This document shows positions 1 through 39,584 of a DNA stretch of 39,584 nucleotides, piece by piece. Below the pieces are notes generated by a model that was given only the letters and a program-made list of their open reading frames with translations, ran no database searches and was not told the origin of the DNA. Origin of the DNA: Candidatus Poseidoniales archaeon (GTDB lineage: Archaea; Thermoplasmatota; Poseidoniia; Poseidoniales; Poseidoniaceae); NCBI GenBank assembly GCA_009887095.1, contig QXYC01000017.1:1-39584 (forward strand). Direction: 5' to 3'. Both the position numbers and the translations under genes were made by a program. Position 1 is the stretch's first letter. Each line of letters starts with the position of its first letter.

Positions 1-472
1 CCATTGCTGTGCCCGTTGCACCAATGACTTGTGGCATGAAACCGATGTTGAGTTGGTTGATTTGAACATCACAAGGAACAACGGTGTCGACTGAGCACGC
101 ATAGGAAGTGTTCTCGTGGTAGGTAATCTCGCCAGAAGTGGCGTTGTGTTCCATTAGATGGCGGTCAGAGGTGATGGTGTAAGTGACTGGGCCAACCTGA
201 TCGTAGATTGGTTCGTCACCAGCAAGAACCCCACCGAGGTTGGTGATGTTCCATGCGTAGAAATCACGGTCCGTACTGGAACTTGCCCAGTCGGCTTCGA
301 TTTCTGTGCAGTCGTCGTTTGAACAGATAGCATCCTTTGGCGCTTCTGCTGTGGCTTCTGCAACTGCATCAGGCACGGCGCCTGTGGCAATTGGGGCGAT
401 TAGGGCTAGGTTCAATATGAGGAACATAAGACCTGCCCCGAGCATTGCTTTATCCGATTTTAATATCGACAT
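1..472 (-). CDS. Membrane-anchored protein with CD36/LIMP-2-like ectodomain (5' part only)
   Basis: The gene runs off the left edge, so only the first 157 residues are visible. An N-terminal hydrophobic helix (about residues 9-32) is followed by an Ala/Glu-rich linker and an extracellular region. Residues 69-98 read RDFYAWNITNLGGVLAG, then DEPIYDQVGPVTY. This follows the CD36/SCARB/LIMP-2 signature order: aromatic-rich W/F-N-[IV]-T-N, 'xLxGxxP', then 'GPxxY'. Residues 113-120 (SGEITYHE) fit the next CD36 strand, and residues 139-150 (NQLNIGFMPQVI) fit the Asn-Leu/Ile segment that follows. CD36 proteins are lipid or lipoprotein receptors with a helix at each end; the second helix would lie outside the window. 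ATG 472 is preceded by a TATA-like element about 26 bases upstream, which fits a leaderless message. The family match is from memory of the motif, and the function in an archaeon is unknown. Confidence 0.7.
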   Translation of the reverse strand, partial: MSILKSDKAMLGAGLMFLILNLALIAPIATGAVPDAVAEATAEAPKDAICSNDDCTEIEADWASSSTDRDFYAWNITNLGGVLAGDEPIYDQVGPVTYTITSDRHLMEHNATSGEITYHENTSYACSVDTVVPCDVQINQLNIGFMPQVIGATGTAM

Positions 473-495
473 AAACAGATAAGGAAAGCAATTGT

Positions 496-504
496 GGTAT
501 AAGC
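496..504 (-). promoter_or_regulatory. Box A (TATA-like) promoter element of the CD36-like gene
   Basis: On the minus strand the sequence reads GCTTATACC, centred about 27 bases before ATG 472. That is the spacing expected for archaeal TBP-dependent transcription starting at or next to the start codon. The 137 bases between this gene and trm1 hold nothing else I recognise. Confidence 0.45.
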
Positions 505-609
505 ATTGGTGCGTTTTACAACACCAAGTGTACCATCTTGAAGAATTTGGCTTGCGCCGATGGGCTCAGTCATCGGTGCGGTCATGAACAAGCAGTTGCA
601 CGCAACATC

Positions 610-1974
610 ATGGCCGAGGGGGGAGACGAACGCATCGACCTCCCCGGCTGGCCCGGCCATGTATGGCTTGAAGGGCGCACCCTTGTCCACATGCAAGAGG
701 AACAGGAACGTCCAACTCACATGCCAAGAGGGCCTGCCAAACGCACAGGGCCTGGTTTTCTCAATCCAGCAATGGCCCCGGCTCGGACGCGCAGTGTGAT
801 GTTGTTAGCGGACGCACTTGAGCACGACTGGTTAGTCAAGGCCGATCGCCCCATTCGTGCACTCGATGCATTGTGCGCAACAGGTGTTCGCATTCGACGT
901 TGGCGAAATGAAATTCCCGGGCCGCTTCAGCAGCGACTGCGCATCACGGCCAACGACTTGGACGAATTCGCACTCGCATGGGCCGCAACATCTCATGAAC
1001 TTCATCCACCTTCGACGCCAGTTGAACACGAGGCCGAAGACGATCGTCACGGTCAGAAATCCTCTGCGGTGTTCGACAACGGACTCCACTTTCAACGCCT
1101 TGATGCCCGAATGGCCATGGTTGATGCCGCCTATCAATGGGTGGATTTGGATCCGTTTGGCTCACCCATTCAATTCCTTGATGCCGCTTTGCAGAGTCTT
1201 TCGCGCACTGGGGTGCTGGAGGTGACGGCCACAGATACCGCTGCACTGACTGGATCTTCAGCCTCGAGTCAGGCACGACGTTATCAGGCCAAAGGAATCG
1301 TTGATGAGTACGCTCATGACGATGCAGTGAGGTTGTTGGTGGGGACTGTTGCCACAACCGCTGCAAGGCTCGACAAGGTTGTCACCCCCCTTCTTGCATT
1401 GTTCGATGGCCATCATGTTCGAATTTCTTTGCTGGTCAGAACAAGCAAATCAGAAGCCACTGCGATTGGCAAATCGATTGGATGGCGAGTAAGAACGGAG
1501 GGGGTCCCCTATCAATTCGTTCAGCATCCTACACCTGAGCAATTGCCAAATGCGAGTGGTCCGTTGTGGATTGGACCATTGTGGCACAAGGACATCGCAG
1601 GCCGAATGACAGAGGCGCGCGCCTTGGAATTGTGTTCACCGAGCGCTGAGGAAATCACAGAATATCAGAAAGCTGGCTTGGTATGGGGTGACGATGACAT
1701 CGAATACTCGGGTCGGGAATTACGAAGAAGCGTGCGGTACATCGCACAAGCTGCCGACCTCATGAGCAGGGAGCATTTGCTGCTCAACCTCGATGCGTTG
1801 CCCCGTTTAGCTGGCGTGGGAGGGGCGCCGAAAATGGATAAACTGCTCGAATCGCTCGCTGAAATGGGCCACGCTTCCGCACGCTATCCGGATTTGGAAC
1901 CAATGCTTGTGACCGATGCACCGTTTGACGATGTAATTCAAGCGGTGAAGAACGCTCGTGATTCAACCGACTGA
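610..1974 (+). CDS. trm1: tRNA (guanine(26)-N(2))-dimethyltransferase Trm1
   Basis: Trm1 uses S-adenosylmethionine to make N2,N2-dimethylguanosine at position 26 of tRNA. From ATG 610 the protein has 454 residues, somewhat longer than typical archaeal Trm1 (about 380). Visible family motifs are GFLNPAMAPARTRS (49-62, equivalent to the 'FYNPxMxxNRD' block), the SAM-binding ALDALCATGVRIRRW (84-98), DLDPFGSP (179-186) and LEVTATDTAALTGS (203-216). The C-terminal half holds the conserved 'RxLxxTVATTAARLDK' region and the tRNA-binding domain. An upstream in-frame TTG at 538 would add 24 residues with no resemblance to the family, so ATG 610 is preferred; no strong ribosome-binding site decides it. 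The 3' end overlaps the convergent PAC2 gene by 12 bases. Family identity is firm. Confidence 0.93.
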   Translation: MAEGGDERIDLPGWPGHVWLEGRTLVHMQEEQERPTHMPRGPAKRTGPGFLNPAMAPARTRSVMLLADALEHDWLVKADRPIRALDALCATGVRIRRWRNEIPGPLQQRLRITANDLDEFALAWAATSHELHPPSTPVEHEAEDDRHGQKSSAVFDNGLHFQRLDARMAMVDAAYQWVDLDPFGSPIQFLDAALQSLSRTGVLEVTATDTAALTGSSASSQARRYQAKGIVDEYAHDDAVRLLVGTVATTAARLDKVVTPLLALFDGHHVRISLLVRTSKSEATAIGKSIGWRVRTEGVPYQFVQHPTPEQLPNASGPLWIGPLWHKDIAGRMTEARALELCSPSAEEITEYQKAGLVWGDDDIEYSGRELRRSVRYIAQAADLMSREHLLLNLDALPRLAGVGGAPKMDKLLESLAEMGHASARYPDLEPMLVTDAPFDDVIQAVKNARDSTD

Positions 1975-2724
1975 AGGGTCGCGTGATGGATCGTCCAACA
2001 CATCAATTTCAGGACCGGGGAGCATTGTCCTTGAATTTTCAATGACTTCTTGGACGCTCGATTCGATGGTCTGTGCGTTTTCAAGGAGTTCGGTCAGCGG
2101 AATTTCAATGCCTGTCAACTCGCCAATCGCTTCCACAGCAAGAGCCGCTGCACGAGCATCGGGGTAAAGCGGGCTGGCTTCTGCAAGAAGGGCGGTGACA
2201 TCGATGCCAAGTCGGTCGCCTTCGCCGAGTAAGAAACCTGTAATTCCGGCCACAATGCCTTGTTGAATTGGTTCGATTCCGGAATTACGAAGTCGAGCAC
2301 GGGCTGCTTCGGATGAGCCGACACCAAACAATTGACCTGTGGTCACATCTCCAGATGCAACCAATCCATCGATAATGATCAGGCGATCAAAACTGCCCTT
2401 CGTGAACCATTCCAGCACCGTTGATGCGAACATGATGTCTTGTTCATTCTTGAACTGAATTTCAGAAGTAAAGACACCGATGCCGTCGCCTTGATAGACA
2501 CGCACGGGGTGTTTTGGAACCTCGTTGTGGATGAGTGCGACCGCAGGGAACTCCGCATTGAGAACTGTCCCGAGCTGCCGCATTTTGAGAGTCTTGATGA
2601 TGTGTGAGGCAGCGATGACACCAACCATTCCAGCTGTCGTAAACCCTGCGATGGCAACACCGCCAGTTCGTGGATCTGCACCGTCTTGCAAAACAAGTGC
2701 GTACCCCTTGAACTCATGCTCCAT
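1963..2724 (-). CDS. PAC2-family protein (proteasome assembly chaperone-like, DUF75)
   Basis: The protein has 253 residues. It starts with the PAC2 pattern: a strand pair, then GFTTAGMVGVIAASHII and an alternating alpha/beta core (AVALIHNEVPKHPVRVY, RLIIIDGLVAS), ending in the hallmark region GITGFLLGEGDRLGIDVTALLAEASP, then YPDARAAALAVEAI. Archaeal and eukaryotic PAC2 proteins assist assembly of, or activate, the 20S proteasome; some archaeal members have other, uncharacterised roles. GGAGG lies 8 bases before ATG 2724, so the start is secure. It follows the large surface-protein gene on the same strand after 57 bases, with a TATA-like stretch in the gap, so it may have its own promoter. A second PAC2 paralogue lies at 14790-15584. 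The C-terminus (RDPSVG) lacks a hydrophobic-Tyr-X ending. Confidence 0.87.
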   Translation of the reverse strand: MEHEFKGYALVLQDGADPRTGGVAIAGFTTAGMVGVIAASHIIKTLKMRQLGTVLNAEFPAVALIHNEVPKHPVRVYQGDGIGVFTSEIQFKNEQDIMFASTVLEWFTKGSFDRLIIIDGLVASGDVTTGQLFGVGSSEAARARLRNSGIEPIQQGIVAGITGFLLGEGDRLGIDVTALLAEASPLYPDARAAALAVEAIGELTGIEIPLTELLENAQTIESSVQEVIENSRTMLPGPEIDVLDDPSRDPSVG

Positions 2725-2781
2725 GAAACGGCCTCCGTTCTGGGGGTGACAATGGCTCTATGAAAAGACCTACGATGGGGT

Positions 2782-5700
2782 TTAGTCTTCCCAAACAGCC
2801 CAGTCTTCCCAGCCTTCTTCTCGGTACCACCAAACGCCTTCTTCATCTTCCCACCACTCAGTGCCATTTTCATCGACACTGATGCCGTCGTCATCTTCGC
2901 CTTCCTCGCTTGTTTCTTCGTCTTCGAGTGCTTCCTCAAGGTCTTCGACTTCCGTCTCGTCATAGGACTCGACTGTGTTGTTGTCGAATTCATCGAAGAG
3001 GCTGGGCCGATGATCTTTCGGACCTTCGATGTCGTCCAGTGACCGTCCTTCATTGTGCAATTGATCGAGTGACTTACTGGTTGGTTTGGTTGGTTTTTCG
3101 ATGATTTCGGGTTCAACATCATCAATTGATTCTGCATACCAATCGTCTTCTTCATCGTCAGACTTTCGCAGCAGGATGACACCTGCGCCACCTGCGATGA
3201 GCGCAAGGATGCCAATGATGCTTCCAATGATGAGTGGGGCATTGCTCTTGGTGCCATCTGAATCGGTGTCGACTGGGGTGTCAACTTCCGGTGCTTCGCC
3301 AAGCGTCCATTGCAATTCACCTTCAGTGCTTGCTGTGGGCGTGGTCATGGAGTCACACTGATTGGCTCCGCCGAGTTCCGAGCATGAGAAGAAAACAACG
3401 TAGCCCACACCCTGAATTCCTGGGAACAAACCATCGGATGGCCCATTGCGAACCGGCGAGAATTCCACTTGGACTGAGCCCTCCGCAGAAATGGTGATGA
3501 TTGGCGCACTGCCCACACCAAAAGGCGCCTCAAAGGTGACTGGCGGAGGGGTTGTTGGCGTCACTTTCCAAGAAAACCCGAGGAACACATCAAACGGATT
3601 CGGATTGGTGATGGTACACATGATGGGGGCATCGGTGCCATCGTCAATCCAAGGGTAGGTCGCTGTCCCACAATCAACAGCGCCTGGTAGTGTGGCGTCT
3701 GGGAATGTGGGCTCTTGTGTGGTGTTGGTGTCGTTCGTACCGTTGCCACCTGTGGTTTGATTGGAGCCCGTATCTGGGCCACCGGTGAAGGTGAACATGA
3801 GTGGGTTCATTGAAGGGACAATCCATGATTTTGATGCATCGGAAGTGAGGACAAGTGTGTCGGTCGCATTGGCCGTTCCCGAGAGGATGATTTGCCCACC
3901 TTTGACTTCCACATCGCCTGTGCTGGTGACATTACCGCTCGCATCCTTTTGTTCCCATGTGTATACAAGGCCCTCAAGGTATGTGTTCTGAGTTGGCAAT
4001 TCAGCAACAATGTTCACTTCGAGGTCGAAGACGCCCTCGTCGTCAAGATTGAGTTGGGTCCCCTGCGTGGTAATGTCTGCTCGCAGGAGCCCAAGACCTT
4101 GGAGGGTCAAGTTCGCGGGTCCAACCGGTTGCATGGTTGGCGATCCGGTCGTGCCGAGGTATTCGATCGTCATCGAGGCGCTGTCAAAGAAGGTGATGAA
4201 CGTCCCGCCAAGTTCGGTCAGGTCTTCTGCTTCGATGGCTTGCCACACTCCTGATGAGTCGGTCGTTCCAGAGAGTTCAACATCGACCCCTGATGCCTCA
4301 ATGGTGAGGCTTACGAGTTCCCCTTCAAGGGGCACACCGTCTGCAGTCAACGTGATGTTGAGGTGCAGGGAATCGAGCGCGCTCAGGCCAAAACCACCAT
4401 CATCGTACGTACTTGAGGTCGAAAGATCGTACTCGATCAAGGCCGTGCGTTGGGAATTGTTGAGAGAGATCACGGGTCCGAGGGCGCTGAACGAAGTGGT
4501 TGCGTTTCCGTACTCATCGAACGCAACAACTGCAGCATAGTAATCTGTGCCGTCGATGATTGTGAGGCCTTCATCAACCGTTGAAAGAACCATGATTTGG
4601 TTTTCAGTCGAGTGTTCAATGGTGGCAATCGGTTGCAATACGTCAATTTCTTCAATGGCTTGGGTTTCGAGGTAGACCCCGTATTCAACAGCGCCATCAA
4701 TGGAAATATTCCAAGAAAGATCGAGCGAACCCCCCTCATCACCAGGGGTGTCAACGAAATTGAAACCTGCCACTGCGGCCGGGGGGGCCGGGAAAGGAAC
4801 GGTGACCGTTAGAGGGGCAGACATGTTGCTCGTCACGCCATAGGAATGCAGCGAGCGAACGCCGTAGACATACGAAGTTCCATGGTCAACTTCGCCATCA
4901 ACCGTCGTATTGGCGCCTGATGTTGTGTAAGGGGAGGTCAAGTCAAACGAAACACCGGGTGCTGCCCTAAACACTTCGAATTCAATCAAGTCATCACCGA
5001 ATTCAATCATGTCTTGCCATTCGAGTTGAACACGATCTGAAGTTAACTCTGTCACAGAAACGACAGGGGTTGGGGGCAGCGAAATGTTCGGCGCACCGGG
5101 GCTGTATTGAGCAACCAGTCCGGACACGGAAAAGACGCCAGAGAGTGTTGAATTCACTGGAAGAGTGACAACAAAGTTACCAACACCTGCCGTTTGTTGT
5201 TGGTTGATGATGTTGGTCAGGTTTCCTGCCGAAAACGGATTGTTTTCAACAATGAAGTCTGCATCGTAGCCGATGTCCATCGAAGAGAGGTTGAAGGTCC
5301 CATCAGCCGTGTTTGTGAAAGCAAAGCTGACGCTGGAGAGACGCACGCCATAGCCATCTGCGTTGTATGGCAACGCATTCATCAGCGGCGAGAGTCTTGA
5401 GGTCATGTTGCCCAATGGGTCGAGGATGTACAGTGGTTCCATGCCGTACGCTGCATCACCTGCATAGCCTTCGACACCAAGGTCATCCTGGCCATCATCA
5501 TCAATGTCCATTGTCACATGTTGCCAGCTGGCGATGAACAATCCGCTGGAAAGTTCACCTGCAGCCACGATGTGTTCAACAACGCCATCACCGTTCATGT
5601 CGATTGCTTTGACATTGGTTGGAATGGACCATGGTTGGACCACGGAGGTGCTCACCCCCACTGCGGTTGAGTTGAGAGCGTACGCTGTGAGGTTCCCCTC

Positions 5701-7053
5701 CACCGTCAGTGCGCTTCCATCGCTTGATCCGCCGAAAGGCACAACGAGCGAAGCAAGCCCGTCGCCATCGTGATCAAACACAGAGGCATTGTTCAGTTGA
5801 ACGGTTGTTAGGTGGTCTGTAGTGTTCCACTGCGAGCCATCGTTTTGAGCGACCGTGTAGCCCAGTTGATTGCTACCAATGAAATCGATATCGCCGTCGC
5901 CGTCGATATCTCCTGCAATTATATCCGATTCAAGACCATCGAAGTGGTTCGGGTTTTCGCTGATGCCGCTCCCGTTGGTCCACCCAAGCGGGGTGCTGTG
6001 CCCAAACAGGTCGGTTACAACCACTGAGAAGACTGTTGAGTTTGCAGCAAAGTGTCCTGATACCATCGAAACAAGCGTGGTAGGGTTCGCGCTGTTGTTC
6101 ATGTTCACAGATTGCGTGAGATTGGCTGCAAAACTGCTTGTCTTGCTGTTGTAAGTGCGCAGAGCAAACGTGCCGCCTGTGTGAATTGAGACGAGGTCGG
6201 CATAACCGTCCAAATCGAAATCACCGACAGAGGCTGAGATGCTGTTGCTGTAAAGAGAAATGCCTTGTGCTGCGCCAATTGCCCCTGTTGAGGCGTTCAT
6301 AATGTGCACACATGCAAGATCAGAGCCATAGGCAAAGGCAACCAAATCATCATGGCCGTCACCATTGAAATCGCCCGTAGCAACCTCAGAAGATCCGGCG
6401 CATGTTTGAACCCATGAAGAGGTGTTCAATCCAGCGTTCGACGTCCAATCGACAATCATGAGGGCGGAGTTGAAACTTGTAGTGGCGGAATCGCTCGAAA
6501 GCACCACCACCTCGGGCAATGTATCGTTGTCCACGTCCCCTGAGGTGTAGTCGTTCACTGCACCAATTGGTAGCAATCCGCCATTGACATCAGGAGCGAA
6601 GGAGGCGTTCACTTCGGCCGTATCAATCGACGCTCCAAACGGCAAGAAGATTGGCGGGGAACTGACCATACCTGTCGAATGGAAATCGACTGATGTATTG
6701 CCGTTGAAGAAAGAATTCTGATGGCCGAGGTCCCCGTAACCAGACCCTTCGAAGGCCCATTCTTTGACGCCGTCTTGACCAATGTCAATATACACTTGCC
6801 CAGGTGTTGCGACTTCATCTCTAGCGCTTACCAAAAAAGAAGCTGAGTCGAAGGTGACGTTTCTTGGAACTTCGATGCCGAGGGATGTATCGACCTGCCC
6901 CCCCGTCAAGGTGAGCGTCGGGCTAGCTTGTCCACCGTCAAAGGTACTCACAGTGCCGCTTGTCGGATTTGCAGCAGCCGGCATGAGTGCAACTGTTTGG
7001 AGGAGAAGGAGGAGAACGAGCAAGAATGAGCCTGTGCGGTTCGGGTGTTCCAT
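2782..7053 (-). CDS. Large secreted, C-terminally anchored surface protein with FG-GAP and fibronectin-like domains
   Basis: The protein has 1423 residues from ATG 7053; a GTG at 7062 is a possible start three codons earlier. A signal peptide (LLVLLLLLQTVALMPAAA) is followed by several FG-GAP/VCBS calcium-binding repeats, such as GDFNGDGHDDLVAFAYG, GDFDLDGYADLVSIHTG, GDIDGDGDIDFIGS and IDMNGDGVVEHIVAAG. These probably fold as a beta-propeller. Two or more fibronectin type III-like modules follow (start PTPVVSVTELTSDRVQLEWQ), then beta-sandwich regions and a Cys-containing module. A single membrane helix (about 1272-1295) leads to a 128-residue, very acidic cytoplasmic tail ending in a Trp-rich stretch (WWEDEEGVWWYREEGW and AVWED). 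The role is probably adhesion or binding of polymers or cells. A TATA-like GTATAC on the minus strand at about 7113 could be the promoter. The domain calls are secure in type; the ligand is unknown. Confidence 0.9.
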   Translation of the reverse strand: MEHPNRTGSFLLVLLLLLQTVALMPAAANPTSGTVSTFDGGQASPTLTLTGGQVDTSLGIEVPRNVTFDSASFLVSARDEVATPGQVYIDIGQDGVKEWAFEGSGYGDLGHQNSFFNGNTSVDFHSTGMVSSPPIFLPFGASIDTAEVNASFAPDVNGGLLPIGAVNDYTSGDVDNDTLPEVVVLSSDSATTSFNSALMIVDWTSNAGLNTSSWVQTCAGSSEVATGDFNGDGHDDLVAFAYGSDLACVHIMNASTGAIGAAQGISLYSNSISASVGDFDLDGYADLVSIHTGGTFALRTYNSKTSSFAANLTQSVNMNNSANPTTLVSMVSGHFAANSTVFSVVVTDLFGHSTPLGWTNGSGISENPNHFDGLESDIIAGDIDGDGDIDFIGSNQLGYTVAQNDGSQWNTTDHLTTVQLNNASVFDHDGDGLASLVVPFGGSSDGSALTVEGNLTAYALNSTAVGVSTSVVQPWSIPTNVKAIDMNGDGVVEHIVAAGELSSGLFIASWQHVTMDIDDDGQDDLGVEGYAGDAAYGMEPLYILDPLGNMTSRLSPLMNALPYNADGYGVRLSSVSFAFTNTADGTFNLSSMDIGYDADFIVENNPFSAGNLTNIINQQQTAGVGNFVVTLPVNSTLSGVFSVSGLVAQYSPGAPNISLPPTPVVSVTELTSDRVQLEWQDMIEFGDDLIEFEVFRAAPGVSFDLTSPYTTSGANTTVDGEVDHGTSYVYGVRSLHSYGVTSNMSAPLTVTVPFPAPPAAVAGFNFVDTPGDEGGSLDLSWNISIDGAVEYGVYLETQAIEEIDVLQPIATIEHSTENQIMVLSTVDEGLTIIDGTDYYAAVVAFDEYGNATTSFSALGPVISLNNSQRTALIEYDLSTSSTYDDGGFGLSALDSLHLNITLTADGVPLEGELVSLTIEASGVDVELSGTTDSSGVWQAIEAEDLTELGGTFITFFDSASMTIEYLGTTGSPTMQPVGPANLTLQGLGLLRADITTQGTQLNLDDEGVFDLEVNIVAELPTQNTYLEGLVYTWEQKDASGNVTSTGDVEVKGGQIILSGTANATDTLVLTSDASKSWIVPSMNPLMFTFTGGPDTGSNQTTGGNGTNDTNTTQEPTFPDATLPGAVDCGTATYPWIDDGTDAPIMCTITNPNPFDVFLGFSWKVTPTTPPPVTFEAPFGVGSAPIITISAEGSVQVEFSPVRNGPSDGLFPGIQGVGYVVFFSCSELGGANQCDSMTTPTASTEGELQWTLGEAPEVDTPVDTDSDGTKSNAPLIIGSIIGILALIAGGAGVILLRKSDDEEDDWYAESIDDVEPEIIEKPTKPTSKSLDQLHNEGRSLDDIEGPKDHRPSLFDEFDNNTVESYDETEVEDLEEALEDEETSEEGEDDDGISVDENGTEWWEDEEGVWWYREEGWEDWAVWED

Positions 7054-7129
7054 GGTGTTCACGATGTGACTGTGGGTGGACGCCCTTCAAGTTCCTTACG
7101 GCGAAGTTGGAGAGTATACGGGAAAAAGC

Positions 7130-7224
7130 GGTGTTCTCCTGTTGATTCAGGCGTGTTTGTATGTTGACGAGAATTCTAAAGGGTTATAGTACACAGGTTA
7201 GAACTAACAATTGAGGAGAACACC
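7130..7224. repeat. Perfect 11-bp inverted repeat around a divergent promoter
   Basis: GGTGTTCTCCT at 7130-7140 and AGGAGAACACC at 7214-7224 are exact inverted copies, with their centres 84 bases apart. The right arm is the ribosome-binding site and spacer of the TTG-started gene at 7225. The left arm lies just upstream of the TATA-like sequence of the divergent surface-protein gene. It could be a paired operator. It is unlikely to fold in one transcript, because the plus-strand box A lies between the arms. Confidence 0.4.
7184..7190 (+). promoter_or_regulatory. Box A (TATA-like) promoter for the winged-helix/pentapeptide gene pair
   Basis: TTATAGT lies about 25 bases before position 7212, the likely transcription start. 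This leaves a short leader holding the ribosome-binding site GAGGAG (7213-7218), six bases before the TTG start at 7225. Confidence 0.55.
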
Positions 7225-7725
7225 TTGGAAGCAACCACAAAAATTTCTGTCATCGCCGGTGATATCGAAATCGACCTTGAAGGAGCCGCTATGGAAGTCG
7301 AAGAGCAATTGCTCCTCCACCGTCAAGACGACACATGGACCATCATGCTCGGGCGGCTTGCCCAAGCCAGAAGCGATGCACTTGAAGCCGCAGTTTCTGC
7401 AGCCAAGGAAAAGGGCCTACCTGAACGTGGTTCAGCGTTCAGAGTGCTCCTCGACACATGCTCGCTTGAGCGAAAACCCGACCAAGTCTTGGGCGCAATC
7501 CACTACCTCCGGGGTGTTGAGGGCGTTGATGATAGCCCTCCAAGAGTCATCAATCAATTGTTTGAAGACGCTAAAATCGCGCCACCTGGCAACCTTTCAC
7601 TCTACCTAAATCGTTTGAGGGAACGCAATTTCTTGATGATCCCTCCCGGCAAGGAAGATAAGAACCGTTTTGCCCATCTTACCGAAGAAGGAAGGGCGCA
7701 CCTTGACAAACGATCCACCGCCTGA
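7225..7725 (+). CDS. Uncharacterised archaeal protein with C-terminal winged-helix domain
   Basis: The protein has 166 residues and begins with TTG, chosen because a strong GAGGAG site lies six bases upstream and because the N-terminal pattern (ISVIAGDIEIDLEGAA, then VEEQLLLH) starts right after it. That N-terminal beta-hairpin resembles one found in several small archaeal proteins of unknown function. The middle is helical. The C-terminus (NLSLYLNRLRERNFLMIPP, then a beta wing and FAHLTEEGRAHL) looks like a winged-helix DNA-binding fold. It may be a transcription regulator. The inverted repeat overlapping its own ribosome-binding site is a candidate target for self-regulation. The pentapeptide-repeat gene follows after 9 bases, so the two are probably co-transcribed. 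The name of the family is not known to me. Confidence 0.75.
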   Translation: MEATTKISVIAGDIEIDLEGAAMEVEEQLLLHRQDDTWTIMLGRLAQARSDALEAAVSAAKEKGLPERGSAFRVLLDTCSLERKPDQVLGAIHYLRGVEGVDDSPPRVINQLFEDAKIAPPGNLSLYLNRLRERNFLMIPPGKEDKNRFAHLTEEGRAHLDKRSTA

Positions 7726-7734
7726 GGTGCAATC

Positions 7735-8181
7735 ATGGTTATGTCCGGTGGGGGAAACGACGACCCCCGTGAATCAACTGGTGAGGGTGAAGCCGTTGTC
7801 CTTGATTGGTCATTCCAGAATCATGCAAAAGAAGTCCTACGGAAGGGACGCCATGCCGGCTCCAACTTCCGAAGAGGGATTCTCGACGGTACGGATCTGA
7901 CCGAAGGAGACTTCTCCAACTGTGATTTTCGGAAAGCTTCCATGTACGAAGCAGATTTGATGAAATCGGCCTTTGATGGTGCGGATTTTCGTGGCGCAGA
8001 CCTTCGGAAGGCGCGCCTAAACCTCTCGAATTTTAGAAATTGTAAATTCGCTGGTGCAGATCTTCGCGGCATACGAGGCAGATATGCCATCTGGCAAGGA
8101 AGTGATTGGTGGAACGCAACAATGGACGAGGGACTGGAAAAGGCGCTCGCCAAAAAATGGCCACGCCCCTCCGATCAGTGA
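7735..8181 (+). CDS. Pentapeptide-repeat protein
   Basis: The protein has 148 residues. Residues about 40-110 hold tandem A(D/N)LXX-type repeats: SNFRRGILDGTDLTEGDFSN, CDFRKASMYEADLMKSAFDG, ADFRGADLRKARLNLSNFRN, CKFAGADLRG. These form a right-handed quadrilateral beta-helix. Some family members mimic DNA and protect topoisomerases, but most have no known role. A flexible N-terminus (about 40 residues) and a Trp-containing C-terminal cap flank the repeats. GAGGTG just upstream of ATG 7735 overlaps the stop of the preceding gene, which supports translational coupling; ATG 7741 is a second possible start. Its 3' end lies 2 bases from the convergent membrane-protein gene. Confidence 0.88.
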   Translation: MVMSGGGNDDPRESTGEGEAVVLDWSFQNHAKEVLRKGRHAGSNFRRGILDGTDLTEGDFSNCDFRKASMYEADLMKSAFDGADFRGADLRKARLNLSNFRNCKFAGADLRGIRGRYAIWQGSDWWNATMDEGLEKALAKKWPRPSDQ

Positions 8182-8183
8182 AC

Positions 8184-8834
8184 TCACTCTTCCTGAACAA
8201 CCACAACGGCGACTTCGGGATTCGGGTAGAGCGCAAGGCGGGCTCGTGCGTTCAACAACGGAAGTGCTGCCAAGCCAATGCATGTGAACATGCACACGCC
8301 ACAGAAATATGTCAGAATCTCGTAGGTAAGAAGAAGCGGTCCGGCGAGGTTCGCCGTTGCAGCCCCTCCAACCAACCAACTTCCGATGACACCTGAGCCA
8401 AGGCCAATGACGGCCCCTGAAACATTTAGCCATGCACCTAGTGGTTTGAGACGGAACACAAGAATTGAACCGATGAACATCAGGGAAACGGCAATGCCAA
8501 GTCCACCTGCCCTCAAGAGGTAGCCGCCGCTTTCACGTGCAGCGTCGTGAAACTCTTGGTACTGCTCAACCGTTACTTCGTCTTCATCACCAGCTTGACT
8601 GTTTGGTGTTTGCAAGAGTGTGTTAATTTCTGCCTCAGAAAGGTCTTCTGCACTGTGGAGTTGGTAATCGCCATACGCCTGAAAGGCTAGCAAAAGTGCA
8701 CCAAGAAACATGAGCACAGCGACTGTTTTTGGCCCTTTGGTATCGGGGCGAACCGCAAACATATCGACGGGCGCTGCCGGCACAGCAGCGTCGTCATCCA
8801 TTCGCATTGAGAACCCAAGATCAAGATCGCTCAT
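8184..8834 (-). CDS. Predicted four-helix membrane protein, function unknown
   Basis: The protein has 216 residues. A polar N-terminus of about 34 residues precedes four hydrophobic segments: AVLMFLGALLLAFQAYG, LGIAVSLMFIGSILVF, LNVSGAVIGLGSGVIGSWLVGG and ILTYFCGVCMFTCIGLAALPLL. An acidic loop between helices 1 and 2 (about 60 residues) probably lies outside the membrane. I do not recognise a family. Its ATG overlaps the stop of the thioesterase gene (ATGA), so the two are translationally coupled. Confidence 0.78.
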   Translation of the reverse strand: MSDLDLGFSMRMDDDAAVPAAPVDMFAVRPDTKGPKTVAVLMFLGALLLAFQAYGDYQLHSAEDLSEAEINTLLQTPNSQAGDEDEVTVEQYQEFHDAARESGGYLLRAGGLGIAVSLMFIGSILVFRLKPLGAWLNVSGAVIGLGSGVIGSWLVGGAATANLAGPLLLTYEILTYFCGVCMFTCIGLAALPLLNARARLALYPNPEVAVVVVQEE

Positions 8835-9253
8835 GCTTCGACCTCCAACAGATGCTTTTGCAACCCTTGACGGAGGTCATCTGGAATTGGTTGTGATTCA
8901 AGGGTGTCCATGTTGACGCATACGGTGACTTGACTGCTTGTCCAAAGCAAGGTCCCGTGTTGATTGTGAAGATGATACCTCCAGGTGCAGGAGGATGTGC
9001 CAATTCGCTCGATGGCGAGTGTGGCATGAATCGTGTCGCCATACCTCAGAGGAGTAATGAAATCTGTTTCAACATGAACGACTGGGAAACCGATCTTTCG
9101 TTCGTTGATCATCACAGGGTAAGAAACGCCGCACATTGGCTCCCATGCTTCTTCAAAAAAACGGTGCGCTAAGTCAAAGATACGTGGGTAGTAGGCGATG
9201 TTTGCGCCGTCCAACATTGGGTAATCGACCCTTCGGGACAGTTCAACGGCCAT
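8831..9253 (-). CDS. Acyl-CoA thioesterase of the hotdog (4HBT) superfamily
   Basis: The protein has 140 residues, the usual length for 4-hydroxybenzoyl-CoA thioesterase-like proteins, which hydrolyse acyl-CoA thioesters. The N-terminal active-site segment VDYPMLDGANIAYYPRIFDLAHRF (residues 9-32) keeps the 'DxxD/GxxxxxxYxxxF' layout, with Asp10 and Asp15. The following strands FPVVHVETDFITPLRYGDTI and ATLAIERIGTSSCTWRYHL match the hotdog sheet pattern ('DFxxPxRxGDxI'). The substrate cannot be read from sequence. It is the first gene of a two-gene unit with the membrane protein at 8184-8834. Confidence 0.88.
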   Translation of the reverse strand: MAVELSRRVDYPMLDGANIAYYPRIFDLAHRFFEEAWEPMCGVSYPVMINERKIGFPVVHVETDFITPLRYGDTIHATLAIERIGTSSCTWRYHLHNQHGTLLWTSSQVTVCVNMDTLESQPIPDDLRQGLQKHLLEVEA

Positions 9254-9330
9254 GTTACAGCGAGGGGGTTGGGCGTGAAGAAGGCTTGCTTATGGCAACG
9301 TTTGGTTCCACCAAAAGGCAACCCGTTGCG

Positions 9331-9338
9331 CTTATATC
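9331..9338 (+). promoter_or_regulatory. Box A promoter element of tRNA-Arg
   Basis: CTTATATC is centred about 30 bases before the 5' end of the mature tRNA-Arg, as expected for an archaeal tRNA promoter with a very short 5' leader. Confidence 0.6.
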
Positions 9339-9364
9339 CAAGCGGTCGGTGGACCGAACACCAA

Positions 9365-9438
9365 GGCCCTATAGTGTAGCTTGGATATCACGCCGGCTTG
9401 CGGAGCCAGCAACCCGTGTTCGAATCGCGGTGGGGCCG
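9365..9438 (+). tRNA. tRNA-Arg (anticodon GCG)
   Basis: The cloverleaf folds by eye. The acceptor is GGCCCTA paired with TGGGGCC (one T-G wobble), with discriminator G. The D arm is GTGT...TCAC with GG at 18-19. The anticodon stem is CCGGC/GCCAG, closing loop TTGCGGA, so the anticodon is GCG (reads CGC and CGT). The T arm is CCGTG/CGCGG around TTCGAAT. Pair 28-42 is C-A, a mismatch. CCA is not encoded. A short C/T-rich run follows. It has its own promoter and is not part of an operon. Confidence 0.9.
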
Positions 9439-9468
9439 CTCTTCTCTGTTCGTTGCGAACGCTTTACC

Positions 9469-10134
9469 TCAAATTCTCCATTCATGGCATGGCCATTCAT
9501 GCTCTTTCGCATGAAGGAGCAGTGAACCCTCAGGATTGATGGCCACGGGGTTACCGGTGATTCGCATGAACCAAGAATCTGCCATCGTGTTGCCATATCC
9601 GTAACAGGCTGCTAAATCGTGGCCGTTTTCTCGGGCATCGGCTTCGACAACAGGGACTTTCCCCTTCCGACGTGGAACCGACCATCCACGCTCTGAGCCG
9701 CTCAGGAGGCCTTCTCGAACTTCAGGGCCGCATCCATACACAGCATCCATGCCAAGCACCTCGGCCATTGCTTCAGCCATTGGGGCGATCGTTGCTGTGA
9801 CAAGCACAAGGCGGTGGCCTTGGCTCCGATGCCATTCCAATTTTTCTTTGGCCTCATCTGTCACTCGCAGAGCTAATTTTTCCTTCGCCAGGCGGGTTGA
9901 ATAGGATTCAAGGACACGCCATGAAGCAAGCGAAAAATGGCCTCTGTTTCGAGCGGCATCGTACACTGCTCGCCCCCTTAGGAGGTTTCCGATGAAGCCA
10001 AGCGTCCAACTGACGGCTCCGACTGGGATTCGCCATGGACGGCGTTTGCCGAGTTCTGCTGCGAGGGTCTTCTCACTCGAGGCATCCAAAAGGGTTCCAT
10101 CCAAGTCGAAGTAGGCTGCGACCGGTCCTGCCAT
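9469..10134 (-). CDS. HAD-superfamily phosphatase (SerB-like, HAD-IB)
   Basis: The protein has 221 residues. All four HAD motifs are visible: I, FDLDGTLL (nucleophile Asp10, Asp12); II, VLVTAT; III, the Lys in RRKGKVPVV; IV, GYGNTMADSWFM with its acidic residue. The alpha-helical cap between motifs I and II is about 80 residues, as in phosphoserine phosphatase and related HAD-IB enzymes. The substrate is probably a small phosphorylated metabolite and is not determined. It lies downstream of the small winged-helix gene on the same strand after 55 bases. Its 3' end is 30 bases from the opposing tRNA-Arg. Confidence 0.88.
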   Translation of the reverse strand: MAGPVAAYFDLDGTLLDASSEKTLAAELGKRRPWRIPVGAVSWTLGFIGNLLRGRAVYDAARNRGHFSLASWRVLESYSTRLAKEKLALRVTDEAKEKLEWHRSQGHRLVLVTATIAPMAEAMAEVLGMDAVYGCGPEVREGLLSGSERGWSVPRRKGKVPVVEADARENGHDLAACYGYGNTMADSWFMRITGNPVAINPEGSLLLHAKEHEWPCHEWRI

Positions 10135-10189
10135 GGCTAAGGGGGGTCACCCACCGTACATGAGCGCGACCCCATTTTCCATGGGAGAT

Positions 10190-10477
10190 TCAGCGTTTTT
10201 GTGGTGCTTGATCGCAACCAAGTTCGCCATAGACGCGTCGCCCTGCACGGTGATCTTGCCACCACTCAAGTCGGTCGCCAAGGTGACGAGGAATGAAGAA
10301 GCCAACTTTACGAGGCGTTAGCCCATGATTCCTCATGGACTTGTCATTTGAAAGGCAGGCGACAATGGATTGTGCTGAACACCCAGGGTTCGCGCCCACA
10401 AAGCGCATGATCTCAATCTTAAGGCGTTCAAAGCGTGCTCGTTTCTGGGAACCTTTTCCCTCTCTGCGTGGTGGCAT
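10190..10477 (-). CDS. Small basic winged-helix-like protein
   Basis: The protein has 95 residues from ATG 10477. The reading frame stays open upstream to 10579, but that part overlaps the end of the next gene and looks non-coding. The basic N-terminus (MPPRREGKGSQKRARF) precedes three helices (ERLKIEIMRFVGANPGCSAQSIVACLS, then LTPRKVGFFIPRHL) and a beta wing (LEWWQDHRAGRRVYGEL), which suggests a winged-helix DNA-binding protein. No family name is recognised. A weak TATA-like element (CATATC on the minus strand) lies near 10500. Confidence 0.7.
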   Translation of the reverse strand: MPPRREGKGSQKRARFERLKIEIMRFVGANPGCSAQSIVACLSNDKSMRNHGLTPRKVGFFIPRHLGDRLEWWQDHRAGRRVYGELGCDQAPQKR

Positions 10478-10545
10478 AGCAGGAAAATCGTATTGAACCG
10501 ATATGAAAGAAACGGTGGCAGTCCCGCCTAAAAAATTGCTAAAAA

Positions 10546-10971
10546 TCACTCGAACGTGACTTTTTGCGTTGTTTTCCAATTCGCAGTGGCAAGTTTCTTC
10601 GCTTTTCCGTCTGCAATGATGGGATGGATTGTTTTCAGTTCGCCGTGCATGCCACGAACTTGGAACTTGACCCTCAGTTCTGCGGCTTCGTCTCGAACGA
10701 CGGCTTCCAATTGCTCTTCATCCAAATCGATGCTTGCAAGCGTCGATCCGTCGGTGATGCTTGAGATTGTGAAGGTCTTTCCAGAAACAGAAAGTGTGGG
10801 CCTGAAGTCCATGTCGTTTGGATGATTCATCCACACTGAAACATCGACGGACAGGGAATCTCGGATGTTGACTCGGCTGATTTCGACAGTATCGACCATG
10901 GCAATCAACTCATCGGAAGGGTCTGGTATTGATACGCCTTTCCATTCAGCAAAGTGGTCACTCGTAGGCAA
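10546..10971 (-). CDS. Hypothetical beta-rich protein downstream of the PKD lipoprotein
   Basis: The longest reading gives 141 residues from a TTG at 10971, overlapping the end of the lipoprotein gene by 14 bases. ATG 10899 would give 117 residues beginning MVDTVEISRVNIRDSLSV, and neither start has a clear ribosome-binding site. The sequence alternates short strands (SVDVSVWM, FRPTLSVSG, LRVKFQVRGMHG, KLATANWKTTQKVTFE), suggesting a beta-sandwich. It has no signal peptide or membrane helix. Function unknown; the overlap with the lipoprotein gene suggests co-expression. Confidence 0.7.
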   Translation of the reverse strand: MPTSDHFAEWKGVSIPDPSDELIAMVDTVEISRVNIRDSLSVDVSVWMNHPNDMDFRPTLSVSGKTFTISSITDGSTLASIDLDEEQLEAVVRDEAAELRVKFQVRGMHGELKTIHPIIADGKAKKLATANWKTTQKVTFE

Positions 10972-12142
10972 TTTCTACAAGTTGTGGGACATGAATCTTG
11001 ACCACAACAGTCAACGTCCAATCGTTGCCTGGATCGGGATCGGGTGCCCCTGCGAAGAGTGGGTCAGGATCTGCTTGTTGTGCAACAACCGTCCACACCC
11101 AGTCTCCTTGGCCTGAACGGGCACTCGGATTTGAAAGTAAAAATTCCATGAGTTCCTCTGCCGAGTCTGAATCAAAAATGCCATCCTCTCCAAATCCATT
11201 CAATCCGTCGTCTGCTACGGTTGCAGTAGCCGATTCGTTTGAGGTGATGTTCTCGCCTGCCGTTTGTTCAGTGCGCTTGTAATTGTCATCGACGATGTAC
11301 AGATTGAGGGTGAAGTTGTCTTGGGGGGCAATCACGTCTTGAGCGAGGGTAAGGACGCCCTCGTAATCGAGAACCCTGCCTTGAACACCGGGTGTAATGT
11401 TGCCTTGCCATTCCTCGCCTTGGTCAAGGTACTCATCCCAGGAGTATTCAACCTCCACTGTTTCCCAAGTCACTTCATAGCGACGCGTCATGATTTCAAG
11501 CTTGAACACTTCTTGGGCGGTTGCGCCGTTCCCATCATCCAAAAAGATGCTTCCAGTGATGGTTCCTGAGGTGTTTGTCGGCACCAACACTGTGTCTGTT
11601 GTCGCATCGACATCATTGCGTGGGTCGCCATCGTTATCACTGTCTTCGCTCCAATCAAGATCCCACTCAAACATGAGGTCCTTTCCTTCTGGATCATAAC
11701 TTTCACTGGCGTCGAGCAGAGCGGAATCACCTGAACGAATCGATTCGGGGAACGTGAGATTCAGCTGCGGGGCTCCGTTCACAAAGATGATCGTGGTGAT
11801 GTCGTCGGTGCCGCCTTGGTCGTTCGTAATGGTCAATTGAGCGTTAAAGACACCGAACGAGGCGTATGTGTGTGATGTAAATCCAGAGATTGTTTCAGAG
11901 ACTTGCCCGTCTCCGAAGTCCCATTTGTACGTGGTAATGACGCCTTCAACCGCATCGGAATTGCGAGCATCAAACGTTACCGTTTCTCCTTCTTGGATTT
12001 GGAGGGGGTAGGCGTTGAGTGAGGCACGTGGTGCGACCGTTGTGTCCAAAACACCTGTGCAACCTGCAAGTGATGTGGTTGCCATCACGAGGGCCACGAG
12101 CATCACGAAACCAACCCGATAGGGTCCTTGTGTGCTCGACAT
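10958..12142 (-). CDS. Secreted lipoprotein with PKD domains
   Basis: The protein has 394 residues from ATG 12142, chosen because the signal peptide follows directly: a hydrophobic core FVMLVALVMATTSLAG and then Cys in the lipobox SLAGC. The upstream extension of the frame to 12268 lacks signal-like character. The first PKD domain carries the hallmark YKWDFGDG (about 40 residues after the lipobox Cys) and ends in a HTYASFGVFNAQLTITN strand. A second PKD-like module holds LDASESYDPEGKDLMFEWDLDW and an Asp-rich calcium-site-like stretch (DSDNDGDPRNDVD). The C-terminal third is beta-rich and unassigned. It is probably exposed on the cell surface by a lipid anchor, with an adhesion or binding role. 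It is divergent from the exonuclease gene. Confidence 0.87.
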   Translation of the reverse strand: MSSTQGPYRVGFVMLVALVMATTSLAGCTGVLDTTVAPRASLNAYPLQIQEGETVTFDARNSDAVEGVITTYKWDFGDGQVSETISGFTSHTYASFGVFNAQLTITNDQGGTDDITTIIFVNGAPQLNLTFPESIRSGDSALLDASESYDPEGKDLMFEWDLDWSEDSDNDGDPRNDVDATTDTVLVPTNTSGTITGSIFLDDGNGATAQEVFKLEIMTRRYEVTWETVEVEYSWDEYLDQGEEWQGNITPGVQGRVLDYEGVLTLAQDVIAPQDNFTLNLYIVDDNYKRTEQTAGENITSNESATATVADDGLNGFGEDGIFDSDSAEELMEFLLSNPSARSGQGDWVWTVVAQQADPDPLFAGAPDPDPGNDWTLTVVVKIHVPQLVEIAYE

Positions 12143-12328
12143 AAGTGAGAGGAATCGCCCGCCCTTTCTAACGCTTGGGGGGGTTAGCATAACCTGCATC
12201 GAGGTTCGATGGAGATTCAAGGACCGCCATACATGATCAAAAAGGGATTCTTCAAGCAGATTAATCACCGCAAATCACATCATTTGGCTACGGTGATGTT
12301 GAAAGAGGGACAGCGATGTCGACCTGCC

Positions 12329-13159
12329 ATGGCCCCTGATGTCTTTGACGGCGAGCGAGTGCTCGCTTTCGATTTAGAGACAACTGGGGTGTCCACGCAA
12401 TACGATCGAATCGTCCAACTGGCCCTGATTGGCGCAAATGCTGAAGGTGAAGCGATCCATTACGAAGAATTGGTCAATCCTCGCCGTCCAATTCCAGCTG
12501 GCGCCAGTGGCGTCCACGGCATTTATGATCACGATGTGCGCTCGAAGGGAGATTTCTCAACGGTGGCTGATGAAGTTGCGGAACTGATTGAAGGCGCCAT
12601 CATCGTCGGTCATAACGTTCGAAAATTCGACATGGGGATGCTTGAAAGCGAGTACCTACGATTAGGAAAAAGAACACCGAAGCCAAAGGCAATCATGGAC
12701 ACATACGAATTGGTGAGGCGGCTAAAAATAGGCCGGCCCCATGGCCTTGGCGCTCAGTGCACTCGACACGGAATTGCGCTTGAGAACGCCCACACAGCTG
12801 CTGCTGATGCTGCTGCATCCATGCTTCTTTTCTGGCGTTTGTCAGTCGATCATGCTCCGGCATTCCGCAAATCGATTGAGGAAATTGAGCGCTGGGCCGT
12901 GCATGGAAATGTGGATGCAGAATCGTCAGATCTTGGACGTGGATTGAGTGACTTAACGCCCGTCGACGCCCTGGGTAAAATTCGTATTGATGACGGTCAT
13001 ATGGTGCTCGCCTTTGGGCGGCATAAGGGCCGACACATTAGCGAAGTCCAGTTTGAAGACCCGCGCTACATCCAATGGTTGCTTTCCCCAAAAGGGATTG
13101 AAGACGATGATGCTCGACAACAGGTCAAAGCCTACCTCGAACAAGTGGAATCGCCCTGA
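12329..13159 (+). CDS. DEDDh 3'-5' exonuclease (DnaQ-like) with C-terminal DUF3820-like domain
   Basis: The protein has 276 residues from ATG 12329, where the nuclease fold begins; ATG 12296 would add 11 residues and cannot be excluded. Exo I is VLAFDLETTG (Asp15, Glu17). Exo II is GHNVRKFDMGML. Exo III is ALENAHTAAADA, with the His and Asp of the DEDDh class. The fold is that of the DNA polymerase III epsilon proofreading subunit and related stand-alone exonucleases. After a linker, the C-terminus HMVLAFGRHKGRHISEVQ, then DPRYIQWLL matches the 'FGxxKGxxxxxxxxxYxxWL' pattern of DUF3820-type domains. The role is probably trimming in DNA repair or nucleic-acid turnover. The zinc-ribbon gene follows on the same strand after 44 bases. 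Confidence 0.87.
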   Translation: MAPDVFDGERVLAFDLETTGVSTQYDRIVQLALIGANAEGEAIHYEELVNPRRPIPAGASGVHGIYDHDVRSKGDFSTVADEVAELIEGAIIVGHNVRKFDMGMLESEYLRLGKRTPKPKAIMDTYELVRRLKIGRPHGLGAQCTRHGIALENAHTAAADAAASMLLFWRLSVDHAPAFRKSIEEIERWAVHGNVDAESSDLGRGLSDLTPVDALGKIRIDDGHMVLAFGRHKGRHISEVQFEDPRYIQWLLSPKGIEDDDARQQVKAYLEQVESP

Positions 13160-13203
13160 GGAGACTGGGAAGGATTTTTCTTCAAAGGCGAAAATACGAA
13201 CCC

Positions 13204-13524
13204 ATGCCGTGGGAAAAAATTGAGGAAGTTAATTCCAATCCAGATGGTGCTGAATTCTTCTGGGATAACATCGATGGCGAGGTGCCGGCCAGGGAATTCC
13301 GACTCCTTGATTGCCAATCATGCGCTCGTCGATTACGAATTCCTACCACCTACACTGGGCGGATCTTATGCCCTGCGTGCGACCATATGTTCCCCTCTGT
13401 CCAGAAAGAGAAAGTACGCCTCGAACCGTCGGAGAGTGACCAAGAGGATTGGGATGAAATGAGCACAGGCGGAAAGATTCTATTCATTATTTCGATGGTC
13501 GTATCGGCTTTGTGGTTGATTTAG
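13204..13524 (+). CDS. Small zinc-ribbon protein with C-terminal membrane helix
   Basis: The protein has 106 residues. Two CxxC knuckles (CQSCARRLRIP and CPACDHMF) are spaced like a zinc ribbon, 18 residues apart. An acidic linker precedes a C-terminal hydrophobic helix (ILFIISMVVSALWL), so the ribbon is probably tethered to the inside of the membrane as a tail-anchored protein. No family is recognised and function is unknown. The stop lies 8 bases from the convergent nuclease gene. Confidence 0.75.
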   Translation: MPWEKIEEVNSNPDGAEFFWDNIDGEVPAREFRLLDCQSCARRLRIPTTYTGRILCPACDHMFPSVQKEKVRLEPSESDQEDWDEMSTGGKILFIISMVVSALWLI

Positions 13525-13532
13525 TATGCGCC

Positions 13533-14699
13533 CTACTGTCTGTGATGCTCGATACCATCCGGCATCGGAGCCCAAGGAAGGACATCGCACCAGTGGCCGA
13601 CGCGCCATACCCTGTTCTGCGTCATGATCGAGCCAAGGAACAAAGCCCCTTGATGACCGGATGCAAGGGTTTCCTGAAGTGCCTCTTTCCCTCTGTCGGT
13701 AAATTTAGCCGACTGTTGGACGCCAGTTGGAACAGCGCGGCCTTCTGCATTGAGCGGCTCGCATAATTCGAGCACGGCCGCTCCCGATGATGGATCGAAT
13801 TCATGCAACAACACGACTGCGTCAGAGAAATCACTTTTGTGAAGCGTGCCATTCTCGTGTCGCCATTGCCACCAATGCGGGCACCAGGCTTTCCAATCAC
13901 AAAACCCACCACACGAAGCATCGCCAACTGTCGGCTCCATAGGCATGGGAGTTGGAACCGTCGCTTGCCAAGCAGCATAGGCATCTTCGAGCACATTGTC
14001 CCCAAGCGCAGCCCATTTTGAAGCGTCATGTGTGTACCAGCCTTCAGTTCGCACCGGAGGCGCATCTGGATTATTGGCAAGAAGAATGTCCCTGTACATT
14101 CTCAATTGACGATTGACGTCAACTTTGAGTTCACCGTCGGGAACCCGGCCTGTTTTCAGGTCAGCAACGAGCCAACCTTTCGGTTGTCCATCTTCTCCAA
14201 GATCGGCCATAAGCAGGTCAAGGCGGCCCATCAAGCGACCATCTGAGGTTTTCAATTCGCCTTCAACCGCGATTGCTGTCGACTGAATTCGGCGCCATAA
14301 CGCAGCGGTGATTCTGTTATGATCAAGACCTCGGACGCCGACGTGATCGAGCAGCATGATGATGCCACCGCGCTGATGTTGGAGCGCATCCTTCCACTTC
14401 TCTTCCTTCCATTTTGGCCGTCGAGGCGTGGCCATGAAGGTGGCTTTCTCCTCTTCCCAACGGTGTTTGAGGATGCGTTCAGCCTCTTCGACGAGCCAAC
14501 CACTTTCTGAATCCTGCTTTCCCGAGATGTCGATTTGGAGTAAATCCTCAATCGAGGCGTGGACCGCGGTGCCAACCGATGCCGCCATACCGGCTTTTCT
14601 CGGCAAGCCTTGACGGCTCAACCAGTACATCCGCGGACAGGTCTCATACCGATTCCATGCGGACGGTGAAAGCATGTGGGGTCGTGCTTCATCGGCCAT
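13533..14699 (-). CDS. PD-(D/E)XK nuclease of the RecB/Cas4 type with probable 4Fe-4S cluster
   Basis: The protein has 388 residues. It starts with LSPSAWNRYETCPRMYWL (Cys21), the usual N-terminus of Cas4/AddB-like nucleases. Then come a conserved GTAVHASIEDLL (His47), GRLDLL (Asp161), VADLKTGR (Asp180, Lys182 of the D-x-K motif) and RQLRMYRDIL (Gln198, Tyr202). Cysteines 263, 267 and 273 (CGGFCDWKAWC) with Cys21 make a four-Cys set like the Fe-S cluster of Cas4 and AddB. Such enzymes cut or resect DNA ends. There is no CRISPR array or cas gene here, so a repair or recombination role is more likely. An extra C-terminal region of about 100 residues is unassigned. The start overlaps no other gene once the PAC2 start is set at 14790. 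Confidence 0.87.
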   Translation of the reverse strand: MADEARPHMLSPSAWNRYETCPRMYWLSRQGLPRKAGMAASVGTAVHASIEDLLQIDISGKQDSESGWLVEEAERILKHRWEEEKATFMATPRRPKWKEEKWKDALQHQRGGIIMLLDHVGVRGLDHNRITAALWRRIQSTAIAVEGELKTSDGRLMGRLDLLMADLGEDGQPKGWLVADLKTGRVPDGELKVDVNRQLRMYRDILLANNPDAPPVRTEGWYTHDASKWAALGDNVLEDAYAAWQATVPTPMPMEPTVGDASCGGFCDWKAWCPHWWQWRHENGTLHKSDFSDAVVLLHEFDPSSGAAVLELCEPLNAEGRAVPTGVQQSAKFTDRGKEALQETLASGHQGALFLGSIMTQNRVWRVGHWCDVLPWAPMPDGIEHHRQ

Positions 14700-14789
14700 A
14701 CCGTGTGCTTATCCTCAACGAACATGAAGCCACCGGCTCCATCTTATGGAGGCAAAGTGTTGATACAGAAGGGGGAGTGTGTGGGTGGT

Positions 14790-15584
14790 ATGGAAGGTCC
14801 AAAGGTCCGCATAACAAAAGATGTTAACACAGAAAATGCTCTTGTTGTTGCATGTTTCCCAAGCATCGGCATGGTCTCAAGTGTGGTTGCTCACTTTTTG
14901 ATTGATCATCTCGATTTAGAATTCGTTGGTGCCGTTGTTGACAACCGCTTACCAGTCATCACACTCATCAATGACGGTGAGCCGCTTCCGGTGATTCGAG
15001 CCTATGCTGGAAAACCACAATGCACAATCGAAGGATGCGATCAAGTCATTTTGCTGATGAGTGAACTCGTCATTCCAGAGCCACTGATCAACGACATCGT
15101 TTGGGCGATGTTTGAATGGTCAAGGGAAAACAACATTGTTGCAGGCGTTGTCATCGATGCATTCGCTAAGGAAGGCATGAAAGGCAGCCTCAACGGTTCA
15201 GAACCTTCAATTGAATATGAGGACACAGAAGGCGTGGACGTTGTCGGTATCGGTGCGAATGAAAAGGTCCGCGGAATGCTCAAGGAACTCAACATCCCGC
15301 TGCTCAACCAGGGCGTCATCAAAGGCATCAATGCAGCGATTTTGAGCGAAGCCCGTCGCCGGGGCCTCGACCTCATGTCCATCATGGTAGAGGCAGACCC
15401 CCGCTTCCCAGACGCTCGTGCTGCTGCAACGCTCATTGAACACCTGAATGCATACCTGCCTGCTATCGATTTGCCCCACCAGCCGCTGATTGAAGAAGCA
15501 GAATTCCTCGAGGCCCAAATCAAATCGATGATGGATGGAGCGGCTCTCCCAGAGCCATCTCAAGACAATTCAATGTACGGTTAA
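14790..15584 (+). CDS. PAC2-family protein (proteasome assembly chaperone/activator-like)
   Basis: The protein has 264 residues from ATG 14790, chosen because the family's first strand (KVRITKDVNTENALVVACFP) starts there and a G-rich site (GGGTGGT) abuts it; ATG 14724 is possible. The signature blocks are SIGMVSSVVAHFLI, LPVITLINDGEPLPVIRAY, VAGVVIDAFAKEG, then GVIKGINAAILSEARRRGLD and MVEADPRFPDARAAATLIEHL. It ends in SMYG, a hydrophobic-Tyr-X C-terminus like those that dock into the 20S proteasome alpha ring. It may work with the other PAC2 protein in this window as a pair. It is convergent with, and overlaps by 4 bases, the membrane-protein gene. Confidence 0.88.
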   Translation: MEGPKVRITKDVNTENALVVACFPSIGMVSSVVAHFLIDHLDLEFVGAVVDNRLPVITLINDGEPLPVIRAYAGKPQCTIEGCDQVILLMSELVIPEPLINDIVWAMFEWSRENNIVAGVVIDAFAKEGMKGSLNGSEPSIEYEDTEGVDVVGIGANEKVRGMLKELNIPLLNQGVIKGINAAILSEARRRGLDLMSIMVEADPRFPDARAAATLIEHLNAYLPAIDLPHQPLIEEAEFLEAQIKSMMDGAALPEPSQDNSMYG

Positions 15585-16138
15585 GCGTTTGAACGCAGCC
15601 CAATCGTGGTGCATGCGATTCCAACCAAGAGAAGAATGGCACTCAGTGCCGTTGGCATAAGCAAGGTCTCACCATACGGAAGGTGCAACCAATCCAACAA
15701 CGATTCTCCGCGTGAAAACGTACCACCTGCTGAGGCGGTGACCAACATGAAGCCGACCGCTCCTAAGCCGGACACCCCTTGTGTAAGACGGGAGCGTGGC
15801 TCATCCCAAAGAGAAATTCCGAGGCGCCAGCGAGCGAGAAGTACACCGGAGGCCAGCCCAAGACCGCTCATCGAAAACAGCATTTTGTTGGCAAGAATTG
15901 GGCTGCTCATCTCGCCACCCGGTGCCGATGAAAGCCCCGTCCAAATGGCAAACGGCGTGGCAATCAACCCAAACAGCATGGCTGAGTGGGCAACGGCATC
16001 CAACGAACGGTATGAAGAACGGATGGAGCCAGGAAGGTACTGATGTGCTAAGCACAAGAGGAATGCGACACCCGAAAGTGCATAGGCGCCAACAACAAGT
16101 TCTGTCGCAACGACGTGCAATGTGTTTGACGAGATCAT
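15581..16138 (-). CDS. Five-helix membrane protein, possibly DUF2231-like or cytochrome b-like
   Basis: The protein has 185 residues. Five hydrophobic segments are seen: about 10-32, 47-68, 83-102, 122-140 and 156-180. His residues lie at or near helix ends or within helices (8, 32, 51, 152). Helix 2 (DAVAHSAMLFGLIATPFAIWTG) and helix 4 (GFMLVTASAGGTFSRGESLLDWL) recall DUF2231-type predicted membrane proteins. Haem binding by the helix histidines is possible but not shown. Its ATG overlaps the stop of the preceding gene (ATGA), which makes it the last gene of a tight three-gene operon with two secreted CxCH/CxxxCH proteins. It may be the membrane partner of those proteins. Confidence 0.75.
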   Translation of the reverse strand: MISSNTLHVVATELVVGAYALSGVAFLLCLAHQYLPGSIRSSYRSLDAVAHSAMLFGLIATPFAIWTGLSSAPGGEMSSPILANKMLFSMSGLGLASGVLLARWRLGISLWDEPRSRLTQGVSGLGAVGFMLVTASAGGTFSRGESLLDWLHLPYGETLLMPTALSAILLLVGIACTTIGLRSNA

Positions 16139-17259
16139 TGTGGTCCATCTCCGTAGGTGCCTGCTAGGTATTCATGTCCATACCATTGCCATTGCTCATC
16201 GGTCCAACCGGGGGGAAGGCCTTCCTCTGGTAATGGAGCGATTGAGGGTTGTGAATCTGCTGCCTCTTCTGCTGGTTGAAGGGCTTCGATGGTTGGTGTT
16301 TCGTCATAAATTTTCAATGAATCATCGGTTTGTCCGCTGGGCCTCTGCATGGCTAAAACCGCACCAAAGAGCACCAAGCCCATTGCGAGACCTTGGAGAT
16401 AGATTGGCAAAGCATCGACCTCTTCCGGCGTGATTTGAGCGCTTACTGCAAACCAGGGTGTGGTTTGAGAGGGGCCCTCCCCAGAAAGGGTGGCTCTCCA
16501 TTCAATTGTGGAAGGGGCGATGGCTGCTGGCAATGTGAATTGCCAATAATTGGCCTCGGTTGAATTGACCGCTGCTTGGATCACAGCTCCATCCTCAGTT
16601 CGCCATTCGACCTGCGCTGCATCGGTGTATTTTGTGTGAAGTAAAACAGTGAGATCTTCACCAACTTCCCGTGCCGTGGTGGGCGTAAAATCTTCGTGGA
16701 TGCGAGCCAAGTCCTCCGGCACCGGTGCCACATTGATTTCGAAACCTTGTGATACACCAAAGAAGGGGCTGCCTTGCGCTGGGCCGCTTGCATCAGCGTG
16801 ATGGACGGCTGCATACAGGGTCTTCGCACCGATGGCATCGGCCCTCAGCACCCATGTGTGCTCAAGGATGGAGCCCGTTCCATCGGTCGAACGTTCGACA
16901 TAATTACCGGAGCCACCTTGCCCGTTCGAGAGGATTTCCCACCCATCCTCCAGCGGCGTATCGCCATGAGCGTTGGTGGAAGACAGCAAGAAAAGGCCAA
17001 TCAACTGTTCATCATGAGCAACATCAACGCCTTCGACGACGATGCGAACCTCTGCAGGTTGACCAACCCAAACTTGCTCTGGATATTCAATTGAAAGGGT
17101 AAGCAGGGATGTAGCGTTCTGTCCAGCGTCACCATGGCATGCCCCGCCGCACTGCATATCGCGCAAGCCATCTCCATTGCCGCCGGGTTCAGCAGCTGAA
17201 AAAGTGGTCGAAGTAACGAGAACAATGAGCAGAACGAGCACCTTGACGCGTTGATTCAT
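16135..17259 (-). CDS. Secreted anchored protein with CxxxCH motif and Trp-rich cytoplasmic tail
   Basis: The protein has 374 residues from ATG 17259; GTG 17262 just before it is equally possible, both served by GGAGG inside the end of the upstream gene. A signal peptide (VLVLLIVLVTSTTFSAA) is followed by MQCGGACHGDAG (Cys37, Cys41, His42), then a beta-sandwich (LTLSIEYPEQVWVGQPAEVRI). This order resembles the CxxCH-plus-beta-sandwich layout of choice-of-anchor-V/Reeler-like domains. CxxxCH is not the standard CxxCH c-haem site, so haem attachment is uncertain. A membrane helix (about 284-305) and a 69-residue cytoplasmic tail follow, ending in PPGWTDEQWQWYGHEYL. The gene is in the middle of a three-gene operon, 5 bases after its upstream neighbour. 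Confidence 0.82.
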   Translation of the reverse strand: MNQRVKVLVLLIVLVTSTTFSAAEPGGNGDGLRDMQCGGACHGDAGQNATSLLTLSIEYPEQVWVGQPAEVRIVVEGVDVAHDEQLIGLFLLSSTNAHGDTPLEDGWEILSNGQGGSGNYVERSTDGTGSILEHTWVLRADAIGAKTLYAAVHHADASGPAQGSPFFGVSQGFEINVAPVPEDLARIHEDFTPTTAREVGEDLTVLLHTKYTDAAQVEWRTEDGAVIQAAVNSTEANYWQFTLPAAIAPSTIEWRATLSGEGPSQTTPWFAVSAQITPEEVDALPIYLQGLAMGLVLFGAVLAMQRPSGQTDDSLKIYDETPTIEALQPAEEAADSQPSIAPLPEEGLPPGWTDEQWQWYGHEYLAGTYGDGPQ

Positions 17260-17264
17260 CACGT

Positions 17265-19793
17265 TCAGTTCCTCCTTTCCAAGAAAAGTAGGCTCAGTGA
17301 ACCAACACCGATGAGCAACAGAACAAAGCCAAGAATTGAACCGCTGAGGCCACCTTCAGAGGAAGTGGAGTCGGTGGTTGCTGGGACTTGGACGGTCACA
17401 GTCGACGAGGCACCCTCCTGCAGTGCAACACCATCGATAATTGGCCGAATGGTATAGACGGTGTCACCGGATGTAAGTGGGGTGTCGGCATAGTGTAGGT
17501 CAGTGACTGAATCAATAACGATGCCGTTTCGCTCGATGCTAAAGTTCGCATTTGGTCCATCGTATGCCCATGTGAGATCGACCAATTGACCCTTCAACGA
17601 CCAATCCAGCTCTTGGATGGTGGGGCCTTGCACTGGCGTAAACGAGAAGGTCGTCGATGCTTGGTCGCCTGAATCATCCTGAACCGTGAGTTGAACCGTT
17701 GTAATCGTCGTTGGAGCGAAGGTTGCTGTGGCGCCTGTGGCGGTTCCACTACCCCCTGCTGTGTCTGCCCAAGACCATGCGAATGTGACGATTCGCCCGT
17801 CGGTGTCAGTGGAATCGCTTCCATCGAGCGTGAGGATCTCACCAATCCAAATGGTGGGCGTTGGATTCGTAATGATTGCCGTGGGGGCGAGGTTCAGAAT
17901 CGTGACCGTTTGGAGAACTGGCGAGGAGGAGGCTTCACCATCGTGGGCAACGACTTCTGCTGACCACAGTTGACCGGGGCCAAGCAAGGCAACCGGTACT
18001 GATGTTTGATTGGCCAGTGAGGCCTCGAGGAATCCGTTTCTGTACCAATGAACAGAATACGTGACTGCATCATCGTCTGCGTCAGTGGTGCTGATGACGG
18101 CGTTCAATTCGTTGAGGCTCGAAGCATCATCGTTCAACTCAACGGATGCCGAAGGTGCCGAGTTGACGATTGAAATCGTTGCTGTGAGCGTGTTATCACT
18201 GAGGTCCACGCCGTCGTTTGCTCGCACTTGTACCGTCCATTGCTCGCCTTTCGAAGTCTGTTCTGAAGGGAGGTTGAGGCTTTGATCAAGGGCGGAAATG
18301 CGCACACCATCTTTGAGCCAAACCACATTCGGAGCAACCGGTGCGTCGCCATCGATGTCGGTTTGTGTGATGGAAATGGTTGCGCTTTCCAAGGTGGTGA
18401 GGCTCGTGTGTGATGCCTCGATAGAGGTTGCTTCGGGAGCTGTGTTTCCAATGGTGATCGGACTTGTCGTAGCCCATGAAGACCATGCGTTGCCATCGCT
18501 CACTCGAACGCGGGCTGACCAAGTTTGGCCTTTTTCGGTTGAGGTTGACGGTACATCCGTTCCTTGGTAAACGGTGTCCAGTACGCCATTTCGGTACCAC
18601 TCAATTTCTTGGCGGACTTCCGCATCGTTGTCTGCATCAGCATACACATACGTGACAGAAAGAGCATCGGTGGTCGTTGGCGTAAGCGGAGAAATGTCAA
18701 CCGTGACGACCTCAGGCGGTGTGTTCTGCTCCACGCTTCCGATTTGCACTGTTTGAGCTGCTTGCCATGCCGAGGTCGCTTCGCCGTCGTCCACGCGAAC
18801 TTCCATGGACCAGTTTTCACCATTCCTAGTTGCATAGGAAGGGACTGTTTGGCTGTTATCAAGATCGGAAATAACCGAGCCTTCGAGCAACCAGCGCGTC
18901 TCGTAGGTGAGGATGTCTTGATCTGCATCAGAGGCGCTCGCGCTGTAGGAAAGATTGTCATCTGATTCAGGGGAGCTCGGCTGAATAGTTGGCGAGCCAA
19001 CCGTAGGAATCGTATTGGCAATCACGAGCGTGTTGCTTGTGACGCTCGTACCGGCATCCGACCCATCCGAAGGCGTCACAACAGCGTACCATTCCTGATT
19101 TTTAGCAGTCAGTGACGACGCTGCTGTTGTGCCAGCGTTCGTGATCTGAACGCCGTCCCTGAACCAATCGATTGTCGTTCCAGATTCTGGGTCGTTGTCT
19201 GCGTCATTGTACGTGTACGAGAGGCTCAGTGTCGAGGCGGTGGTTGCTCCGTTTGGACCGAGGAGGAGGTTGCTGGCCGTCGGCGCGGTGTTCGGCGCAG
19301 CGCCTGCTTCGGGTACCTGATAGGTCGCTGTTGCCCAGCGGTCGCCGTTGTAGTTCGTGCTGCCATCGGCAGTAAGGCCTGCCACCGAAAGGGTTGCTTG
19401 GCCGGTACCAGCAGATGGTGCTGTCCAGTCCACGCTCCAACTTCGCTGGTTGCTGCCGGTGATGGAGTGGGTTGCACTTGTCCCAGCACTGTTGACATTG
19501 ACTGAAAAGGTGGGCCCGGTAGAGAGGGAACCATGACTGATCTCGAGGCTAAAGCCGCCCTCGGTACCAGAAACGCCTCCCGTAGCAGAGATGGTCAATG
19601 TGTATGTTGAGCCTGGAGTATAGGAAGCGGGGTGGCCACTGATGGATACGGTGGCCGCGGTTGACCCACTTTGTGAATGGCATGTGCAGCCTGAACTTTG
19701 GCTGTACTTGCCACCGGAATTTCCTTCAGTCAATGGAACGACTGAGAGCAGGAGAAGGGTCACGAGCAAAACGGGAACTCGTACCGAACGCAT
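17265..19793 (-). CDS. Large surface protein: choice-of-anchor-V/Reeler-like domain plus Ig/PKD-like repeats
   Basis: The protein has 842 residues from ATG 19793, which opens directly into a signal peptide (VPVLLVTLLLLSVVPLTEG). The frame stays open to 20015 but that part overlaps ligA and looks non-coding. Residues 34-40 (SGCTCHS) are followed by VSISGHPASYTPGSTYTLTI and GFSLEISHGSL. This is the pattern of the choice-of-anchor-V/Reeler domain: a Cys-x-Cys-His or CxxCH site, 'YxPGxxYTLTV', then 'GFxLE'. About five Ig-like repeats follow, each starting NTAPTAS..., NTIPTVGS... or NTPPEVV... and holding 'DADxD' and 'WYRNG' or 'WFRDG'. Then come a PKD domain (LTLDGSDSTDTDGRIVTFAWSW) and a fibronectin-like module. 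A C-terminal helix (ILGFVLLLIGVGSLSLLFL) and ERRN end the protein. It heads the operon with the next two genes. Confidence 0.85.
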   Translation of the reverse strand: MRSVRVPVLLVTLLLLSVVPLTEGNSGGKYSQSSGCTCHSQSGSTAATVSISGHPASYTPGSTYTLTISATGGVSGTEGGFSLEISHGSLSTGPTFSVNVNSAGTSATHSITGSNQRSWSVDWTAPSAGTGQATLSVAGLTADGSTNYNGDRWATATYQVPEAGAAPNTAPTASNLLLGPNGATTASTLSLSYTYNDADNDPESGTTIDWFRDGVQITNAGTTAASSLTAKNQEWYAVVTPSDGSDAGTSVTSNTLVIANTIPTVGSPTIQPSSPESDDNLSYSASASDADQDILTYETRWLLEGSVISDLDNSQTVPSYATRNGENWSMEVRVDDGEATSAWQAAQTVQIGSVEQNTPPEVVTVDISPLTPTTTDALSVTYVYADADNDAEVRQEIEWYRNGVLDTVYQGTDVPSTSTEKGQTWSARVRVSDGNAWSSWATTSPITIGNTAPEATSIEASHTSLTTLESATISITQTDIDGDAPVAPNVVWLKDGVRISALDQSLNLPSEQTSKGEQWTVQVRANDGVDLSDNTLTATISIVNSAPSASVELNDDASSLNELNAVISTTDADDDAVTYSVHWYRNGFLEASLANQTSVPVALLGPGQLWSAEVVAHDGEASSSPVLQTVTILNLAPTAIITNPTPTIWIGEILTLDGSDSTDTDGRIVTFAWSWADTAGGSGTATGATATFAPTTITTVQLTVQDDSGDQASTTFSFTPVQGPTIQELDWSLKGQLVDLTWAYDGPNANFSIERNGIVIDSVTDLHYADTPLTSGDTVYTIRPIIDGVALQEGASSTVTVQVPATTDSTSSEGGLSGSILGFVLLLIGVGSLSLLFLERRN

Positions 19794-19867
19794 GGATTTT
19801 GCTGTGCCGTGGCCTATGAGAGTGTTTTGGTTGGATGATTGAACAAACGAGGCTTTCGACACCCGTC

Positions 19868-22036
19868 TTAGAAGTCCGTTAACGAGGCTTGCTGGGTGCC
19901 CACGGTTGCCGACGGCGGGGCCGGTTCCGGAGGCGAGGGCGGCGCTAATTGCTCGGGCTGGCCAGAAGGTATTGGCCCTGCTGCGCATGCTCGAAGAAGG
20001 TCTTCTTCGTTCCAAATCGTGATCCCTAATTGCTCCGCCTTTGCCCGTTTTGAGCCTGCCTTTTCGCCAGCGACAAGAACGTCGAGTTGTGAGGAGACGC
20101 TGCCGACGACTTTGCCGCCTGCGGCTTTAATCGAGAGTTGTACTTCCTTTCGTGGACGTTGAAGAGAGCCGGTGAGGCACAGGGTCATACCAGCCAAAGG
20201 CCCGCCTTGCTCAGGTTTTGGCTCGTCGAGCACTTCAATCAGCGATGCTAAGTCGAGGATCATCCCCTTTCTGTTCAGCAAACCGTCGCGAACGAGAATT
20301 GCAACTTTACTTCCAATGCCGTCAACCTCGCACAACGCTCGAATGGCTTGATTTTCTGTGTAGGGTTTGCCTTTTTCGTTGAGGGTCGGGCCAAATTCTG
20401 CTGAATCTGGTTCCGCCATTGCATCTTCTGCCCATTTCATGATTGCATCAAGCGTTGTGAATCGCTGTGCGACTGAGGTAGCAAGTTCGGGACCAATGCC
20501 TGAAAGACCCATGGCGTGAAGGAAGCGTCCGAGTTTGAGAGAGGTTGTCTTCGAGAGTTCGTTGAGGACATTAAGCGCTGATTTTTCGCCCATCCGCTCG
20601 ATGTTTTCCAATTCTGCTTGTTGGAGACGATACAGGTCTGGAATGGTTTGAATCAAATCCAAGTGGAGCAATTGGTCGACTAACTTCTCCCCGATGCCGT
20701 CCATTTCGAGGCTTCGGCACCAATAGAGAATTGCGCGACTTGTACGGGCGTCACACATCATGTTGGTGCATCGGATGAACGCTCCATCGGCCTCGAGCGA
20801 TGCTTCGCATGCTGGGCATTGGTTCGGCACCGCAATCGCTGTTTTTTGAGGCATCTCTTCTGTGAAAGGAGTCCCATCTGCATGGCTACGGTTGTTGAGA
20901 TCTTCTAGCGAACCGGGGCCAAGGCTTGCCTCAATTTTGGGAATGACGTCACCACGACGAACAATCAACACACGGTCGCCTATCTTGACACCGAGGCGTT
21001 CAACTTCACCCACATTGTGCAGTGTAGTGTGTTCAACCGTTACGCCGCCCACCGACTGGGGTGCGATCCTCGCAACGGGGGTGACGGCCCCTGTTCGCCC
21101 CGTTTGCCAAGTCACATCGAGAAGAATCGAGGTTGCTTCCTCGGGCGGGAATTTCCATGCTAATGCCCAACGTGGATGATGTGCTGTTGATCCGAGCCGT
21201 TCGCGTTGAGCCAAATCGTCCAACTTGAACACAATACCGTCGATCTCAAACTCATAGTTAGGGCGTTTCGTGCTCCATTCAAGCGTGTAATCGATCATAT
21301 CTTGTTGAATGGTTGAAGATTCGAAAACCTGCCACGGAGCAGGTTTGATTCCAATTGAATCCTTCAAGAATTCGAGCAATTCGCTATCGTATTGCACATC
21401 GGGGGAATCGGATACGAATTTGACATCGTACGCACAAAACACGAGGTCAGAAGCGCTGGCTTTCCCGTCCCCATGTTTCTGCCGGAGCGCACCAGAACAG
21501 AGGTTTCTCGGGTTTGGTGAGATGTGCTTGTACTTTTTTTCAAACACGTCCAATGGCATGACGACTTCGCCACGAACATGGCAATTGACTGGCAAGTTCA
21601 GGCGCGTTGGTATGTTCGCCACTTGCTTTGCATTCAGCGTCACATCTTCACCGCGCTCGCCACTTCCGCGTGTCGCAGCCCGGTGCAAGTTTCCCGCAAC
21701 GTACTCAAGCGATAGAGCCGAGCCGTCGAGTTTCGGTTGAGCAAGGTACCGAGTGCCACCGAATGTGGACTGGTTGACAAAGTGGAGAATGTCTTCATCG
21801 GTCGTTCCTTTGTCAAGGGAACGCATTGGAAATTGGTGCTCGATCTTGACCGTTCCCGGCAAGGGTTCTGGCCCAACTTCGTGAAGCACTGCGTGGTCGG
21901 GATCCAATTGCTTGAGCTCATCCCACAACGCATCGAAATCGGCGTCTGAGATTTCTGGGGAGGCTTGATTGTAGTACAATTCTCGATGGTACCGGACCGC
22001 CTCGGCCAGTTGTCGAACGCGCTCCTCCCCGGCCAT
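19868..22036 (-). CDS. ligA: NAD+-dependent DNA ligase LigA with C-terminal PIP-box-like tail
   Basis: The protein has 722 residues from ATG 22036; a TTG at 22042 precedes it. LigA seals nicks using NAD+. All the usual parts are present in order. Domain Ia has YHRELYYNQASPEISDADFD. The adenylation domain has the nucleophile Lys102 in AQPKLDGSAL and the RGSGERGEDVTLN motif. An OB fold (VTPVARIAPQSVGGVTVEHTTL) and a four-Cys zinc finger (CPACEASLEADGAFIRCTNMMC) follow. Then come helix-hairpin-helix repeats and a BRCT domain (GMTLCLTGSLQRPRKEV). A Pro-rich tail of about 30 residues ends in QASLTDF, the very C-terminus, which matches the PCNA-interacting Q-x-x-L-x-x-F motif. The family is bacterial and was probably acquired by transfer. 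It lies upstream of the three-gene surface operon with a 74-base gap. Confidence 0.97.
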   Translation of the reverse strand: MAGEERVRQLAEAVRYHRELYYNQASPEISDADFDALWDELKQLDPDHAVLHEVGPEPLPGTVKIEHQFPMRSLDKGTTDEDILHFVNQSTFGGTRYLAQPKLDGSALSLEYVAGNLHRAATRGSGERGEDVTLNAKQVANIPTRLNLPVNCHVRGEVVMPLDVFEKKYKHISPNPRNLCSGALRQKHGDGKASASDLVFCAYDVKFVSDSPDVQYDSELLEFLKDSIGIKPAPWQVFESSTIQQDMIDYTLEWSTKRPNYEFEIDGIVFKLDDLAQRERLGSTAHHPRWALAWKFPPEEATSILLDVTWQTGRTGAVTPVARIAPQSVGGVTVEHTTLHNVGEVERLGVKIGDRVLIVRRGDVIPKIEASLGPGSLEDLNNRSHADGTPFTEEMPQKTAIAVPNQCPACEASLEADGAFIRCTNMMCDARTSRAILYWCRSLEMDGIGEKLVDQLLHLDLIQTIPDLYRLQQAELENIERMGEKSALNVLNELSKTTSLKLGRFLHAMGLSGIGPELATSVAQRFTTLDAIMKWAEDAMAEPDSAEFGPTLNEKGKPYTENQAIRALCEVDGIGSKVAILVRDGLLNRKGMILDLASLIEVLDEPKPEQGGPLAGMTLCLTGSLQRPRKEVQLSIKAAGGKVVGSVSSQLDVLVAGEKAGSKRAKAEQLGITIWNEEDLLRACAAGPIPSGQPEQLAPPSPPEPAPPSATVGTQQASLTDF

Positions 22037-22067
22037 GTTCAATCACCGAAGCCAGAGGATATGAACA

Positions 22068-22496
22068 TCACGAAAATTGCAATCCGAGCAACTCAAAGTC
22101 AGCCAACGGGCAGCGAGTCATGACTGCATGCGTGAGGATTCGAAGATGTAATTCTGCAACGACGTGAACCGTTGCTTGAAACATATGACCTGCGTGAACA
22201 TTGTTGTCGTCATCAGACCAGCAACAGTGGATGTGTGTGAAGGCTTTTCCTTCTTGAGTGCGGGCAATATTTCCCGAGAGACTTACCATTTCCGAAGGCA
22301 TTTCCAGAGGTCGGCGCTGGTAGACACCTTGCTCGTTCATGTAGCCATATTTGTTATCTCGAGTTCGCCCAATTCCACTTGTAATAGCCGCTGCATCAAA
22401 GCCAACCTCATCCGCAAGCGACTGAAGCGATGCGTGAATTTCTTCATCTGGGTCAATGCGTACAAACAGGTCCTCTCCGCTGCGGGTCCATTCCAT
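22068..22496 (-). CDS. PPC/DUF296 domain protein
   Basis: The protein has 142 residues and is nearly all one PPC (DUF296) domain. It has the family order: a start strand (DLFVRIDPDEEIHASLQSLA), GFDAAAITSGIGRTRDNKYG, then VSLSGNIARTQEGKAFTHIH, and VHAGHMFQATVHVVAELHL. The family pattern 'LSGxI...G...HIH' and 'xGHxxxxxVxxxxE' is complete. In bacteria and archaea this stand-alone domain is a trimeric protein of uncertain role; in plants it is fused to AT-hook DNA-binding motifs. It sits 25 bases upstream of the ligA frame on the same strand, so co-transcription with ligA is likely. Confidence 0.88.
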   Translation of the reverse strand: MEWTRSGEDLFVRIDPDEEIHASLQSLADEVGFDAAAITSGIGRTRDNKYGYMNEQGVYQRRPLEMPSEMVSLSGNIARTQEGKAFTHIHCCWSDDDNNVHAGHMFQATVHVVAELHLRILTHAVMTRCPLADFELLGLQFS

Positions 22497-22532
22497 GGTG
22501 GTTCCAAAGCAACCCGCTTATTGAGAATAACG

Positions 22533-23102
22533 CTACTCCTCTTGTGCAATTTTCCCAGAAGAGGCCGGCCAAGACTTCTCTTCATCGAGGGCGATTTCTA
22601 TCCTTGAACGGGCCACTGAAAGGTCATTTTTGTCACCACCAAGCGGGAGCGGCCCGAAGATCCCCCAGCCCTTCCGCAACAACATAATCCGACGCGCCGG
22701 TTGTCGTTTGGAAAGCCTGAGCCGGCCCCACTCGTAGCGTTGACCATCAGCAAATGCATGAGTCCGAGTGACAGCGTAGCGCTTGGGTACGAGCAATGAA
22801 ATGATGTGCAATCCAAGGCATACATCCCAAGCAATCGCATAAGCGGGGTTTGTGTTCGAAACGCCAACGAGTCCCCATGGAAGCACCATCATAGCGGCCA
22901 TAGAACCGAGGTTACCCCATTGACGAATCACTTCCTGTGCCCCTTCGCTTTCCCAAGCAAAGCCACCGTTTGGCAACTCGCCAAGGGTGGGTACGTCAAG
23001 GCGCTGTCGAGTTAACCAGAACGCATCCCAAATCACAATACCAAACAAGACTGCAACGGCAACCCCTGCAAAGACGTCTGGATTCGGAAGTGAGGGTTCC
23101 AT
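22533..23102 (-). CDS. Predicted membrane protein with soluble C-terminal domain, function unknown
   Basis: The protein has 189 residues. Hydrophobic segments lie at about 9-30 (VFAGVAVAVLFGIVIWDAFWL), 66-84 (LGSMAAMMVLPWGLVGVS) and 88-106 (AYAIAWDVCLGLHIISLLV). The C-terminal 80 residues (KRYAVTRTHAFADGQRYEWG, then RLRLSKRQPARRIMLLR) alternate strands and may form a small beta-rich domain facing the cytoplasm. No family is recognised. It starts 9 bases after the beta-helix protein gene ends, so it is probably in the same transcript. Confidence 0.75.
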   Translation of the reverse strand: MEPSLPNPDVFAGVAVAVLFGIVIWDAFWLTRQRLDVPTLGELPNGGFAWESEGAQEVIRQWGNLGSMAAMMVLPWGLVGVSNTNPAYAIAWDVCLGLHIISLLVPKRYAVTRTHAFADGQRYEWGRLRLSKRQPARRIMLLRKGWGIFGPLPLGGDKNDLSVARSRIEIALDEEKSWPASSGKIAQEE

Positions 23103-23111
23103 ACGGACACC

Positions 23112-26100
23112 TCAAAGGTGGGTGAGGTCAATCTCGCCAAGGTCATCGCCGCCACCCTTGCGCATGCGAACCAAGAACAGAACAACGGCCACAGCAATCA
23201 AAGCGATGAGCAGAAGTGTCCCTGTTTCAAAGTCGTCTGTGTCCTCAACGGTTGTTCCTTCCATGGTATCAGGGATACCGTCGTTATCATCGTCTTGATC
23301 TGCAAAAAGCCAAGTTGTCATGCCGTCTGGGCAATTGACGTCATCCGGTTGCCCGTCGCCGTCCGTATCAATTGAAGCGCAAGCGTCCAAAGGATAGTCG
23401 TCCCGTGCATCCGGTACACCATCGTTGTCATCGTCGGTGTCTTCTTGATCTGGCCCACATGGATAGCCAATAGCGCTGTTGAACCACACATTGGTTTGTT
23501 GCGTGTAGGTGCATGAAGGAGTCCAGTCGCCGTCTGTGTCGAGTTGGGTGATTTCAAAATCCACTGCGTCGGAGGTTGAAGCGCCCAACGCATCGGTCAC
23601 CTTTGCTTCGAGGACATAAAATCCGTATGGAAGGTCGGTGATGTTGTACTGTGCTTCATTTGGCCCGCGTAGGACTTCTTCACCGGATGCATCGGTAATG
23701 ATCCATTCAATGGTGAGTTCATCGATTGAATCAAGGTCATCGCTGTAGGTCACTTGAGCATTCAACGGGGTGGTTTCCATGACCCTTTGACCTGAATACG
23801 GCGTTGTGATTTCAACGATGGGAGCGCCGTTGAGAGCCATGAGGATCACGATCGAGGTATTCATGCCTTCCGTGTAATTGACGGTTAAGGTCTGGATTGG
23901 AAGCCCTGGTGCCGTAGCTTGTAGGTTTACCGAAGTCAATGTGGTCGTCGAAGACTCATCTGCAATGATGATTGGGAGTTCAACCAAGACAGAAGTGCCT
24001 TCGACCTGTGTCGAATGTCCCGAAGTGTGACCTGTCGTTCCAATCGCAAAGATCACCTCAATCGGTACGCCGTTGACTTGAGCATCGAAGTTGAAGGTGG
24101 TCCACATGTGAATTGCTGCGCCATCGTATGCTGATGTCTGAGTCGCCATGACGTCCACAAGGTTGACGACGATCGCACCTGAAGCCGCCACCTCTCCTAT
24201 GATTGAGCCGCCTTCAATCCGAGCCGAATAATGGTCTGCAGAAAGCACAACTGATGCCAAGATATCGGGGGAACGGAACACAACTGGGGCGATGGACCCG
24301 TCGTCAACATCTGCGTGCAAATCAATCGCAACAGCGTAGTTTGCAGCACTCAGGCCTTCGACGATGAGGCTATCCATGGTGCGACCATGGTGGCTTGAAA
24401 AGGCGGTTCCTGTGCCTTCACCGTTCAAAATGAGGCCGTCAATAATTCCAGCTGTTTCATCAAAGTCGACAGCGGGTGCGCCCGACACTTGAATGGTGTT
24501 CAAATCGATAAAGCGATTGTTGATTCCTGCAAGGCCGCCCATTGACCCAACGGTTCCATTCAAATCGGACACTGTAAAGCCTCCATCAATGGATTCCAGC
24601 CAGCCAACGTAGCCGCTTCCATTGAACGCAGTTGCATCGATGTTGTTCATGGAACCGGTCACGGCTGTGACTTCAAATCCATGCGTCATTTCTCCGCTGA
24701 AGGAAAGGCCATCAACATCCACAACGGATTGACGAGCCCACAATCCAACGCCATTGCAATTGACAAGGGAGACATCTGAAAGGATGAGGGTTCCTTCGGT
24801 AGCGATGGTATTGATGCACCCGCTTCCGGCATCATAGAGAGTGCTGTCGGTGAGTTCGACCGTTGCGTTGCTACCGCTTGTAATGACAATCAGTGGGTCG
24901 GCGCCAGAGGAGCGTGCAAGTTCAGTTCCAGCTGCGCTCAGTTGACCGAATTGGGAGACGGTCAAAGCGGGTGAGGCTTCCAGCACCGATGAGGCTGAGA
25001 GATCAATCGTTGAGGAAGTCAGGGAGCCAAGGTGCAACCCACCCCAGCGAGCGCCTTGACCAGTAGAAGAAAGTGTAGCATCGCCAACATCCATAGCGCC
25101 GTCCACGGTGATTGTGCGGCCTTCTGAGATTCGCACAGATACACCGTCATCGATGCTCAGTGTTCCTGTTTGGCTGACGGTGAGGTCGGCATCGAGGAAG
25201 TAAGGGCTCCATTGTGATTCCAAGATTAGCCACTCATCGAGCGAGCCGCCAGTAATTCTTGAAGCCATGAAGGTGTGATCCAGAGAGGTTGACGAATCCC
25301 AGGTGACAAAGTCTGTAAACGAGCCAATTTGAAGATTGACGTTCTTGATTCCGCCAGTTGTTTCACTGCTGTCTGTGACTTCACGAGCCGTAGCAGTGGT
25401 GCTTAGGCGGCCTTGGTCGTCTGTTGAAGCAACCGAGCCGTCCACGGAAATGAGCGCACCGGCAACCGGTTCGCCTTGGTCAAGAACCCTGATGTTAAGT
25501 TCCGAGAGGACATTCAGCGACGCTCCTGTGAGCGCCGTGACTGTTCCCGAAATCGAGCCTGCCACGAGGTCATATTCGCAACCGGGTTGTAAGACAAGGT
25601 TGCCGTTGATGTGAACACGTTCAGAAGTTCGAAGGCTCTGACAAGCCCATGATACGTTTCCTATGACGTCGAATCCGTCTTCACTGTTTGACGACAACAT
25701 GCTGTCAAAGCCCATTGAGAAACGATGTGCGGCAATCGTCGAAGCATCGCCCATCAGTTGAGCGCTGCCTTGGACACTCACCAAGCCGTCTGTAGGAAGA
25801 AGGAGGGTCGTGCTGTCGAGTTGGAGGCCGCTACCGGTTTCAAGGGTTAAATCGCCAGTGAGGACGTGGGGGCTGCCGTCAGGGCGGGCGCCGAGATAGA
25901 CAACTTGACCGCTCGTGATGGTCCAGTCGCCCTGAGGAATCACCGGAACTTGAACAGACTGGCCCATGCTTCCCCCGTAGAGGGTGACCCTCACGCCGGC
26001 ACCGCCAAGACTGACGTCGACAATGCTGCCTTGGGATTTGAGGGGCAGTGTCGCTGCGCCATTGGTGTTGCTTTGTAAGATGAAGCCGTGAACGGCAATG

Positions 26101-27806
26101 GTTGCTTCGATTGGTGAGCCTGTGAGATCGGTGAATGTCACAGGGGTCTCCTCAAGGAAGTCTGAGGAGGAGGTGGCAATGGTCGCAGTTGTTGAACCGC
26201 CGTACAAGAGGTAGCCATCCCCCAGTGCATCGGAGGAGGTTGCCTGAGTGTTTTGGGGTTGGAAATCGCGGACGGTGGCTGTGCTGTCAGTTGCAACGAC
26301 AAGCGGAGTCCCATGCAGATTTGCACCCCAGCTGGACGCTTGCAATGTGGATGTTCCATCGAGTTGGACGCCCGTTGGGAAGACCCTTGTTGTCAGAGAA
26401 TCAACGCTGAGGTGAGAGTCCTCTAGGGAAATACCGACTGATTTTCCATCAACGGTCGAAATTGAATCACCGCTGAGCAAGGTGTTGCTGAGTTGGATAC
26501 CATTGCCATAGTGAGCAATCGAAAATCCCTCCGTGGAAATGGTGCTGTACCATGCTTTGAGACCGATGGAAGTGAGGTCTTGTGAAGAATAAGGTTTGGT
26601 GGCCTCGATGTTTTTCCATGCATGGTCGCCGTCGAGGACGTCGATGGCAAGCGCCTCTGAGGAGATGGAATGGATGGTTGCTTCCTCGATGGTGCTGCTT
26701 GGACCGCGAAGGCTGATGGCGGCGTCAGAACCATTGAGATGCGCGGTTGACATTGTCAATTCCCCATTACCGGATGCATCGATGTTTCGCAGGCTTGATG
26801 TGGCCGTTAGGTCGTTGAAGGTGTGATGGCCGTCTCCCGAAAGAGCAAGTCCCCATGCTGTGTTGCTGATCACTGTGCTGTTCCATGTGCAAGACCCGCT
26901 GCACCGTTGGTCAAGCACGGCCCTCGATTCGTTTAGGTTTCCAGTGAAGGTGATGTCTTGAGCGTGAATGTGTGTGGCGCCGTTTGCAAGGAGGAGGCGG
27001 TGGCCAGAGAGGACCATCGTGTCGAGTGTGAGGTCATCGCTGTCGCCAGCATCGACAGCCAATGCAACATTCGACCCAATGACGCTTGCTATTGATGTCG
27101 TGGCGCCCGCTTGGCTGGCAATACCAACCGCAACGCCATCAAAAGCGATGCCCGATGCCTGTAGATGGCCTGATGTAGCCTTGAGAGCGAGGCCGGTCTG
27201 GTAAAATGAAACATCGGAAACGTCGCTTGAACCGGAAGAAATGATGCCGCCAGCAACATTCGTGAAGGTGGCCTCTTCAATTGACAAGGCACCTGTGCTT
27301 CGAACCACATCGTAGTCGACATCGTTTGCAACAACGTCCGAGAGTGTGGCGCTACCGCCGTTATTGATGCCAATGTAGGCATCGTTGATTGTAAGCGCCG
27401 AGGCTGTTAGGACCCCGTGGTTTCGGACGGCTGTTTTGCTGTTGTTGATGACCACATCTGTCAACTGCGCGTGGCCGTTAGATTCGACCTGCAGTCCGAC
27501 CCATAACCCGGCCCCATGAGACCCTTGTGTGAGCGGTGTTACTGAAGAAAAGAACGTGGTGTCTGTGGCGAACAACGACCCCTCGACACGAAGCCAGTGA
27601 TCATCGCCAGCATCGATGGTGGTGCCAGGCGAGATGGTGAGTGTTGTTCCGTTGGCCACTGTAACGTTTCCATTGAGGACAATGGCGCCTGACCATGTTG
27701 TTTCACTCGTCACCGTTGTGTCTGTTGCCGAAGCTGGTTGCAAAACGGTGCTGAGTGATGCAAGAAGAAGAAGCAAGACGAGCGTCGAAGCCTGAACGGT
27801 TCGCAT
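23112..27806 (-). CDS. Giant secreted right-handed beta-helix surface protein, C-terminally anchored
   Basis: The protein has 1564 residues from ATG 27806, chosen over an upstream ATG at 27836 because the signal peptide (TLVLLLLLASLSTVLQPASA) follows at once and a box A lies 26 bases upstream. The two halves each start with a parallel beta-helix entry (GNVTVANGTTLTISPGTTID and ADLTVSQTGTLSIDDGVSVR) and repeat pectate-lyase-like coils rich in Asn, Ser and Gly. Then come Ig/PKD-like modules (ITTPYSGQRVMETTPLNAQV). A calcium-binding thrombospondin-3-like stretch follows (DTDDDNDGVPDARDDYPLDA and DQDDDNDGIPDTMEG). A membrane helix (LLLIALIAVAVVLFLV) and a short basic then acidic tail end the protein. 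The beta-helix suggests polysaccharide binding or cleavage, but no catalytic motif was identified. The downstream membrane-protein gene starts 9 bases later. Confidence 0.9.
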   Translation of the reverse strand: MRTVQASTLVLLLLLASLSTVLQPASATDTTVTSETTWSGAIVLNGNVTVANGTTLTISPGTTIDAGDDHWLRVEGSLFATDTTFFSSVTPLTQGSHGAGLWVGLQVESNGHAQLTDVVINNSKTAVRNHGVLTASALTINDAYIGINNGGSATLSDVVANDVDYDVVRSTGALSIEEATFTNVAGGIISSGSSDVSDVSFYQTGLALKATSGHLQASGIAFDGVAVGIASQAGATTSIASVIGSNVALAVDAGDSDDLTLDTMVLSGHRLLLANGATHIHAQDITFTGNLNESRAVLDQRCSGSCTWNSTVISNTAWGLALSGDGHHTFNDLTATSSLRNIDASGNGELTMSTAHLNGSDAAISLRGPSSTIEEATIHSISSEALAIDVLDGDHAWKNIEATKPYSSQDLTSIGLKAWYSTISTEGFSIAHYGNGIQLSNTLLSGDSISTVDGKSVGISLEDSHLSVDSLTTRVFPTGVQLDGTSTLQASSWGANLHGTPLVVATDSTATVRDFQPQNTQATSSDALGDGYLLYGGSTTATIATSSSDFLEETPVTFTDLTGSPIEATIAVHGFILQSNTNGAATLPLKSQGSIVDVSLGGAGVRVTLYGGSMGQSVQVPVIPQGDWTITSGQVVYLGARPDGSPHVLTGDLTLETGSGLQLDSTTLLLPTDGLVSVQGSAQLMGDASTIAAHRFSMGFDSMLSSNSEDGFDVIGNVSWACQSLRTSERVHINGNLVLQPGCEYDLVAGSISGTVTALTGASLNVLSELNIRVLDQGEPVAGALISVDGSVASTDDQGRLSTTATAREVTDSSETTGGIKNVNLQIGSFTDFVTWDSSTSLDHTFMASRITGGSLDEWLILESQWSPYFLDADLTVSQTGTLSIDDGVSVRISEGRTITVDGAMDVGDATLSSTGQGARWGGLHLGSLTSSTIDLSASSVLEASPALTVSQFGQLSAAGTELARSSGADPLIVITSGSNATVELTDSTLYDAGSGCINTIATEGTLILSDVSLVNCNGVGLWARQSVVDVDGLSFSGEMTHGFEVTAVTGSMNNIDATAFNGSGYVGWLESIDGGFTVSDLNGTVGSMGGLAGINNRFIDLNTIQVSGAPAVDFDETAGIIDGLILNGEGTGTAFSSHHGRTMDSLIVEGLSAANYAVAIDLHADVDDGSIAPVVFRSPDILASVVLSADHYSARIEGGSIIGEVAASGAIVVNLVDVMATQTSAYDGAAIHMWTTFNFDAQVNGVPIEVIFAIGTTGHTSGHSTQVEGTSVLVELPIIIADESSTTTLTSVNLQATAPGLPIQTLTVNYTEGMNTSIVILMALNGAPIVEITTPYSGQRVMETTPLNAQVTYSDDLDSIDELTIEWIITDASGEEVLRGPNEAQYNITDLPYGFYVLEAKVTDALGASTSDAVDFEITQLDTDGDWTPSCTYTQQTNVWFNSAIGYPCGPDQEDTDDDNDGVPDARDDYPLDACASIDTDGDGQPDDVNCPDGMTTWLFADQDDDNDGIPDTMEGTTVEDTDDFETGTLLLIALIAVAVVLFLVRMRKGGGDDLGEIDLTHL

Positions 27807-27828
27807 GGTCCAATCTTCGCATGCCTTC

Positions 27829-27836
27829 CATATCAA
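27829..27836 (-). promoter_or_regulatory. Box A (TATA-like) element of the beta-helix protein gene
   Basis: On the minus strand TTGATATG is centred about 26 bases before ATG 27806, consistent with leaderless transcription. It lies between tRNA-Pro and the gene. Confidence 0.5.
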
Positions 27837-27900
27837 TCCAAAGGGTCCGCGTCATTCGATTCGAATGGTTCGAACCACTGACTGAGAATGAAAGATCAGG

Positions 27901-27975
27901 TGGGCCCGCCCAGATTTGAACTGGGGTCTGACGGCCCCCAGCCGCCAAGTATAGGCCAAGCTAACCCACGGGCCC
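27901..27975 (-). tRNA. tRNA-Pro (anticodon GGG)
   Basis: The minus strand folds into a full cloverleaf. The acceptor is GGGCCCG/CGGGCCC with discriminator A. The D arm has GG at 18-19. The anticodon stem is GGCGG/CCGTC (one G-T wobble) around loop CTGGGGG, so the anticodon is GGG (reads CCC and CCT). The T arm is CCCAG/CTGGG around TTCAAAT. CCA is not encoded. It lies 27 bases after rpoN on the same strand with no convincing promoter in between, so it may be processed from the ribosomal-protein transcript. Confidence 0.92.
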
Positions 27976-28002
27976 CCGTGTTCTGATCTTCTAAATCGAG
28001 AC

Positions 28003-28206
28003 TCACTGAGTCGAAGCGCTGAATGGTGCAGCCTCGTAGATGAGGTCGATGTGACCCACATACATTCGGCGGCAGCAGTAGCGCGTCAAGCCAATCTTGT
28101 CGAGAGCTTCTGCGTCCTCAAGACCTGCGGCCTTGAGTTCGTTGAATTCTTCCCACTTGTGGGCAATAACGCCACCGCAACTGAAACATCGTACTGGTAT
28201 AATCAT
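28003..28206 (-). CDS. rpoN: DNA-directed RNA polymerase subunit N (Rpb10 homologue)
   Basis: The protein has 67 residues, the family's usual size. It opens MIIPVRCFSCGGVIAHKW with the CxxC knuckle of the family, followed by YCCRRMYVGHIDLI, which supplies the paired Cys residues of the zinc site. Rpb10/RpoN helps hold the core RNA polymerase assembly together (subunits D, L, N and P). GAGGTG lies just upstream of ATG 28206. It follows rps9 after 9 bases in the common archaeal order rpl18e-rpl13-rps9-rpoN. Confidence 0.97.
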   Translation of the reverse strand: MIIPVRCFSCGGVIAHKWEEFNELKAAGLEDAEALDKIGLTRYCCRRMYVGHIDLIYEAAPFSASTQ

Positions 28207-28215
28207 GCAATCACC

Positions 28216-28653
28216 TCATCGATACGACTTCTGCTTCTTTCGGCGAGCACCACGACCGAGTTGGTGCTTTGCTTCCTTGCGACGTGGATCGTTCACCAAA
28301 AGGCTACGATCAAAGCGCAGGAATTCGTCTCGAAGTTCTTCGTCAATGCCTTCCGCACCGCCGTTGTAGTGGACAAGGCCACGAGCAATTGCGGTTCGGA
28401 TAGCGTCGGTTTGACCCATGATTCCGCCACCAAGGGTGGTGATGTTGATGTCGACCTTGCTGAGTCGGTTCATTGCATCAGCGATGATCAATGGTTCCAT
28501 TGCCTTGCGTCGAGCAAGGGATGGTGATAGAATTTCGATTGGAGCGCTGTTCACACGAACCCGTCCCTTTCCAGCCTTCACCGATGCTCGGGCGACGGCT
28601 GTCTTGCGCTTTCCAGAGGATTGAACTGACTTTTGCTTTTTACGAGCCATCAT
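28216..28653 (-). CDS. rps9: 30S ribosomal protein uS9
   Basis: The protein has 145 residues. Family hallmarks are SSGKRKTAVARASVKAGKG near the N-terminus, then VDINITTLGGGIMGQTDAIR and AIARGLVHYNGG, and the basic C-terminus RRKEAKHQLGRGARRKKQKS followed by YR, whose tail reaches the P-site tRNA. GGAGGTGA lies six bases before ATG 28653. A second ATG follows at once (28650). The start overlaps the stop of rpl13 by 4 bases, so translation is coupled. Confidence 0.98.
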   Translation of the reverse strand: MMARKKQKSVQSSGKRKTAVARASVKAGKGRVRVNSAPIEILSPSLARRKAMEPLIIADAMNRLSKVDINITTLGGGIMGQTDAIRTAIARGLVHYNGGAEGIDEELRDEFLRFDRSLLVNDPRRKEAKHQLGRGARRKKQKSYR

Positions 28654-29144
28654 TGCTCACCTCCGTCCCAGCGGTGGGTTGGTGCGCCGAGGTCGGCGCT
28701 GATGTCACCCAGACGAATGAATCGCTCAGGCATTCCCTTGCGGATTTTGCTAAGGTCACCATGTTGGTGGCCTTCAGGTAGATCGCCTGCAAGGTGGGCA
28801 GGACAACCGATTTCGACCCGGAGGTTACGAAGGGCTCGGCGGCCACTGGACTTCTTTTGATATGGCAACATACCACGAACTGCACGCTTGAGGATCATGT
28901 CAGGCATACGTGGGTAGAACGGACCCTTACGGGCGTGGTTCAACTCATACTTTTTGTGGTACGTGTTCAAGACAGAGCGTGGTCGTCCGGAAACGATGGC
29001 TTTCTCTGCGTTGATGATGATGACTTTGTCATCACGGTGCTCACGTGCAGCCTTGAGCAGAAGATCTGCCGAGGCTGATGCGAGACGGCCCATGATGAGG
29101 CCATCAGCGTCAAAGACGTAGGTTGTTTCATCCAAGGATAACAA
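28650..29144 (-). CDS. rpl13: 50S ribosomal protein uL13
   Basis: The protein has 164 residues as read from a TTG at 29144; a second in-frame TTG at 29135 is also possible, and no ATG precedes the conserved start. Family blocks are VFDADGLIMGRLASASADLL, VIIINAEKAIVSG, then GPFYPRMPDMILKRAVRGML and PYQKKSSGRRALRNLRV. uL13 is a 23S rRNA-binding protein of the large subunit. The start overlaps the end of rpl18e by 17 bases. Confidence 0.97.
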   Translation of the reverse strand: MLSLDETTYVFDADGLIMGRLASASADLLLKAAREHRDDKVIIINAEKAIVSGRPRSVLNTYHKKYELNHARKGPFYPRMPDMILKRAVRGMLPYQKKSSGRRALRNLRVEIGCPAHLAGDLPEGHQHGDLSKIRKGMPERFIRLGDISADLGAPTHRWDGGEQ

Positions 29145-29493
29145 CCCCCGTGCCTGTTGGGTTTTCGTTCATCAGCTCGCTGTAGGTCATAACTCGACCT
29201 CCAGCGGCTTCTATTTTCTCACGTGCACCGGTGCTAACACTGTAGGCGGCGATGGTGTGGTTGGCAGACAATTCCCCTGAGCCGAGCAGCTTGCCTGGTA
29301 CGAGGATGGTTGCACCCTCGGGGGCGTAGCGGCTCACGCGGCTCAAGTTCGGCTGCGCCCAATTTTTGCGACTCTTGGAGAGTCGCATGGCCACATCTCG
29401 CCAAACAGGTGCTCCGGTGTCACGCGACTGGGCTTTCAACTGGTTGATTACATCAACCAGTCGTGCGTTTGTCTTTCGTGTCGGATTGCTCAT
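29128..29493 (-). CDS. rpl18e: 50S ribosomal protein eL18
   Basis: The protein has 121 residues from ATG 29493; the frame extends 14 codons further to 29535 but that part is not family-like. Hallmarks are NPTRKTNARLVDVINQLKAQ, VWRDVAMRLSKSRKN, then VNLSR-type NLSRVSRYAPEGATILVPGK and LLGSGELSANHTIAAYSVS. eL18 is found in archaea and eukaryotes but not in bacteria, so it fixes the domain of this organism. In most archaea rpoD lies just upstream; here an unknown gene does. Confidence 0.97.
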   Translation of the reverse strand: MSNPTRKTNARLVDVINQLKAQSRDTGAPVWRDVAMRLSKSRKNWAQPNLSRVSRYAPEGATILVPGKLLGSGELSANHTIAAYSVSTGAREKIEAAGGRVMTYSELMNENPTGTGVVILG

Positions 29494-29618
29494 TTGACTC
29501 CCTCGATGCTTTGAAGCAGTTCGCCGACTCGCCATCCCATTATCAATGCACCGACGCGGTTGGTCGCTCCTTCGCGCCGCAGTGACCCGAATTCGCCTGA
29601 GCGGAGTTCATGCTTCAT
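29490..29618 (-). CDS. Possible small protein of 42 residues, translationally coupled to rpl18e
   Basis: ATG 29618 opens a 42-codon frame (MKHELRSGEFGSLRREGATN, then RVGALIMGWRVGELLQSIEG and VK). Its TGA overlaps the ATG of rpl18e (ATGA), and it starts 17 bases after the stop of the preceding gene. That tight packing suggests a real gene, but no ribosome-binding site is visible and no family is recognised. It may instead be a chance open frame in the leader of the ribosomal operon. Confidence 0.4.
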   Translation of the reverse strand: MKHELRSGEFGSLRREGATNRVGALIMGWRVGELLQSIEGVK

Positions 29619-29635
29619 AGGGCGGCAGTGGGGCC

Positions 29636-30079
29636 TCACTCAAGCAAGATATCGCCTTGTGCGTCAAGCAGTTCCACAGTCAAACCAGCGGCTCGGCCTT
29701 GGATGATGATTTCGTCGTGGAGGGTATCTGAAAAGGCGTCCATGGCGCCAAGTTCTGTGCCGCCTGTGATGTCGGTGAGCTTGTCGATCAAGTGGTTGAG
29801 AACGCATGAAACACCGTAGGCTTGACCCGCACGGAAGGCATGGTCGACGCCGCCGATTTCAGGGTCCTCTGCTTTCATTCGTAGCATGACCGTTTGTGAG
29901 TAAGCGACCAAGGCGCCATAGATGGCTTCGATGATTTGAGCAGCTTCCACGTCATCGAGAAGGTTTTGAGCGGTTGTAAGGCCTGCAAACACAGCACGCT
30001 CGTAGATCTTGAACGCCGCAATGGTGTCTGTTGTTTCTATTTGCATTGCTTCGCCGATGAGTTGCTTCCAATCGTCCAT
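29636..30079 (-). CDS. Hypothetical helical protein upstream of the ribosomal-protein cluster
   Basis: The protein has 147 residues from ATG 30079; a GTG at 30097 is an alternative. It appears all-helical and soluble: MDDWKQLIGEAMQIETTDTI, then AAFKIYERAVFAGLTTAQNL, AAQIIEAIYGALVAYSQTVM and HAFRAGQAYGVSCVLNHLID. It ends with a beta-like segment (AAGLTVELLDAQGDILLE). No family is recognised. It may be the first gene of the transcript that includes rpl18e, rpl13, rps9 and rpoN. Confidence 0.72.
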   Translation of the reverse strand: MDDWKQLIGEAMQIETTDTIAAFKIYERAVFAGLTTAQNLLDDVEAAQIIEAIYGALVAYSQTVMLRMKAEDPEIGGVDHAFRAGQAYGVSCVLNHLIDKLTDITGGTELGAMDAFSDTLHDEIIIQGRAAGLTVELLDAQGDILLE

Positions 30080-30131
30080 GGTGTTACCACACCGCACCTG
30101 CTCCTTGAAGGTTAAGGCGACAATACCGCAC

Positions 30132-30155
30132 AGAGGGCCTCAAAAGAGGCCCTCT
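30132..30155 (-). terminator. Intergenic hairpin, possible terminator
   Basis: AGAGGGCCTC and GAGGCCCTCT pair perfectly (10 bp) around a 4-base loop. The hairpin lies 18 bases after the stop of the 2699-residue protein gene and before the next minus-strand gene. On the minus strand the loop is TTTT and no long T-run follows, so its role as a terminator is uncertain. Confidence 0.45.
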
Positions 30156-30173
30156 TTACGATGCTGATTGGCT

Positions 30174-33100
30174 TCAAATTTTGAAGTCGGTGCCTTCGCC
30201 TTCGACAATACCTGCTTGTCGAACGGTTCCATCGGCTGCGACGAATTCCCCGGCCTTGGTCTGCTTGTCATACAAGCCAACCAATTCCTTACGGGTCACG
30301 CTGCCTTCTTCACCGAGGGCCACTGTCAACGAGGTCACGATGGTCTGGAGAGTTTGGAGGGCACGGTCGCGGTGAGAGGCGTCGATGGTGTGGTCAGAGT
30401 AACGTGCCTCTTCGAAGATGGAGAGGAAATCACTGAGTTGCTCTGCTGGAACCATGTTGAACGCTGAACGAACAGCCGACTCGAATTCACGGGTCGTTTC
30501 GTACACCTTCTTCATGAAACCATATCGCTTGAAGTGCTTCACCAGACTCTTGTAACAATCGAAGATTGCTGCGATGTATTCGTTGCTGGCTTCGAGTTGC
30601 ATCATTGTGTCGGTGAGGATACCCTTCAGGGCCTGCACCTGTCGGCGTTCTTGGGCTCGCTGATAGTAGATCAGTCCACCAATCAACAGGGCCATCAACA
30701 GCACACCAAGGGCCATGCCCCGGGCTGGTGTGAAGAAGCCTGATTGGGCATCGATTGAGCTTCTGATTTCATAGACAAGCTCGTGAGTGATGTTATCTTG
30801 GGATTCTGCGAAGTAGGTCGATCCTGGATAGTAAGCGATGATTCGCCATTGTCCATCGCATGTTTCGCCATCACAGGTTGTTCCTGCGAACGCCCATTCA
30901 AACTCAGCAACACCTTGTTCGTTTGTCTTGGATTTGTTTGTGCCTTCAATGACCCATTGTGCGTCTGCTTCCGACCAGTACTGTCGGACAAACCACACTT
31001 CTTCATTTTCGACTGCGAGGTCGAGACGGTCACGGAGAAGAGCAACAGAACCGATGACGGCTTCACCGTTATCGAGTCCGTTTCCTGCGAGGTGGCTCCA
31101 AGTCTGCTTGACTTGCAAGTCAATGCGAGAGCGGACAAGAATTTCCATGTCGACAAAGGAGCCATTCAAGACATTGGATGGATCCTTGTCACAACCACCT
31201 GGAACATTGACATCGGGTTCGTAAGCGAGGCGCAGTGTTCTGAATCCTTCCAATTTACCGCCAGTGGTTTCAACACCCTTGAGGGTCGGGTTTTGGCTTG
31301 GATCGCCGCTGAACCACTCGATTGTACCATCGATTTCGCTGGTGCGAATCGTTGACACTGGGCGGATGTTCTGGTCTGGGTCGAGGTAAATGTTGAGACA
31401 CTTTCCACCAACGAACTGTCCGTTCGATTGTGTCAATTTCCCGTCGAGGTGGAACGATTCCTTGAGGTAAAGGACAGGGTAATTCGAACCATTTGGCGCA
31501 GTCCATGACTCGACGCTGGACTTGAAAGGTCCAACTTCGTTGATTGCAAGGGTTGAGTTCGAGAACACATCGAATTCGGTCAGAACCGTCTTGTTCTCGT
31601 ATCGGTATGCATCGTTGTTGTCGTAGGAGGAGTAGGTGACTGTCACCTTCGCCTTGCCAGCCATCACGTCGGAGAGTGGACAGAGGATGGAGTATCGACC
31701 GTCCATGTCCGTCATACCTGCTTGGCACGAAGTCGGGTTGGATTGGCCGTTAATCATCTCATAACTCACACGGATGTTTCGGTTGGTGAGGTTGGTTCCT
31801 AATTCATCTTGGAGTTGGCCTGTGACCACCATTGGCTTGGGCACCACTTCGCCGGTAACTGGGTTGACTTCGCTTGTGTAAACGATTTGATCGTCAACGG
31901 TGAGCGAGGTTCGTCCAATCAACGAGAAGCCGTTTGCATTGTTGGTCATCTTCAGTCTGAAGTGATCGTTTCCAGGAACGCTGGTGCACGGGTCCCATGC
32001 GCCCTGAATTGTCAAGGAGGTGGGTTGCAGAGCTTCGCAGCCTTCGTTTGGAAGGTTCTCCTCGAACCGGAGGATGACGTTGACTGGTCCAAATCCATCA
32101 GGAAGGAAAGATTCTGGGTCGTCACGCAACAACTGCGGATTGAGTGGGCTGATGTTGGACTTCAAGCAGCCAACCGTTTCGTTTCGGTCGAGGATGCCGT
32201 CTTGGTTGAAGTCACGGTCAGGAACATTGTCGCCGTTGCCGTCGTAGAAGCACAGGTGAGAATTATCCGGCTGTGGTTCTGGCAAGGAAATTAATCCAGC
32301 CGCTGGAGCAAGGGTTGCAACCACTTGTCGGTGGAAAACACCGTTGAAGTCAGAACCTTCGAAGATCACGTCCACAAGACCTGAGTTCGCACCGTCGAGA
32401 GCGGCGCCGCCAGAATCTCGAATTGAGGTCTTATTGTCATCCACCACTTGGGCGGTGAAATCCCAACGGTCGCCAGATTGACGAAGGTTTGGATCAACCG
32501 ATACAACAGAGAGGTAGGTTCGAGAAACGACCCACACTTCCTGCACCATCGTATTGCCCTTTAGCAATGAGGTGCCTGCAAATTCAAACTGTAAGGAGTA
32601 CTTACCGAGCGGATCTTGTGCAGAGATGTTGAATGGTACTTCGAAGAATCCATTATCATCCGTGTAATTCACACCACTTCTTCCATCAGCAGACCATGTG
32701 TAATTGACGGCTGCATTGCGAACTGGTTGCAATGAGTTGTCAACCAACTTGGCTTGAATCGTAGTGCTGCTGTTTCGATACAAACGAGGCAGAGAGGTGG
32801 TTTGGAAGTCAGTGGTTCCAACAACGGTGACGTTGATGTAAGCACCAGTCGCTGCCAAGGTGGAACTGTTTCCGGTGAAGTAGTACGCGGAGTTCGTGAA
32901 ATCAACACGCATTCCGTAGGTTCCAGAGCCGTATTGGCTGTACCATGACCAGTTGTAATCGAACTCGGCAACACCGTTGTTCATGACGGGGCGTTGGGTG
33001 TAAGCAGTTTCACCTGCACCCAAGAATTGTCCATTTCCGTCAACGTCAACTTGGAGGGCCACTGGATCTGCATCCCATGGCTCGTTGGTTCGGTTGCTGA

Positions 33101-36100
33101 CCTCTCCGATCACTTGAAGTGAGTCTCCTGTGTTCATTTCTGGAACGATTTCACAGCGGACGAGGCTGTTTGGATCGGTCGGGTCAACTGCGCCACATGG
33201 TGGCAAATCGCCGTCGCCGCCGTTCACGAGATTGATGAACCAATGGGTCGAGTTTGTGCTGATGAAGTCACGGAGGTTTGCTGCTTCACCAATCAATGTC
33301 TCAGGTGTACCATCCCAGTTGGTTGGGTATGGTTTCGACTTGGAGATGTCACTGAACACGAGGCCTGCGCCATTGAGTGCCTGCTCGTGGTACAATGTTG
33401 CCCAGTTACCGAAGCTACCGTCACCGTTGTTAATCGTGGCATCGAAGTAGTACACAGGGTTCACACCTGAGAGGATCATTTGAGCCTCGATGTTCATGCG
33501 GTGCATAACTCGGATCGACTGTGCTTCTGTGTCATCACCATGGAGGTACGGGAACGGCCATTCGGTGGCAAGTTCCGGCTTGACACTGGCCGTGACTTCG
33601 TAGTCGCCAGCGGGTAAACTGGTGTTCGTGTAGTCATACTCGATGATGTCGCCATTGCTGTCAAGCAGTGGTTCAAGCATGCCAGTGTTGGAGTTCCAAG
33701 CGACTTCTTCGTATCCGCCAGGCACCTTTCCTACACCGTTGTCGCGGGTGGAATTCCACTGTATTTGCTTCCAAATTCCGTTGATTCCGATGTCTTGGAC
33801 GAAGGTCACAGACACAAGTCCAGATGGCCCGCTTCGGTATCCATCGCCGCCCAATCCTGTGAAGTTGGTTGGGTGGGTGAGGTTACCAAAGACACCGCCA
33901 CGAACGGAGAAGGTCATCGGCACGCTTGGGATCAAGTTGTTGAAAATACCGCGTTGGACGTCAGCAGTGTAGTAGGACCACATGTCAACCCAGAACGGTT
34001 GCTCATCGCTTCGGAAGTAACTGTTCATGAAGATGTCAGCGGTCAAGTTTGCTTCTGCTCCGACGTAGTAAGATTGCGACTGGGCGCCGTCAAATACGAA
34101 CATTTCAGTTACCTCTGCGTAGACTCTGTACGTTGTGTTATCTCCAACGGTGAGGTCTTCAGGGTAAAGGAATTGACCAACGCTAAAGTTTCCAGATGCG
34201 GTGGTAAGGACGTCAATCGTTTCAATTGCGGTTGTGTTGTTACCGGTCCACTCGATGTGAACTTGAACTGGCATGCCAACCGCCGGCTCCTGTTGGAGCG
34301 TAACTGGATTCACCCATTCCACATATCCACTAAAGATGGAGGGGGTTTGTGCATCGAGCCAAAGATCGTTTGGTGGATTAAACGTAATGAAGGTCGGTGC
34401 CTTGTCATCTGCGTCAAGAGTGCAATCGTTGTCCGAATCCCAATCGCTGGACTCGGCGCCGTTGTAACATGGTGAGCTTGTGTACGTTTCTTCCAAGTGG
34501 TTGAAATCTAGATCATCACGGGTGTCGTTGTCGTCATCTTGATCGATGGCATCCGGGCCCGTGTTGCTGTCAAGCGGGTTAGCGATTCCTTCACCATTGC
34601 CAAAGTCGTCGTGATCCCAAGGGTTGGTCGAGTTTCGGTCAAAGCGGGTTGGCCAGAGAAGCACTTCGTCTTCGTCTTTCATACCGTCTTCGTCGTCATC
34701 TTCGTCAATGTCATCTCGAGCGCCGTCGTTGTCGTGGTCGAACGCTTGCGTGATGCTGATTGCAAGTTCGACGTTGTTTGGAATACCGTCGCCATCCCAA
34801 TCATTGTCTGCCCAATTGACAATTCCATCATTGTCGTGATCGAATGGAGATTCTTCTTCGCCCCAGAAGCAACCAGGGAGAAGTTCTTGATCGACATCGA
34901 GAATACCATTGTTATCGTCATCGGTGTCTTCGGCATCTGGAACACCGTCGTTATCGTTGTCAACGTCATACAGTGATGGTTCTCGGAGGCCTTGCGACAT
35001 GATTCCTTGGTCCCAGACTGCTTGGAAGAATCCGTCTTCATCGATGTCAGCGTCATTGCCATCGTCATCGTTGTCTTCACAGTTCGTTCCGCTGAAGAAA
35101 TTGCCGTTTTCTTGGCCTGCATCGTTGTCCCAATCGTCATCGCTGTCGATTTCAAAGTAATCCCAGATACCGTCGTTGTCGTCGTCGACATCGTACCAGT
35201 CAAAGACAGAATCGTAATCATTGTCCAAGTCAACAGTCATGTTGGTGAAATCACCGTCTATGTCTCCGTCGACGTCGTTCTTGAGGAGGTCTGCACCCAG
35301 TTCGTCAGGGAAATCAGCGACTGGGCCGTTGTCAGAAGTCCATTGCCATAGACCTGTTGAAAGACCAACCCATGTGACGAATGCGTCACGGTTATCGGTC
35401 ATCTGGAAGTGAGTGATTCCGGATTCAATGGTGCCATCGCCGCCGAAGTCGTAGTGGTAACATCCACCTTGTGCACCGGGGGTGCAGCTCCAGTTGCCGG
35501 ATGGCCCGCCCGCAGTAGCGCCTTGATCGACAAAGGCGTCGGGGCGCGTGGAGTATGGGGAGCCGAATTGTGCATTCACACCATTGAGTGGCATGTGGTA
35601 AGCCACAGCGTATTGGTATCCGCAAGTGTGACCGGAACCGAGGTTTCCAGCAGTCCAACCACACTGGGTAAGGTTGAACGAACCGCCCATCTTTGGATCG
35701 TCTGTGTCCATGATTCCATCATTTGCTTCATCTTGGTCCCACCAATCTGGAAGACCATCAGCGTCTTGATCGGTGTCAAGACCGTTTGTGAGTGAATCTC
35801 CATCGGCGTCAATGTCCCAATCGTTCCCACCGTTGTATGGAGACCACCGAGCAAACATGAACCAGTAAAATTCTGGAACGGTACCAGGTGTCGCTGGTGA
35901 AGTTGTGGCATCATAGCCGTTGTAGTTGAGCATGACATCAGCAAATGGGTTGTGCCAGAAGAGGAGGTTCCAGTGATCGTCAGGAGCATCGCCATATGGG
36001 GTGCTGTCTTGGCTGCCGTCAAGGTCGCCACCATCGTCGACCGGGTAATATGGTCGAGCAAATGCATCGCTTGAATCATAATCGACTACACCACAGTTTC

Positions 36101-38273
36101 CATCGTCAGGGTCGTAGATGTCGGCGATACCGTCGTTGTCGTCATCCCAGTCGATGTCGTTTTCGAGACCGTCTCCGTCGATATCGGAATCGACTGAGTT
36201 AGGTCCATCGTCACGGTACAATGCTCCGTTGATGGCGTGAAGGTCTCCGTCGTTGTCGAGGTCACAATCTGGATCAATGTCGAGTGCATCGATGATTCCG
36301 TCGTTGTCGTCATCGACGTCGTCCCAGTTTGCGATTCCATCGCCATCCCAGTCGTTGAATTGGGAGAAAGAGGCGCGTCGGGTTGTGCAGCGAGGGTCTG
36401 GGTTGGTTGGGTTGGGATTTGCCGCGGTCGGGCAGTTCCATGTTGCAACATCAGCGGTCGTATCCAATGGGAATGCATCGAATTCATTCTCGATTTGATC
36501 GTCATCAAGATCGTATTCGAAGTTGCTTGCATCACCGCTTACAGTGATGTCGCCCAAGTTGTCAGGCGTGGTGGTTCCACCCATATCGGGGTCAAGCCAA
36601 TCGTAGACAGCGTTGTAGTTCTGGTCGAACGGTCGCAATCGGTCGTCGTCGAGGTCTTGGTCGTAATCGATTTCACAGTCAGTGCTTCCGTCATTATCGC
36701 CGTCAGCACCAGGAATTTCGAAGTCCACATTGTTGACGCTTGCGACTGCGATGGACGCTCCACCGTTACCACCGCTGATGGTGATTTGAGTGCCAACGCT
36801 GTAACCGTATCCAGCCCTGTTAATCGTGACTGCTGTAACCGCACCGCCAGATGCTGGGTCCGCCACAATGTCAACGGTGAGTGCGGTTCCAGATTGGGAG
36901 GATGTGGCCACGTTCGTTGCAGTCACATAGCCAAGGCCGCCTGCAAGTGTGGCGGCATCGAGTGCGGTTGGCTCGCCGTTGAGCAAGCCGTTGTAATCGC
37001 CCTTGTTGTCACCGTTCACGTCAATGTTGACACACACATCATGGATGCCATCGTTGTCGTCATCGGGGTCTGACATGTCAAGAATACCATCGTTGTCATC
37101 GTCTGTGTCAGCGCTGTCTGGTGTTCCGTCGTTGTCGTTGTCCGGATCGAGGAAATTCGGGATCAGGTCACCGTCAAGGTCGCCATCCACAATTGTCGTG
37201 AAGGCAGGGGTGCCACTTGGAAAAGTGTCTGTGTACAAGGGTGCAGTTGCTGCGTTCACTCGGTTGAGTTCAGAACTGAGGAAGTTGACACCGCCTGAGT
37301 AAACTCGGTAGGAGTTGAAATCCCAAGTTTGTGCTGCGTCGAAAAGGTTGCCAGCTTCCGTGTGGCTGGTTGTGATCGATGCATCGTATGGGTGGGAGTC
37401 TTCGACATCGTCAACACCGTCGCCGTCGTCATCGTTGTCGAAGTAGTCTTGAACACCATCGTTGTCGAGGTCACAAGGCCACTTGAATTGGTCAATTCGT
37501 GCATCGTTGTCGTCATCTTCGTCGTATCGGCCAGGCCCCGAACCATCGCTGTCTTCGTCGGTAACGCCGTCGTTATCGTGGTCCATTGGATTCTGATCAG
37601 CGAGGTAGAACGGCCCGACAGCCTGTCCAGTCCACGGGTGGATGATGTTCTCATCGAGTCGGCGGTCGGTTGAGACATTGCGAGGGTCCAAGCCAAGGGC
37701 TTCGAGTGCATCGATGTCAATTGGACCTTCGAGAATTCCGTCGTTGTCGTCGTCCCAGTCATCTGCGTCGAGAATTCCGTCGTTGTCGTGGTCGAATGGA
37801 TGGGTGCCGTAGCAGCCGTCAAATCGCTCGAGCAAGTCGTAAATTCCATCGTTGTCGTCGTCAAGGTCGGCGAGGTCGTTGATTCCGTCGTTGTCGTGGT
37901 CATCTTTGCTTGATTCTTCAAGGAGACCGGCGTACATTGGTGCGAGTGCTTCGATGGCGCTCAGGTCGGTGATGATTCCAGACATCACACCAGGGTCGGC
38001 CCACATCAAATCAGTGATCGAAGGGTGGCCGGTTTCGTGCCATGGATCATGGTCGCCGTTCCAGTCGCCTTGCCCGCCTTGTGCGGTTGATTGAGCGATG
38101 CTTTGCCCAATGCGTTGCCCTTCAACGAAGCCGATTGTTTCGGTTTCATCTTCTGCGCTGAAGTCTTGGACAACTGCAAGAAGGGTACTGGTCAGCATAA
38201 GGAATACAATTGTCAGCGACATGCTGAGTTTTTGTCGGTTTTGTAGGGTTTCTTTGTGTACGTTTGAGAGCAT
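30174..38273 (-). CDS. Giant (2699-residue) calcium-repeat surface protein with cytoplasmic DUF4129-like domain
   Basis: GAGGTG lies 8 bases before ATG 38273. An N-terminal hydrophobic signal (SMSLTIVFLMLTSTLLAVV) leads into about 1190 residues (34400-37960) of thrombospondin-3-like calcium repeats of the type DxDNDGIxDxxD, broken by inserts: a phage-like module (residues about 436-518) and a larger Cys-containing segment. The next 1200 residues are beta-sandwich modules (Ig/CNA-B-like, such as GMPVQVHIEWTGN, LRDDLGT-type TGQLQDELGTNLTNRNIRV). A membrane helix (about 2516-2538) is followed by a 161-residue cytoplasmic domain. There AIFDCYKSLVKHFKRYGF, then TTREFESAV and LSIFEEARYSDHTI match the DUF4129 pattern 'Y..L...L...G....T..EF...F..ARYS'. 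The protein is probably a long stalk-like adhesin. Its own promoter may be TTGAAATA near 38315. Confidence 0.9.
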   Translation of the reverse strand: MLSNVHKETLQNRQKLSMSLTIVFLMLTSTLLAVVQDFSAEDETETIGFVEGQRIGQSIAQSTAQGGQGDWNGDHDPWHETGHPSITDLMWADPGVMSGIITDLSAIEALAPMYAGLLEESSKDDHDNDGINDLADLDDDNDGIYDLLERFDGCYGTHPFDHDNDGILDADDWDDDNDGILEGPIDIDALEALGLDPRNVSTDRRLDENIIHPWTGQAVGPFYLADQNPMDHDNDGVTDEDSDGSGPGRYDEDDDNDARIDQFKWPCDLDNDGVQDYFDNDDDGDGVDDVEDSHPYDASITTSHTEAGNLFDAAQTWDFNSYRVYSGGVNFLSSELNRVNAATAPLYTDTFPSGTPAFTTIVDGDLDGDLIPNFLDPDNDNDGTPDSADTDDDNDGILDMSDPDDDNDGIHDVCVNIDVNGDNKGDYNGLLNGEPTALDAATLAGGLGYVTATNVATSSQSGTALTVDIVADPASGGAVTAVTINRAGYGYSVGTQITISGGNGGASIAVASVNNVDFEIPGADGDNDGSTDCEIDYDQDLDDDRLRPFDQNYNAVYDWLDPDMGGTTTPDNLGDITVSGDASNFEYDLDDDQIENEFDAFPLDTTADVATWNCPTAANPNPTNPDPRCTTRRASFSQFNDWDGDGIANWDDVDDDNDGIIDALDIDPDCDLDNDGDLHAINGALYRDDGPNSVDSDIDGDGLENDIDWDDDNDGIADIYDPDDGNCGVVDYDSSDAFARPYYPVDDGGDLDGSQDSTPYGDAPDDHWNLLFWHNPFADVMLNYNGYDATTSPATPGTVPEFYWFMFARWSPYNGGNDWDIDADGDSLTNGLDTDQDADGLPDWWDQDEANDGIMDTDDPKMGGSFNLTQCGWTAGNLGSGHTCGYQYAVAYHMPLNGVNAQFGSPYSTRPDAFVDQGATAGGPSGNWSCTPGAQGGCYHYDFGGDGTIESGITHFQMTDNRDAFVTWVGLSTGLWQWTSDNGPVADFPDELGADLLKNDVDGDIDGDFTNMTVDLDNDYDSVFDWYDVDDDNDGIWDYFEIDSDDDWDNDAGQENGNFFSGTNCEDNDDDGNDADIDEDGFFQAVWDQGIMSQGLREPSLYDVDNDNDGVPDAEDTDDDNNGILDVDQELLPGCFWGEEESPFDHDNDGIVNWADNDWDGDGIPNNVELAISITQAFDHDNDGARDDIDEDDDEDGMKDEDEVLLWPTRFDRNSTNPWDHDDFGNGEGIANPLDSNTGPDAIDQDDDNDTRDDLDFNHLEETYTSSPCYNGAESSDWDSDNDCTLDADDKAPTFITFNPPNDLWLDAQTPSIFSGYVEWVNPVTLQQEPAVGMPVQVHIEWTGNNTTAIETIDVLTTASGNFSVGQFLYPEDLTVGDNTTYRVYAEVTEMFVFDGAQSQSYYVGAEANLTADIFMNSYFRSDEQPFWVDMWSYYTADVQRGIFNNLIPSVPMTFSVRGGVFGNLTHPTNFTGLGGDGYRSGPSGLVSVTFVQDIGINGIWKQIQWNSTRDNGVGKVPGGYEEVAWNSNTGMLEPLLDSNGDIIEYDYTNTSLPAGDYEVTASVKPELATEWPFPYLHGDDTEAQSIRVMHRMNIEAQMILSGVNPVYYFDATINNGDGSFGNWATLYHEQALNGAGLVFSDISKSKPYPTNWDGTPETLIGEAANLRDFISTNSTHWFINLVNGGDGDLPPCGAVDPTDPNSLVRCEIVPEMNTGDSLQVIGEVSNRTNEPWDADPVALQVDVDGNGQFLGAGETAYTQRPVMNNGVAEFDYNWSWYSQYGSGTYGMRVDFTNSAYYFTGNSSTLAATGAYINVTVVGTTDFQTTSLPRLYRNSSTTIQAKLVDNSLQPVRNAAVNYTWSADGRSGVNYTDDNGFFEVPFNISAQDPLGKYSLQFEFAGTSLLKGNTMVQEVWVVSRTYLSVVSVDPNLRQSGDRWDFTAQVVDDNKTSIRDSGGAALDGANSGLVDVIFEGSDFNGVFHRQVVATLAPAAGLISLPEPQPDNSHLCFYDGNGDNVPDRDFNQDGILDRNETVGCLKSNISPLNPQLLRDDPESFLPDGFGPVNVILRFEENLPNEGCEALQPTSLTIQGAWDPCTSVPGNDHFRLKMTNNANGFSLIGRTSLTVDDQIVYTSEVNPVTGEVVPKPMVVTGQLQDELGTNLTNRNIRVSYEMINGQSNPTSCQAGMTDMDGRYSILCPLSDVMAGKAKVTVTYSSYDNNDAYRYENKTVLTEFDVFSNSTLAINEVGPFKSSVESWTAPNGSNYPVLYLKESFHLDGKLTQSNGQFVGGKCLNIYLDPDQNIRPVSTIRTSEIDGTIEWFSGDPSQNPTLKGVETTGGKLEGFRTLRLAYEPDVNVPGGCDKDPSNVLNGSFVDMEILVRSRIDLQVKQTWSHLAGNGLDNGEAVIGSVALLRDRLDLAVENEEVWFVRQYWSEADAQWVIEGTNKSKTNEQGVAEFEWAFAGTTCDGETCDGQWRIIAYYPGSTYFAESQDNITHELVYEIRSSIDAQSGFFTPARGMALGVLLMALLIGGLIYYQRAQERRQVQALKGILTDTMMQLEASNEYIAAIFDCYKSLVKHFKRYGFMKKVYETTREFESAVRSAFNMVPAEQLSDFLSIFEEARYSDHTIDASHRDRALQTLQTIVTSLTVALGEEGSVTRKELVGLYDKQTKAGEFVAADGTVRQAGIVEGEGTDFKI
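34400..37960 (-). repeat. Thrombospondin-3-like calcium-binding repeat array within the 2699-residue protein
   Basis: Units of about 13-20 residues with core D-x-D-N-D-G-I-x-D recur through this region. In DNA they appear on the plus strand as GTCGTTGTCGTC-like runs with changing spacers. The repeats vary in sequence and length, so they are protein-level repeats, not a CRISPR array or satellite. The long Val-rich open frames on the plus strand here are their antisense. Confidence 0.9.
36720..36965 (-). other. Marine phage structural-protein-like module inserted in the calcium-repeat array
   Basis: Residues about 436-518 read LAGGLGYVTATNVATSSQSG, TALTVDIVADPASGGAVTAV, TINRAGYGYSVGTQITISGG and NGGASIAVASV. 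The pattern 'GxGYxxATNVATxxxxGxxLTVDIxAxxxGxVTxVxINxAGxGYxVGxxITIxGGNxxAxIxV' is one I associate with marine phage virion and tail-fibre-like proteins. It sits between calcium repeats and has none of their Asp motifs. Confidence 0.6.
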
Positions 38274-38421
38274 GTTGGCACCTCTGGAATCACCTTTCCA
38301 CCGTCATGCCCTATTTCAAAGGCGTGGCGCGAGTGGAACTAAGGGTATCACAGAACCCATTGAGTATCATCGCCAGAGAAATGAAATTCTGAATGAAAAG
38401 CATGGCTCAATGCGCTGATTA

Positions 38422-38465
38422 TAAAAAAAGAAAAAGGGATTCTCGAGGGGCGAACCCCTCGAGAA
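38422..38465 (-). terminator. Strong hairpin with T-run terminator
   Basis: TTCTCGAGGGG (38440-38450) and CCCCTCGAGAA (38455-38465) form a perfect 11-bp stem with a CGAA loop. On the minus strand it is followed by CCCTTTTTCTTTTTTTATA. It lies 55 bases after the stop of the gene at 38521 and upstream of the 2699-residue protein gene, so it separates the two transcripts. The rest of 38274-38520 holds only the latter gene's promoter and leader. Confidence 0.8.
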
Positions 38466-38520
38466 CCCGGCTCACCCGATGCCTCGACATCGGTGGTATC
38501 GATGTTCAATCAATCAAACT

Positions 38521-39584
38521 TCAAGCTTCGAGTTCATCGAGGATGCCGTCGTCATCGTCGTCGTCATCTTCGTTGTCGTCGAGTCCGTCGTTGTCGTGAT
38601 CGAATTGACCCGTAAGGGAGTTACCGTCGTTTTGCTCAAACCAGTCGAGCAATCCGTCGTTATCGTCATCGTTATCGGTAGCGTCCCAAATTCCGTCGTT
38701 GTCGTGGTCGTAGCGGTAAGCGCCGGTAGCACCGTTGATTTCGTCGACGTCAAGAATGTCGTCGTTGTCGTCATCGGTGTCCTCTGCGTCGTTCATGCCA
38801 TCGTTGTCATGATCGCGCATTCGGTCTTCGCCAGCGTCCATAACGCCGTTGTTGTTCACGTCTTCCCAATCGTTTCGGTTGTCAATGCCATCGTTGTCGA
38901 TGTCGAGGTCCACAGCATCGGTGATGCCGTCGTTGTCGTGGTCATAGATGTTGGAGTTAGGGTCTGCGTCGTTCACTTCTTCAGTGTCGTCGATTCCATC
39001 TCCGTCATCGTCTGAGTCTTCAGCGTCGTCAAGTCCATCGTTGTCGTGATCCATAGGGTTCTCGTCAACGGTGTCTGGAATGCCGTCGTTGTCATCGTCG
39101 TTGTCAACATCGTTAGGGATGCCGTCGCCGTCGTTGTCGTTTTCGCCATTTTCAGCTTGGTTGTCAAGTTGTTGACCTTGCTGCTGGTCGGTCTGTTGTC
39201 CCTGTTGGCCTTGTTGACCGTTTTGGGTTTGACCTTGCTGCTGCTCGCTCTGACCGTTCTGGTTTTGTCCGTTCTGGTTTTCGCTTTGTTGGTCACCTTG
39301 CTGGCCGCCTTGTTCGCCGCCTTGCTGTTGTTGACCTTGGCCGTTGTCTTGTTGCTGACCCTGCTGACCTTGCTGACCTTGCTGACCTTGCTGACCTTGT
39401 TGGCCCTGCTGTCCTTGCTGTCCTTGCTGTCCTTGCTGGCCCTGCTGACCTTGCTGTCCTTGCTGTCCTTGCTGACCTTGTTGACCCTGTTGTCCTTGAC
39501 CTTGACCTTGTTGTTGGCCTTGTCCTTGTCCTTGTCCCTGACCTTGTCCTTGACCTTGTCCTTGACCTTGTCCTTGACCTTGTC
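38521..39584 (-). CDS. Calcium-repeat protein with Gln/Gly-rich (collagen-like) tract, 3' part only
   Basis: The frame is open to the right edge, so the start and N-terminus are missing; 353 residues are visible. The first part is low complexity: alternating Gly-Gln, then 16 consecutive Gly-Gln-Gln triplets (39352-39495), then Gln/Asn/Gly/Glu-rich sequence. From about 39130 it becomes thrombospondin-3-like repeats (DNDGDGIPNDVDNDDDNDGI, DHDNDGLDDAEDSDDDGDGI and so on), ending DDDDGILDELEA. No membrane helix follows, so if the protein is anchored the anchor must be N-terminal, or it is released. It has a strong terminator. It precedes the 2699-residue protein with similar repeats, and the two may be related. 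Confidence 0.85.
   Translation of the reverse strand, partial: QGQGQGQGQGQGQGQGQGQGQGQQQGQGQGQQGQQGQQGQQGQQGQQGQQGQQGQQGQQGQQGQQGQQGQQGQQGQQQDNGQGQQQQGGEQGGQQGDQQSENQNGQNQNGQSEQQQGQTQNGQQGQQGQQTDQQQGQQLDNQAENGENDNDGDGIPNDVDNDDDNDGIPDTVDENPMDHDNDGLDDAEDSDDDGDGIDDTEEVNDADPNSNIYDHDNDGITDAVDLDIDNDGIDNRNDWEDVNNNGVMDAGEDRMRDHDNDGMNDAEDTDDDNDDILDVDEINGATGAYRYDHDNDGIWDATDNDDDNDGLLDWFEQNDGNSLTGQFDHDNDGLDDNEDDDDDDDGILDELEA
39350..39584 (-). repeat. Gln/Gly codon repeat tract, running off the window edge
   Basis: On the plus strand the units are CCTTGCTGA/CCTTGCTGT-like 9-mers (Gly-Gln-Gln) and then 6-mers (Gly-Gln). Both synonymous codons for each residue are mixed, so the repeat is kept at protein level as well as in DNA. 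The tract continues beyond the window. Confidence 0.85.

What the first reader, a model, noticed from the sequence alone, without database searches (positions are those of the whole stretch)
1..472. CD36/LIMP-2-like ectodomain in an archaeon
Sequence: a single N-terminal helix, then a region carrying W-N-I-T-N, 'VLAGDEPIYDQVGPVTY' and a following 'SGEITYHE', then 'NQLNIGFMPQVIGA'. Knowledge: CD36/SCARB/LIMP-2 receptors have the same order (FxxxNVxNPxxxxxxxxPxxxxxGPYxYR, then 'G.vsf', then 'NL.....') and the same anchoring helix. The family is known from animals and some protists as lipid receptors or transporters. Inference: a homologue in a planktonic archaeon would suggest uptake of lipids or particles at its surface, or an ancient origin of the fold.
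Basis: partly seen in the sequence, partly recalled or inferred. Interest (0 to 1): 0.8.

Follow-up and report, generated by a model that had tools for sequence, protein, structure and literature searches.

The report
Archaeal CD36-like lipid receptor gene
The edge of this piece of a marine archaeon's genome carries the start of a surface protein related to CD36, a fat-handling receptor known from animals and protists, and relatives of it are common in the same order of ocean archaea.

Summary
The observation and its main inference hold. Complement 2..472 encodes the first 157 residues of a gene cut by the contig end. Contig C24 of the same assembly overlaps the window start by exactly 55 nt and supplies the rest: a 903-residue protein with one transmembrane helix at each end. 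The fragment alone passes Pfam's CD36 cut-off (35.4 bits; cut-off 26.5). AlphaFold2 models of two relatives (81% and 36% identical) have only CD36/LIMP-2 as PDB matches at E <= 0.001 (11 of 11; 12 of 12). A middle stretch of 197-405 residues matching no known family splits the CD36 part at the ligand-binding apex, where eukaryotic CD36 proteins also expand. 187 of 243 genomes of the class match; all 73 matching genomes in a phylum sample of 292 lie in the window's order, Poseidoniales (Marine Group II). A weak C-terminal similarity ties the family to actinobacterial PorA/LmcA lipid-trafficking proteins: the 8 PorA matches in 193 genomes all lie inside these genes. Capture of lipid and its passage into the membrane is the best explanation of function but is inferred. 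No paper on an archaeal CD36 was found in the held library.

The parts
2..472 (-). First 157 codons of the CD36-like gene (start codon at 472..470), cut by the contig end; the remaining 746 codons lie on contig C24 of the same assembly (L047:11826-14120:-)
389..445 (-). N-terminal transmembrane helix, residues 10-28
   Evidence: hydropathy; helix 5-32 in the model of the 81%-identical relative
35..283 (-). Match to PF01130 CD36, profile positions 45-133, residues 64-146 (holds the W-N-x-T-N and G-P-x-x-Y motifs)
1..55 (.). 55-nt exact overlap with the end of contig C24 (29119 bases) of the same genome, through which the gene continues
   Evidence: 81% identity of the joined protein with an uninterrupted relative; same gene order on both sides in 13 other loci

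Best explanation
The gene encodes an archaeal member of the CD36 (SCARB/LIMP-2) family: a protein held in the membrane by one helix at each end, with a large domain between them built on the CD36 barrel and a lineage-specific insert of about 370 residues at its membrane-distal apex. Supported here by sequence and predicted fold: family membership, the two-helix layout, the insert and its place, and wide occurrence in Poseidoniales. Inferred: the domain faces outward; the apex insert captures a hydrophobic ligand or docks a lipid-bearing particle or vesicle from sea water; the barrel conducts the lipid to the outer face of the cell membrane, as CD36 is thought to do with fatty acids; and from there it feeds the fatty-acid degradation that these archaea encode. 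The confidence given is for family membership with this architecture; for lipid uptake as the actual function I give about 0.45.
For: PF01130 over its cut-off on the fragment, and hit in 46 of 46 (E <= 0.1) and 17 of 17 (E <= 1) full-length relatives. A profile of 18 archaeal proteins against PDB sequences finds 8 distinct sequences at E <= 10, all LIMP-2 or CD36, best E 1.7e-8; in the best two, three stretches lie in the same order (LIMP-2 3-115 at 31.1 bits, 130-217 at 5.5, 349-407 at -2.9 and -2.3; only the first is strong). A profile of another subgroup finds 7, all LIMP-2, best 5.8e-4. C-terminal halves scanned alone: CD36 in 6 of 17 at E <= 1, three over the cut-off (34.4, 32.9, 31.5 bits). 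Two models (pLDDT 86.4 and 80.5): 11 of 11 and 12 of 12 PDB matches at E <= 0.001 are CD36/LIMP-2. Hydrophobic helices only at the two ends of the joined protein; 44 of 46 relatives have both. Apex expansion is the known way in which CD36 length varies in eukaryotes (PMC10715195, section 5 read). Genome surveys credit Poseidoniales with fatty-acid degradation (PMC6461757, PMC6336850, passages); an acyl-CoA dehydrogenase domain (PF00441) is in 193 of 193 genomes.
Against: TM-scores normalised by the PDB chain are only 0.37-0.43 (model 1) and 0.38-0.42 (model 2) for the hits at E <= 0.001, with rmsd 5.5-9.6 A. The C24 part of the window's own protein has no CD36 match on its own at E <= 1; of six C-terminal halves of its subgroup only one matches, at E 0.0059, under the cut-off; a profile of 17 C-terminal halves finds nothing in PDB sequences. 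The alignment has only 46 rows, and AlphaFold2 was trained on a PDB that holds LIMP-2 (recalled). 10 of 59 genomes of the genus show no match to the fragment, part of which may be incompleteness. No neighbour points to lipid uptake: the flanks are tRNA methyltransferase, PAC2, AIR-synthase-like, esterase and MCM genes. Genera without the gene (g5, g18) still have acyl-CoA dehydrogenase, so it is not needed for that pathway. PMC6336850 notes that some steps of fatty-acid degradation are missing in several families. The tunnel could not be measured.
Confidence: 0.93

Rival explanations
1. It is a CD36-family protein but works as a docking or adhesion receptor, as LIMP-2 does for a lysosomal enzyme: the insert binds particles, proteins or other cells, and no lipid passes through.
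For: Much of the length and its variation lies in the apex insert (197-405 residues), the region tied to ligand recognition (PMC10715195). Poseidoniales are thought to attach to particles and carry flotillin and thrombospondin genes (PMC6461757, passages). Sequons for N-glycosylation are in excess in the ectodomain: 13 against 6.7 expected, reached in 17 of 2000 shuffles; 514 against 348.6 over 46 relatives.
Against: The long strands of the barrel stand in the same places in both models; a pure adhesin would not need them (inference). No lipid or binding test exists either way.
Confidence: 0.3
2. It moves the cell's own lipids or lipid-linked precursors outward or within the envelope, as actinobacterial LmcA/PgfA (PF11271) is thought to do, rather than importing food.
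For: PorA/LmcA is the second family found by sequence (7 of 17 A5 members at E <= 1, best 8.9e-5; the 8 PorA matches among 193 genomes all lie inside these genes) and by fold (ranks 14-17, E 0.02-0.03). LmcA resembles CD36 (PMC8972800, passages); PgfA is placed in trehalose monomycolate transport (PMC9678360, passages).
Against: No PorA match reaches the curated cut-off (0 of 193 genomes); only 2 of 46 A3 members, the set nearer to the window's protein, hit PorA at E <= 0.1, no more than hit an unrelated family. The apex insert has no counterpart in LmcA. In the proteins that hit both, CD36 is always the stronger match. Poseidoniales lack mycobacterial lipoglycans (recalled).
Confidence: 0.2
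3. The gene is a contaminant or a recent catch from a eukaryote.
For: In what I found in print CD36 is described from eukaryotes only (PMC10715195), and marine protists live alongside (recalled).
Against: 187 of 243 genomes of the class match; the gene lies in the 2,064,136-base single-contig MG-II assembly CM001443.1 and on contigs of isolates AG-333-I22, AH-273-O19, AH-273-F07 and AH-287-P07, names that I recall as those of single-cell genomes; a tree of 31 members separates the two families of the order with 2 label changes; 13 other loci share the same archaeal flanks on both sides.
Confidence: 0.04
4. The similarity is convergent: a beta-barrel surface protein with chance motif matches and no common ancestry with CD36.
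For: Short matched stretches and modest TM-scores.
Against: In three relatives two separate parts each hit the same one of 24736 families, in the right order, the C-terminal part alone over the cut-off, and the fold search independently ranks the same family first.
Confidence: 0.03

Closest known systems
CD36 / class B scavenger receptors / LIMP-2 (Pfam PF01130)
   Same: Two terminal membrane helices, N-terminal strands with the N-x-T-N and G-P-x-x-Y motifs, a W-L-x-G-W-x-D motif aligned to LIMP-2 ELLWGYKD after the apex, best fold match, expansion at the apex as in eukaryotes
   Different: Archaeal; 903 aa, against 472 for the CD36 chain 5lgd; middle insert of 197-405 residues matching no Pfam family above chance level and no PDB sequence; its own set of cysteines (C50, C55, C126, C134, C652, C659, C720, C734 invariant in 7 aligned relatives)
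LmcA / PgfA, PorA family (Pfam PF11271, actinobacteria)
   Different: No match over the curated cut-off; LmcA lacks the three-helix apex (PMC8972800) whereas this protein has a greatly enlarged one

Membership tests
CD36 / class B scavenger receptor (PF01130) | Score over the curated cut-off of the family model | tested here: met
   35.4 bits against 26.5 for the fragment; in the order 145 of 193 genomes match at E <= 0.001, 122 of 193 over the cut-off
[quoted passage not shown]
   Hydropathy: residues 10-28 and 854-872 only, in the joined protein; both ends in 44 of 46 relatives, an extra internal stretch in 2 of 46
CD36 / class B scavenger receptor (PF01130) | CD36-type asymmetric beta-barrel | tested here: met
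   On predicted models of two relatives: CD36/LIMP-2 are 11 of 11 and 12 of 12 PDB hits at E <= 0.001; TM-score by target only 0.37-0.43 and 0.38-0.42
CD36 / class B scavenger receptor (PF01130) | Sequence similarity along the second half of the domain | tested here: inconclusive
   C-terminal halves alone: 6 of 17 match at E <= 1, 3 over the cut-off; the C24 part of the window's own protein does not
CD36 / class B scavenger receptor (PF01130) | Hydrophobic tunnel through the barrel | not testable with these tools
   No model coordinates were among the files in the Python box
CD36 / class B scavenger receptor (PF01130) | Binding or transport of lipid | not testable with these tools
   Needs an experiment
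PorA / LmcA (PF11271) | Score over the curated cut-off | tested here: not met
   Best 22.4 bits against 29.5; 0 of 193 genomes over the cut-off
PorA / LmcA (PF11271) | LmcA fold | tested here: inconclusive
   LmcA at ranks 14-17, E 0.02-0.03

The most novel reading that the evidence does not exclude
Probability: 0.35. Interest if true: 0.88.

Novelty: new variant of a known kind. Interest (0 to 1): 0.74.

Why it matters
CD36 proteins have been traced to the last eukaryotic common ancestor and set beside phagocytosis, and the 2023 survey that did so holds neither 'archaea' nor 'prokaryot' in its text (PMC10715195). A widespread archaeal branch gives that family a possible outgroup, links it by sequence to a bacterial lipid-trafficking family, and offers a candidate for a step that the passages I saw of two genome surveys do not name: how Marine Group II archaea, credited with degrading fatty acids, take lipids up at the cell surface.

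Tried and rejected
Operon context: neighbours of 53 family loci were clustered; the commonest groups occur in 13 of 53 loci, and those that I identified are tRNA methyltransferase, PAC2, AIR-synthase-like, esterase and MCM genes, so context gives no function. Co-occurrence with fatty-acid degradation: PF00441 is in 193 of 193 genomes, so it cannot discriminate. Viral origin: 93 pattern matches in viral contigs, none confirmed; no match at E <= 0.001 among viral structures. Identity of the insert: two single weak Pfam hits among 17 (E 0.08 and 0.18), no PDB sequence at E <= 10; the insert was not folded or fold-searched on its own. NCBIfam: 0 of 18 members matched at E <= 0.01. C-terminal profile against PDB sequences: 0 hits, a negative result. 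One paper in the listing that held both 'CD36' and many archaea (PMC3927607) turned out to mean a yeast strain name (passage). The structural aligner library was absent. No set of eukaryotic sequences is held, so the direction of inheritance between eukaryotes and archaea was not tested.

Rows dropped before counts: one search kept the best 80 of 130 loci. From these, one search gave 47 proteins with usable start and end; 8 further rows were printed as unusable (no start found, no start motif, a run of N or a fusion), and ORFs cut by a contig end or under 700 aa were passed over. 46 of the 47 went into A3, L130 being left out for an unknown residue; for several rows I set the start at a later in-frame ATG by hand. 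In the tree 31 rows were kept; L157 and L163 fell out for unknown residues, L049 for length and unknown residues, and L155, L164 and L166 because I had given them no label (one search shows the lengths and unknown residues).

Full report
What is in the window. The window is the whole of contig C9 of its genome. Complement 2..472 is an open frame of 157 residues with an ATG start that runs off the contig. Pfam CD36 (PF01130) scores it at 35.4 bits against a curated cut-off of 26.5; no other family is listed for it up to E 1. The same model rings in 0 of 14 control genomes.

The rest of the gene. A search of the genus with the fragment found, in the window's own genome, a 100% match of residues 140-157 at the very end of contig C24 (49 of 59 genomes searched have a match). 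The last 55 bases of C24 equal the first 55 of the window. Joining them gives one frame of 903 codons. An uninterrupted relative on a 253-kb contig (L050, identical in protein to L067, isolate ANT-70) aligns with it at 81% identity. Gene order agrees: of 53 family loci examined, 13 carry relatives of the window-side tRNA methyltransferase gene, and the same 13 carry relatives of the C24-side AIR-synthase-like gene on the other flank.

Architecture. The joined protein has two hydrophobic helices only, at residues 10-28 and 854-872; of 46 full-length relatives 44 have one at each end, and 2 of 46 show an extra internal stretch. CD36 similarity lies in about the first 160 residues and, in some relatives, in the part after the middle stretch. 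That middle stretch, cut by me at residues 186-552 of the window's protein, is 367 residues there and 197-405 in the 18 aligned proteins; the part after it is 351 (325-416). It matches no PDB sequence, and in Pfam only two single weak hits among 17. The window fragment ends about 30 residues before it. The profile of 18 proteins finds 8 PDB sequences at E <= 10, all LIMP-2 or CD36 (best 1.7e-8). In the best two, the matched LIMP-2 stretches are 3-115, then 130-217 (containing ELLWGYKD against the archaeal WLfGWhD), then 349-407; the second and third score weakly (5.5 and below 0 bits) and mean little alone. The C-terminal halves scanned by themselves hit CD36 in 6 of 17 cases, three over the cut-off, at profile positions 142-259; of the six in the window's subgroup only one does, at E 0.0059. 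So the insert falls between profile positions about 134 and 142-160. In eukaryotes the length variation of CD36 lies in the apex, which recognises ligands (PMC10715195, section 5 read); that the two places coincide is my reading of the alignments.

Fold. AlphaFold2 without templates gave a model of the L067 protein with mean pLDDT 86.4 and pTM 0.77, and of a distant relative from the other family, L142 (36% identical; L053), with 80.5 and 0.71. Against 350,542 PDB chains the only matches at E <= 0.001 are CD36 and LIMP-2: 11 of 11 and 12 of 12. LmcA of Mycobacterium smegmatis follows at ranks 14-17. TM-scores normalised by the target are modest, 0.37-0.43 and 0.38-0.42, as may be expected when a large insert breaks the alignment, and do not by themselves prove the fold.

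Distribution. Within the order 145 of 193 genomes match PF01130 at E <= 0.001 and 122 of 193 exceed the cut-off. With the archaeal profile, 187 of 243 genomes of the class match. In a sample of 292 genomes of the phylum, 64 match PF01130 and 73 the archaeal profile, and each of these is of the window's own order. The order is identified through named records: the genome of contig length 2,064,136 is CM001443.1, 'uncultured Candidatus Poseidoniales archaeon isolate MG-II'; other titles read Candidatus Poseidoniales or Poseidoniaceae, Poseidonia, Euryarchaeota archaeon or uncultured euryarchaeote. Some genera seem to lack the gene: the seven g5 genomes listed and the two g18 genomes listed have none. 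A tree of 31 members needs 2 label changes between the two families, one being a family-2 genome that holds a family-1-type copy. This fits presence in the ancestor of the order with later duplication, loss and a little exchange. Other archaeal and bacterial phyla were not searched beyond the 14 control genomes.

Link to PorA/LmcA. PF11271 appears below its cut-off in 7 of 17 members of one set, best E 8.9e-5, but in only 2 of 46 of the set nearer to the window's protein, best 0.023. As a genome-wide test, PF11271 was searched in 193 genomes: 8 matches at E <= 0.01, none over the cut-off, and by comparison of coordinates all 8 lie inside CD36-like genes. About 2 chance matches would be expected at that E-value, and they should fall anywhere in genomes of 1.1-2.3 million bases. 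The one control genome that rings is Corynebacterium glutamicum, an actinobacterium, as it should. LmcA was already reported to resemble CD36 by structure (PMC8972800, passages), and PgfA to act in trehalose monomycolate transport (PMC9678360, passages). Some of the archaeal proteins therefore tie the two families together at sequence level.

Function. Two published surveys credit Marine Group II with fatty-acid degradation: all genera (PMC6461757, passages), or all families to some degree, with steps missing in several (PMC6336850, passages); neither holds the word CD36. A CD36-type surface protein would be a natural entry point, but nothing here proves it: PF00441 is in 193 of 193 genomes, including genera without the gene, and the neighbours say nothing of lipid uptake. 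I put lipid uptake at about 0.45, docking or adhesion at 0.3, and outward lipid trafficking at 0.2.

Novelty. In the held open-licence library no paper joins CD36 with Poseidoniales (0), with Marine Group II and archaea (0), or PF01130 with archaea (0). The broader searches showed no report of an archaeal CD36 in the titles and abstract openings listed (lists were capped; one suspicious paper was opened). Subscription journals and database annotation were not searched; since the Pfam model exceeds its cut-off, databases may already carry the label.

Noticed in passing
L166 (G176:C34:86000-93500), ORF 1427-6616 -: A 1729-aa frame fuses an FG-GAP repeat protein, a domain also found in the window's 2782..7062 gene, to the later part of the CD36-like protein (archaeal profile 302-845; Pfam); deletion in the genome or a misassembly.
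   Followed up: partly
L051, L052, L133 and G007:C65: In genus g14 of the other family two CD36-like genes stand back to back on opposite strands; in L052 the tree puts one of the two among the first family's copies.
   Followed up: partly
L049 (G002:C1:1135609-1138223): The second copy in the single-contig MG-II assembly is split into frames of 581 and 346 aa with unknown bases in it, so it may be an assembly gap rather than a dead gene.
   Followed up: no
window 19868-22042 -: NAD-dependent DNA ligase, a type I recall as typical of bacteria, in an archaeon.
   Followed up: no
window 30174-38273 - and 23112-27836 -: A 2699-aa frame of which only a C-terminal DUF4129 is recognised, and a 1574-aa frame with no Pfam match at E <= 1e-5.
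   Followed up: no
window 2782-7062 -, 10958-12268 -, 17265-20015 -: Three proteins with FG-GAP or PKD domains, probably at the cell surface.
   Followed up: no
L161-L164 (genus g9): A subgroup of about 725-756 aa; its member L064 has the shortest insert of the 18 measured (197 aa) and L161 the best PorA score (22.4 bits), so it may be the easiest for structure work.
   Followed up: partly
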